A stretch of DNA of 37,313 nucleotides from a virus: positions 1-37,313 of IMG/VR virus record IMGVR_UViG_3300035092_000010; one strand, given 5' to 3'. The notes beneath the pieces are model-generated. The model searched no databases. It saw only the letters and a program-made list of their open reading frames with translations, and was not told the DNA's origin. This document shows positions 1-37,313 of the stretch, in pieces. Every line of letters begins with the position of its first letter. Positions within the stretch are counted from its first letter, which is position 1. The translations under genes were made by a program, and so were the position numbers.

Positions 1-127
1 TGGGCGAAGCTGTTCCCGGCCACCTCGGCCCGGCACCTGGTGTGCGACGCGGCCGAGCTGGTGGATCTCGTCAAGCGGGTCACGCCGACCTTCGATTCCA
101 AGGAGGACGCGAAGGACAAGATCCTCA
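1..127. repeat. Terminal direct repeat, left copy
   Basis: These 127 bases are identical to 37187-37313 at the other end. The repeat lies inside one open reading frame (the sliding clamp), and joining the copies restores an uninterrupted 369-codon gene. A repeat of exactly 127 bases with a gene crossing it is what a de Bruijn assembler with k=127 leaves on a circular contig, so a true biological terminal repeat is less likely. Confidence 0.95.
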
Positions 128-381
128 CCGTGGACATCGGCGAGGGCATGTTCCGGCTGGCCACCGATTCCGCGGCCGACTCGATCGAGGCCGAGACCTC
201 CGATGGGTGGGACGGGGACCGCTGGAAGATGGGGATCAAGGCGCCCTACCTGCTGTCCGTGCTGGACGCCGCCGACGCCGAGCGGATCCGGATCGACTTC
301 ACGAGGCAGGCCGGCGCGTGGGTGCTGACCCGGCCCGGCTCGGACGCCTACCGGGCGCTGGTCATGCCGGTGCGACTCTGA
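1..381 (+). CDS. dnaN: DNA polymerase III beta-like sliding clamp, C-terminal part
   Basis: This is the 3' end of the clamp gene whose start is at 36458. Frame 1 is open from the first base (W-A-K-L-F) to the TGA at 379-381. Joined with 36458-37186 it gives 369 aa, about the normal length of a bacterial beta clamp (three repeated domains). The fragment would be most of domain 3, ending in a hydrophobic stretch (ALVMPVRL) like the C-terminal strand of DnaN. A beta clamp is a ring dimer that tethers polymerase to DNA. No polymerase is visible in this genome, so it may serve the host replicase. The stop overlaps the next ATG by one base. The call rests on length and overall pattern, not alignment. 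Confidence 0.75.
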   Translation, partial: WAKLFPATSARHLVCDAAELVDLVKRVTPTFDSKEDAKDKILTVDIGEGMFRLATDSAADSIEAETSDGWDGDRWKMGIKAPYLLSVLDAADAERIRIDFTRQAGAWVLTRPGSDAYRALVMPVRL

Positions 382-620
382 TGGACACCACCTCGGCATG
401 CCGGTCCTGCGGAGCGTGGATCTGGTGGCTGGTCACCGCGGCCGGCAAACGGATGCCCGTGAACCCCACGCCCGACCCGGCCGGCAACCTCGCCGTGAAC
501 GGCCCGGGCGACCTGCGGGTGCTGCGCGCCGGCGAGGAGCCCCCCGAGTCCGGCTGGTCGCGGCACACCTCCCACTTCGCCACCTGCCCGAATGCCGATC
601 AGCACAGGAAGGCGCGATGA
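381..620 (+). CDS. Small zinc-finger-like protein
   Basis: 79 aa, ATG overlapping the clamp stop (TGATG). A CRSCG pair near the N terminus (residues 7 and 10) and an H-x-S-H-F-x-T-C-P cluster near the C terminus give a C-x2-C...H...C set that could hold one zinc. Small proteins of this layout are common in actinobacteriophages; their function is generally unknown, with DNA or protein binding the usual guess. Overlap with the clamp and the next gene implies co-translation in the same operon. No specific function is assigned. Confidence 0.7.
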   Translation: MDTTSACRSCGAWIWWLVTAAGKRMPVNPTPDPAGNLAVNGPGDLRVLRAGEEPPESGWSRHTSHFATCPNADQHRKAR

Positions 621-1171
621 ACGACCGCGAGCTTGAGGCCCTGGACCGCATCGCCGAGCTGGCCCACGAGGGCCACGCGGCCGAGGGTGGCCCGGAGTTC
701 CCGGCCTGGCTGTGCCGGCGCGAGGTCTGCCTGGAGATCCAGCGACTGCGGGATGGTGAATGGTGCCGGCCGCCGTGGTCAACACCACGATCGAGAAGCA
801 CTACTACGGAGCGCGCGAGCCGGAGATCGCATGGTCGCGGGCACGGTCCGCGGTCGAGCTGGGCTACCCGGCGTTCGTCCACCTGCACCTATACGGGACG
901 CAGTGCCTGTCCGGGTGCGCGTCGCGGGTGGTCCCGCAGAACCCGCGGTGACGGACCCTCGGATCTTCCCGGCCGGCACGCGGGTACTGTGGGCCGACCC
1001 GTACGGCGGCTCGCAGCCGGCGCAGGTGATCGGGCCGGGGGACCACCCGCACCTGCTCGCCATCCGGATCCACGGCCGGACCGTGGTCCAGGCCCGTCGC
1101 GACCGAGTCTCATACCCGCTACGGTGAGTCGCGTGAGTACGCATATTCGATCACGTAGGGTGTCGGCATGA
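617..1171 (+). CDS. Hypothetical protein with uncertain 3' end (possible frameshift)
   Basis: The ATG overlaps the previous stop (ATGA). The first ~49 residues look genuine: acidic and helical, with an LCRREVCLE motif. No stop follows; the frame stays open to 1171, through two better-looking genes at 760 and 948. After residue ~50 its translation becomes Arg/Pro/Ser-rich, typical of an out-of-frame shadow. Either the gene really encodes 184 aa with a large overlap, or a base is missing or added around 750-775 and the true product stops there or continues into the 760 frame. The N-terminal half is well supported and the extent is not. Confidence 0.4.
   Translation: MNDRELEALDRIAELAHEGHAAEGGPEFPAWLCRREVCLEIQRLRDGEWCRPPWSTPRSRSTTTERASRRSHGRGHGPRSSWATRRSSTCTYTGRSACPGARRGWSRRTRGDGPSDLPGRHAGTVGRPVRRLAAGAGDRAGGPPAPARHPDPRPDRGPGPSRPSLIPATVSRVSTHIRSRRVSA
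760..951 (+). CDS. Hypothetical protein, 63 aa
   Basis: Starts MVPAAVVNTTIEKHYYG; an in-frame TGA sits immediately upstream (757-759), so the start cannot be earlier. A GTG at 775 (VNTTIEKHYYG) is an alternative. The protein has balanced composition, aromatic residues and two cysteines (C-L-S-G-C), unlike the Arg-rich shadow frames. It overlaps the next gene by the 4-base GTGA. It resembles small unknown proteins of actinophage early regions, and I recognise no domain. Confidence 0.6.
   Translation: MVPAAVVNTTIEKHYYGAREPEIAWSRARSAVELGYPAFVHLHLYGTQCLSGCASRVVPQNPR
948..1127 (+). CDS. Small beta-rich protein, 59 aa
   Basis: GTG start within GTGA overlapping the 760 gene stop. The sequence reads as a short all-beta barrel (TRVLWADPYG..., PAQVIGPGDHPHLLAIRIHGRTVV), similar in feel to SH3-like phage proteins. 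It is the last gene before the lysis cassette, so it probably ends the early operon that wraps round the circle from the clamp. No known function recognised. Confidence 0.6.
   Translation: MTDPRIFPAGTRVLWADPYGGSQPAQVIGPGDHPHLLAIRIHGRTVVQARRDRVSYPLR
1133..1161 (+). promoter_or_regulatory. Candidate late promoter ahead of the lysin, near-leaderless
   Basis: TAGGGT at 1156-1161 fits the actinobacterial TANNNT -10 and lies 6 nt before the lysin ATG (1168). A weak -35 (GTGAGT, 1133-1138) is 17 nt upstream. If used, transcription would start at or next to the ATG, giving a leaderless mRNA. The AGGG inside the -10 could instead act as a weak ribosome binding site, so the assignment is tentative. 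Confidence 0.4.
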
Positions 1172-1995
1172 GCGATAACCGACTGCTCTGGCTACCCGGA
1201 GTGCTCCGGGCCGCTGGCCTGACCGTGCAGGAGATCGTCGGCTGGCAGGGCCGCGGCCACCCGGGAGACGGTCCGTTCGAGCCGCGCGCGGTGATGTTCC
1301 ACCATGACGCGAGCCGGCCGGGTGACTCACCGGGCGCCCTGGCCTGGCTGGTCTCGGGGTTCCAGTCCTCCAGCGATGCGAACTATGACGCTCAGTGCTG
1401 GGTGGACCGCTACGGCACCTGGCACATCGTGGCCGCCGGCCGTGCCCAGCACGCCGGCGCCGGTTCGGGCTTCGGCTCGATCCCGGCCGAGCAGGGCAAC
1501 CGCTACAGCTTCGGCGTGGAGACCGACCACACCACCGGCGAGGCGTGGCCACCCGCGCAGTACGCCGCGGTGCGCACCGGCATGGCGGCGATCTGCAAGC
1601 ACCAGGGCTGGAACCCGGCGACCGCCGTGGTCGGGCACAAGGAGTACGCGCCGGGCCGCAAGGATGACCCGGATCCCGTGGACATGGACCTGTTCCGCCG
1701 TGAGGTCGCGGCCGAGATGGAGGACGACATGACGCCCGAGGAGCACGACTGGCTGGCCACCACCCGCAAGCTCATCGCGGACGTGAACCACAACGTCGCG
1801 AACGTGCTGGTGCCGGGGTACGCGAAGCTGGCCGGGCAGGTGTCGGCGCAGGCCGCCGTGCTGGCCGAGATCGCGAAGGACGCCGGCCATGCCGTGGACC
1901 TGGCCGCGCTCTCGGCGGCGATGGAGGCCGCTGCCGAGAAGGGCGCGGCCGACGCGCTGGCCCACCTGCGGATCGTCACCGAGGCGACCCCGTGA
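1168..1995 (+). CDS. Endolysin: N-acetylmuramoyl-L-alanine amidase (Amidase_2 type)
   Basis: 275 aa. Residues ~35-180 form an Amidase_2/PGRP-like zinc amidase. The FHHDAS motif (H45-H46) and GHKEYAPGRKDDPD (H157, K165, D166/D167) supply the usual zinc ligands and catalytic residue. It should cleave the amide between N-acetylmuramic acid and L-alanine in host peptidoglycan. Residues ~185-275 are helical and Ala-rich, without a recognisable LysM or PGBD wall-binding repeat. There is no signal peptide, so export needs the holin, whose GTG (1992) overlaps this stop. Amidase call firm; C-terminal role unknown. Confidence 0.92.
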   Translation: MSDNRLLWLPGVLRAAGLTVQEIVGWQGRGHPGDGPFEPRAVMFHHDASRPGDSPGALAWLVSGFQSSSDANYDAQCWVDRYGTWHIVAAGRAQHAGAGSGFGSIPAEQGNRYSFGVETDHTTGEAWPPAQYAAVRTGMAAICKHQGWNPATAVVGHKEYAPGRKDDPDPVDMDLFRREVAAEMEDDMTPEEHDWLATTRKLIADVNHNVANVLVPGYAKLAGQVSAQAAVLAEIAKDAGHAVDLAALSAAMEAAAEKGAADALAHLRIVTEATP

Positions 1996-2198
1996 GCACC
2001 GTGGCCCGCTACGCCAAGGCGGTCGTCGGGTTCGTGGGGATGGCCGCGACGTACATCGTGGCAACCCTGCCGCCGGACAACGCCGTGACCAAGGTGGCCG
2101 CCGCGGTGCTGGCCATCCTGACCGTGCTCGGCGTGTATGCGGTGCCGAACGCTCCGGCGCCGCTGGCCGCGAACCGCCCGCACCCGGACTCGTTCTGA
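1992..2198 (+). CDS. Two-helix membrane protein, holin candidate
   Basis: 68 aa, GTG start overlapping the lysin stop (GTGA). Two hydrophobic segments (about residues 9-25 and 34-51) are separated by a short polar turn (LPPDNAVTK), followed by a Pro-rich tail (VPNAPAPLAANRP). Size, topology and position directly after the endolysin fit a class II-like holin, which would permeabilise the membrane and release the lysin. Small two-helix proteins with a VPNxP tail are common next to lysins in actinophages. Holin function is inferred from context. Confidence 0.75.
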   Translation: MSTVARYAKAVVGFVGMAATYIVATLPPDNAVTKVAAAVLAILTVLGVYAVPNAPAPLAANRPHPDSF

Positions 2199-2200
2199 CC

Positions 2201-2686
2201 ATGACCGGTACCGAAGTCGAGACCACCGAGGCCAAGCCGCGCTCGCCCTACGCCCGGCCGGGCTCGCCCCGTAGCCGGCTGAACCGGGCCGCTGTCCGGT
2301 TGCCGCTGATCCTGGACCTGGCCTCGGGTGAGAAGACACAGGATGCGCTGGCCGAGCAGTACGGCGTGGACCAGGGGTCGATCTCGCGGTTCGCCCAGCG
2401 GTTCGCCGCCGAGATCGCGGCGCAGCACGCCGACATGGAGAACAAGTTCGCGGCGCTGTGGATCGCACAGAAGGCGGCCCGGCTCGCCGCCTACGAGGAC
2501 GACGTGGAGGCCATCGACGACCACCACGACCAGCCTAAGGCGGTGCTGGATCCGGCGTTACTGGGCGCCAAGCACCGGGCGCTGCGGAACACGGCTGAGG
2601 AGCTGGGCGCACTCCGCACGGTGATCGACTCCACGGTCAGCGTCCGCTACGAGATCGTCGGCGTGGACCCGGAGTCGTTGCGGTGA
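2201..2686 (+). CDS. HTH protein, probable terminase small subunit
   Basis: 161 aa, ATG 2 nt after the holin stop. Residues ~43-68 (SGEKTQDALAEQYGVDQGSI) form a clear helix-turn-helix after a basic N-terminal arm. The rest is helical with a central acidic segment (EDDVEAIDDHHD). This is the usual build of a small terminase subunit, which recognises the packaging site, assembles as a ring and hands DNA to the large subunit, encoded 0.9 kb downstream on the same strand. A transcriptional regulator cannot be excluded. Confidence 0.65.
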   Translation: MTGTEVETTEAKPRSPYARPGSPRSRLNRAAVRLPLILDLASGEKTQDALAEQYGVDQGSISRFAQRFAAEIAAQHADMENKFAALWIAQKAARLAAYEDDVEAIDDHHDQPKAVLDPALLGAKHRALRNTAEELGALRTVIDSTVSVRYEIVGVDPESLR

Positions 2687-2853
2687 CGTGCGCGCAGGGC
2701 GCTTGCTGCGATCTGCACGGGCGGAACTGCGAGCCACCGTCCGAACTCTGCTGTTGGGAATGCACCGAGGGCACCCACCCGCACCATCGGGACGGCTCGG
2801 AGTGCTCAGCGCCGGACCTGTCGGGCAACTCATTCGAGGGGATCACCGCGTGA
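2683..2853 (+). CDS. Cysteine/histidine-rich microprotein, 56 aa
   Basis: GTG start overlaps the 2201 gene stop (GTGA) and the TGA at 2851-2853 overlaps the next GTG, so it fits exactly between two coupled genes. It carries eight cysteines (C3, C8, C9, C16, C23, C24, C27, C41) and four histidines (H12, H32, H34, H35) in its first 41 residues, enough for two metal sites. The tail (SGNSFEGITA) is polar. I know no named family; a zinc-binding accessory to packaging is only a guess. Tight coupling at both ends is the main support that it is real. Confidence 0.65.
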   Translation: MTCAQGACCDLHGRNCEPPSELCCWECTEGTHPHHRDGSECSAPDLSGNSFEGITA

Positions 2854-3362
2854 CTACCTACTGGCGGGCCAAGGATGTCGAGGCCATCGTCGAGCAATTG
2901 GTGCCCGAGTACCACGACCACCTCGACCGGACGGACGTCACCGTCCGGTGCGTCTTCCGGGACACCGTCGCGAAGTCGCGTGGCCGGATGGTGCTCGGCA
3001 AGGCCCGGAAGATCAGCGGCCTGAACGCGCACCTCGTCGGGTTGGTCCGCCGCGATGACCTCGGCGACGATCCGGCAGACTTCTTCTGCATCGAGGTGCC
3101 GCACGAGCCATGGCAGCACCTGACCGAGGCACAGCGCGTGGCCCTGGTGGACCATGAACTGAGCCATTTCTATGTGGCGCTACCGGAGGATCCGGAGGAG
3201 CCTCGGAAGCTGGTCATGGTCAGCCACGATCTGGAGGAGTTCCATGCCGTGGTGGCGCGGCATGGGCTGTGGCGGCCGGACCTGAAGGCGCTCGCCAAGG
3301 TCATCGCGCAGCGCGGCGAGTACCCGACTCTGGACGACCCGCCCGGCGAGGACGCGCGGTGA
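2850..3362 (+). CDS. Putative phage metallopeptidase (HExxH)
   Basis: 170 aa from the GTG at 2850, which overlaps the preceding stop; GTGs upstream in this frame would collide with the 2683 gene. DHELSHF gives an intact zinc-peptidase HExxH (H102-E103-L-S-H106), with further candidate ligands in SHDLEEFH (H126, D127, E130, H132). The layout matches the putative phage metallopeptidase family (PhageMetallopep-like), found in many actinophages with unknown substrate. Its place between the terminase genes suggests a role in packaging, head maturation or host takeover, but nothing here decides which. Confidence 0.7.
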   Translation: MTTYWRAKDVEAIVEQLVPEYHDHLDRTDVTVRCVFRDTVAKSRGRMVLGKARKISGLNAHLVGLVRRDDLGDDPADFFCIEVPHEPWQHLTEAQRVALVDHELSHFYVALPEDPEEPRKLVMVSHDLEEFHAVVARHGLWRPDLKALAKVIAQRGEYPTLDDPPGEDAR

Positions 3363-3601
3363 GGGTGACCGGCCGGCCGACAGCGCTGCTCTGGTGGCTG
3401 CTGTATACCGGTCGGTTCTGCGCGAAGTGCGACCGTGAGATCCGACGTCTGAGCCGCGCACACCGCGACTGCTGGCAGTGCCGGCCGTTCCCCGTCGAGA
3501 TCGAGCACCCGGAGGGCTACGGCAGCCCGCCGCAGCCACCGGTCCAGCCGCTCGATCCCAGCCTTCCCTGGTCGGGCGGCCAGCCGCGCGGGTTCGCGTG
3601 A
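3359..3601 (+). CDS. Zinc-ribbon-like small protein
   Basis: 80 aa, GTG start within GTGA overlap. Residues C21-x2-C24 and C38-x2-C41 make a four-cysteine zinc-ribbon pattern, preceded by a hydrophobic stretch (ALLWWLLY). The C-terminal half is Pro/Gly-rich and probably unstructured. It overlaps the large terminase start by 4 bases, so the two are co-translated. HNH endonucleases often sit here in cos phages, but no HNH His/Asn residues are visible. Function unknown. Confidence 0.6.
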   Translation: MRVTGRPTALLWWLLYTGRFCAKCDREIRRLSRAHRDCWQCRPFPVEIEHPEGYGSPPQPPVQPLDPSLPWSGGQPRGFA

Positions 3602-4923
3602 GCAGCACGCTGGCCCACCGGTACGCCCCGCGCGGTGGCTGCCTCGCGCTGTTCGCCCACCGTGGCCCGGAGGTGCTGGTCAGCGGGCCGGCCGGGACGG
3701 GCAAGAGCCGCGCCTGCCTCGAGAAGCTGCACGCCTGCATGCTGTCCACCCCGGGCGCCCGCGGCCTGATCGTGCGCAAGACGGCCGAGTCGCTGACCAC
3801 CACGGCGCTGGTCACCTGGCGCGAGCACGTCGTGGCCGAGGCGCTGAGCGCCGGCCTGGTCACGTTCTACGGCGGCAGCGCTGAGGAGCCCGCCCAGTAC
3901 CGGTACAGCAACGGCTCGGCCGTGATGATCGGCGGCATGAACAAGGCCACCCGGATCATGTCCACCGAGTACGACATGATTTACGTGCAGGAGGCTATCG
4001 AGCTGTCGCTGACCGACTGGGAGGCGCTGACCACGCGGCTGCGCAACGGGCGGATGAGCTTCCAGCAACTCCTGGCCGACACCAACCCGGACCGGCCGAC
4101 GCACTGGCTGAACCACCGCTGCGCCACCGGCCGGACGACGATGATCGAGTCCCGGCACTCCGACAATCCACGGTACGTCGGCGAGGACGGGCAGCCGACC
4201 GAGGCGGGCGCGGCGTACCTGGCCATCTTGGACGGGCTGACCGGGCCGCGCCGGCTGCGGCTGCGCGACGGGCTGTGGGTGGCGGCCGAGGGCCAGGTCT
4301 ACGCCGAGTACGACCCGGCCGTGCACCTGCTCGACTGGTTCCCGATCCCGGAGACCTGGCCGCGGTTCTGGGGCGTGGACTTCGGGTTCCGGCACCCGTT
4401 CGTGTGCTCGATGTGGGCCGAGGCGCCCGACGGCGAGCTGTACCGGTACCGGGAGATCTACGGCACCGGCCGCACCGTGGAGGACTGGGCCGTGGCCATC
4501 CTGGACGCGGTCCGCGAGCCGGTGGCCGACGACCCGGACACCTGGACGCCGGCGCACTGGCGGTGGAAGGAGCCGAAGCCCGAGGCGATCGTCTGCGACC
4601 ATGACGCGGAGGGCCGGGTGGTGCTCGAACGCAGGCTCGGGCTGTCCACCCGGGCGGCGCACAAGAAGGTCAACGAGGGCATCGACGCGGTGAAGCAGCG
4701 CCTCGCGGACCGGCGGCTGTTCCTGCTGCGGGGGGTGCTGGTGGAGCCGGACGCCGAGCTGGCCGAGCTGCACAAGCCCACCTGCACCGAGGAGGAGTTG
4801 CCCGGGTACCGGTGGGACGAGCGGAAGGAGCAGCCCGTGAAGATCGAGGACGACGGCTGCGACACCATGCGCTACGTGGTCGCGCACCGGGACCTGGCCG
4901 GCCGATCCTCGGTGCGGTTCTGA
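3598..4923 (+). CDS. terL: Terminase large subunit
   Basis: 441 aa from the GTG at 3598 (GTGA overlap). The packaging ATPase has Walker A GPAGTGKS (residues 30-37) and a Walker B-like YDMIYVQEA. The RNase H-like nuclease domain follows with acidic residues in GVDFGF (D261), CDHDAE (D334) and DDGCDTMRY (D422), a complete two-metal site. It would pump DNA into the prohead and cut concatemers, working with the small subunit and portal. Length is normal for the family. Whether cutting is headful or at cos sites cannot be told. The acidic residue after the Walker B strand is preceded by Q (VQEA), a common variation. Confidence 0.95.
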   Translation: MSSTLAHRYAPRGGCLALFAHRGPEVLVSGPAGTGKSRACLEKLHACMLSTPGARGLIVRKTAESLTTTALVTWREHVVAEALSAGLVTFYGGSAEEPAQYRYSNGSAVMIGGMNKATRIMSTEYDMIYVQEAIELSLTDWEALTTRLRNGRMSFQQLLADTNPDRPTHWLNHRCATGRTTMIESRHSDNPRYVGEDGQPTEAGAAYLAILDGLTGPRRLRLRDGLWVAAEGQVYAEYDPAVHLLDWFPIPETWPRFWGVDFGFRHPFVCSMWAEAPDGELYRYREIYGTGRTVEDWAVAILDAVREPVADDPDTWTPAHWRWKEPKPEAIVCDHDAEGRVVLERRLGLSTRAAHKKVNEGIDAVKQRLADRRLFLLRGVLVEPDAELAELHKPTCTEEELPGYRWDERKEQPVKIEDDGCDTMRYVVAHRDLAGRSSVRF

Positions 4924-5126
4924 TGATGCAGCTACAGGTGTCCACGCTGGCCATGGAGATGCTGTGCGCGGCCAGCCCGAGCGTGCCCGAGCGCCCACCA
5001 TGGGCCGGCTCGGTCGAGTCCTTCACCGGTATCCCGATCATCCTGTGTGAGGAATGGGAGCCAGGGACCTGGGCGCTGGTGGACACGGACGGCTCGCTCA
5101 TCGACTCGGGGGTGTTCCGACCGTGA
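4923..5126 (+). CDS. Hypothetical protein, 67 aa
   Basis: ATG at 4923 overlaps the terminase stop (TGATGATG); a second in-frame ATG at 4926 is equally possible. The product is compact with mixed hydrophobic and acidic residues (PIILCEEWEPGTWALVDTDG) and no membrane segment. It overlaps the next GTG by 4 bases. It lies between terminase and portal, a place that often holds small accessory genes. No family recognised. Confidence 0.6.
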   Translation: MMQLQVSTLAMEMLCAASPSVPERPPWAGSVESFTGIPIILCEEWEPGTWALVDTDGSLIDSGVFRP

Positions 5127-5434
5127 CCGCCGCCTATGTTTCACGGCAAACCAAGCTGGACATCCGCCCCCTGGTCGTCCTGAACCGGACCGCGAGCCGG
5201 GCCGCCCTGCGTTCGGCCCGGCTCGTCCTGGTCCTGCTTACCGGCCTCGGTCACTGGCTGCAACACACCGGACGTACGGTGTACGTGACAGTTGATCGTG
5301 CCAGGCCGTACGCTCTGACCGTCGGTGGGCTCGCGTGCCTCGTGATCAGCGCGTTCACCTGGGCGCCCATGGCAGGGTGGGCCGCCGCCGGCACGGCCGC
5401 CCTGGTGTTCAACTGGGGCCTACACAAGGAGTAG
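5123..5434 (+). CDS. Small membrane protein, 103 aa
   Basis: GTG start in a GTGA overlap. After a basic N terminus there are about three hydrophobic segments: around residues 34-46 (LVLVLLTGLGHWL), 64-80 (TVGGLACLVISAFTW) and 82-99 (MAGWAAAGTAALVFNWGL). It is likely an inner-membrane protein. It sits directly before the portal, whose ribosome binding site (AAGGAG) lies in its last codons. It could modulate lysis or infection; no family recognised. Confidence 0.6.
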   Translation: MTAAYVSRQTKLDIRPLVVLNRTASRAALRSARLVLVLLTGLGHWLQHTGRTVYVTVDRARPYALTVGGLACLVISAFTWAPMAGWAAAGTAALVFNWGLHKE

Positions 5435-5437
5435 CGG

Positions 5438-6673
5438 GTGGAGCTGATCGGGGCGGTCGCCCGATCGCTCCGCAACGCCTCCCCCGTGGCCTACACCGCG
5501 CCCGGTGCGCCCGGCCTGCTCGGCAACATCTTCGGTCGGGGCAACCGCGTCCAGCAGCTCGAGGCCATGGGCACCGTCTCCACCCTGTTCGCCGTGGTGT
5601 CCGCGATCGCGCAGGCCGCCGCACAGCAGGAGTGGTGGCTGGAGCGGGTGACCCGCGACACCCGGCGGATGTACGGGCCGGACCAGCCGAACCGGACCCA
5701 GGTGCTGCAGCACCCGGCGGCCGACCTGTGGGCCAGGCCGAACCCGTTCTACTCCCGGCACGATCTCGTGGAATCCACCACCCAGCACCTGATGCTGGTC
5801 GGCGAGGGCATCTGGGTGATCGCCACCGACCCGCGGGCGCCGACGCTGCCGCTGGAGCTGTGGCCGGTCCGCCCCGACCGGATGACCCCGGTGCCGTCCG
5901 CGAAGGACTTCCTGGCCGGCTGGGTCTACACCGCGCCGGGCGGTGAGCAGGTGCCGCTGGAGACCTGGCAGGTGATCCAGGTCAAGCTGCCGAACCCGAT
6001 GGACCCCTACCGCGGCATGGGCCCGGTCCAGGCACTGCTCGCCGACCTGGACTCGGTGCGGTTCAGCGCCGAATGGAATCGGCGGTTCTTCCTCAACGAC
6101 GCCACTCCCGGCGGTGTCATCGAGATGGAGGACAACCTCGGGGACGCCGAGTTCAACCGGCTCCGGGACCGCTGGTACGAGCAGCACCGCGGCGTCCGCA
6201 ACGCGCACCGGGTCGCGTTCCTGGAGCGCGCGAAGTGGGTGGAGCGCAGCTTCACCATGCGCGACATGCAGTTCGTGCAGCTCCGCGAGGTCAGCCAGGG
6301 CATGATCCGCGAGGCGTTCCGCATCCACAAGGCGATCCTCGGCCAGAGCGACGACGTGAACCGGGCGAATGCGGATGCGGCTGATTACCAGCTCGCGAAG
6401 TGGAACATCAGCCCGATCCTGTCCCGCTACCGCGGCGCGCTGAATACCCGGCTGCTGCCGCTGTACGGCGACCCGGTGACGACCGAGTTCTGCTTCGAGA
6501 GCCCGGTCGAGGAGGACGCGGCCACCGAGTTGGCCGAGCTCACCGGCAAGGCCGGCGCGTACGCCACCCTGGTCGGCACCGGGGTCCACCCGGACGACGC
6601 GGCCATGATCGTAGGATTGCCCCCGATGCGGCAGGTTGCTGCCGCGCCACAACCTGAGGCGGTACCGGCATGA
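5438..6673 (+). CDS. Portal protein (HK97/SPP1-like phage portal)
   Basis: 411 aa, GTG start with AAGGAG 7 nt upstream. The protein shows the HK97-type Phage_portal pattern: an early helical segment (STLFAVVSAIAQAAAQ), the NPMDPYRGMGPVQALL motif after the clip region, and a long helical stem with SQGMIREAFRIHKAILG then NRANADAADYQLAKWNISPIL. It forms the dodecameric ring at the head vertex through which DNA passes and on which terminase docks. Position between terminase and protease is canonical. The Pro/Ala-rich C terminus overlaps the protease gene by 4 bases. Confidence 0.93.
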   Translation: MELIGAVARSLRNASPVAYTAPGAPGLLGNIFGRGNRVQQLEAMGTVSTLFAVVSAIAQAAAQQEWWLERVTRDTRRMYGPDQPNRTQVLQHPAADLWARPNPFYSRHDLVESTTQHLMLVGEGIWVIATDPRAPTLPLELWPVRPDRMTPVPSAKDFLAGWVYTAPGGEQVPLETWQVIQVKLPNPMDPYRGMGPVQALLADLDSVRFSAEWNRRFFLNDATPGGVIEMEDNLGDAEFNRLRDRWYEQHRGVRNAHRVAFLERAKWVERSFTMRDMQFVQLREVSQGMIREAFRIHKAILGQSDDVNRANADAADYQLAKWNISPILSRYRGALNTRLLPLYGDPVTTEFCFESPVEEDAATELAELTGKAGAYATLVGTGVHPDDAAMIVGLPPMRQVAAAPQPEAVPA

Positions 6674-7395
6674 AGCCGATCAACCTGGCCGCGGTCACCG
6701 CCACCCACCGGCGGCACCGGCCGGCCAACCGGGCGCAGCCCACCCACCGCGACGGGTGGTACCGGATCAGCAATGACGCCGAGACCGCCACCGTCTCGAT
6801 CTACGACGAGATCGGATACTGGGGCACCACGGCGCAGCAGTTCTGCGACGAATTGGCCGCCCTGGACGTGGGCTCGATCGCGGTCCGGATCAACTCCCCT
6901 GGCGGGGACGTGTTCGACGGGTGCGCGATCTACAACGCGCTCGCCTCCCACGCGGCGGACGTGACCACCTACAACGACGGGCTGTCGGCCTCGATCGCGA
7001 GCGTGATCGCACAGGCCGGCAACGTGCGGGTGGTGGCCCGGGCCAGCCAGACCATGATCCACGAGCCGTCCGCGCTGTGCATCGGCACCGCCAAGGACAT
7101 GAACGCCTGCTCCGCGCTGCTCGACTCCATCGGCGACATGATCGCCGGGGTCTACTCCGACGCGGCCGGCGGCGGCATGCCGATGTGGCGGGCATCCATG
7201 GGCAACGAGACGTGGTACTCGGCCGAGGAGGCCGTGGCCGCCGGGCTGGCCGACGCCGTGCAGGGCAAGGCCGCCGCCGAGGACGCCTTCGACCTGTCCG
7301 TGTTCAACTACGCCGGCCGCGCCGCGGCACCGGCACCTCCGGTTCTCAACTGGGACCCGGACCTTTTCAAGCGTGCCGTGAGGGAGGCCATGTAG
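6670..7395 (+). CDS. ClpP-like head maturation protease
   Basis: 241 aa, ATG overlapping the portal stop (ATGA). The ClpP/S14 core includes RINSPGGDVFDG (residues 73-84), the nucleophile segment GLSASIAS with S108, and MIHEPSA with H131. The third-residue position in NETWYSAEEA aligns with ClpP Asp as Glu, a frequent change in phage members. The GLADAV end of the domain is present. It should cleave the scaffold part of the capsid protein during prohead maturation. The fold ends near residue 210, and the remaining ~30 residues may link it to the prohead. It ends directly before the capsid gene. Confidence 0.93.
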   Translation: MKPINLAAVTATHRRHRPANRAQPTHRDGWYRISNDAETATVSIYDEIGYWGTTAQQFCDELAALDVGSIAVRINSPGGDVFDGCAIYNALASHAADVTTYNDGLSASIASVIAQAGNVRVVARASQTMIHEPSALCIGTAKDMNACSALLDSIGDMIAGVYSDAAGGGMPMWRASMGNETWYSAEEAVAAGLADAVQGKAAAEDAFDLSVFNYAGRAAAPAPPVLNWDPDLFKRAVREAM

Positions 7396-8799
7396 ATGGC
7401 TGCGCAAGTGACCATTCCGACGGATCCGGCCGAGATGGAAGCGTTCCTGAACGACCGGCGGAAGTTGTCCGACGTCATGGCCTCCGGCCAGTTCCCGGAG
7501 CTGATCCGGACCTATGTGGACCAGCAGAAGAAGGCCGACGAGACGCTGTCCGCGCAGGTCAAGGAGCAGGTCCAGGCCACGATGGCCCAGTTCCTGCGGG
7601 ACAACCCGGACGCGGTGGCCCGGCCGCCACTGACCGGCGGGCCGCACAACTTCGACTCCCCGGAACTGCGGGACTCCTCGGTCCGGAACTCCGCGACCGC
7701 GCGCAAGCAGGGCCTGTACAGCAAGAACGCCGTCGGCTGGTCAGTGAACGACCTGTTCGACCGGCCGGCGGACATGCTGCGCGCGATGGCCCCGCAGCGC
7801 GACGGCTTTCGCAACGGCAAGGAGCTGTCGGAGAAGCTGGCCAAGGTCCAGGAGGTGCAGAACGCCTTCGGCACCAACGTGCCGGCCGACGGCGGGTTCC
7901 TGATCCCCGAGGTCATGCGCTCGGACCTGCTGATGCTGGCGCTGGAGTCGGCGCTGATCCGGCCGCGGGCGACCATCATCCCGATGGAGACCCAGCGGAC
8001 GCTGATTCCCGCGGTGGACGCCACCTCGAACGTGAGCACGCTGTTCGGCGGCATTCAGGTGTTCTGGGTGGACGAGGGCACGGCGCCGACCGAGTCGAGC
8101 GCGAAGTTCTCCCAGGTCGTGCTCGACGCCAAGAAGCTGATGGCCTACTGCACGGCGCCGAACGAGCTGGTCGCGGACGCCTCGGCCTTCAACGCCTTCC
8201 TGAGCACGGCCCTGCCGAAGGCGATCGCCTTCGAGGAGGACTACCGCTTCATGCAGGGCAGCGGCGTCGGCGAGCCGCTGGGCTTCGTCTCCTGCGCGGG
8301 CGCGGTCACGGCCACCGCGGTCAGCGGCCAGGGCTCGGGAACGATCATCGCGGACAACCTGGCCGCCATGTTCGCCCGGATGCTGCCGTCCAGCCTGATG
8401 GACGCGATCTGGCTGTGCGACATCGGCGCGTTCCCGCAGCTCGCGCTGATGGCCGTGCAGGGCACGCTCGGCAACAGCACCCCGGTGTGGATGAACAACG
8501 GTGTCATCGGCGCCCCGCCGGCCACCATCTACGGCCGGCCGGTCTACTTCACCGAGAAGCTGCCGGCGCTCGGGACGACCGGCGACATCATGTTCGTGGA
8601 CCCGTCGTTCTACCTGATCGGCGACCGCCAGACCATGCAGGCGTCGGCCTCGACCGACTTCCTGTTCTCCAGCGACCGGACCGCCTACAAGATCATCGAG
8701 CGGGTGGACGGGCGGCCCTGGGTGCAGAGCCCGATCACGCCGAAGAACGGCGGCAACACCCTCTCGCCGTTCGTGCAGCTTTCCGGCACCCGGACCTGA
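7396..8799 (+). CDS. Major capsid protein (HK97 fold)
   Basis: 467 aa, ATG immediately after the protease TAG, with GGGAGG in the protease end as ribosome binding site. The N-terminal ~150 residues are helical and charged, like the scaffolding delta-domain removed by the upstream protease. The rest follows the phage_capsid family: GGFLIPEVMRSDLL, the E-loop and P-domain region, QGSGVGEPLGF, and YGRPVYFTEKLPALG near the end. The protein ends with a double stop, TGA TAG (8797-8802). Position after portal and protease confirms the call. Confidence 0.95.
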   Translation: MAAQVTIPTDPAEMEAFLNDRRKLSDVMASGQFPELIRTYVDQQKKADETLSAQVKEQVQATMAQFLRDNPDAVARPPLTGGPHNFDSPELRDSSVRNSATARKQGLYSKNAVGWSVNDLFDRPADMLRAMAPQRDGFRNGKELSEKLAKVQEVQNAFGTNVPADGGFLIPEVMRSDLLMLALESALIRPRATIIPMETQRTLIPAVDATSNVSTLFGGIQVFWVDEGTAPTESSAKFSQVVLDAKKLMAYCTAPNELVADASAFNAFLSTALPKAIAFEEDYRFMQGSGVGEPLGFVSCAGAVTATAVSGQGSGTIIADNLAAMFARMLPSSLMDAIWLCDIGAFPQLALMAVQGTLGNSTPVWMNNGVIGAPPATIYGRPVYFTEKLPALGTTGDIMFVDPSFYLIGDRQTMQASASTDFLFSSDRTAYKIIERVDGRPWVQSPITPKNGGNTLSPFVQLSGTRT

Positions 8800-8820
8800 T
8801 AGCGACCACGCGGAGGTCAG

Positions 8821-8850
8821 ATGCCGCAGAAGGGCAAGGCGAGTAGCTGA
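8821..8850 (+). CDS. Nine-codon minigene before the decoration gene
   Basis: MPQKGKASS followed by TGA. Its ATG has a strong GGAGG 4 nt upstream (8812-8816), whereas the next gene's own upstream sequence is weak. The minigene stop overlaps the next ATG (TGATG at 8848-8852), so ribosomes ending here would be placed to start the 144-aa protein. It looks like a leader for translational coupling, or the remnant of a longer gene. Evidence is positional only. Confidence 0.4.
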   Translation: MPQKGKASS

Positions 8851-9284
8851 TGAGTGCACAGCTCGGACTCGGGCGCATCTTCAACCTGGGCGTGTCGATC
8901 ACGACCGCGAAGTCCCGCTTCAATATGCGGGACTGCGAGATGATCGGCGTCCTGCTGGTCGGCGCCACCGGCGCGACCAACCTCACGCTCAACGAGTGCA
9001 ACGCCGCCTCGGGCGGCACGGAGCAGGCCCTGGCCGTGGTCACCCAGTACTGGACCCAGGCGGCGGCGGCCACGCCGACCGCGTGGACCAGGGTCACCCA
9101 GGCGGCGGCCAGCACGGTGCCGTCGATCAACGGCGGCCTGACCTACTTCGAGGTGGCCGGCGTGAGCATGAGCGACGGCTTCAAGTACATCGACACCACG
9201 CACGCGAGCGCGACCATGGTCTACGTGCTGTCCGGCCTGGACGTCAAGCGGGCGCCCGAGTCTCTCGTGTCGGCGGTGCTCTGA
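8850..9284 (+). CDS. Probable head decoration or minor capsid protein, 144 aa
   Basis: Starts MSAQLGLGRIFNLGV, with the ATG overlapping the minigene stop. The sequence is rich in Ala/Thr/Ser and short beta strands (MIGVLLVGATGATNLTLNEC, TMVYVLSGLDVKRA), resembling compact virion proteins encoded right after the capsid gene. It has no signal or membrane segment and overlaps the next gene by one base. Decoration is inferred from place and composition; a head-completion role is the main alternative. Confidence 0.6.
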   Translation: MSAQLGLGRIFNLGVSITTAKSRFNMRDCEMIGVLLVGATGATNLTLNECNAASGGTEQALAVVTQYWTQAAAATPTAWTRVTQAAASTVPSINGGLTYFEVAGVSMSDGFKYIDTTHASATMVYVLSGLDVKRAPESLVSAVL

Positions 9285-9763
9285 TGCCGACGCCAGCCCA
9301 GAACGCCCAGCTCCGCAACGCCGAACTCGGCTTCCAGGTCGCCCGCGCGTCCTCGCTGGTGGCGCAGTCCCTGACCAGCATGTTCACGATCACCGGCGGC
9401 CGGATCTACGTCAACGCGCTCTACGGCAAGCTGACGATCGCCTCCGACGCGAGCAACGCCACCTCGATCGTGCTCGGCTTCACCGCGACCGAGGGTGCCG
9501 GCGCCAACATCTCCAACGCGGTCGCCACGGCCACCGTGGTCGGCGTGGTCCGGGAGATCGGCACCCACTGGACCGTCGCCGCCCTGGCCTCGGCCCTGAC
9601 CCTGGGCGCCACCGCGGCGACCCCGGTGCCGAAGACGACCCCGTTCCTGCTGGGTCCGGGGTCGATCACCTACACCGGCTCGGTCGGCGTCAACCCGGGC
9701 AGCGTGGCGTGGTACCTGAACTACACCCCGCTGGACAACGCGGCCACCGTGGTCGCGGTGTAG
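9284..9763 (+). CDS. Probable structural protein (head decoration-like), 159 aa
   Basis: ATG overlaps the preceding stop (TGATG). A short helical N terminus (AQNAQLRNAELGFQVARASS) is followed by an all-beta region rich in Gly, Ala and Thr (TGGRIYVNALYGKLTIASD, GSITYTGSVGVN). This composition fits a virion surface or decoration protein. It follows the 8850 gene directly and is likely translated with it. No specific family is recognised. Confidence 0.55.
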   Translation: MPTPAQNAQLRNAELGFQVARASSLVAQSLTSMFTITGGRIYVNALYGKLTIASDASNATSIVLGFTATEGAGANISNAVATATVVGVVREIGTHWTVAALASALTLGATAATPVPKTTPFLLGPGSITYTGSVGVNPGSVAWYLNYTPLDNAATVVAV

Positions 9764-9765
9764 CC

Positions 9766-9939
9766 GTGGCCCACGCGAACGCCGTCACCGGGGTCTCGGT
9801 CTACATCGACGACGGGGCCCCGCTGCCGGCCGACGAAGGCTACTTCGACTTCGACGGCTGGCCGCTGCCGGGTGTGCGGTTGGTCGGACCGGGCATCCTG
9901 ATGGAGAGCATCGAGCCGGATATCCAGGTCGGGAGCTAG
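9766..9939 (+). CDS. Small protein, tandem relative of the next gene
   Basis: 57 aa, GTG 2 nt after the previous stop. It begins V-A-H-ANAVTGVSVYIDDG and contains GVRLVGPGI. The next protein begins M-A-K-ANAVSGASSYVAEG and contains DVRLVGPGA, so the N-terminal halves are clearly alike. A local duplication is the simple explanation. The acidic Asp/Phe-rich middle (DEGYFDFDGWPLP) is specific to this copy. Function unknown, presumably virion-associated by position. Confidence 0.55.
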   Translation: MAHANAVTGVSVYIDDGAPLPADEGYFDFDGWPLPGVRLVGPGILMESIEPDIQVGS

Positions 9940-9941
9940 CG

Positions 9942-10310
9942 ATGGCGAAGGCGAACGCGGTCAGCGGGGCAAGCTCGTACGTGGCCGAGGGCGAGGTGGC
10001 GCCGGACGTCGGGCCGGACGTCCGGCTGGTCGGCCCCGGTGCCCCGGCGGACGAGACGCCGGTCGAGGTCGAGTTGGCCCGGGAGGATCTTGAGGCTGCC
10101 CCTATCGCAGCCGAGGCTCAGCATGATGTCGGGAACGCTGAGCCCACGCTGGCCGGGTCGGAGTTCGGGGTCACCTTCCCCGCGGCCCCGGCCCGGCCGG
10201 CGATCAACGACCCGAAGATCGCATGGGTGGCGTGGGCGGTCTCCTGCGGGCTTGACCCGGACGAGGCTGCCGACAAGACGAAGGCCGAGCTGCAGGACTG
10301 GCGGCCGTGA
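9942..10310 (+). CDS. Hypothetical head protein with C-terminal helical motif
   Basis: 122 aa, ATG 2 nt after the previous stop. Residues 1-35 resemble the 9766 product (ANAVSGASSYV, VRLVGPGAP). The middle is an acidic linker. The last ~35 residues (DPKIAWVAWAVSCGLDPDEA then KTKAELQDW) look like a small LEM/HeH-like helical domain of the type often seen at the end of phage head-tail proteins. It overlaps the next GTG (GTGA). The role is inferred only from context. Confidence 0.55.
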   Translation: MAKANAVSGASSYVAEGEVAPDVGPDVRLVGPGAPADETPVEVELAREDLEAAPIAAEAQHDVGNAEPTLAGSEFGVTFPAAPARPAINDPKIAWVAWAVSCGLDPDEAADKTKAELQDWRP

Positions 10311-10474
10311 GCGCCGACCAGCTCCTGTCGATCTACCGCTACGCCGAGCAACTGGCGGCCGACGAGCCGGAGTTGCGGCGCCAGTCCTGCCCCAACGACG
10401 GCACGCCCTACAGGACCGGCCCGGACGGCGAGCTGTACTGCCCGTTCGATTCCTACCGACCGACGGAGTTCTAG
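10307..10474 (+). CDS. Zinc-binding small protein (CPxDG type), 55 aa
   Basis: GTG start in a GTGA overlap. A helical N terminus ends at RRQSCPNDGTPY, and a second knuckle ELYCPFDSYRP follows 15 residues later. Two CPxD knuckles facing each other are a recurring small phage module between capsid and connector genes, probably zinc-binding although only two cysteines are present. Too short for many gene finders, but overlap with its neighbour and composition support it. Confidence 0.55.
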   Translation: MSADQLLSIYRYAEQLAADEPELRRQSCPNDGTPYRTGPDGELYCPFDSYRPTEF

Positions 10475-10525
10475 GACCCGCTCCGGACCACGCGGCGGGC
10501 GGCACGGCGCACGAGAGGGGCCAGC

Positions 10526-10759
10526 TTGTGGTCTCGGTGGATCCGCGACACCCTCACCGTCCTGACGGGGCTTGGCATCGAGATGCACGAGGCGCTGTAC
10601 AGGCCGGCCGCCCCGCTGATGGTGGGAGCCGGCCTGGTCCTGGTCGGGAAGGCCCCGGTGGAGGCGGTGCTGGCCCGGTGGCTGGGCGCGCCCGCCGCTC
10701 CGTCGCCGCCTACCTTCGAACCGCCCGCCACCCGGCCGCCGGCGCGGTCGTCCTCCTGA
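10526..10759 (+). CDS. Small membrane protein with TTG start, 77 aa
   Basis: TTG at 10526 has GAGAGGGG five bases upstream, a good ribosome binding site. A GTG two bases on is in another frame. Residues ~1-25 are amphipathic (SRWIRDTLTVLTGLGIEMHE) and ~30-43 hydrophobic (PLMVGAGLVLVG), giving one membrane segment. The Pro/Ala tail (APSPPTFEPPATRPP) looks unstructured. It overlaps a second, out-of-frame membrane gene at 10678. Function unknown. Confidence 0.5.
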   Translation: MWSRWIRDTLTVLTGLGIEMHEALYRPAAPLMVGAGLVLVGKAPVEAVLARWLGAPAAPSPPTFEPPATRPPARSSS

Positions 10760-10797
10760 TCGGGCTGGCCCTACTGCTGGTGGTCTGGCTGCGATGA
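10678..10797 (+). CDS. Tiny basic single-helix membrane protein (overlapping frame)
   Basis: 39 aa from the GTG at 10678: a basic N terminus (AGRARRSVAAYLRTARH) then one hydrophobic helix (GAVVLLIGLALLLVVWLR). The last 38 bases extend beyond the 10526 gene and end in ATGA with the next gene. GGAGG lies 13 nt upstream of the start, which is long. An alternative is that this frame is the C terminus of the 10526 product after a frameshift. The positive-inside pattern argues it is translated somehow. Confidence 0.4.
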   Translation: MAGRARRSVAAYLRTARHPAAGAVVLLIGLALLLVVWLR

Positions 10798-11069
10798 GCG
10801 ACGAGGTCTGGGCGCTTCGGCGGCGCGAGGCCGAGATGTCCGGCCCGCGCTGGCGCTGGAGTCGCTGGTGGTGGCTCCCGCCGTGGCGGGATGCTCTGCT
10901 GGTCGGGCTGACCGCATACGTAGTTCTGCTGAGCGTCTACGTAGTGGTTTCACGTGGAACTACGCGACCGCCTGATGTGATCACCTGGCACGATCCGTTC
11001 ACCGGCGCCCTGGTGACCTGCACCGCCACCGGCCCCGGTACCTACGCCTGTACCCAGGAGAGCCGATGA
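10794..11069 (+). CDS. Single-pass membrane protein with Trp-rich N terminus
   Basis: 91 aa, ATG overlapping the previous TGA. The N-terminal half is basic and Trp-rich (WRWSRWWWLPPWR), followed by a membrane helix at about residues 36-52 (LVGLTAYVVLLSVYVVV). The C-terminal part, probably outside, has two cysteines (LVTCTATGPGTYACTQ) that could form a disulfide. It lies in a run of small membrane proteins between head and connector genes. Function unknown. Confidence 0.6.
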   Translation: MSDEVWALRRREAEMSGPRWRWSRWWWLPPWRDALLVGLTAYVVLLSVYVVVSRGTTRPPDVITWHDPFTGALVTCTATGPGTYACTQESR

Positions 11070-11308
11070 GCCCGATCGTGGCCAGCGTCGTCCCGTCCAC
11101 CTCGATCCCGCACCCGGCGTGGTTCGCCCTGGCCGGCAATGGCCTGGTCTGGGTGCGCGACGCCGCCGACGCCAAGGGCATGCGGGTAGCCAGCGCGGAC
11201 GTGCTCCGCATCCCGCGCTCGTCCGGGTGGTGGCAGCAGACCATCATCGGCCCGATCCCGGCCGGCGGCATCGACGCGGTCGGGTCGGCCGAGCTGGACG
11301 CGCTGTAG
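11066..11308 (+). CDS. Hypothetical protein, 80 aa
   Basis: ATG overlaps the preceding stop (ATGA). It is a compact soluble protein with a beta-rich N terminus (SIPHPAWFALAGNGLVWVRD) and a central ADAKGMRVASADVLRI segment, without membrane helix or cysteines. It ends one base before the GTG of the next gene. No family recognised; position suggests a virion or accessory role. Confidence 0.5.
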   Translation: MSPIVASVVPSTSIPHPAWFALAGNGLVWVRDAADAKGMRVASADVLRIPRSSGWWQQTIIGPIPAGGIDAVGSAELDAL

Positions 11309-11647
11309 GTGCCCGAAACGCCGCAGGAGGCGTACGACCGCGGCGAGCTCGCCGGGCAGATCGCGGCCCGGCTGGCCGGTCATGACCAGCACTTCGCCGC
11401 GATCAACGGCAGCCTCGCCGACCTGGCCCGGGAGATGCACGACCTGACCATGGCCGTCCAGCGGCTCGGTGATCAGGCCGTGTCCCGGGACGCCACCGTG
11501 GTCACCACGGCCGCCGCACTGAAGGATGCCGAGGCGGCGCGCCGTGACAAGGCGGACCGGTCCTGGTCGCCACTGGCCCGGCTGTCCGCGGCCATCGGCG
11601 GCGCCGCCGCGCTGATCGGCTCGTACTTCCTGATCCGAGGCCGGTAG
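11309..11647 (+). CDS. Coiled-coil protein with C-terminal membrane helix
   Basis: 112 aa, GTG directly after the preceding TAG, with no clear ribosome binding site, so translation may be coupled. Residues ~10-85 are a long charged helix with heptad character (LADLAREMHDLTMAVQRLGD, AAALKDAEAARRDKAD), and ~90-108 form one membrane segment (LSAAIGGAAALIGSYFLI). This build matches XhlA-like or holin-accessory membrane proteins, so a second lysis factor is possible, though it is far from the lysin. It is the last gene before an intergenic break. Confidence 0.55.
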   Translation: MPETPQEAYDRGELAGQIAARLAGHDQHFAAINGSLADLAREMHDLTMAVQRLGDQAVSRDATVVTTAAALKDAEAARRDKADRSWSPLARLSAAIGGAAALIGSYFLIRGR

Positions 11648-11804
11648 CCTGGCCTCGGCGGGGCCGGCCGGCCGCCACGAGGGCACACCACGCCGAGGGG
11701 CCTCCATGACCCGGCCGGCCCGCCCCGCGCTGTACGCTCCGACTAACTAAATACGCCACCCCGCCCGGGTTCGCCCCGGCCGGCCGAGAAAGCAAGGGCA
11801 CAGG
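11648..11804. other. Intergenic region with GC-rich palindromes
   Basis: 157 bases without a gene separate the head block from the connectors. They hold four overlapping or separate copies of the 8-bp palindrome GGCCGGCC (11662, 11666, 11713, 11778), an imperfect repeat GGCCTCGGCG / CGCCGAGGGGCC, a hairpin CCGGG-TTCGC-CCCGG near 11765, and a short AT-rich patch (ACTAACTAAATAC). A weakened copy of the leader motif (CACACCACGCCGAGG) occurs near 11684. A terminator or promoter is plausible, but no T-tract or good -35/-10 pair was found. Confidence 0.4.
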
Positions 11805-12857
11805 ATGGCAGCGGTACTGACCGCCCCGGTGCTCTGCACCCGGGAGCAGGTGGCCGACGCGCTCGACGTGCGCGGCACCTCCCGTTCGATCGCGCAGATC
11901 GACGGCAAGCTCGAAGGCGCCCGGGACGCAGTCGAGGGCCTGCTCAACCGCCGCTTCACCCCGCTGGTCACGACCAGGTACTTCGACTGGCCGAACCTCT
12001 CCCATGCCCCGTCGTGGCGGCTGTGGCTGGAGGAGTCCGAGGTCGTCAGCGTGACGACCTTGACCGCGGGCGGCGTGGTCATCCCGCCGGCCGACTACAA
12101 CCTCGAGCCGTCCAACTTCGGCCCGCCGTACGACCGCATCGACGTCCGCCTCGACCGGCCGTCGTCGTTCGTCAGCGGCGCCACCTTCCAGCGCGCCATC
12201 TCTGTGCTCGGCGTCTTCGGGTGGTCGGTGGACACCGCGCCCGCCGGGGCCCTGGCCGCCGCGATCACCACCACCACGGCCACCACGATCACGGTCACCG
12301 ACTCGGGCGCCGCCGGGGTGGGCGACCTGCTGCTCATCGGGACCGAGCGGCTGCTGCTCACCGACAAGGCGATGCTCACCACGGCGCAGACGCTGCAGAC
12401 CCCGATGACTGCGGCTGCCAGCAACACCACCGTGGCCGTCACCACCGGCACCGCCTACCAGCCGGGCGAGGTCATCCTGCTCGACTCCGAGCGGATGCTG
12501 ATCACCGACGTGGCCGGCAACAACCTCACCGTCCGCCGAGCCTGGGACGGCACCGTGCTGGCCACCCACGCCGGCTCGACGATCTACGCCCCGCGGACCT
12601 GGACCGTGGTCCGGGGCTCGGCCGGCACGACCGCGGCCACCGCGCTGAACGGCGCCGCGGTCACCCGGCACGTCGTGCCCGGGCTGATCCGCGAGCTGGC
12701 CGTGGCCGAGTCGCTGAACCTGCTGCTCGGGCAGGGCTCCGGGTGGGCGCGGCCGGCCGGGGCGGGAGCCTCCACCCGGCCGCAACCGGGCAGCCTGGAG
12801 GATCTGCGGGCGCAGGCGGTTCAGCAGTTCGGCCGGGTCCGGACGGGAGTCGTCTGA
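11805..12857 (+). CDS. Head-tail connector protein with inserted beta repeats
   Basis: 350 aa, ATG after a weak AAGGG site. The N-terminal ~115 residues are a connector of the HK97 gp6/adaptor type (helical REQVADALDV..., then RYFDWPNLSHAPSWRLWLEE and an ADYNLEP strand region). The middle carries two related beta units, ATTITVTDSGAAGVGDLLLI/GTERLLLTD and NTTVAVTTGTAYQPGEVILL/DSERMLITD, ending LTVRRAWDGTVLATHAGSTI. The C-terminal helices (IRELAVAESLNLLLG) complete the adaptor. It would sit under the portal and receive the tail. Confidence 0.75.
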   Translation: MAAVLTAPVLCTREQVADALDVRGTSRSIAQIDGKLEGARDAVEGLLNRRFTPLVTTRYFDWPNLSHAPSWRLWLEESEVVSVTTLTAGGVVIPPADYNLEPSNFGPPYDRIDVRLDRPSSFVSGATFQRAISVLGVFGWSVDTAPAGALAAAITTTTATTITVTDSGAAGVGDLLLIGTERLLLTDKAMLTTAQTLQTPMTAAASNTTVAVTTGTAYQPGEVILLDSERMLITDVAGNNLTVRRAWDGTVLATHAGSTIYAPRTWTVVRGSAGTTAATALNGAAVTRHVVPGLIRELAVAESLNLLLGQGSGWARPAGAGASTRPQPGSLEDLRAQAVQQFGRVRTGVV

Positions 12858-13240
12858 TGGGCCACGTCACCGTGCGCCAGACCGGGCCGCTGTTCAGCGA
12901 CAGCACGCCGCGCGAGGTCATCGCCGACATGCTGGAGAAGTCCGAGGAGGCCATGGCCGACCGACTGCTGGGCTTCGTCCATGCCAACCTCAAGGGCTCG
13001 CTCCGGCACCCGACCGGCTACTACCAGTCGCACGTCGGCAAGGTCCACCGCGGCACCCAGTGGCGGGTCACCGACGGCGGCGTGATCTACGGGCCGTGGC
13101 TGGAAGGCGTGAGCCGGCGCAACGCCCGCACCCGCTTCAAGGGCTACGCCAGCTTCCGCCGCGCCCGCCAGCAGGTGCAGCGGGTCGCGGCGGCCGAGGT
13201 GCAGCGGGTCGCCGACCAGCAGATCGGCAGGTTGCAATGA
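12857..13240 (+). CDS. Head-tail joining / tail completion protein (HK97 gp10-like)
   Basis: 127 aa, ATG overlapping the connector stop (TGATG). It has an N-terminal helix (EVIADMLEKSEEAMADRLLG), a short strand region containing HPTGYYQSHVGKVHRGTQWR, then VIYGPWLEGVSRRNARTRFK, which is typical of small neck proteins of this family, and a basic C-terminal helix. It follows the connector and precedes the tail terminator, which fits a stopper or completion role. Assignment is by order and motif feel. Confidence 0.6.
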   Translation: MGHVTVRQTGPLFSDSTPREVIADMLEKSEEAMADRLLGFVHANLKGSLRHPTGYYQSHVGKVHRGTQWRVTDGGVIYGPWLEGVSRRNARTRFKGYASFRRARQQVQRVAAAEVQRVADQQIGRLQ

Positions 13241-13695
13241 GCCTCGACGTGGCCGCCCTGTACGACTCGGTGAAGTCGCACGCGCTCCAGCTCGGCATCT
13301 TCGAGAGCGTCAACACCCACGAGCCGAAGAGCGCGCCCAGCCTGGCCGGGATCACCTGCTCGGTGATCCTCGGCCCGATCGCCACCGTGAAGTCCTCCGG
13401 GCTGGCCAGCGCCAGCGTGCGGGTGGAGTTCCTGGTGCGGCTCCAGTCGTCCATGCTGGCCGAGCCGCAGGACGACATCGACCCGAACCTGCTCACCGCC
13501 GTATCGACCACGCTGGCCGCCTACTGCGGGGACTTCGACCTGGGCGGCACGGCCCGCGCGGTGGACATCCTCGGCATGGGGGGCGCACCGCTCGGCGCCA
13601 TTCCGGGATACCTGGAGCAGGACAAGAAGCTCTACCGGGTCATCGATATCACCCTGCCCGTGATCGTGAATGACGCATGGGCGGAGGTCGCATAG
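13237..13695 (+). CDS. Probable tail terminator protein
   Basis: 152 aa, ATG in an ATGA overlap. Starts with a helix (LDVAALYDSVKSHALQLGIF) then beta strands (SLAGITCSVILGPIATVKSS, SASVRVEFLVRLQSS), a helix (PNLLTAVSTTLAAYCG), and a final strand (LYRVIDITLPVIVND). This alpha-beta order resembles gpU/gp17-like tail terminators that cap the tube and join it to the head. It lies directly before the tube genes, as expected. Confidence 0.65.
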   Translation: MSLDVAALYDSVKSHALQLGIFESVNTHEPKSAPSLAGITCSVILGPIATVKSSGLASASVRVEFLVRLQSSMLAEPQDDIDPNLLTAVSTTLAAYCGDFDLGGTARAVDILGMGGAPLGAIPGYLEQDKKLYRVIDITLPVIVNDAWAEVA

Positions 13696-14451
13696 ATGGC
13701 CGGCAAGCTGACCGGACTCGGGGACAACTTCTATATCGGCGGCTACGACATTTCCGGGGATGTCAACTCGCTCGGGAAGATCGGTGGCGGGCCGAACCTA
13801 CTCAACCTGACCGGCATCGACAAGTCGGCATGGGAGCGCGGCGGCGGCGTCATGGATGCCGCCCTGGAGTTCGTGAGCTACTGGAACGTTGACGCCGGGC
13901 AGGCGCACGCCCGGCTGTCGCTGGCCCCGCGTACCGACGTGCAGGCCGCCTACTGCCGGGGCACCACGCTCGGCAATGCCGCCGCCTGCCTGGTCGGCAA
14001 GCAGGCCAGTTACAGCCCGAGCCGGGACGACGCCGGCAACCTGCGGTGCGCGGTCGCCCTGCCGGCCAACGGCTTCGGCATGGAGTGGGGCGTCCAGCTC
14101 ACCGCGGGCAAGCGCACCGACGGCAGCGCCACCAACGGGACCGGGGTGGACTTCACCTCGGCCAGCACGTTCGGGCTCCAGGCGTACCTCCAGGTGTTCT
14201 CCGTGGTCGGGACCTCGGTCACGGTGAAGCTCCAGGAGTCCTCGGACAACGCCGTCGGCGACCCGTACGCGGACGTGACCGGCGGGGCGTTCAGCGCGGT
14301 CACCCCGGCCGGCTCGCCCACGGTCCAGCGCATCGCCACCTCGGCCGTGCTGAGCGTGGAGCGCTGGCTGCGGGTGGTCACCACCGGCACGTTCAGCAGC
14401 GCCGTCTTCTCCGTCGTCGTCGCCCGCAACCTCACCGCCACCGTCTTCTAG
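13696..14451 (+). CDS. Major tail (tube) protein, first of two related copies
   Basis: 251 aa, ATG directly after the terminator stop. It begins AGKLTGLGDNFYIGGYDISG and carries LTGIDKSAWERGGGVMDAAL, a standard tube-protein opening. The remainder is beta-rich with Thr/Val strands and ends in VFSVVVARNLTATVF. The following 136-aa gene begins with the same AGKLTGLG and shares TGIDKSA(W/M)ER, so the two are paralogues. This longer copy, with an extra domain after ~residue 130, could be the main tube subunit or a decorated variant. Confidence 0.7.
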   Translation: MAGKLTGLGDNFYIGGYDISGDVNSLGKIGGGPNLLNLTGIDKSAWERGGGVMDAALEFVSYWNVDAGQAHARLSLAPRTDVQAAYCRGTTLGNAAACLVGKQASYSPSRDDAGNLRCAVALPANGFGMEWGVQLTAGKRTDGSATNGTGVDFTSASTFGLQAYLQVFSVVGTSVTVKLQESSDNAVGDPYADVTGGAFSAVTPAGSPTVQRIATSAVLSVERWLRVVTTGTFSSAVFSVVVARNLTATVF

Positions 14452-14460
14452 GAGCAGCAC

Positions 14461-14871
14461 ATGGCCGGCAAGCTGACCGGACTCGGGTCGAGTTGCATCA
14501 TCGACGACTCGGGCGGGACGCCGCGGACGATCAGCAACGACGTCCGCTCGATCGAACTCGGCACCACGATGGGGGAGCAGGAGGTCACCGGCATCGACAA
14601 GTCCGCTATGGAGCGCCTGCTGCTGCTGGCCGACGGCTCGATCAAGCTGACCGGCGTGTTCAATGTGGACGTGAACATGTCGCACGACGTGTTCAAGACG
14701 GTGGTCAGTACGCGGGTGCAGCGGACCACGGCCATCGGGTTTCCGGGGCCTGCGACGCTGACCTTCGAGGTGCTGTACTCCAGCTACGTGGTCGCCCGCG
14801 CCGACTCGGGCGAGCTGACCTGGACGGCCGAGGGCAAGCTGTCCAACGGCGCCGCCCCGGTGTGGTCATGA
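14461..14871 (+). CDS. Tail tube-like protein, second copy
   Basis: 136 aa, with AGGAG upstream of the ATG. The first 27 nt of this gene are identical to those of the 13696 gene, and VTGIDKSAMERLLLLADGSI matches its LTGIDKSAWERGG region. Strands such as KLTGVFNVDVN and ATLTFEVLYSSYVVARADSG complete a tube-like fold at a length nearer the classical minimal tube protein. Either copy may be the main subunit. The stop region overlaps the next ATG (ATGA). Confidence 0.7.
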   Translation: MAGKLTGLGSSCIIDDSGGTPRTISNDVRSIELGTTMGEQEVTGIDKSAMERLLLLADGSIKLTGVFNVDVNMSHDVFKTVVSTRVQRTTAIGFPGPATLTFEVLYSSYVVARADSGELTWTAEGKLSNGAAPVWS

Positions 14872-15266
14872 GCAAGCTCTACCTGCTGGCGGACGCGGCC
14901 TGGACGTTCACCTGGCCGCTGGTTCTGCTGCTGCTCATGGTCGGGTGCGCGCCGCGGCCGGAGCTGGAGCCACCGGCAGACCTGGCCGGCGCGGGAACGG
15001 TCAGTCCCCGGACGGCGTGCGGTGCGCTGTTCGCGGACGGCGCGGCCACCCCACCGGCCGCCGCGTCGGTCCTCTGCGAGACCGCGGCCGGCCCGCTGCT
15101 GGTGCCGTCCATCCCCTGCAAGGACGGCGGGGCGCTGTGGCAGATCTCCGGGCCGGGCGTCAAGGTCGCCGGCGGGGGCCGGGCCGGGCAGCCGTTCCGC
15201 GCCACCGACGACCTGCGGGACCCGGCGTGGCTGGCCGCGCTGGCCGACTGCACCGGAGGTGCCTGA
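14868..15266 (+). CDS. Predicted lipoprotein inside the tail operon
   Basis: 132 aa, ATG overlapping the tube gene stop. A hydrophobic signal (WTFTWPLVLLLLMVGC) ends in a lipobox-like M-V-G-C with C27 as the lipidated residue. The mature part is Pro/Ala-rich and has further cysteines (TACGALF, VLCETAAG, IPCKDGG, ADCTGGA) that could pair as disulfides outside the cell. It is not a virion-type sequence although it sits between tube and chaperone genes. Surface-anchored lipoproteins of phages are known to block superinfection, which is the most attractive role, but it is not shown here. Confidence 0.65.
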   Translation: MSKLYLLADAAWTFTWPLVLLLLMVGCAPRPELEPPADLAGAGTVSPRTACGALFADGAATPPAAASVLCETAAGPLLVPSIPCKDGGALWQISGPGVKVAGGGRAGQPFRATDDLRDPAWLAALADCTGGA

Positions 15267-15709
15267 TGGGCTACACGAACAGCCGGGTCATCCGGCTCCG
15301 GTTCCCGGACCGTGACGGCCTGATCGTGCGCATGCGGCCCATGAAGATGAAGACGCTCCGGTGGTTCATCCGCAACGGGCCGGCGGTCGCCGCACTGGAG
15401 GGCTCGAAGCCGTCGGAGTTGACCGAGGAGCAGGCCGGCCTGTTGGCCCACCTGTTCGACCTGTTCGCCGAGCACCTGATCAGTTGGAACCTGGAGGACG
15501 AGGACGAGGACGGCAACCGCACCCCGGTGCCGGCGACAGCCGAGGGCGTGGACAGCCAGGAGGCGGTATTCGTTCAGGAGATGACGTCCTACTGGCAACA
15601 GGCGTGCACGGCGGTGGCGCCCCCTTTGTCGCAAGGCTCGCCGAATGGCGGGCCGTCCCCGGAGGGCAACGCGGCGACGGAACCACCGTCACTGAGCCTG
15701 GCGAACTGA
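15266..15709 (+). CDS. Tail assembly chaperone, short (unshifted) product
   Basis: 147 aa, ATG overlapping the lipoprotein stop (TGATG), GGAGG-like site upstream. An alpha-helical protein with acidic patches (LEDEDEDGNR) and a Ser/Pro/Gly-rich C terminus (PLSQGSPNGGPSPEG). It lies between the tube genes and the tape measure and carries a canonical slippery heptamer near its end, the hallmark of lambda gpG-like chaperones, which coat the tape measure while the tube assembles. Confidence 0.85.
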   Translation: MGYTNSRVIRLRFPDRDGLIVRMRPMKMKTLRWFIRNGPAVAALEGSKPSELTEEQAGLLAHLFDLFAEHLISWNLEDEDEDGNRTPVPATAEGVDSQEAVFVQEMTSYWQQACTAVAPPLSQGSPNGGPSPEGNAATEPPSLSLAN

Positions 15710-15846
15710 TCGAGGCCCGGCTGATCCTCGGGGTGTGCGAGCGGTTCGGCTGCCTGCCGAGCGCACTGGACGAGGAGGACGCCGAACTGGCACGACTACT
15801 GGAGATCGAAGCCCGCGGGACGCCGGAGAAGAAGGGAGGCGAGTGA
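15266..15846 (+). CDS. Tail assembly chaperone, -1 frameshift (long) product
   Basis: Codons 1-121 are shared with the short product (to 15628). A -1 slip at CCCTTTG (15622-15628) moves ribosomes to the frame that resumes at GTC (15628-15630) and runs to the TGA at 15844-15846, adding 72 residues (VARLAEWRAVPGG...ARLILGVCERFGC...ARLLEIEARGTPEKKGGE). Total 193 aa. The added part is a well-formed helical acidic domain, like the T extension of lambda gpGT, unlike the Ser/Pro tail of the short form. It has no start of its own with a good ribosome binding site. Confidence 0.85.
15622..15628 (+). other. Programmed -1 frameshift slippery site CCCTTTG
   Basis: In the zero frame the bases read C CCT TTG, the X-XXY-YYZ form; after -1 slipping the two tRNAs re-pair with CCC and TTT. 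The -1 frame downstream is open for 72 codons and chaperone-like. A run of five C precedes the T run. No downstream pseudoknot was modelled. Confidence 0.8.
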
Positions 15847-15847
15847 C

Positions 15848-16912
15848 ATTTCCAACGAGATCGAAGTGGTGATCAAGGGCAAGGATGCCGGCGCCTCCAA
15901 GGTGATGGGCGACGTCCGCAAATCCTCCGACCGGATGGGTGAGGGATTCGACAAGGCCGGCGAGAAGACCGACGACGCCGAGTCCAAGCTGATCGGCCTG
16001 CACGACACCGTCGATGGTGTTCAGGCCATCATGGCCGGTCCGGGCCAGCAGGGCATGGTCTCCTATATCCAGGGCTTCGCTGACCTGGCCGGTGGCGTCG
16101 CGACCTTCGTCATCCCGGCACTCAAGGCGATGACGCTGACCATGATGAAGTCGGCGCTCGAGCACGTGAAGGCCGCCGGCACCACCGTGGCGAGCTGGCT
16201 GACCATGGCCGCGCAGGCCACGATCAACGCTGTTCGGATGGCCGCCGCCTGGGTGATCGCGCTCGGCCCGGTCGGGTGGGCGATCGCCGCGCTGGTCGCG
16301 CTCGGGCTGGCGTTCGCCGTGCTCTGGAAGACGAGCGAGCGGTTCCGGGACATCGTCAAGGGTGCGCTCGGTAGCACGTGGAACTGGATCAAGGCACATT
16401 GGCCGCTGCTGCTGGCCATCCTGACCGGCCCGTTCGGCCTGGCCGTGCTGTTCATCGTCCGCCACTGGGACACCCTGGTGGGGTTCTTCCGGGGCCTGCC
16501 CGGCCGACTCAAGGCTGCGGGCGCCGGCATGTGGGACTGGATCAAGGCCGCCTTCAAGTCCGCGATCAACGCGATCATCGACGTGTGGAACGCGCTGCAC
16601 TTCCAGGCGCCCACGGTCCACATCCCCGGCACGAACCTCAACGTCGGGGGCTTCACCATCGGCCTGCCGCACCTGAACCACCTCGCGTCAGGCGGCATCG
16701 TGCGGGCCCGCTCCGGCGGCACGCTGGCCCTGCTCGGCGAGGGCGGCCACGACGAGGCCGTGGTGCCGCTGGACGGCCGACACGGCGGCGGCCCGACCGT
16801 GATCCAGCTCCAGTCCGACGGCACTCGGCTCGGCGCGCTGCTGCTGGAGGTTATCCGGGAGTCCGTCCGCGTCCGCGGCGGCGACGTGCAACTAGTGATC
16901 GGGAGTTCGTGA
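15848..16912 (+). CDS. Tape measure protein (short), possible ATT start
   Basis: 354 aa if it starts at the ATT of 15848 (ISNEIEVVIKG), 348 aa from the GTG at 15866. GGGAGG (15834-15839) lies 8 nt before the ATT but 26 nt before the GTG; no ATG/GTG/TTG in this frame lies closer. Features of a tape measure: an N-terminal helix rich in Lys/Asp/Ser, hydrophobic segments around residues 130-165 and 185-205 (WVIALGPVGWAIAALVALGL, LLLAILTGPFGLAVLFIV), WKTSERFRDIV repeats, and a C-terminal LASGGIVRARSGGTLALLG motif. It sets tail length; at this size the tail should be short. Confidence 0.85.
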   Translation: MSNEIEVVIKGKDAGASKVMGDVRKSSDRMGEGFDKAGEKTDDAESKLIGLHDTVDGVQAIMAGPGQQGMVSYIQGFADLAGGVATFVIPALKAMTLTMMKSALEHVKAAGTTVASWLTMAAQATINAVRMAAAWVIALGPVGWAIAALVALGLAFAVLWKTSERFRDIVKGALGSTWNWIKAHWPLLLAILTGPFGLAVLFIVRHWDTLVGFFRGLPGRLKAAGAGMWDWIKAAFKSAINAIIDVWNALHFQAPTVHIPGTNLNVGGFTIGLPHLNHLASGGIVRARSGGTLALLGEGGHDEAVVPLDGRHGGGPTVIQLQSDGTRLGALLLEVIRESVRVRGGDVQLVIGSS

Positions 16913-17193
16913 TGACCCAGCCTGTCCAGCCCGGCGCGGTGCCGTTCACTCCGGCCTTCGGGGTGGCGAAGATGGCCGACGGCCACGACGCCGTGATGAT
17001 CCTGTTCCACACCCAGCTCGGCCCGCTCCACTTCTTCTGCCAGCCGGACGACGCCGAGCGTATCGCGGCCGGCATCGTGCAGGCGGCCAAGCAGGCCCGG
17101 ACCGGGCTGATCCTGCCCGGCACCGGCGACGCCCAGCAGGCCGCGCAGGCGTGGCAGGACGCCACGAACGCCGCCATCCGCGGGCAGGGCTGA
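16912..17193 (+). CDS. Hypothetical tail protein, 93 aa
   Basis: ATG overlaps the tape measure stop (TGATG). A Pro-rich start is followed by a beta region (DAVMILFHTQLGPLHFFCQP) and a C-terminal helix (AERIAAGIVQAAKQARTGL). Small proteins of this size follow the tape measure in many siphoviruses, as tail-tip or chaperone accessories. No specific family recognised. Confidence 0.5.
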   Translation: MTQPVQPGAVPFTPAFGVAKMADGHDAVMILFHTQLGPLHFFCQPDDAERIAAGIVQAAKQARTGLILPGTGDAQQAAQAWQDATNAAIRGQG

Positions 17194-17196
17194 GCC

Positions 17197-17709
17197 GTGC
17201 ACAGGTACATCATCGGCAACTGGGCGATGGTCACTACGGCCGCGCCGGTCAAGGTGACCACGGGTACCGCGATCAAGACCATGCTCCAGGTCGCCAACCC
17301 GGCCACCCGGCAGTGCCAGATCATCGCGTGGGGATTCAGCCTGGACGCGGCGCCGGCCGCCACTGGCGTCGGCGTGATCGAACTCGTCGAGACCGACGTG
17401 GCGGCCACCGTGACCGCGCACGTGGCCTCCGGTGTCCAGCCCACCGACCCGAACGCGCCCGCCTCGCTGTTCACCCTGGGCGTCAACGCCACCGGGTACA
17501 CCGCCACCGTGGAGGGCGCCACGGCGGCCACCCGGAGCTTCGACACGGTGGAGATCGCCGGCGTGAGCAACGGCGCCGGGCCTCTCCAGGACCGCCGGAT
17601 CATGCCACCCAGCGCGCCGAAGCTGGTCGCCGTCTCGAAGTTCCTGCGGGTGCGCGCCACGTTCAGCGCCGCAGTGAGCATGATCTGCTGGGTGGAGGTG
17701 GACCAGTGA
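17197..17709 (+). CDS. Probable structural tail protein, 170 aa
   Basis: GTG three bases after the previous stop (TGA GCC GTG). The sequence is beta-rich and Ala/Thr/Val-rich (PVKVTTGTAIKTMLQVANPA, TGYTATVEGATAATRSF), ending in a hydrophobic strand (AVSMICWVEVDQ). It resembles small tail or decoration jelly-roll-like proteins. It overlaps the next gene by GTGA. Presumed virion component; no domain name can be supported. Confidence 0.5.
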   Translation: MHRYIIGNWAMVTTAAPVKVTTGTAIKTMLQVANPATRQCQIIAWGFSLDAAPAATGVGVIELVETDVAATVTAHVASGVQPTDPNAPASLFTLGVNATGYTATVEGATAATRSFDTVEIAGVSNGAGPLQDRRIMPPSAPKLVAVSKFLRVRATFSAAVSMICWVEVDQ

Positions 17710-17900
17710 GGATCACCACCGAATGGGCCGCCACGGTCGCCGGTGACGAGGTCGCGGCCACGATCACCTACACCGCACCGTGCTGCAACACCGTCTACGC
17801 GATCAGCGTCCAGGCCCCGGTCAAGGGCGAGCCGACCGAGACGGAGCTGTGGTGCCACCGGGACGGCAAGGGCACCCCGGCCCGCGTGACGCTGGGCTGA
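17706..17900 (+). CDS. Small beta-rich protein, 64 aa
   Basis: GTG in a GTGA overlap. Reads as strands RITTEWAATVAGDEVAATIT, YTAPCCNTVYAISVQAP and ELWCHRDGKGTPARVTLG, with three cysteines (C-C...C) that could bind metal. It lies between tail genes and ends three bases before the large minor tail gene. Unknown function. Confidence 0.5.
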   Translation: MRITTEWAATVAGDEVAATITYTAPCCNTVYAISVQAPVKGEPTETELWCHRDGKGTPARVTLG

Positions 17901-17903
17901 GCC

Positions 17904-20861
17904 GTGCCCGACGTTGACCTGTGGGAATGGTGGGCGCCCGAGGAGTGGTCGTCCACCTTCTCCACCGGCCCGCCGCCCACACTCACCCCACCGACGCCGC
18001 CCACCCCGTTCCCGCAGGCTATCGCGGACACCTCGGTGGAACTGCTGCTGGCCGGCACCTGGACCGACATCACGTCCCTGGTCTACGAGCGGGACCGCAT
18101 CGAGATCGCCCGCGGCCGGGCGAACGAGGCGGGGCTTGCCGACTTCTCCAGCGGCCGACTCACCCTCAACAACCGGGACGGCAAGTTCAGCCCGCGCAAC
18201 CCGCGCTCGGCCTACTACGGGCTGATCGGGCGCAATACCCAACTGCGGGTCAGCACCCGGCCGCATCTGCAGGTCGGTGCCCTGCTCGACGTGGTGGACA
18301 CCTTCACCCGCACGGTCAGCGACACGAACTGGGGCCTGTCCGACTCCGGGCCGTCCTGGGTGCCGGCCGGCACCAACCACAGCAACTTCCAGTACGCGGT
18401 CAGCGGCGGCAAGGCGCTGGTCGCGCTGTACAACAACAACACCACGACCGGGTGCTACCTGGACGACGGGGCGGGCGGTCCGTCGTGGGTGGACTTCGAC
18501 GCCGCGGTCACCTTCGCCGTGGACCAGGCCACCGGGGCGAGCATCATCGCCTGCGGCATGGCCGGCCACCTGGACACCTCGGCCGGCACCACCGGGCCGT
18601 ACATCGAGGTGCTGGTCACGACCGCCAACACGGTGCAGATCAAGGCGTTCACCTACGCCAGTGCCCAGATCGGCGCCACCGCGACCGTGCCCGCGCTGGT
18701 CCACGCCGGCGCCGGCACGCCGCTGCGGGTCCGGTTCCGGACCGCCGGCCGGCATCTGCTGGTCCGGGTGTGGGACCCGGCCGGGGCTGAGCCCACCACC
18801 TGGCACGGCGTGTGGGAGGACACCACCCGGGCATTCGACCCCGGCTCGCTGTTCCTGTTCGCCGGCCCGACCGCGGGCAACACCAACGCCAAGCCGATCG
18901 TGCTGTCCTTCGACGACCTGTTCGTCGAGGCGGTCGAGCCCCGGTTCTGCGGCGAGGTCGCGAGCTGGCCGAGTAGGTGGGAGCATCACGGCCTGGACGT
19001 GTGGGTTCCGATCCAGGCCAACGGCATCCTGCGCCGGCTCGGGCAGGGCTCCAGCCCGGTCCGCTCGCCGATGGTGCGGTTCGTGCTGGCCCGCCAGGCC
19101 GAGGGCACCGGCGGCCAGCCGGTCGCGTACTGGCCGCTGGAGGACGGCCAGCTCGCCACCCAGGGCGCGGCGCTGGTCGGCGCGCACCCGATGCAGGTCT
19201 TCGCCGGGTTCAGCCCGGACACCGTGGGCACCCACCTCGGCCAGGGCGCGCTGGCCCCGTGGCTGCCGGCCGCGGTCAGCTTCACCCCGAACGCGGGCGA
19301 GCTGTTCGGCTACGTGGACACCCCGGCCGCATGGCTGCCGGCCGACGGGTGGGCGCTGGACTGGATGCGCACCGGGTCGGAGTCCGCGTCGGAGTCGGCG
19401 ATGATCGTCCGGACCGCGAGCATGCAGTGGGACGTCCGGTTCAACCCGAACACCCTGCTCGCCAAGGTGACCAGCCCGGACGCGGTCAGCCACACCAACC
19501 CGATCGCCGCGTCGTTCTTCTCCCCGGCCGGCCCACACCACGTTCGCTTCGAGTGCCGGCAGTCCGGGGCCAACATCCAGTACGACCTGTTCGTGGACGG
19601 GGCCAGCTACATCTCCACCACCTACGCCGCGCACACCCTGGAGTTCCCGCAGTACGTGGACTACCAGGACCTGCTCCAGCACAGCACCGACCTGGCGATC
19701 GGCCACATCGTGGTCTGGGACCACGCACCCGAGCCCGGCGGGGCGGCCACCACCACGCCCGCGGTGGCCGACGCGGTGGACGCCGCGGGCGGCTACGACG
19801 CCGAGCCGGCCGCGACCCGGATCGTGCGGATCTGCGCGGAGGAGGGCATCGCGCTGCGGATCCCCGGCTCCCCGCTGCTGGACCTGACCACGTCCTACCC
19901 GTGCGGGGTGCAGCGCACCGCGACCGCGCTGGACCTGCTGCGCGCGGCCGAGGCCACCGACGGCGGGGTGCTGTTCGAGCCCCGGGACTTCGTCGGGCTC
20001 ACCTACCGGATGCGCTCGCAGATCATCTGCCAGACCTCCGTGCTCGACCTGGACTACACCACAGACGGGCACCTCGCGCACCCGCTGGACCCAGCCGACG
20101 ACGACCAGCTCACCCGCAACGACGTCACCGTGAACCGCCGCTTCGGCCAGTCCGCCCAGGCGGAGCTAGCCACCGGCGCCCTGTCCACGCAGGAGCCGCC
20201 GGCCGGGGTGGGCCGCTACGACACCAGCGTTGACCTGGACCTCGCCACCGACGCCGCGGCGGCCGAGCAGGCGGCCTGGCGGGTCCACCTCGGCACCGTG
20301 GACGAGGCCCGGTACCCGCGGCTGAACCTCAACCTCGCCCACACCGGCAGCCACGGGCTGGCAGCCCTGCTCGGGCAGATGGCCCGGACCGACGTCGCCG
20401 ACCGCCTCACCGTGGACAGCCTGCCCGGGTATGCCGGGGGGCTGCCGGCGGCCGACCAGTTGGCGCAGGGCTTCGAGGAGACGCTGAACGGGTTCGAGTG
20501 GCGGATCGGGGTCAACTGCTCGCCGGCCACGCCGTGGGCCATCGCCACGGTGGAGAGCAACGACCGGTACTGCTTCCGGCTGGAGACCGACGGCTCGACC
20601 CTGAACGGCGCGCACTCCGACTCGGCCACATCGCTGTCTGTAGCAAGCGCCGGGATCGTGTGGACGGACTCGGCCACCTACCCGGCCGACTTCCCGTTCG
20701 ACGTCAACATCAACGGGGTGCGGATCACCGTGACCGCGATCGTCGGCACCGCCAGCCCGCAGACCTTCACCGTGCTCCGGTCGGTGGACGGCTTCGACGT
20801 GGCCCTGCCGAGCGGCGCCACGGTGCGCTTGTGGAACCCCGTCTACCTGGGATTGGGATGA
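17904..20861 (+). CDS. Minor tail protein, 985 aa
   Basis: GTG three bases after the previous stop; no strong ribosome binding site, so coupling is likely. An N-terminal Trp-rich peptide and Pro linker (residues ~22-38, PPPTLTPPTPPTPFPQ) lead to a domain starting VELLLAGTWTDITSLVYERD, familiar from actinophage minor tail proteins. Residues ~130-340 and ~400-600 look like beta-sandwich, LamG/concanavalin-like modules, useful for surface glycan binding. The last ~75 residues (VNINGVRITVTAIVGTASPQ, then TVLRSVDGFDVALPSGATVR) recall the beta unit inserted in the 11805 connector. Likely part of the tail tip or baseplate. Confidence 0.8.
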   Translation: MPDVDLWEWWAPEEWSSTFSTGPPPTLTPPTPPTPFPQAIADTSVELLLAGTWTDITSLVYERDRIEIARGRANEAGLADFSSGRLTLNNRDGKFSPRNPRSAYYGLIGRNTQLRVSTRPHLQVGALLDVVDTFTRTVSDTNWGLSDSGPSWVPAGTNHSNFQYAVSGGKALVALYNNNTTTGCYLDDGAGGPSWVDFDAAVTFAVDQATGASIIACGMAGHLDTSAGTTGPYIEVLVTTANTVQIKAFTYASAQIGATATVPALVHAGAGTPLRVRFRTAGRHLLVRVWDPAGAEPTTWHGVWEDTTRAFDPGSLFLFAGPTAGNTNAKPIVLSFDDLFVEAVEPRFCGEVASWPSRWEHHGLDVWVPIQANGILRRLGQGSSPVRSPMVRFVLARQAEGTGGQPVAYWPLEDGQLATQGAALVGAHPMQVFAGFSPDTVGTHLGQGALAPWLPAAVSFTPNAGELFGYVDTPAAWLPADGWALDWMRTGSESASESAMIVRTASMQWDVRFNPNTLLAKVTSPDAVSHTNPIAASFFSPAGPHHVRFECRQSGANIQYDLFVDGASYISTTYAAHTLEFPQYVDYQDLLQHSTDLAIGHIVVWDHAPEPGGAATTTPAVADAVDAAGGYDAEPAATRIVRICAEEGIALRIPGSPLLDLTTSYPCGVQRTATALDLLRAAEATDGGVLFEPRDFVGLTYRMRSQIICQTSVLDLDYTTDGHLAHPLDPADDDQLTRNDVTVNRRFGQSAQAELATGALSTQEPPAGVGRYDTSVDLDLATDAAAAEQAAWRVHLGTVDEARYPRLNLNLAHTGSHGLAALLGQMARTDVADRLTVDSLPGYAGGLPAADQLAQGFEETLNGFEWRIGVNCSPATPWAIATVESNDRYCFRLETDGSTLNGAHSDSATSLSVASAGIVWTDSATYPADFPFDVNINGVRITVTAIVGTASPQTFTVLRSVDGFDVALPSGATVRLWNPVYLGLG

Positions 20862-20862
20862 C

Positions 20863-21330
20863 ATGACGCTACCCGCCGGCCATCAGGTACTCGCCTCGGA
20901 ACTGGCCGCGTTGGCCAACCCGACCCGGATCGGGTGCCGGCTGCGCAGGGCCGCCAACCAGTCGATCGCCTCCGGCGGAGCGGGTACCGCAATCTCCTGG
21001 GACACCTCGGACGAGAACACGCCGTCCTTCATCACAGTCACCGGCGCCACCATCCTCGTGCCGGCCGCCAGCGGCGGCACATTCGACATCACCGCCCGGT
21101 GCGCCGGTGCCTGGACGACCCGCGTGTTCGCCTCGATCAACGTGACCAGCGCGAACACGGGCTACCCGGCCAGCTTCCGCGAGGACGGCAACCCCACCGA
21201 CGCCGAGGTCACCAACTCGATCAGCCTGCCACTGCTGGCCGGCGACAGCTTCCAGGTCGTGCTGTTCCACACCACCGGGGCGCCGGTCAACGTCACCGCA
21301 TGGCTGTCCTGCTACCGCACTGGCCCCTAG
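20863..21330 (+). CDS. Tail fibre-tip-like beta protein, 155 aa
   Basis: ATG one base after the previous stop. After a short helix (HQVLASELAALANPTRIGC) come strands characteristic of a C1q/TNF-like jelly roll: TAISWDTSDENTPSFITV, GTFDITARCAGAW, VNVTAWLSCYRTG. Phage proteins of this type form trimeric tips and sit at the distal end of the tail. Position after the big minor tail protein supports a receptor-binding role. Inferred from pattern. Confidence 0.6.
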   Translation: MTLPAGHQVLASELAALANPTRIGCRLRRAANQSIASGGAGTAISWDTSDENTPSFITVTGATILVPAASGGTFDITARCAGAWTTRVFASINVTSANTGYPASFREDGNPTDAEVTNSISLPLLAGDSFQVVLFHTTGAPVNVTAWLSCYRTGP

Positions 21331-21343
21331 TCAGGAGAATCCC

Positions 21344-22579
21344 GTGCCGCTCGCCCCGCTGGTCGAACAGGTCGCCTCGCTGCGCACCTCCGCGCCGATC
21401 TACTCGCGGCTGTCGGTGCTGCTCAACGGCCAGCTCCGCTACCTGACCAACTTCTGGACGCCGCCCGCGACCTACCCGAATCAGGAGATCCCGATCCGCT
21501 CGGCCGGCTCCGCGGCGCTGGCGCTGTCCATCACGGTGCAGACCCAGGTCTGGGACCCGGTGGTCTCCGGCGTGGGCGACTACCGCATCCCCCGGGACCG
21601 GGCCACCTCGATCGTGACGAGCCTCGCCGCGGCGCACCGGGCCAACACCTCGGGCGGGTGGGGCGGCACCTGGCAGAGCGCGCTGTGGGCGTGGCTGGCC
21701 GGCACCGCCGGCTGGCTGCAGTGGCGGTACCTGACCGGCGCGGCCCGGGAGGCTGTGGCCCGCATGGTCGAGTCGGAGGCCGATGCCCAGCTCGGCGGCC
21801 AGCCCCGGTACCTGCGCGACCTGGACGGAACCGTGCTCACCCCGGGCGACACCGGAGCCGAGGAGTGCGCCTGGAACGCGCTGGCGCCGGCGCTGGCCTA
21901 CGCCATGATGCCCGGCCACGTCCGGGCGCCGGGCTGGCTGCAGACCGCGGCCCGGTTCGCGGTGGCCGCCTACTCCCACCCCGACGACGCCGGCTCGGGC
22001 GAGGCAGTCTCGGGCCGACCGCTGGTCGGGTGGCTGGCCGGCTCCAACACCGAGGCGGACTACTCGGTGGTCAACCACGACCGTGTCCACCCCGACTACA
22101 TGGCCGCCGCGCACCTGCTCACCTGGGCCGCCGCGACGCTGTCGCTGGCCGGGCGCCCCGTGCCGGCGGCGCTGCTGTGGAACTGCGACCACGTCTACGC
22201 CGCGCTGTCCCGGCCGCTGGCCGGCGCCCTGCCGATGTACGCGCCGGGCGAGCCGGACCCGATCATCAACTACCCGGCCGGCGGGGACTGGGGCGACCGC
22301 CGGCCGACCAACTTCGCCGCCTTCGATATCGGCGTGCGCGCATACGGGCTGGACGGGCTGTCCGAGCGGCCGGCCGGGTACTGGGCGGACGTCCACCTGA
22401 ACGACGCGTCCGCCATGCAGGCCCGGTTCACCGACGGCCATCTCGTGGCCGATGCCACCGAGGACAGCTACGGCGCCCGCGAGCAGTGGAACGCGGCGCA
22501 GCTCGCCGCGTCCTGGCTGATCCAGTGGCTCGGCCACCACGGCCGGATCGCGGTGACCGACGCCCCGCTGTGGGCCTAG
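21344..22579 (+). CDS. Probable tail-associated (alpha/alpha)-barrel glycan-active protein
   Basis: 411 aa, GTG with AGGAG upstream. An N-terminal ~95-residue beta part is followed by repeated amphipathic helices from residue ~100 on (WQSALWAWLAGTAGWLQWRY, EECAWNALAPALAYAMMPGH, DYMAAAHLLTWAAATLSLAG). The helix spacing and the NTEADYSVVNHDRVHPDYM signature recall six-hairpin glycosidase or polysaccharide-lyase barrels. D, E, H and N residues are available for catalysis, but no site is proven. It could degrade a surface polymer during adsorption. It is the last gene of the plus-strand virion operon, and its TAG shares CTAG with the opposing gene. Confidence 0.6.
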   Translation: MPLAPLVEQVASLRTSAPIYSRLSVLLNGQLRYLTNFWTPPATYPNQEIPIRSAGSAALALSITVQTQVWDPVVSGVGDYRIPRDRATSIVTSLAAAHRANTSGGWGGTWQSALWAWLAGTAGWLQWRYLTGAAREAVARMVESEADAQLGGQPRYLRDLDGTVLTPGDTGAEECAWNALAPALAYAMMPGHVRAPGWLQTAARFAVAAYSHPDDAGSGEAVSGRPLVGWLAGSNTEADYSVVNHDRVHPDYMAAAHLLTWAAATLSLAGRPVPAALLWNCDHVYAALSRPLAGALPMYAPGEPDPIINYPAGGDWGDRRPTNFAAFDIGVRAYGLDGLSERPAGYWADVHLNDASAMQARFTDGHLVADATEDSYGAREQWNAAQLAASWLIQWLGHHGRIAVTDAPLWA

Positions 22580-22803
22580 ACCTGCCGGGGCTGGCACACG
22601 CCCAGCGCGTCGGTGGCCGGGCACACCGGGATGCCCGGCGCGTACTCCGTCTCGAAGGTCCACGGCTGGTAGATGTGCGGCAGGACCGGCTCCAGCGCCC
22701 GGCCCTGCCGCCACCAGATCGCGACCGTCGCCAGAGCGACGACCAGGACCGCCGCGAGTGCGGGCAGCACCACGTCAGCCAGCCACCCGCGCACCGCGCT
22801 CAC
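22576..22803 (-). CDS. Single-pass membrane protein, 75 aa
   Basis: GTG start (VSAVRGW) overlaps the upstream minus-strand gene stop by GTGA. One membrane helix at about residues 10-32 (VVLPALAAVLVVALATVAIW) is followed by a 40-residue domain with two cysteines (GIPVCPATDALGVCQPRQV) likely outside the membrane. It is the last gene of the minus operon. Its stop shares the palindrome CTAG (22576-22579) with the stop of the opposing gene. No known family. Confidence 0.65.
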   Translation of the reverse strand: MSAVRGWLADVVLPALAAVLVVALATVAIWWRQGRALEPVLPHIYQPWTFETEYAPGIPVCPATDALGVCQPRQV

Positions 22804-23084
22804 AGTAGCCACAACAGCACTCCCGTCACGACCGCGAACAGCCCGACGTAGGCGACCAGGACGGACAGGCATCCCTTCTTCTTCGGCCGCTTCCCCTTGG
22901 GCCTCTTGGCCTTGTGCTTGCCACCCGGCGCCCAGTCCTTGTCGTAGGCGTCCCACGACTTCCGCAGATCGTCCAGCGCGTGTAGCGTCTCCCGCTCCAA
23001 CCGACGGATGCTCTTGCTGTTGATGAATGGACAGGCCCCCACCGGGTGATCGCTGGAGCCGCAGTGCGAGCAGTAAACCGCCAT
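22800..23084 (-). CDS. CCHC zinc-knuckle membrane-anchored protein, 94 aa
   Basis: Starts MAVYCSHCG; C5-x2-C8-x4-H13-x4-C18 is an exact retroviral-type zinc-knuckle spacing. Next comes a helical segment (RRLERETLHALDDLRKSWDA), a strongly basic linker (KHKAKRPKGKRPKKKG) and a C-terminal membrane helix (residues ~71-94). A soluble, probably nucleic-acid-binding head on a membrane anchor is an unusual build for a phage protein. The start overlaps the stop of the 21-aa minigene (TGATG) with GAGGAA upstream. Function unknown. Confidence 0.7.
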   Translation of the reverse strand: MAVYCSHCGSSDHPVGACPFINSKSIRRLERETLHALDDLRKSWDAYDKDWAPGGKHKAKRPKGKRPKKKGCLSVLVAYVGLFAVVTGVLLWLL

Positions 23085-23149
23085 CACGCACCATTCCTCG
23101 GGAGCGCGAGCCCGCGCCGCCACTTGTGGAGCCCAAGCCAGCACAGCAT
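23084..23149 (-). CDS. 21-aa basic minigene between zinc genes
   Basis: MLCWLGLHKWRRGLALPRNGA, then TGA. It overlaps the SWIM gene stop and the zinc-knuckle start, both as TGATG. The same 11 bases, GGTGCGTGATG, occur at both junctions. M-x-C-x-LG-x-H-x-W at the N terminus is reminiscent of longer small phage proteins, so this may be a shortened remnant. Perfect coupling at both ends is the evidence that it is translated. Confidence 0.4.
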   Translation of the reverse strand: MLCWLGLHKWRRGLALPRNGA

Positions 23150-23415
23150 CACGCACCGCCCGCCGACCACACGGCCTGAACCGCGAGGATGTGTGCGCAC
23201 CGCCGCGAGCCGAGCCGGTTGGCCGGGCACTGGCACACCCACAGCGACGCCGACCCGGCCACGTGGTAGACGAGGTCGGACGACCCGGAGCGCACCGTGG
23301 CGTCCACCAGCTCGGGTGTGGCGTGCAGGATGCACACATGCCCGGTGGTCAGGTAGGCCATCGCCTTCTCGATCACCCCGGGCGAGGGGACCGCGGCCAG
23401 CTTCGGGGCGCTCAC
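23149..23415 (-). CDS. SWIM-type zinc finger protein, 88 aa
   Basis: GTG start (VSAPKLAAVPSPGVI) overlaps the upstream stop. The C-terminal half carries C61-x-C63-x9-C73-x-H75, exactly the SWIM zinc finger pattern (CxCx(n)CxH), within a strand-strand-helix order (LVYHVAGSASLWVCQCPANR, RRCAHILAVQAVW). SWIM domains bind nucleic acid or protein and occur in recombination mediators and transposases. The N-terminal ~50 residues form a small helical/strand cap. A stand-alone 88-aa SWIM gene is notable. Function unknown. Confidence 0.75.
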   Translation of the reverse strand: MSAPKLAAVPSPGVIEKAMAYLTTGHVCILHATPELVDATVRSGSSDLVYHVAGSASLWVCQCPANRLGSRRCAHILAVQAVWSAGGA

Positions 23416-23606
23416 TCGGCACCACACGCGAGGCAGCCGCGGGCGTGGTCGGCCAGGCAGTCCGAGCAGTAGACCAGCAGGCTGCCGCACTGCGCGTGCT
23501 CGGCCTCGTCGGCCGGCAGCGCGCGGTCGCAGCCGCCCTCGCACACGGTCCAGGTGTCGTCGCTGTCGCCGTGGGTGGCTTCGATGTAGTCCTCGTACAC
23601 GCTCAT
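23412..23606 (-). CDS. Cross-brace-like zinc protein, 64 aa
   Basis: First gene of the minus operon, ATG with GAGAGG 8 nt upstream. After an acidic N terminus come nine candidate ligands: C22-x3-C26-x10-H37-x2-C40-x6-C47-x2-C50-x3-H54-x3-C58-x2-C61. The order resembles LIM/RING-like cross-brace or double zinc fingers, so two zincs are likely. It is expressed from the divergent promoter at 23619-23665. It may bind a host protein or nucleic acid; no known family is claimed. Confidence 0.7.
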   Translation of the reverse strand: MSVYEDYIEATHGDSDDTWTVCEGGCDRALPADEAEHAQCGSLLVYCSDCLADHARGCLACGAE

Positions 23607-23618
23607 CGGGTGATCCTC

Positions 23619-23665
23619 TCGGGTGGTGTGCCACCACTCTACACCGCACGATGGTTGACAGTCAA
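23619..23665 (-). promoter_or_regulatory. Minus-strand promoter with leader motif
   Basis: On the minus strand: -35 TTGACT (plus coordinates 23660-23665), 18-nt spacer, -10 TAGAGT (23636-23641), then CACCACCCGA (23619-23628) seven bases after the -10, and the 23606 ATG. The -35 overlaps the plus-strand -35 inside an 11-bp palindrome, TTGACAGTCAA. Confidence 0.7.
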
Positions 23666-23701
23666 TGGCTGACAGGCATAGACTGTGGGCACACCACCCG
23701 A
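23655..23701 (+). promoter_or_regulatory. Plus-strand promoter with leader motif
   Basis: TTGACA (23655-23660), 18-nt spacer, TAGACT (23679-23684), then the leader motif CACCACCCGA (23692-23701) and a GGAGAG site before the ATG at 23711. This is a textbook sigma-70-like promoter for the early region. It overlaps the divergent promoter in the palindrome TTGACAGTCAA (23655-23665), so the two probably compete or share a regulator. Confidence 0.75.
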
Positions 23702-23710
23702 GGAGAGCAG

Positions 23711-23986
23711 ATGGAGAGCGGATGGGCGTGTGCGAACTGCGCGGCTCCAGCTGGTCCGGATGACCCGCCGACCTGCTGCGACTACCGCAACCCGAAACAC
23801 TTCCCGGGACACCCGACCCGATGGCGGGACTCGTTCCCCGGGCATGCCGCGCTCGCAGGCTCGCCGCCGCCCGTCCCGATCGGCGTCCGACCGAAGGATG
23901 CCGCCGCCTGGCGACACATGGCCGGCGAGTGCAACCCCGAGCGGTGTCGCTTTTGCGCACCGCACCGCCCGACCAGGAGGCCCTGA
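23711..23986 (+). CDS. Cysteine-rich early protein, 91 aa
   Basis: First gene of the rightward early operon, ATG with GGAGAG upstream. CAN-C (C7, C10) and CC (C22, C23) near the N terminus and ECNPERCRFC near the C terminus give several metal ligands, with a Pro/Gly-rich middle. It overlaps the ribbon-helix-helix gene (TGATG). A zinc-binding early regulator or host-interaction protein is possible; no family assigned. Confidence 0.6.
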   Translation: MESGWACANCAAPAGPDDPPTCCDYRNPKHFPGHPTRWRDSFPGHAALAGSPPPVPIGVRPKDAAAWRHMAGECNPERCRFCAPHRPTRRP

Positions 23987-24165
23987 TGGCCCGAGCCGAG
24001 CGGCCCCGCCGGTTCACCGCACAACTCGTCGTGCCTGTCACGGCCGAGATGCACGCCGCGCTCCGCGAGCAGGCGTCCGCCCGCGGCTGCTCTGTGGCCG
24101 ACCTCGTGCGCGAGGCGCTGGACGCCAGCGGCCCGCCGCTCACGGGGGAGGCGGCGGGCCGCTAG
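23986..24165 (+). CDS. Ribbon-helix-helix (CopG/Arc-like) DNA-binding protein
   Basis: 59 aa, ATG overlapping the preceding stop. FTAQLVVPVTAEMHAALREQ (residues ~10-29) followed by SVADLVREALDA is the strand-helix-turn-helix of the ribbon-helix-helix family, whose dimers read operators with the strand pair. It is the clearest transcription-factor candidate in the early region and may act on the divergent promoters 300 bp upstream or on the recurring leader motif; which site it uses is not shown. Its last codons form a perfect 13-bp hairpin (24127-24163). Confidence 0.75.
   Translation: MARAERPRRFTAQLVVPVTAEMHAALREQASARGCSVADLVREALDASGPPLTGEAAGR
24127..24163 (+). terminator. GC-rich hairpin at the end of the regulator gene
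   Basis: A 13-bp perfect stem (AGCGGCCCGCCGC at 24127-24139 pairing with 24151-24163) has an 11-base loop and ends in the TAG stop of the ribbon-helix-helix gene. No T run follows, so it could be an intrinsic-like actinobacterial terminator or an mRNA 3' stabiliser. A new promoter begins 0.1 kb downstream, which fits transcript separation. Confidence 0.5.
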
Positions 24166-24170
24166 GTGAC

Positions 24171-24217
24171 GACCACCCGGCAAGGAGCAGGAGCCCAACT
24201 TGCCCAGTACCACCCGA
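24171..24217 (+). promoter_or_regulatory. Two degenerate leader-motif copies without a gene
   Basis: GACCACCCGG (24171-24180) followed by AAGGAG, and TACCACCCGA (24208-24217) followed by AAAGGAG, look like the leader motif plus ribosome binding site. No convincing gene follows either copy. CCACCCG in the second copy (24210-24216) pairs perfectly with CGGGTGG at 24241-24247. They may be leader remnants of lost genes or binding sites. Confidence 0.4.
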
Positions 24218-24272
24218 GAAAGGAGATGCTCAACTGCTCCCGGGTGGCGTCGCGCTGAGTGTAGCGGACGGG

Positions 24273-24293
24273 TATACTCAAGGCACCACCCGA
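24273..24293 (+). promoter_or_regulatory. Promoter -10 with leader motif ahead of gene 24309
   Basis: TATACT (24273-24278), five bases (CAAGG), then CACCACCCGA (24284-24293), followed by GAGAGGG and the ATG at 24309. The -35 position (24249-24255) is poor. The distance puts the transcription start on the first bases of the motif. Confidence 0.65.
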
Positions 24294-24308
24294 CGAGAGG
24301 GCACCAAC

Positions 24309-24536
24309 ATGACCGCACACTCAGCAGCGCGGCGCCGGATCAACGCGCCCGCGCCACATTCGACCCGCCCCGGCCGGCGGGCCAACCGGCTCGATAGGGG
24401 CGGGGTTCGGGCCGGCCGGTTGTCCGGCTCCATCGCCGAGACCAAGACTGGCCGGGCGATCAATGCACTCGCACCGACCGTTGTCTTCGTGCCGGCCAAC
24501 AGCGAGCACGGCCAGCGTGGGGCGTGGGGCGCATGA
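24309..24536 (+). CDS. Small basic protein, 75 aa
   Basis: ATG after GAGAGGGCACCAAC, first gene after the 24273 promoter. The N-terminal half is strongly basic (AARRRINAP, RPGRRANRLDRGG), the rest mixed (GRAINALAPTVVFVPANSEH). It may bind nucleic acid by charge alone. It overlaps the next ATG (ATGA). No family recognised, and the high Arg content leaves some doubt, but the promoter, ribosome binding site and coupling support it. Confidence 0.55.
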   Translation: MTAHSAARRRINAPAPHSTRPGRRANRLDRGGVRAGRLSGSIAETKTGRAINALAPTVVFVPANSEHGQRGAWGA

Positions 24537-24742
24537 CCGAGCCCGAGCAGCCGGCCCGTCCGGCCGAGCCCATCGACCTCACCCCGCTGATCCGCAACGC
24601 GCCACCGATCGAGTTCGGCCCGGACGTCTGCGCCCGGATCGACGCGCTGCCCGACGCCACCCTGGACATCTCGGGATGGCACTTCGACTGCGACTGCGCG
24701 CTGTGCACCGCGAGCCTGCTGGAAATCCTGGGGGAGGCATGA
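24533..24742 (+). CDS. Hypothetical early protein, 69 aa
   Basis: ATG within an ATGA overlap (a GTG at 24524 is the alternative). It opens TEPEQPARPAEPIDLTPLIR, and the downstream RecT-like protein opens TEPTEAPREPIDPELLRRRQ, so the two N termini look related by a local duplication. FDCDCALC near the C terminus gives three cysteines for possible metal binding. It overlaps the RecT-like gene. Function unknown. Confidence 0.6.
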   Translation: MTEPEQPARPAEPIDLTPLIRNAPPIEFGPDVCARIDALPDATLDISGWHFDCDCALCTASLLEILGEA

Positions 24743-26166
24743 CCGAGCCGACCGAGGCGCCGCGCGAGCCCATCGACCCCGAACTCCTGCGGCGCCGGCA
24801 GGAGGCCCAGCTTGAGGTCTACCGGGCCAACTCCACCGCGCTGGACGTGGCGGTGCCCGAGACGATGCGCCAGAAGATGGCCCACGCCCGGGCGCTGGCG
24901 CAATCCGACCTCGTGCCGGCGGGCTTCCGCGCCGGAGTGAAGCCCGGCTTCGCCCTGACCGAGCGGCAGGTGGACATCGCCGCCGCCTCGATCGTGCTGG
25001 CGCAGTCCTGGGGCGAGCACCTGGGCTTCCGCGGCATGGCGTGGATGCAGCACCTGCACGTCGTGGAGAACCGGGTCGGCCTGCGGGAGGCGTCCGCCCG
25101 GGGAATGATCCTGGCGAAGGGCTGCGACATCGACGACGAGGTGACCTACTCCGCGACCGGGTTCCCCGTTGCGCACACGGTGACCCTCACCCGGCCCGGC
25201 CTCAAGCCGAAGTCGGCCACGTTCACGTTGGCGATGGCGCTGCAGGCCGAGTTGATCAGCGAGATCCGGACCGACGCGGCCGGCGAGGTGGTCGGCGTGG
25301 TCGCGGTCAGCGACAAGGGCAAGCCGCTGTCGTGGCAGAAGTACACCGGGGACATGCTGCGCCACCGGGCCACCGGGCGCATGGTCAACGCCTACGCCAT
25401 GGACATCACCGGCGGCATGGACCTGGCCCCGGAGATGGAGGAGCCCACTCCGGCCAGCCCAGCGCGCGTACAGGCCCGGCGCGAGGCGGTCGCCGAGACC
25501 GTCCAGCGGGTCACCGGAGAGCCGGCCGAGCCCGAGCCCTACGACCCGACCGCCGACCTGACGTTCATCGAGCAGGCCACCGGCCAGGCCGACCCGCCGC
25601 CATGGTGGGAGCATGCTGACGCCCGGGAACGGCTCGGGGTCAAGCGCCGCAACCACATCCAGGTGGCTGCCGACCGGGTCAAGGCATGGATCGAGGAGCA
25701 CCCCGACGAGGCCGAGCACCTGATGCCACACCCGGCCGACCTCGAACCGGTCGATGCCGAGATCGTGGATGACCCACCGGCCGACCTGATGGGCACCGAC
25801 GCCGTGGGCGCGGACGAGGTGCCGCCGGCCGGAGGCTGGCCGCCACTGTTCGAGGATCCGCCTGTCGCGCCGTTCCTGAACGTGGAGATGGCCGGCGGTC
25901 CGCTGCCCGGCGTGGACGACGTGCCGCTACCCGGGATGGAGGAGCCCGAAGCCGAGGCTGAGGACCAGCCGAGCCCGCCCACTGCGGCCGACCTGCTGGC
26001 CGTGCTCGACCGACTGGCCGAGGCTGCCGGCAAGAGCCTCGCTCAGTACCTCGTGCGCGACATCGCGCTGCTCCGCAAGAACCCGGACCAGTGGTCGGTC
26101 GAGCAGTTGGCCACCGTGATCAAGGCCCGCTCCGGGGTCACCGACGCGGACCTGGGGATCCGGTGA
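24739..26166 (+). CDS. RecT-like single-strand annealing protein
   Basis: 475 aa, ATG with GGGGGAGG upstream, overlapping the previous stop. Residues ~45-235 show the RecT pattern: HARALAQSDLVPAGFRAG, an Ala-rich helix with SWGEHLGFRGMAWMQHLHVV, and KPLSWQKYTGDMLRHRATGR followed by NAYAMDITGGMD. RecT-family proteins anneal complementary single strands in phage recombination and replication repair. Residues ~240-420 are a long acidic Pro/Glu/Asp linker, possibly a partner-binding tail, and the last ~60 are helical. The Cas4/RecB-like nuclease at 27203 is its likely exonuclease partner. Unusually long for RecT. Confidence 0.75.
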   Translation: MTEPTEAPREPIDPELLRRRQEAQLEVYRANSTALDVAVPETMRQKMAHARALAQSDLVPAGFRAGVKPGFALTERQVDIAAASIVLAQSWGEHLGFRGMAWMQHLHVVENRVGLREASARGMILAKGCDIDDEVTYSATGFPVAHTVTLTRPGLKPKSATFTLAMALQAELISEIRTDAAGEVVGVVAVSDKGKPLSWQKYTGDMLRHRATGRMVNAYAMDITGGMDLAPEMEEPTPASPARVQARREAVAETVQRVTGEPAEPEPYDPTADLTFIEQATGQADPPPWWEHADARERLGVKRRNHIQVAADRVKAWIEEHPDEAEHLMPHPADLEPVDAEIVDDPPADLMGTDAVGADEVPPAGGWPPLFEDPPVAPFLNVEMAGGPLPGVDDVPLPGMEEPEAEAEDQPSPPTAADLLAVLDRLAEAAGKSLAQYLVRDIALLRKNPDQWSVEQLATVIKARSGVTDADLGIR

Positions 26167-26435
26167 AGCTGCCCAGCACCGTCTATCGGCGCCGCGTGGC
26201 ACGGAAGGAGTGGGCCGGGTGTGGTGGCTACTGCCGCACCATCCAGCCCGGCGAGGTCTACTTGGAGGTGACCGAGTTGCCCGGTGGTGAGTCCGGCTAT
26301 GCCGACAGTGCCGGGCGACCGGTTCGGATGGCCGTGTGTGCACCGTGCGCCATGCGGCACGGCGACTACCAGGAGATCTACCCGGTGCCAGCCGAGCAGA
26401 TGGATCGGTACCGCCCGGCTCCTGCGATTCCGTGA
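26163..26435 (+). CDS. Zinc-ribbon-like protein, 90 aa
   Basis: GTG in a GTGA overlap with the RecT-like gene. C-G-G-Y-C in the N-terminal part and C-A-P-C in the C-terminal part (AVCAPCAMRHGDYQE) make a four-cysteine site; between them are strands (GEVYLEVTEL) like a treble-clef or ribbon fold. It may be an HNH-like or DNA-binding accessory, but no nuclease histidines are convincing. It overlaps the next GTG. Confidence 0.6.
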   Translation: MKLPSTVYRRRVARKEWAGCGGYCRTIQPGEVYLEVTELPGGESGYADSAGRPVRMAVCAPCAMRHGDYQEIYPVPAEQMDRYRPAPAIP

Positions 26436-26653
26436 CCGCCCGGCCGCGGTGCCCGGCCTGCTACCAGACGATGCCCTGGCACCCACCGGCCTGCCGGTGC
26501 GGGCATCCCGACTCCTCCCACCACGCCACCCCGGCCGGCCGGCTGACCTACTGCTGCGCCGGCTCGCAGGCCGGCAACTGCCCGTGCGAGCGGTACGAAC
26601 AGGCGACACCGGGCCGCTTCGGGCCGCTTGACCTGGCGCCCGGACCGGCCTAA
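26432..26653 (+). CDS. Cysteine-rich zinc protein, 73 aa
   Basis: GTG in a GTGA overlap. Ligands RCPAC, ACRCG, HPDSSHH, YCCAG and NCPCERY give nine cysteines and several histidines, enough for two zinc sites. The CRCGHPDSSHH segment resembles a short zinc motif found in small actinobacterial proteins. The stop lies inside the promoter region for 26686, so it ends its operon. Unknown function. Confidence 0.6.
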   Translation: MTARPRCPACYQTMPWHPPACRCGHPDSSHHATPAGRLTYCCAGSQAGNCPCERYEQATPGRFGPLDLAPGPA

Positions 26654-26676
26654 CGTCAAGGCACCACCCGACGTTA
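26628..26676 (+). promoter_or_regulatory. Promoter with leader motif and spanning inverted repeat
   Basis: TTGACC (26628-26633), 17-nt spacer, TAACGT (26651-26656), five bases, CACCACCCGA (26662-26671), then AGGAG and the ATG at 26686. CCTAACGT (26649-26656) and ACGTTAGG (26671-26678) form an 8-bp perfect inverted repeat around the -10 and the leader motif, an operator or 5' hairpin unique to this copy. Confidence 0.75.
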
Positions 26677-26685
26677 GGAGAACCG

Positions 26686-26859
26686 ATGTACACCCCGGCC
26701 GACACCCAGCGGGCCGCCCACGACCTGTACGACGCCCTGGCCGCCGCCGGCCTGTACGGACTGGACGGCCAAGCCTGGCGCGCGTACGCCATGGAGCACG
26801 ACCAGCACCCGGCCAGCGTGCCGGACCCCCACGCCGCCGACGACCCCGGAACGTACTGA
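26686..26859 (+). CDS. Small acidic protein, 57 aa
   Basis: ATG 7 nt after AGGAG, first gene behind the 26628 promoter. Helical N-terminal part (ADTQRAAHDLYDALAAAGLY) and an acidic His/Asp-rich tail (MEHDQHPASVPDPHAADDPG). The stop overlaps the next ATG (TGATG). The promoter, ribosome binding site and coupling make it a real gene although it is very short. No family recognised. Confidence 0.65.
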   Translation: MYTPADTQRAAHDLYDALAAAGLYGLDGQAWRAYAMEHDQHPASVPDPHAADDPGTY

Positions 26860-27206
26860 TGGGCGACCCGTGGATGGGAAACTACGATCCGTGCCGCAAA
26901 CTCCGGTGCTGTGCGACCTGTAGCGCGCATATCCTGACCAATGACGGCGTGAGCCAGAGCGTCTATTGCGCCGAGCATCAGCCGCGCTCCTTCGATGAAT
27001 GGGCCGCCACCGTCAAGCCCGACGACCGGGTATATCTACAGCCGGTAATGGCATGGCGTGGCCTGTCTCGCAGCGAAAACCTGGTGCTGGAGCGTGACGG
27101 AGATCTGCTCACGGTGCAGATTATCGGCATACCGGAATCGCGCCAGCAGGTCAGGATTACGCAATGCGCCGAGCGCGACATGACGCCTCGTCGGGGGATG
27201 TTGTGA
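26859..27206 (+). CDS. Cys-containing protein with lower-GC codon use, 115 aa
   Basis: ATG overlapping the preceding stop. The N terminus has CRKLRCCATC and later YCAEH, a likely zinc-binding set; the second half is beta-rich (DRVYLQPVMAWRGLS, DLLTVQIIGIPESRQQVRIT). Codon third positions are noticeably more A/T-rich (GCGCATATCCTGACCAAT) than those of neighbours, suggesting a recent arrival. It overlaps the nuclease GTG (GTGA). No family is recognised. Confidence 0.6.
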   Translation: MGDPWMGNYDPCRKLRCCATCSAHILTNDGVSQSVYCAEHQPRSFDEWAATVKPDDRVYLQPVMAWRGLSRSENLVLERDGDLLTVQIIGIPESRQQVRITQCAERDMTPRRGML

Positions 27207-28213
27207 GCGACCTCTGGGCCGACCTGGCCGCCGCCGATGCGCTGGAGCAGGAGTCCCGAGACCCCCGGGTCGGGCCGTCGGACGCGCGGGTGCTCGTGCC
27301 CGGCAAGGGCTGCCGGCGCCAGCTCGCCTACCGCGTCCAGCGAGTCGAGCCCGCCGACCCGGTGCCCGACCGGCTGGTCCGCGCCGCGATCCTCGGCAAG
27401 ATCCTGCACGCCGGGGTCGCAGCGGCCCGGCTGGCCGCGCACCCCGGCTGGCTGGTCGAGCAGCCGGTGACCGTACCCGGCTTCGACCGGCCCGGCCGGG
27501 TGGATGCCTACGAGACCGACAGCGCCACCGTGGACGACCTCAAGAGCCTGAGCGACAAGATGTACCAGCGGACCGCCGAACGTGGCTCAGCGGCCGATGC
27601 AGACGGCAAGCAGGTGGAGCTGTACGGGCTCGGGCTGGCGGTCGAGTACGGCCAGCCGGTCGAGCGGCTGTCGGTGACCTACCTGAACCGCTCCAGCGGC
27701 GAGAGCTTCGAGGACTCCTGGTCCTACGACCAGGCCGAGGCCGAGCGGACCGCGGCCGCCATGTACGCCGTGATCGACCTGACGGCCAGCACCCCGCCGG
27801 AAGGGATCCCGCGCGGCGGCCGGCACCCGGACTGGTCGCCGTGCGACTCCTGCCGCTGGCGGGCCCGCTGCTGGGGGGTCGAGCCCGGCCAGCCGGCACC
27901 GACGCTGGTCTCCGACCGGGCCGCTCCGGCGCAGGTCGAGGCCGCCGCCCGGCAGATGCGGGCACTGCGGGCCGAGCGGGCGCGGGTGCAGGACGCCATC
28001 GACTACTGCCGGGAGGTACTGGTGAGCCACGACGGGGCCGCGTACGAGGATGTGGACGGCACGAGGAGGCGGATCCGCTGGACCGCCGGGCGCCCGCCGG
28101 GCGAGGGCGGGGCGCTGGATCAGGCCGCCGCCCGGGCGATCCTCGAGCACTACGGCGAGACGCCACCCACCCTGGGCACCTCGCCCCGGGTCAGCTTCCC
28201 GGCGGTGCGGTGA
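27203..28213 (+). CDS. PD-(D/E)XK nuclease, Cas4/RecB-like
   Basis: 336 aa, GTG in a GTGA overlap. GRVDAYETD (D101) and VDDLKS (D112-L-K114) give the D...DxK core of PD-(D/E)XK exonucleases, and GKILHAG supplies the upstream histidine. One cysteine near the N terminus (GKGCRRQ, C37) and three later (SPCDSCRWRARCWG: C214, C217, C223) match the Cas4/AdnB iron-sulfur arrangement. It probably resects DNA ends to make single strands for the RecT-like protein at 24739. The C-terminal ~90 residues are a helical extra domain. The nuclease call is strong; polarity is unknown. Confidence 0.85.
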   Translation: MSDLWADLAAADALEQESRDPRVGPSDARVLVPGKGCRRQLAYRVQRVEPADPVPDRLVRAAILGKILHAGVAAARLAAHPGWLVEQPVTVPGFDRPGRVDAYETDSATVDDLKSLSDKMYQRTAERGSAADADGKQVELYGLGLAVEYGQPVERLSVTYLNRSSGESFEDSWSYDQAEAERTAAAMYAVIDLTASTPPEGIPRGGRHPDWSPCDSCRWRARCWGVEPGQPAPTLVSDRAAPAQVEAAARQMRALRAERARVQDAIDYCREVLVSHDGAAYEDVDGTRRRIRWTAGRPPGEGGALDQAAARAILEHYGETPPTLGTSPRVSFPAVR

Positions 28214-28404
28214 TGGGCCGCGTTCAGGAACTGTCCACGATCGAGATCGAGTCGGGCGTCTCGCTATTCGACGGCAAGCCGTTCTGCCACATCCACGCGA
28301 AGTCGCATAGCGGAGTGCAGATGGGCGGCCAGCTACGCGGGATCGGGCTCGAGGACAAGGTGATCGGGCCATTCATCGTAGGGCTCCGAGAGCGGCGCTC
28401 GTGA
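28213..28404 (+). CDS. Hypothetical protein, 63 aa
   Basis: ATG overlaps the nuclease stop (TGATG). Beta-rich start (VQELSTIEIESGVSLFDGKP) then FCHIHAKSHSGVQMGG, with three histidines close together and one cysteine. It overlaps the next GTG. It could assist the nuclease, but nothing specific is recognised. Confidence 0.55.
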   Translation: MGRVQELSTIEIESGVSLFDGKPFCHIHAKSHSGVQMGGQLRGIGLEDKVIGPFIVGLRERRS

Positions 28405-28646
28405 GCGCCACCCTGCCGGAGGATGCCGCCGAGACGCTGCGCGCCCTGCATGCCCGCCTGCCGGTCGCCAGGGCCGAGGCGCGGGCCATCCGGGACGCGG
28501 CCCGCGGCGCGCTGGTCGCCGAGCTGGAGCGGCTGCACGCCAGCCCACCGGACGGGCTCGGCGTGCCCTACGCCGCGATGGCCCGGGCGCTGGGCATCTC
28601 CGGGCAGGCCCTGCACGACCTGCGGACGGGCCGGAGTCGGCCGTGA
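28401..28646 (+). CDS. Small helix-turn-helix protein, 81 aa
   Basis: GTG in a GTGA overlap. A long helix (AETLRALHARLPVARAEARA) leads to VPYAAMARALGISGQALHDL (residues ~54-73), a standard helix-turn-helix with the recognition helix in GISGQALHDLRTGRSR. It may regulate early genes or act as a DNA-binding accessory. It overlaps the methyltransferase GTG. Confidence 0.65.
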   Translation: MSATLPEDAAETLRALHARLPVARAEARAIRDAARGALVAELERLHASPPDGLGVPYAAMARALGISGQALHDLRTGRSRP

Positions 28647-29239
28647 GGGTGCTGGTCGCCTGCGAGTTTAGCGGTCGCGTGCGAGACGCCTTCCGCGCCC
28701 GCGGGCACGACGCATGGTCGCTCGACCTGGAGCCCACCGCGGCCGACCCGCGATGGCATATCCGCGCCGACCTGTCCGCGGTGGACCTGACCGGCTGGGA
28801 CGTGCTGCTCGCCTTCCCACCCTGCACCTACCTGACCGCCAGCAACGCCTGGCGCTGGACCGAGATCGCGACTCAGCGCGCTGCAGCGCTGGACTTCGTG
28901 CGGATGATCCTCGCCGCACCGGTACCGCGGATCGCCGTGGAGAACCCGGCCGGCGCCATCGGTACCCAGATCCGCCCGGCTGATCAATATGTGGACCCGT
29001 GGCAGTTCGGCGACCCGTGGACCAAGCGCACCGGCCTCTGGCTGTCCGGCCTGCCGCCACTGGTGCCGGCCGTGGCGTCCAGGCCGCCGGACACGGCGCC
29101 GTGGTGCCAGGCCGGATACGGGCCGCGGCGGCCCAGCGGAACCCGCCAGCCTGGCGGTCAAGTGCGCCGTGCCGCGCTGCGCAACCTGACCTTCCCGGGG
29201 ATCGCCCGGGCTATGGCCGAACAGTGGAGCCGGCCGTGA
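28643..29239 (+). CDS. C5-cytosine methyltransferase-like protein, short
   Basis: 198 aa, GTG in a GTGA overlap. VACEFSG (residues 5-11) is the AdoMet-binding motif I, FPPCTYL contains the Pro-Cys catalytic pair with C61, and VENP (99-102) matches the ENV motif. The family is the short Dcm-like DNA methylase found in many actinophages, much smaller than bacterial enzymes of ~350-400 aa, so the target recognition region is reduced. It may modify phage DNA against host restriction. Catalytic residues look complete. Confidence 0.75.
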   Translation: MRVLVACEFSGRVRDAFRARGHDAWSLDLEPTAADPRWHIRADLSAVDLTGWDVLLAFPPCTYLTASNAWRWTEIATQRAAALDFVRMILAAPVPRIAVENPAGAIGTQIRPADQYVDPWQFGDPWTKRTGLWLSGLPPLVPAVASRPPDTAPWCQAGYGPRRPSGTRQPGGQVRRAALRNLTFPGIARAMAEQWSRP

Positions 29240-29406
29240 CCGCTTCGGTCAGCCCGGAACTCGGCCCGTGCGCGGGCTGCGGCCGGCCCATGGTGACCGC
29301 GCTGGCCTACCGCCGGGTGCCCCGCTGGCGGGAAGCCGGGTACGTCGCGTTCCGGGCGCGCGGGCGGTGCGGCACGTGCTACTCACGGGCTCGGGAGCGG
29401 ACATAG
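29236..29406 (+). CDS. Four-cysteine zinc finger protein, 56 aa
   Basis: GTG in a GTGA overlap with the methyltransferase gene. GPCAGCGRPM and GRCGTCYSR place two C-x2-C knuckles about 30 residues apart around a basic strand region (YRRVPRWREAGYVAFRARG), a zinc ribbon likely to touch nucleic acid. It ends just before a palindromic operator-like site at 29404, so it closes this operon. Too short for many gene finders. Confidence 0.65.
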   Translation: MTASVSPELGPCAGCGRPMVTALAYRRVPRWREAGYVAFRARGRCGTCYSRARERT

Positions 29407-29444
29407 TGACACTAGCGGCACAACCGGCCCGCGCGGTAGTGTCT
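29404..29444 (+). promoter_or_regulatory. Promoter and palindromic operator ahead of the excisionase-like gene
   Basis: TAGTGACACTA (29404-29414) is a perfect 11-bp palindrome, and TAGTGTCT (29437-29444) repeats a half-site 33 bases on. TAGTGT (29437-29442) fits the TANNNT -10 and lies 6 nt before the ATG at 29449, with no ribosome binding site. This predicts a leaderless mRNA, and the -10 lying in a half-site suggests self-repression. No good -35 was found. Confidence 0.5.
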
Positions 29445-29448
29445 GCCC

Positions 29449-29640
29449 ATGCAACCGCCGCCCGACCTGATCTCCCTTCAGGCTGCCGCCGACCTGCTCG
29501 GCGTCCATAACCGCACCGTCCGTCGCTGGATCACCATCGGTCGGATCCGAGGCTGGCGGCTCGGGCCGCGGTTGCTGCGCGTGGAACTGTCCGAGGTGCT
29601 CGGGCAGGTCCAGCCCGATGGTGTCGAGCAATCAGCGTGA
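29449..29640 (+). CDS. Excisionase/MerR-type helix-turn-helix protein
   Basis: 63 aa. LISLQAAADLLGVHNRTVRR and WITIGRIRGWRLGPRLLRVE form the winged-helix HTH_17 pattern of Xis/MerR-like small regulators. In phages it can direct excision or repress promoters, but no integrase is present here, so regulation is more likely. The ATG has no ribosome binding site, and a -10 box 6 nt upstream points to leaderless translation. It overlaps the replication gene GTG. Confidence 0.75.
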   Translation: MQPPPDLISLQAAADLLGVHNRTVRRWITIGRIRGWRLGPRLLRVELSEVLGQVQPDGVEQSA

Positions 29641-30494
29641 CGTGGTTCCGCGTGGACGACACGCTGTGCGGCCACAGCAAGCCGCGCCGCGCCGGCCTCG
29701 CCGCGCTCGGACTGTGGACGGTCGCCGGCTCCTGGTGCGGCGACCAACTCTCCGACGGACAGGTGCCGGCATGGTTCGTCGCGTCGTGGCCAGCCGGCCG
29801 CCGGCTCGCGGCTGGCCTCGTGCTGGCCCGCCTCTGGCACGAAGCTGGGCACGATTGCGGCCAGTGTCCACAGCCTGTGGACGATCACGGGTGGGTGTTC
29901 CACGACTGGCACCAGTGCAACCCGACCAGGGCTGCTGAGCTGGACAAACGGGCGAAGCGGGCCGCCGCCGGCCGACTCGGCGGGCTCAAATCTGGACACT
30001 CCCGAGCAAGCAAACCCGAAGCAAATGCTTCAGCAAGTGCTACACGAATCGTTGAACCCCGACCCGGCCCTACCCAAAGAACTAACTCTTACGTACCAGC
30101 ACCGGTGACAGAAACCCACGCGCGCGAAGATCCACACGGACAACCGGGACGGATCGAGGCGCTGCTGCAGGAGCACGTCCAGGCCGTCGGCAAGGTCAAC
30201 CCCCGGGCAATGACAGAGCTCGGCGGACACCTCGCGGAGCTCTGCCGAGCCGGCTACACCGATGAGGAGATCCGGGCAGGCTTCGTGCTCTGGCGCAAGA
30301 CTGGCGTCCGGCCGAGCTCACTACCCGACCAGGTGGACTACGCCCGTCGCAACGGCGCACGGATACCCAACGGCCGGGCCGGCTCCACCACCAACGACCG
30401 CGTACAGCAGGCGCTCGACGCGGGCGCCCGAGTGCAGGCTCTGGCCGACTCCGGCCAGCTTGACCAACACCAACCCCGAAGGATGATCCAGTGA
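29637..30494 (+). CDS. Probable replication initiation protein
   Basis: 285 aa, GTG in a GTGA overlap. The N-terminal ~115 residues (TWFRVDDTLCGHSKPRRAGL...GHDCGQCPQPVDDHGWVFHD) are a winged-helix-like domain seen in actinophage replication proteins, with clustered Cys/His. Residues ~120-160 are encoded by an AT-rich stretch with AGCAA repeats, a possible internal origin. The C-terminal domain (IEALLQEHVQAVGKVNPRAM, GYTDEEIRAGFVLWRKTGVR) is helical and DnaD-like. Like lambda O, it may bind the origin in its own gene and recruit the helicase loader encoded next. Confidence 0.6.
   Translation: MTWFRVDDTLCGHSKPRRAGLAALGLWTVAGSWCGDQLSDGQVPAWFVASWPAGRRLAAGLVLARLWHEAGHDCGQCPQPVDDHGWVFHDWHQCNPTRAAELDKRAKRAAAGRLGGLKSGHSRASKPEANASASATRIVEPRPGPTQRTNSYVPAPVTETHAREDPHGQPGRIEALLQEHVQAVGKVNPRAMTELGGHLAELCRAGYTDEEIRAGFVLWRKTGVRPSSLPDQVDYARRNGARIPNGRAGSTTNDRVQQALDAGARVQALADSGQLDQHQPRRMIQ
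30000..30115 (+). other. AT-rich, iteron-like segment; candidate replication origin
   Basis: Within the replication gene, AGCAA occurs at 30005, 30009, 30020 and 30032, and GAAGCA-AA-TGCTTC (30018-30031) is a perfect inverted repeat. The following ~80 bases include AAAGAACTAACTCTTACG and are poorer in GC than nearly all of the genome. Lambda and related phages place ori inside the initiator gene. Position and composition fit an origin; function is untested. Confidence 0.45.
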
Positions 30495-30811
30495 CCCCGA
30501 CCGAGATCGGCCAGCTTCTCGCCTACGCCGCGGCGTTCGACAAACGCACGGTCGGCGAGGCCGACGTGATCGCATGGCACGACGTGCTCAGCGACCTGCA
30601 CTATGACCGGGCCAAGGATGCGATCCGCGCCTGGTACGCCGATCACGACACCATGATCATGCCGGCCAACGTGCGCCGCGCCGTGAAGGCCGCCACCCCG
30701 CCGTGGGCGCGGCCGGCCAGCGAGGTGCTGGACGAGATCGAGCGGAACGTCGAAATCGAGCGCCGCCAGTTCCGGCTGGACGGCTACCAGGTCGGGCGGG
30801 ACATGCCGTGA
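30491..30811 (+). CDS. Candidate helicase loader (G39P-like), 106 aa
   Basis: GTG in a GTGA overlap with the initiator gene. IGQLLAYAAAFDKRTVGEAD, VIAWHDVLSDLHYDRAKDAI and RAWYADHDTMIMPANVRRAV follow the small all-helical domain of the phage G39P-type helicase loader and inhibitor family. The C terminus is a charged helix (SEVLDEIERNVEIERRQFRL). Order initiator then loader mirrors lambda O-P and SPP1. The DnaB-type helicase itself is not encoded, so the host's would be recruited. Inference from pattern and order. Confidence 0.55.
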   Translation: MTPTEIGQLLAYAAAFDKRTVGEADVIAWHDVLSDLHYDRAKDAIRAWYADHDTMIMPANVRRAVKAATPPWARPASEVLDEIERNVEIERRQFRLDGYQVGRDMP

Positions 30812-31101
30812 CGCGCGACTGGACCGTGCCGGACGAGCCGTGGGAGAACGACCACGCCCACCAGGCGCTCAATCAGTGGATCTACATGTTCCGCCAGTCC
30901 CACCCCAGCGCCGATCTGCCTAACGTGGCGTTCACCGCGCACATCGGCCGCGAGGCGGTCGCGCTGGCTGACGGCATGGGCCGGATCGAACTCCTGCGGC
31001 TGTTCGCGGGCGCCGGCACCGACGGCGAGTGTGTGTGCGGCATGGCCTGGACCGCCCGGCCGCTGCCGCTTGTGCCGGTACCGGAGACGGTGGAGTCCTG
31101 A
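30808..31101 (+). CDS. Hypothetical protein, 97 aa
   Basis: GTG in a GTGA overlap. An acidic/aromatic start (TRDWTVPDEPWENDHAHQAL) is followed by NQWIYMFRQSHPSADLPNVA and a helix (GREAVALADGMGRIELLRLF). ECVCGMAW has two cysteines. The gene stops at the TGA that abuts the -10 box of the next promoter. Presumed replication-region accessory; no family recognised. Confidence 0.55.
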   Translation: MTRDWTVPDEPWENDHAHQALNQWIYMFRQSHPSADLPNVAFTAHIGREAVALADGMGRIELLRLFAGAGTDGECVCGMAWTARPLPLVPVPETVES

Positions 31102-31122
31102 TACCCTCAAGGCACCACCCGA
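31102..31122 (+). promoter_or_regulatory. Promoter -10 with leader motif ahead of the helicase
   Basis: TACCCT (31102-31107), CAAGG, CACCACCCGA (31113-31122), then CGAACGGAG and the ATG at 31136. No clear -35 is seen. The 27 bases around the motif (CTCAAGG...CGAACGGAGC) are nearly identical to those ahead of 33867. Confidence 0.6.
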
Positions 31123-31135
31123 CGAACGGAGCCTG

Positions 31136-32527
31136 ATGGACTACGCCGATTTTTTGGCCGCGAAGCGCTGGAAGGCGCCAGCCAGCGGGTACGACTGCAC
31201 CGCCGACGATGTGGCCGCCGACCTGTTCGACTTTCAGGCGCACATCACCGCGTGGGCCCTGCGGCGCGGCCGGGCCGCGATCTGGACCGACACCGGCACC
31301 GGCAAGACGCGCATGCAGGTCCGGTGGCTGGAATACCTGGCCGCCCGTGGTGTCCGCGGCCTACTGCTGGCACCGCTGGGGGTGACCGCACAGACGGTGA
31401 GGGAGGCCGCGGCCATCGGCGTGCCCATCGCGTACGCCCACAATCAGACCGAAATCGCCGGGCCGATCACCATCACCAACTACGATCGGCTGCACCTGTT
31501 CGACCCGGCGACGTTCGGCGCGGTTGTGCTGGACGAGTCGAGCATCCTCAAGGCGTACTCCGGAGTCACCAAGCGCGCGCTCGTCGCCGCGTTCCGGAAC
31601 ACCCCGTACCGACTCGCGTGCACCGCCACGCCCGCCCCGAACGACATCGAGGAGCTGTGTAATCACGCCGACTTCCTTGGCGTGATGACCCCGCAGGAGA
31701 TGCGGTCCACGTTCTTCATCGCCGACTCCCGCGGCGAGTTCATGAAGTACCGAATGAAGGGTCACGCCAAGCGTGCATTCTACGAGTGGCTGGCGGACTG
31801 GGCGATGGCCTGTCGCAGTCCGGCCGACCTGGGGTTCGACGGCTCCGCGTATGTGCTGCCACCGCTGAACATTACCGACCACCTCATTGCCACCGACGGA
31901 TGGACGGCCGAAGGTGAGCTATTTACCACCGCACTGAAGGGAGTCACCCACCGCGCGCAGATCCGCCGCGACACGGTGAGTGACCGCGTGGCCGCGGCGG
32001 TCCGGCTGATACATGCCGAGTCGGCCGAACAGTGGCTTGTATGGTGTGGCCGCAATGATGAGGCCGCTGGAGTCGCTGCGGCCATCGCGGGTGCGGTGAA
32101 TATCCAGGGCAGCGACACCGCCGAGGTGAAGGCGGATGCGCTGGCCGACTTCGCTGCGGGCCGCGTCCGCGTGCTCATAACCAAACCGACTATTGCCGGC
32201 TACGGAATGAACTTCCAGCGCTGCGCCCGGCAGGTGTTCGTCGGACTCGGTGATTCCTATGAGCTGTACTACCAGGGCATCCGCCGCTGCTGGCGATTCG
32301 GCCAGGACCGGCCGGTCGAGGTGCACATCATCCTGACCGACCTGGAGCGGGCCATCGCCGCCAATGTGCGCGCCAAGGAGCGCCGCGCGCAGGAGGTGAC
32401 CGGCGGCCTCGTCGCCGCGGTTGCCGAGCACAACCGCCGTGAGCTGTTCGCCGGCACCTCCGCAGGCGATGACTACGAACCGCGCCGGCCGATGGTCCGG
32501 CCCGAATGGCTGGAGACCGCCACGTGA
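31136..32527 (+). CDS. SNF2/SF2-type DNA helicase
   Basis: 463 aa, ATG after GGAGCCTG behind a leader-motif promoter. Motif I TGTGKT (residues 53-58), motif II LDESS, motif III ACTATPAPND, and the C-terminal RecA domain with GYGMNFQ and QGIRRCWRFGQDRPVEV (motif VI) are all present, as in SNF2-related phage helicases. It translocates on or remodels DNA with ATP; whether it drives replication, recombination or displaces proteins is unclear. The 4-base overlap with the beta-class methyltransferase suggests a functional pair. Confidence 0.88.
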   Translation: MDYADFLAAKRWKAPASGYDCTADDVAADLFDFQAHITAWALRRGRAAIWTDTGTGKTRMQVRWLEYLAARGVRGLLLAPLGVTAQTVREAAAIGVPIAYAHNQTEIAGPITITNYDRLHLFDPATFGAVVLDESSILKAYSGVTKRALVAAFRNTPYRLACTATPAPNDIEELCNHADFLGVMTPQEMRSTFFIADSRGEFMKYRMKGHAKRAFYEWLADWAMACRSPADLGFDGSAYVLPPLNITDHLIATDGWTAEGELFTTALKGVTHRAQIRRDTVSDRVAAAVRLIHAESAEQWLVWCGRNDEAAGVAAAIAGAVNIQGSDTAEVKADALADFAAGRVRVLITKPTIAGYGMNFQRCARQVFVGLGDSYELYYQGIRRCWRFGQDRPVEVHIILTDLERAIAANVRAKERRAQEVTGGLVAAVAEHNRRELFAGTSAGDDYEPRRPMVRPEWLETAT

Positions 32528-33504
32528 CCGACCGCATCATGGACCAGGCGAGCGGAACCGACTGGGTGCTGTACAACGGCGACTCCGCCGAAGCCCTCCC
32601 AGGCCTGCCGGCATCGTCGGTGGACCTCGCCGTGTTCTCTCCGCCGTTCTCGTCCACATACACCTATTCCCCCTCCGACCGTGACCTAGGCAACGTCTCC
32701 AGCGATGAGATGTTCTGGCAGCAGTTCGGTTACATCACCCGTGAGTTGTTGCGGGTGATGCGCCCCGGCCGTCTGGTGGCTATCCACGTGGCAAATCTTC
32801 CAGCCTATGAGAACACCCACGGAGCCTCGGGCCGCCGGGACTTCCGTGGCGACACCATCCGCCACTTCCAGGAGTGCGGATTCGTCTACCACTCCGAGAT
32901 CGGCATCGATAAGAACCCGCAGGCGCAGGCGATCCGCACCCACTCCAAGGGCCTGCTGTTTGTCCAGCTCGCCCGCGACGCAGCCGCGATGTGGCAGGCA
33001 TGGGCCGACTATGTGGTCATCATGCGCACGCCCGGGAGGAACGCCGTCCCTGTCCACACTGACCTGACGCAGGAGGACTGGATCGACTTCGCCCGCCCGG
33101 TCTGGCCGATCCTTGGCCGGGAGGTCGACCAGCTCGGCCTGGAGTGGGCCGAGCTGCTCGCCGGCCAATGGTGGCGCGGCATCCGGGAGACCGACGTGCT
33201 CGGCGTCCGGGATGGCAACCTCGGCAGCCGACACGCCGCAGCAGCCGATGACGAGCGGCACCTATGTCCGCTGCAGCTACCCGTGATCGAGCGTGCGGTC
33301 CGGCTGTGGTCGAACCCCGGCGAGGTGGTGCTGTCACCGTTCGCCGGGATCGGGTCGGAGGGGGTTGGAGCGCTCCGGCTGGCCCGCCGATTCGTCGGAG
33401 TGGAACTGAAGCCCGACTACTTCCGCGTTGCCGCCCGCAACTGTCGCGCAGTGGAGGTGGCCCGGAATGAGGCGACCCTGTTCGACGAAGTGGACGCGTC
33501 GTGA
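32524..33504 (+). CDS. Beta-class N6-adenine/N4-cytosine DNA methyltransferase
   Basis: 326 aa, GTG overlapping the helicase stop. The catalytic motif IV FSPPFSS (S39-P40-P41-F42) comes first and the AdoMet-binding motif SPFAGIGSEGVG (F273) last, the order of beta-class enzymes such as N6_N4_Mtase. SPPF rather than DPPY favours N4-cytosine or a variant of N6-adenine activity. The middle ~150 residues would hold target recognition. No cognate nuclease is nearby, so an orphan, anti-restriction or regulatory role is likely. Confidence 0.85.
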   Translation: MTDRIMDQASGTDWVLYNGDSAEALPGLPASSVDLAVFSPPFSSTYTYSPSDRDLGNVSSDEMFWQQFGYITRELLRVMRPGRLVAIHVANLPAYENTHGASGRRDFRGDTIRHFQECGFVYHSEIGIDKNPQAQAIRTHSKGLLFVQLARDAAAMWQAWADYVVIMRTPGRNAVPVHTDLTQEDWIDFARPVWPILGREVDQLGLEWAELLAGQWWRGIRETDVLGVRDGNLGSRHAAAADDERHLCPLQLPVIERAVRLWSNPGEVVLSPFAGIGSEGVGALRLARRFVGVELKPDYFRVAARNCRAVEVARNEATLFDEVDAS

Positions 33505-33614
33505 TCGCGGTCCTGCCCGCCCTCGCCCTCGCGCTGCTGGCCGGCGCCGCACTACTGACCCGCCCCGCCCGTCCGCCCGAGCGCGGCTACTGGCCGTTCG
33601 AGGGCTGGCGCTAA
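33501..33614 (+). CDS. Tiny single-helix membrane protein, 37 aa
   Basis: GTG overlapping the methyltransferase stop (GTGA). One hydrophobic helix (IAVLPALALALLAGAALL) is followed by a short basic/aromatic tail (RPARPPERGYWPFEGWR). The TAA stop is rare in this genome. The coupling and clean hydrophobic-to-basic switch support it; function unknown. Confidence 0.5.
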   Translation: MIAVLPALALALLAGAALLTRPARPPERGYWPFEGWR

Positions 33615-33629
33615 CCGAAGGGAACTCCC

Positions 33630-33812
33630 ATGTCGAACAACCCCATCCCGCCCACGGTCCCGCTGGCGCAAGCTGCCGAGCACGTGATCCGCGAGGGTCG
33701 CGGCCCGCACCCCCGGCACTCCGGCACCCCGGTGGAGCCCTCGGCCAGCACCATCCGGATGCGCGGCCGGCAGGCGAACCGGGCGGCCGAGGCGATCCGC
33801 CGGGAGTCTTGA
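33630..33812 (+). CDS. Small basic protein, 60 aa
   Basis: ATG with GAAGGGA upstream, 15 bases after the preceding stop. NNPIPPTVPLAQAAEHVIRE forms a short helical start; the rest is Pro-rich then basic (STIRMRGRQANRAAEAIRRE), possibly nucleic-acid binding. Its last codons overlap the -35 TTGACG of the next promoter. No family recognised. Confidence 0.55.
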   Translation: MSNNPIPPTVPLAQAAEHVIREGRGPHPRHSGTPVEPSASTIRMRGRQANRAAEAIRRES

Positions 33813-33851
33813 CGGCCGGCACCACCGTGCTAGTCTCAAGCCACCACCCGA
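33809..33851 (+). promoter_or_regulatory. Promoter with leader motif ahead of gene 33867
   Basis: TTGACG (33809-33814), 16-nt spacer, TAGTCT (33831-33836), five bases, CACCACCCGA (33842-33851), then CGAACGGAG and the GTG at 33867. The stretch CCACCACCCGACGAACGGAG is nearly the same as the one before the helicase gene. Confidence 0.7.
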
Positions 33852-33866
33852 CGAACGGAGCTTCCC

Positions 33867-34640
33867 GTGCCCATCGACACCGACCGCCTCGCCGGCATCC
33901 GGCACCTCGCCTCGGGCGGCCACGACGCCCCTGACTCCCCCGACGACGAGATGTGCCTCATGGAGGCCGTCGCCTACGTCCTGGGGATCCCACACACCGA
34001 CCACCCGCCGTGCGTGTCGGGTTGGCTGGGCTCGCTCGGCCGCTCACTGAACGATCGGCTGCCCACCGAGGCCCGGCAGCTCCTGATCCCGCTGATCCCC
34101 CTGCTGCCGGGCACTGCCGGCGACGGGCTGGACGAGCGCCGCAGGTGGCTCGCCGCGAACTACTCGACCCGCACGCTCGCGCCGAAGTGGCTCGACCGCG
34201 CCGGCCTCACCGACCACGCCGCCGCGCTCCGTGCGCTGCCGGAGATCGTGGACGAGGACACCTACGACGCGGCGTATCCGACGGTGAGGGCGGCCAGGGA
34301 TGCGGCGTGGAAGCTCCGCAGCGAGCGGTACGGCACGATCCGCGCCCGGGTGCGGGAGTCCCTGAAGGACCGGCCCGCTGTCACTGTCGCTGCCGCTGCC
34401 GCTGTCACTGCCGCTGACGCTGCCGCTGTCACTGCCGCTGACGCTGTCGCTGCCGCTGCCGCTGTCACTGTCACTGCCGCTGACGCTGTCGGCTCCGACC
34501 GCTACTGGGCGGTTCGCGACGCGGTCTACAACAAGGTCCGGACGCTGTGCGAAGAGCGCCACGCCGACCTGATCGCCGAGACCCACGCCGACGCCATCGA
34601 CCTGTACGAGCGGCTGATCCGCTGCGAGGTGGCCGCGTGA
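33867..34640 (+). CDS. Unknown protein with Ala/Val/Thr/Asp repeat tract
   Basis: 257 aa, GTG behind a leader-motif promoter. The N-terminal ~70 residues (DDEMCLMEAVAYVLGIPHTD, CVSGWLGSLGRSLNDRLP) resemble a family frequent in actinophages and actinobacteria, function unknown. Residues ~172-207 are a low-complexity Ala/Val/Thr/Asp tract encoded by 18 hexanucleotide units (34381-34488). A charged helical C terminus (YNKVRTLCEERHADLIAETH) follows. The tract looks like a flexible or helical spacer that can change length without a frameshift. Confidence 0.6.
   Translation: MPIDTDRLAGIRHLASGGHDAPDSPDDEMCLMEAVAYVLGIPHTDHPPCVSGWLGSLGRSLNDRLPTEARQLLIPLIPLLPGTAGDGLDERRRWLAANYSTRTLAPKWLDRAGLTDHAAALRALPEIVDEDTYDAAYPTVRAARDAAWKLRSERYGTIRARVRESLKDRPAVTVAAAAAVTAADAAAVTAADAVAAAAAVTVTAADAVGSDRYWAVRDAVYNKVRTLCEERHADLIAETHADAIDLYERLIRCEVAA
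34381..34488 (+). repeat. Hexanucleotide tandem repeat, 18 units
   Basis: Eighteen 6-base units of the form [TCA]C[GA]CTG (TCACTG, TCGCTG, CCGCTG, ACGCTG) run without a break inside the 33867 gene. Larger blocks also repeat, for example TCACTG-CCGCTG-ACGCTG twice or more. Because the unit is 6 bases, copy-number change would add or remove two residues and keep the frame. Such tracts are prone to slippage. Confidence 0.9.
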
Positions 34641-35497
34641 CCACCTACGCGATCCTCGGCTTGGCCGCCGCGCTGCTGGTTGCCGGCTGGCATGTCGCCA
34701 TCCGCTACGCCCCGGCCCGCCCGACCGGCGCGCACGAGGCCGGCCACCCGCGGTCCCAGCCCGACCCGGACCTGGCCGGCGCGCTGGAGACGGTTCGGGT
34801 GCTGGGCCTGGCGCTGGACCGCGCCCAGCACACCGATGGCGCCCGCGCGGCGCTGCTGCTGCGGGAGCTGGTCCGCTCCCGCGATGAGCTGACCATGTCG
34901 CGGCCCACGCTGGACCTGCTCGACGACGCGGCGGCCTTCCTGCGGGAGACGATGAACCCGAGCGCCGATCTGACCGACCGCGAGGTGGGCCGACTCGCCG
35001 AGATGTTGGCCGAGCCCGTGACCGTGGCATTCGGCATGACGGGCAATTCGCAGTGGCACGGCGAGGCGCCGCGCGCATGGTGGCCGCCGAGCCCGACCGC
35101 GGCCGATGACGCGCGGTTCTGGCCGACGGGGGATGCGTACGTCGAGCGGCACGCCACCGAGCCGACCGCGAACGAGGGCGACGTGTGTACCGGCTCGTGC
35201 ATCGACGGCGACTGCGACTGTCCGAACCGTGAGCCCGACTCGCCCACGGTCGTGATACGCGATGCGGGCGTGATCAAAAACCCGGACCTATGCCCGCTGT
35301 GCGGCGCGGCATGGAACGGCCATGACCGGGGAGCGTGCGACGCCAAGATGGCCGCGTGGAAGCCGACCGGATTCTTCCCGGCTGGCACTCGCGTGATGAC
35401 CGAGTCGGAAGTGGCCGAAGTGGCCGAAGCGATCCGAACGGAGACGGCCAAGGTGAAGGCCGCCGGCGTGCCGGACCAGCCGATCGAAGGCGAGTAG
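34637..35497 (+). CDS. Membrane-anchored Cys-rich protein, 286 aa
   Basis: GTG in a GTGA overlap. An N-terminal hydrophobic helix (TYAILGLAAALLVAGWHVAI) suggests membrane anchoring. The following ~130 residues are helical (RAALLLRELVRSRDELTMSR). The C-terminal part has CTGSCIDGDCDC and DLCPLCGAAWNGHDRGACD, likely two zinc sites, then an acidic helix. The mix of membrane anchor and zinc modules recurs in this genome. Function unknown. Confidence 0.6.
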   Translation: MTTYAILGLAAALLVAGWHVAIRYAPARPTGAHEAGHPRSQPDPDLAGALETVRVLGLALDRAQHTDGARAALLLRELVRSRDELTMSRPTLDLLDDAAAFLRETMNPSADLTDREVGRLAEMLAEPVTVAFGMTGNSQWHGEAPRAWWPPSPTAADDARFWPTGDAYVERHATEPTANEGDVCTGSCIDGDCDCPNREPDSPTVVIRDAGVIKNPDLCPLCGAAWNGHDRGACDAKMAAWKPTGFFPAGTRVMTESEVAEVAEAIRTETAKVKAAGVPDQPIEGE

Positions 35498-35500
35498 GCG

Positions 35501-35701
35501 ATGGCCGGGAGCAGGGCCGATGTGATCATCTCGGCGAACGCCGAGCAGTTCGCTGCCGCGCTGGAGATCCTTTCCCGCCATGCCGCCGCGTGCGCTGCCG
35601 AACTCCGGGCCCTCGGGTCGGGTGGCTGTGACTGCGGGATCGCGGGGACCGACTGCGTGATCCATTACCCCGAGGTCGGCCGGCCGGACCCGGCCTCCTG
35701 A
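35501..35701 (+). CDS. Hypothetical protein, 66 aa
   Basis: ATG 3 bases after the previous stop. A helix (SANAEQFAAALEILSRHAAA) is followed by GGCDCGIAGTDCVIHYPE, with three cysteines and one histidine that could bind zinc. The gene ends directly before the structured intergenic region at 35704. No family recognised. Confidence 0.55.
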   Translation: MAGSRADVIISANAEQFAAALEILSRHAAACAAELRALGSGGCDCGIAGTDCVIHYPEVGRPDPAS

Positions 35702-35703
35702 TC

Positions 35704-35828
35704 GTGGGGCGGGCCGGGCGTCGTCAGCGCCGGGGAAGCGGTCCGCCCCACCTGACCAAGCGCCGGTCGGCCTCCGGCGCATCCCGCCGCCGCAGGGTCG
35801 TTCCCCTCCGTTCCGACCCTGCGGCGGC
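35704..35828 (+). ncRNA. Structured intergenic element: consecutive hairpins
   Basis: This gene-free interval folds almost completely. Hairpin 1: GTGGGGCGGGCCG (35704-35716) pairs with CGGTCCGCCCCAC (35739-35751), 13 bp with one G-U, enclosing a smaller hairpin GGCG/CGCC. Hairpin 2: GCGCCGG (35760-35766) with CCGGCGC (35774-35780), 7-base loop. Hairpin 3: 15-bp perfect stem 35786-35800 with 35814-35828, 13-base loop. The HD gene's GGAGG lies just outside. No T run follows, so a simple terminator array is not the only reading; a structured RNA, an mRNA processing site or a DNA site are alternatives. Confidence 0.5.
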
Positions 35829-35846
35829 ACCCCGAATGGAGGACCC

Positions 35847-36461
35847 ATGAACATCGCAGACCCGGTTATCCAGCTAGGCCAGATGTGCCTACAGTTCGGC
35901 CGCATCGACCGGATCACCTATCACGAGAACGGCCTGACCCCAGAATCGGACACCGACCACACGGTCATGCTCGGACTCATCGCCTGCGCATTCGCCCACG
36001 TTCACCTGCCGGAACTGGACCGGGGCCTGATCGCGCAGTACGCACTTGTCCACGACCTCGTAGAGGTCTATGCGGGCGACACGCCGACTCTGCGGATCGA
36101 CGCGGCCGGCCAGCAGGCCAAACACGATCGCGAGGCCGAGGCGATGATGCGGATCGGCCGCCAGTTCGCCATGACGCTGCCCTGGATCTGCACCACGATC
36201 GCCGAGTACGAGCTGCTCCGCACGCCCGAGGCGCGGTACGTGAAGGCGCTGGACAAGCTACTACCGAAGATCACGCACATCCTGAACGGTGGCGCGACCT
36301 TCCGCGCCGAGGACATGGACCGGATGGAGCTGCACGACCGGTACGACCGGCAGCTTCTCGAGCTGGAGGGCTACGCCGCCGACTTCCCGCCGCTGTTCGA
36401 CCTCCGCGCCGAGCTGATCCATCTCGTCGAGGTCTCATGCTTCGCGGGAGTGGGACCGTGA
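35847..36461 (+). CDS. HD-domain phosphohydrolase (YfbR-like)
   Basis: 204 aa, ATG with GGAGG upstream. H38 in SDTDHTVML, the H69-D70 pair in LVHDLVEVYAGD and D136 in KALDKLLPK give the complete H...HD...D metal site of HD phosphohydrolases. The EVYAGD turn and length resemble YfbR-type 5'-deoxynucleotidases. It may adjust deoxynucleotide pools for phage replication. It follows the structured region and overlaps the clamp start (GTGA), implying joint translation. Confidence 0.8.
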   Translation: MNIADPVIQLGQMCLQFGRIDRITYHENGLTPESDTDHTVMLGLIACAFAHVHLPELDRGLIAQYALVHDLVEVYAGDTPTLRIDAAGQQAKHDREAEAMMRIGRQFAMTLPWICTTIAEYELLRTPEARYVKALDKLLPKITHILNGGATFRAEDMDRMELHDRYDRQLLELEGYAADFPPLFDLRAELIHLVEVSCFAGVGP

Positions 36462-37313
36462 AGGCCACCATCGACGCGGCCAGCCTGCGGGCCGCGGCCG
36501 AGTGGGCCGGCAAGCGGACCGGCGCCGCGCTGCCGATTCTGGCCGCCGTCCGCATCAGCGCCGACGGCGAGGCGCTGACCTTCGCGGCCACCGACTACGA
36601 CACCTGGGCGGCCGACCGCCGCGAGGCGCACGTGGTCACCGCCGGCACGGTGGCCGTCTCCGGCCGACTGCTGCGCGCGGTGGCCGCCGCCCTGCCCGAG
36701 GGCCGGGTGGACCTGGACGCCGACACGGCCCGGCTGAACGTCACCGCCGGCCGCTCGTTCCGCGCCCACCTGCCGGTGATGGCGGCCGAGGACTGGCCTG
36801 TCCCGGCGCCCGCCCCGGCCGCGGACCTGCCGATGCCCGCCGGGCTCGGCCGTCTACTGGCCGCCGCCGCCGGTCCGGCCGAGGGCATGGAGGAGCAGAC
36901 CAACCGCAGCAACTCCGGGTGCGAGCTGGGCATGTCCGCCGCGGGCCTCACGCTGGCCGCGGGCGACCGCTACCGGATCTTCGCCTCCCGCCTGCCCTGG
37001 CCGAAGGGCAGCGTCCCGCCGGAACGCACCGTGCCGCTGCCTGCAAGCGCCGTGGCCGCGTTCGCGGACCTGGCCGGGGATGGGGAGCTGCGGATCGGCC
37101 TACCGGACGCTGAGGGCTCCGTCATCGCCGCGGCGTGCGGGACCCGGACCGTGGCGTGCCGGACCGCCGGCAATCCGATGGTCGAGTGGGCGAAGCTGTT
37201 CCCGGCCACCTCGGCCCGGCACCTGGTGTGCGACGCGGCCGAGCTGGTGGATCTCGTCAAGCGGGTCACGCCGACCTTCGATTCCAAGGAGGACGCGAAG
37301 GACAAGATCCTCA
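36458..37313 (+). CDS. dnaN: DNA polymerase III beta-like sliding clamp, N-terminal part
   Basis: GTG start (VKATIDAASLRAAAEWAGKR) in a GTGA overlap with the HD gene. The opening helix, LPILAAVRISADGEALTFAA and TDYDTWAADRR follow domain 1 of bacterial DnaN; TAGTVAVSGRLLRAVAAALP and LDADTARLNVTAGRSFRAHL continue it. The frame is open at the window end, and 37187-37313 duplicates 1-127, so the gene continues at base 128 and ends at 381, 369 aa in all. The clamp would hold a polymerase on phage DNA. Residues that bind partner peptides cannot be confirmed without alignment. Confidence 0.75.
   Translation, partial: MKATIDAASLRAAAEWAGKRTGAALPILAAVRISADGEALTFAATDYDTWAADRREAHVVTAGTVAVSGRLLRAVAAALPEGRVDLDADTARLNVTAGRSFRAHLPVMAAEDWPVPAPAPAADLPMPAGLGRLLAAAAGPAEGMEEQTNRSNSGCELGMSAAGLTLAAGDRYRIFASRLPWPKGSVPPERTVPLPASAVAAFADLAGDGELRIGLPDAEGSVIAAACGTRTVACRTAGNPMVEWAKLFPATSARHLVCDAAELVDLVKRVTPTFDSKEDAKDKIL
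37187..37313. repeat. Terminal direct repeat, right copy
   Basis: Exact copy of bases 1-127. Removing one copy gives a circular map of about 37,186 bp with an intact clamp gene across the join. Confidence 0.95.

Follow-up and report, generated by a model that had tools for sequence, protein, structure and literature searches.

What do the early operons of an uncultured phage have in common at their promoters, and is that common sequence read as DNA or as RNA? The question is raised by a 37.3-kb IMG/VR virus record with a GC content of 71% (hereafter the window, the whole stretch of DNA that was analysed), which represents an uncultured bacterial virus. Its left part carries endolysin, terminase, portal and capsid genes, and the 24–34 kb region is a recombination and replication block encoding a RecT-like protein, a PD-(D/E)XK exonuclease, two DNA methyltransferases, a replication initiation protein and a helicase. 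The host is likely an actinobacterium, judging from the GC content and from tail and portal proteins that match those of Streptomyces phages. The original prediction was that a short motif, CACCACCCGA, recurs in six exact copies on both strands, at a fixed distance behind a −10 box and ahead of a ribosome binding site (RBS).

Six exact copies open six early operons

Each of the six copies lies where it was predicted, on the predicted strand, against 0.16 copies expected from shuffles (s.d. 0.39, largest 2). All are found in short intergenic gaps that open six operons, are oriented with the downstream gene (6/6), are followed by an RBS and a start codon, and fall within the early region at 23.6–33.9 kb. 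The copies and the features near them are as follows.

23619..23628, minus strand: copy 1, leftward promoter P1; TAGAGT-GGTGGCAC-ACCACCCGA; −10 at 23641-23636; −35 TTGACT at 23665-23660, spacer 18; ATG at 23606
23692..23701, plus strand: copy 2, promoter P2; −35 TTGACA at 23655-23660, spacer 18; −10 TAGACT at 23679-23684, then GTGGGCAC-ACCACCCGA; ATG at 23711
23986..24165, plus strand: ribbon-helix-helix (RHH) protein, last gene of the P2 operon; weak Pfam NikA-like/FitA-like RHH match, below cut-off
24125..24166: strong GC hairpin AGCGGCCCGCCGCTCACGGGGGAGGCGGCGGGCCGCT at the end of the RHH gene
24171-24180: further copy with two mismatches, near the extra copy at 24209
24209..24217, plus strand: extra exact ACCACCCGA without a −10 box, downstream of the RHH gene and 76 nt upstream of copy 3
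24273..24302, plus strand: copy 3, promoter P3, operon of the RecT-like gene; TATACTCAAGGCACCACCCGACGAGAGGGC; no recognisable −35; ATG at 24309
26651..26680, plus strand: copy 4, promoter P4, operon of the PD-(D/E)XK exonuclease; −35 TTGACC at 26628-26633; TAACGTCAAGGCACCACCCGACGTTAGGAG; ATG at 26686
31102..31131, plus strand: copy 5, promoter P5, helicase and methyltransferase operon; TACCCTCAAGGCACCACCCGACGAACGGAG; no recognisable −35; ATG at 31136
33831..33860, plus strand: copy 6, promoter P6; −35 TTGACG at 33809-33814, spacer 16; TAGTCTCAAGCCACCACCCGACGAACGGAG; GTG at 33867

The phase described earlier holds at every copy: CACCACCCGA begins 5 nt past the −10 box in four (CAAGG or CAAGC) and 7 nt past it (GGTGGCA, GTGGGCA) in the divergent pair P1/P2, whose −35 boxes overlap in the palindromic TTGACAGTCAA. 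A longer cassette, TANNNTCAAGSCACCACCCGACGNNNGGAG, is common to four copies, which form one 34-nt family. Calling as −35 any TTGACA-like hexamer with at most one mismatch and a spacer of 16–18 gave boxes at the copies at 23619 (minus strand), 23692, 26662 and 33842 and none at 24284 and 31113. The motif can be refined: the part that does not vary is ACCACCCGA, and most sites have CARG in front of it.

The arrangement TANNNT-N6..8-ACCACCCGA was observed six times against 0.02 expected in the window, where TANNNT occurs at a density of 0.00064 per position. A motif-blind search for TANNNT followed by up to 40 nt, an SD, a start codon and an ORF returned seven places in the window, six of which are the tagged promoters. 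The window also has 25 copies of ACCACCCGA with a single mismatch; no phased −10 box accompanies any of them, so the promoter-linked copies are all exact. The search with up to two mismatches that had been proposed gave a divided outcome: exact copies map to gene starts, but copies with up to two mismatches are near chance level (94 versus 76 ± 8.5).

Several neighbouring features are recorded here in their own right. The −10 box of P4 incorporates the TAA stop codon of the preceding gene, and the P4 tag is enclosed by a 9-bp inverted repeat, CCTAACGTC...GACGTTAGG (26648-26677). The HTH_17/excisionase-like gene at 29449 has an apparent leaderless promoter, TAGTGT-CTGCCC-ATG, without ACCACCCGA, so not every promoter need carry the tag; it is enclosed by an inverted repeat, GACACTA...TAGTGTC (29410-29451), which is untagged and looks like an autoregulatory site. 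Within the P6 gene, 12-nt tandem repeats of the CCGCTGTCACTG type (34375-34500) code for an Ala/Val/Thr-rich stretch.

Conservation in two further phage contigs

IMG/VR pattern scans that included the −10 box yielded two informative records, G012 (contig L064) and G006 (contig L014). G012, of 46.3 kb, is syntenic with the window, with amino-acid identities of 73% for the exonuclease, 75% for the tail protein, 68% for the portal, approximately 65% for the RecT-like protein, 71% for the P6 gene product and 40% for the helicase. It has five promoter-linked copies, given here together with an untagged promoter and an extra copy.

4874: copy between homologs of two window genes, the one just ahead of P5 (before the copy) and the second one behind P6 (after it)
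39004, minus strand: counterpart of P1; TATGTT-TGCACT-ACCACCCGAGAGGAG
39060: P2 promoter, kept but untagged, the motif lost or never present
39995: extra copy, ACCACCCGACG, 86 nt upstream of the G012 P3 copy
40069: counterpart of P3, at the same position as in the window
43086: counterpart of P4, at the same position as in the window
46252: copy at the contig end

Judged by its neighbours, the copy at 4874 is not strictly orthologous to P5 or P6. The extra promoterless copies correspond in the two phages; their distances from the P3 copy, 76 nt in the window and 86 nt in G012, differ by about one turn of the helix. At the contig-end copy, a perfect 8-bp inverted repeat, CGGGTGGT...ACCACCCG, flanks the −10 box (46230-46275; L064 8003-8048). 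At the same promoters of G012, the genes that come first behind P3 and P4 in the window are without a counterpart and the first gene behind P1 has only a 17-residue match, while core genes further into the operons are orthologous; in G012 it is P3 that precedes the homolog of the P6 gene. With leading genes that change from one relative to the other, the element goes with the promoter position and not with the gene.

G006 is a 22.6-kb siphophage contig with tape measure, portal and head protease genes that is otherwise largely unrelated, with one gene only detectably similar to the window. Its single copy, TAACCTCAAGCCACCACCCGACGAACGGAGATTGTTATG, is identical to P6 over 24 nt, and the whole cassette stands before another gene. 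The pattern TANNNTN6ACCACCCGACGA matches 39 contigs, and since only L014 and L064 run on into an SD and a start codon, the larger element is not a common accident.

Anchoring on the −10 box, which is present in 12/12 sites, we aligned 12 promoter sites (six from the window, five from G012 and one from G006) taken from three contigs, of which G012 and G006 may be fragments. ACCACCCGA is intact in all 12 sites, 6 nt past the −10 box in 10 and 8 nt past it in two (window P1 and P2 only), and position 7 after the −10 box, the predicted start, is A throughout. Initiation normally occurs 6–8 nt past a −10 box, so the tag should be the first sequence transcribed. Nine class A sites (P3–P6, G006 and four of G012) have the bipartite form TANNNT-CARG-NN-ACCACCCGAC, with CAGC in one, and three sites of divergent regulatory promoters (P1/P2 type) have ACCACCCGA alone, without CARG. 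Between the class A sites of the window and of G012, identity is 35% upstream of the −10 box (32 nt), 21% in the NNN of the −10, 81% at positions 1–4, 22% at positions 5–6, 100% in ACCACCCGA and 24% after the SD. Two conserved blocks, the first of them upstream of the predicted start, are separated by two freely drifting bases, and both the −10 NNN and the sequence upstream of the −10 have drifted to background. Neither the window nor G012 has a single-mismatch copy with a phased −10 box. The sites have no inverted repeat in common, with 34–35% identity only ahead of the −10 box, and the dyads of single sites differ from one another. Leaders are approximately 20–25 nt long, with the tag ahead of the SD and the motif 9–15 nt before the start codon; the SD is nearly phased too, with G at position 21 in 12/12 sites. 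In folding calculations the tag is mostly unpaired in 4/6 window leaders (unpaired 0.35–0.88).

A check set beforehand, that a shared promoter-phased element be kept in relatives while spacers drift, was borne out in G012. As ACCACCCGA is kept letter for letter while the surrounding DNA changed, it very probably serves to control the early genes. We read the repeat as a sequence-specific control element that forms part of the early promoters in this phage group, and it is under strong purifying selection in the two related phages.

Wider searches added no further set. A 30-nt copy gave chance matches only, and no counterpart, against 50,697 phage records; no phased copy occurs in seven other phage genomes, mostly of high GC, and no such set in EBPR podovirus 1, GMA1, phiSASD1, Chymera, Dagobah or MW202713, or in IMG/VR helicase and portal relatives (36–51% identity). 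The exact 17-mer CAAGGCACCACCCGACG has three matches in viral contigs (L006–L008), inside genes or without promoter context, which we regard as chance. Apart from L014, CACCACCCGACGANNGGAG occurs before possible starts in L030 and L033–L035, where a phased TANNNT-CARG was not found and the matches were not counted (L034 and L035 start too near the match for the promoter to be judged), and by chance in L031 and L032. The seven scattered matches of TANNNTCAAGNCACCACCCGA in genome contigs were called chance from taxonomy alone; none is in Actinobacteria, which gives no support for a host-wide motif. The letters of CACCACCCGA occur in 27 papers, and among the 20 of these that were listed no title concerns a phage.

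DNA operator, RNA tag and other readings

The evidence leans towards the DNA operator, one of the options in the original prediction. We give about even weight to the proposal that the element is an asymmetric operator lying over the predicted transcription start of each early operon and bound by a phage regulator. A putative phage-encoded DNA-binding protein would recognize it as double-stranded DNA and, by covering the start site, would repress the early operons coordinately (shut-off or silencing), much as the operators and stoperators of Cluster A mycobacteriophages work, which are likewise asymmetric and orientation-dependent. The element sits directly downstream of sigma-70/SigA-type −10 boxes, always oriented with transcription. 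Two features speak for DNA rather than RNA: the position of CARG, ahead of the predicted start, and the presence in each of the two phages of an extra copy that has no −10 box. Bipartite recognition is plausible, and the extra copy behind the RHH operon may be an auxiliary or stoperator-type site. Several observations fit an operator less well: operator sets usually vary among sites, whereas ACCACCCGA is invariant in all 12; CARG is missing at the three P1/P2-type sites; and the G012 P2 promoter is without the motif.

The RHH protein, named as a candidate reader in the original prediction, keeps that status: it is a possible reader of the element, and we would assign it this role with less confidence than the operator itself. 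Its G012 ortholog is 42% identical, scores above the RHH_1 cut-off and has the same place, closing the P2 operon next to the extra copy; an absence from G012 first suggested by tblastn was rejected when the diverged ortholog was found on reading the sequence. The hairpin at the end of the RHH gene, with a comparable one at the same place in G012, is probably the terminator of the P2 operon. Against the RHH protein, such proteins normally bind repeated or palindromic sites, and the element is neither. Among the early genes scanned, from contigs that may be incomplete, the RHH and HTH_17/excisionase-like proteins are the only regulator-like products seen, and no classical or Cluster A-type repressor was found, which also counts against an operator. 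So does the lack of support for lysogeny, as neither PF00589 (tyrosine integrase) nor PF00239 (serine recombinase) was detected in the three possibly incomplete contigs. The P1 operon encodes a small SWIM zinc-finger-like protein (23152-23412, minus strand; below the Pfam cut-off; G012 version 53% identical over 70 amino acids), possibly another nucleic-acid-binding regulator.

A serious though less likely alternative is that transcripts begin with A(CA)CCACCCGA and that a phage or host factor acting in translation, stability or antitermination of phage mRNAs recognizes their first 9–11 nt as RNA. Invariance beginning exactly at the predicted +1, with A in every site and the −10 phase described above, would be equally expected of an RNA 5′-end signal, and the complete lack of variation in the invariant block fits one; the uniformly short leaders, the nearly phased SD and the mostly unpaired tag in 4/6 of them agree with it. 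Against it, CARG is conserved although it is upstream of the predicted start, the extra conserved copies do not mark the 5′ end of a transcript on that strand, the tag pairs to a variable extent, and no RNA family matches at the gathering threshold. It is rather doubtful that the early mRNAs all share a 5′-terminal tag, A(+1)CCACCCGAC, recognized as RNA for selective translation, protection or processive transcription of phage transcripts, a logic that would be comparable to that of a viral leader sequence.

Optimization of promoter and leader without a dedicated factor is unlikely. In this account the discriminator and initial transcribed sequence are tuned for promoter escape, the leader is G-poor and unstructured, and one cassette has been copied. 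The composition does suit an open leader in a phage of 71% GC, and the 34-nt family of four window copies and the 24-nt identity between G006 and P6 are what copying would leave. Yet the −10 NNN, positions 5–6 and the flanks are at background while ACCACCCGA is unchanged in 12/12 sites, no single-mismatch version has a phased −10 box, and neither the seven other phage genomes nor any actinobacterial genome of the collection (searched with TANNNTCAAGNCACCACCCGA) offers a comparable copy.

A phage antisense RNA directed at the tag is very unlikely. Such an RNA would be transcribed leftward from the stretch ahead of P3, which carries the complement UCGGGUGGU. In G012 a near-consensus minus-strand promoter, CTGACA-18-TATGAT (40030), reads through the extra copy into a strong hairpin. 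The minus-strand RNAs of both phages (window 24120-24256; L115 7911-8024) are predicted to fold far more stably than shuffled sequences (z −5.6 and −5.0), with the anti-tag about half unpaired. The corresponding region of the window has no convincing minus-strand promoter, however, duplexes with the leaders have energies inside or close to the shuffled-RNA range, the hairpins are explained as terminators with unconserved sequence between them, and no Rfam match reaches the gathering level. Chance or an assembly artefact, favoured by nothing beyond the high GC content, can be dismissed given the counts against shuffles (6 versus 0.16 and 6 versus 0.02), the independent recurrence in two other contigs and, decisively, conservation in G012.

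Relation to known phage repeats

Repeated start- or promoter-associated motifs are already known in actinophages, the inverted repeats of Cluster EG being one type. The SAS and ESAS of Cluster K (PMC3203893; Adephagia, PMC11373665) and the motifs of Microbacterium Cluster EF (PMC7302621) are multi-copy, asymmetric and in one orientation before non-structural gene starts, and SAS/ESAS have been on record since 2011 without an assigned function (PMC3203893, PMC11373665, PMC7302621). The analogy to Cluster K SAS drawn in the original prediction is apt as to kind: the element shares the single orientation and the position at starts of non-structural genes (6/6 copies). It differs in sequence and place, as had been noted, since the SAS is the RBS itself, a 13-bp GGGATAGGAGCCC-type sequence that precedes the start codon by 3–7 nt and has no set relation to a −10 box (PMC3203893, PMC11373665), whereas CACCACCCGA is upstream of the SD and phased to the −10. 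The closer parallel is the ESAS, which contains a SigA-like promoter, as does the element (−10 in 12/12 sites, good −35 in 4/6 window sites), but ESAS carry a conserved imperfect inverted repeat of 15–17 bp (PMC3203893, PMC11373665), and here no inverted repeat is common to the sites. The element lacks the defining features of both SAS and ESAS.

The operators and stoperators of Cluster A phages (L5, TipsytheTRex) are asymmetric, orientation-dependent and located in promoters and short intergenic gaps (PMC9283540). The element resembles them in layout only, being asymmetric, oriented with transcription and also present in promoterless intergenic positions (24209; G012 39995); Cluster A genomes have more than 20 13-mer sites genome-wide (PMC9283540) versus 6–8 here, where the sequence is different and phased to the predicted start. 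SPBRE of Bacillus phage SPbeta, a 15-bp repeat in promoter regions bound by the master repressor MrpR, an integrase-fold protein, was recognized from sequence long before its binding protein was found (PMC10516654). The element is likewise repeated in several phage promoter regions and differs in host, sequence and type of repressor, with no PF00589 domain detected here. The 17-bp repeat of Cluster O mycobacteriophages (34 copies, many in genes; PMC4351075) is similarly near-invariant and partly intergenic but, unlike the element, is palindromic, often inside genes and not promoter-phased.

The element is compact, exact and phased to the −10 box, and it has been kept in two diverged relatives as well as in a phage that is largely unrelated; because this holds while most other promoter positions drift, it makes a clean testable case. 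One phage offers six operons, a natural untagged variant exists in the G012 P2 promoter, and one possible DNA-binding protein is encoded adjacent. Should it turn out to work as RNA, phage mRNAs with a common 5′ tag would come as a surprise. Whichever mechanism applies, a co-regulated early gene set of an uncultured phage group is predicted from sequence alone.
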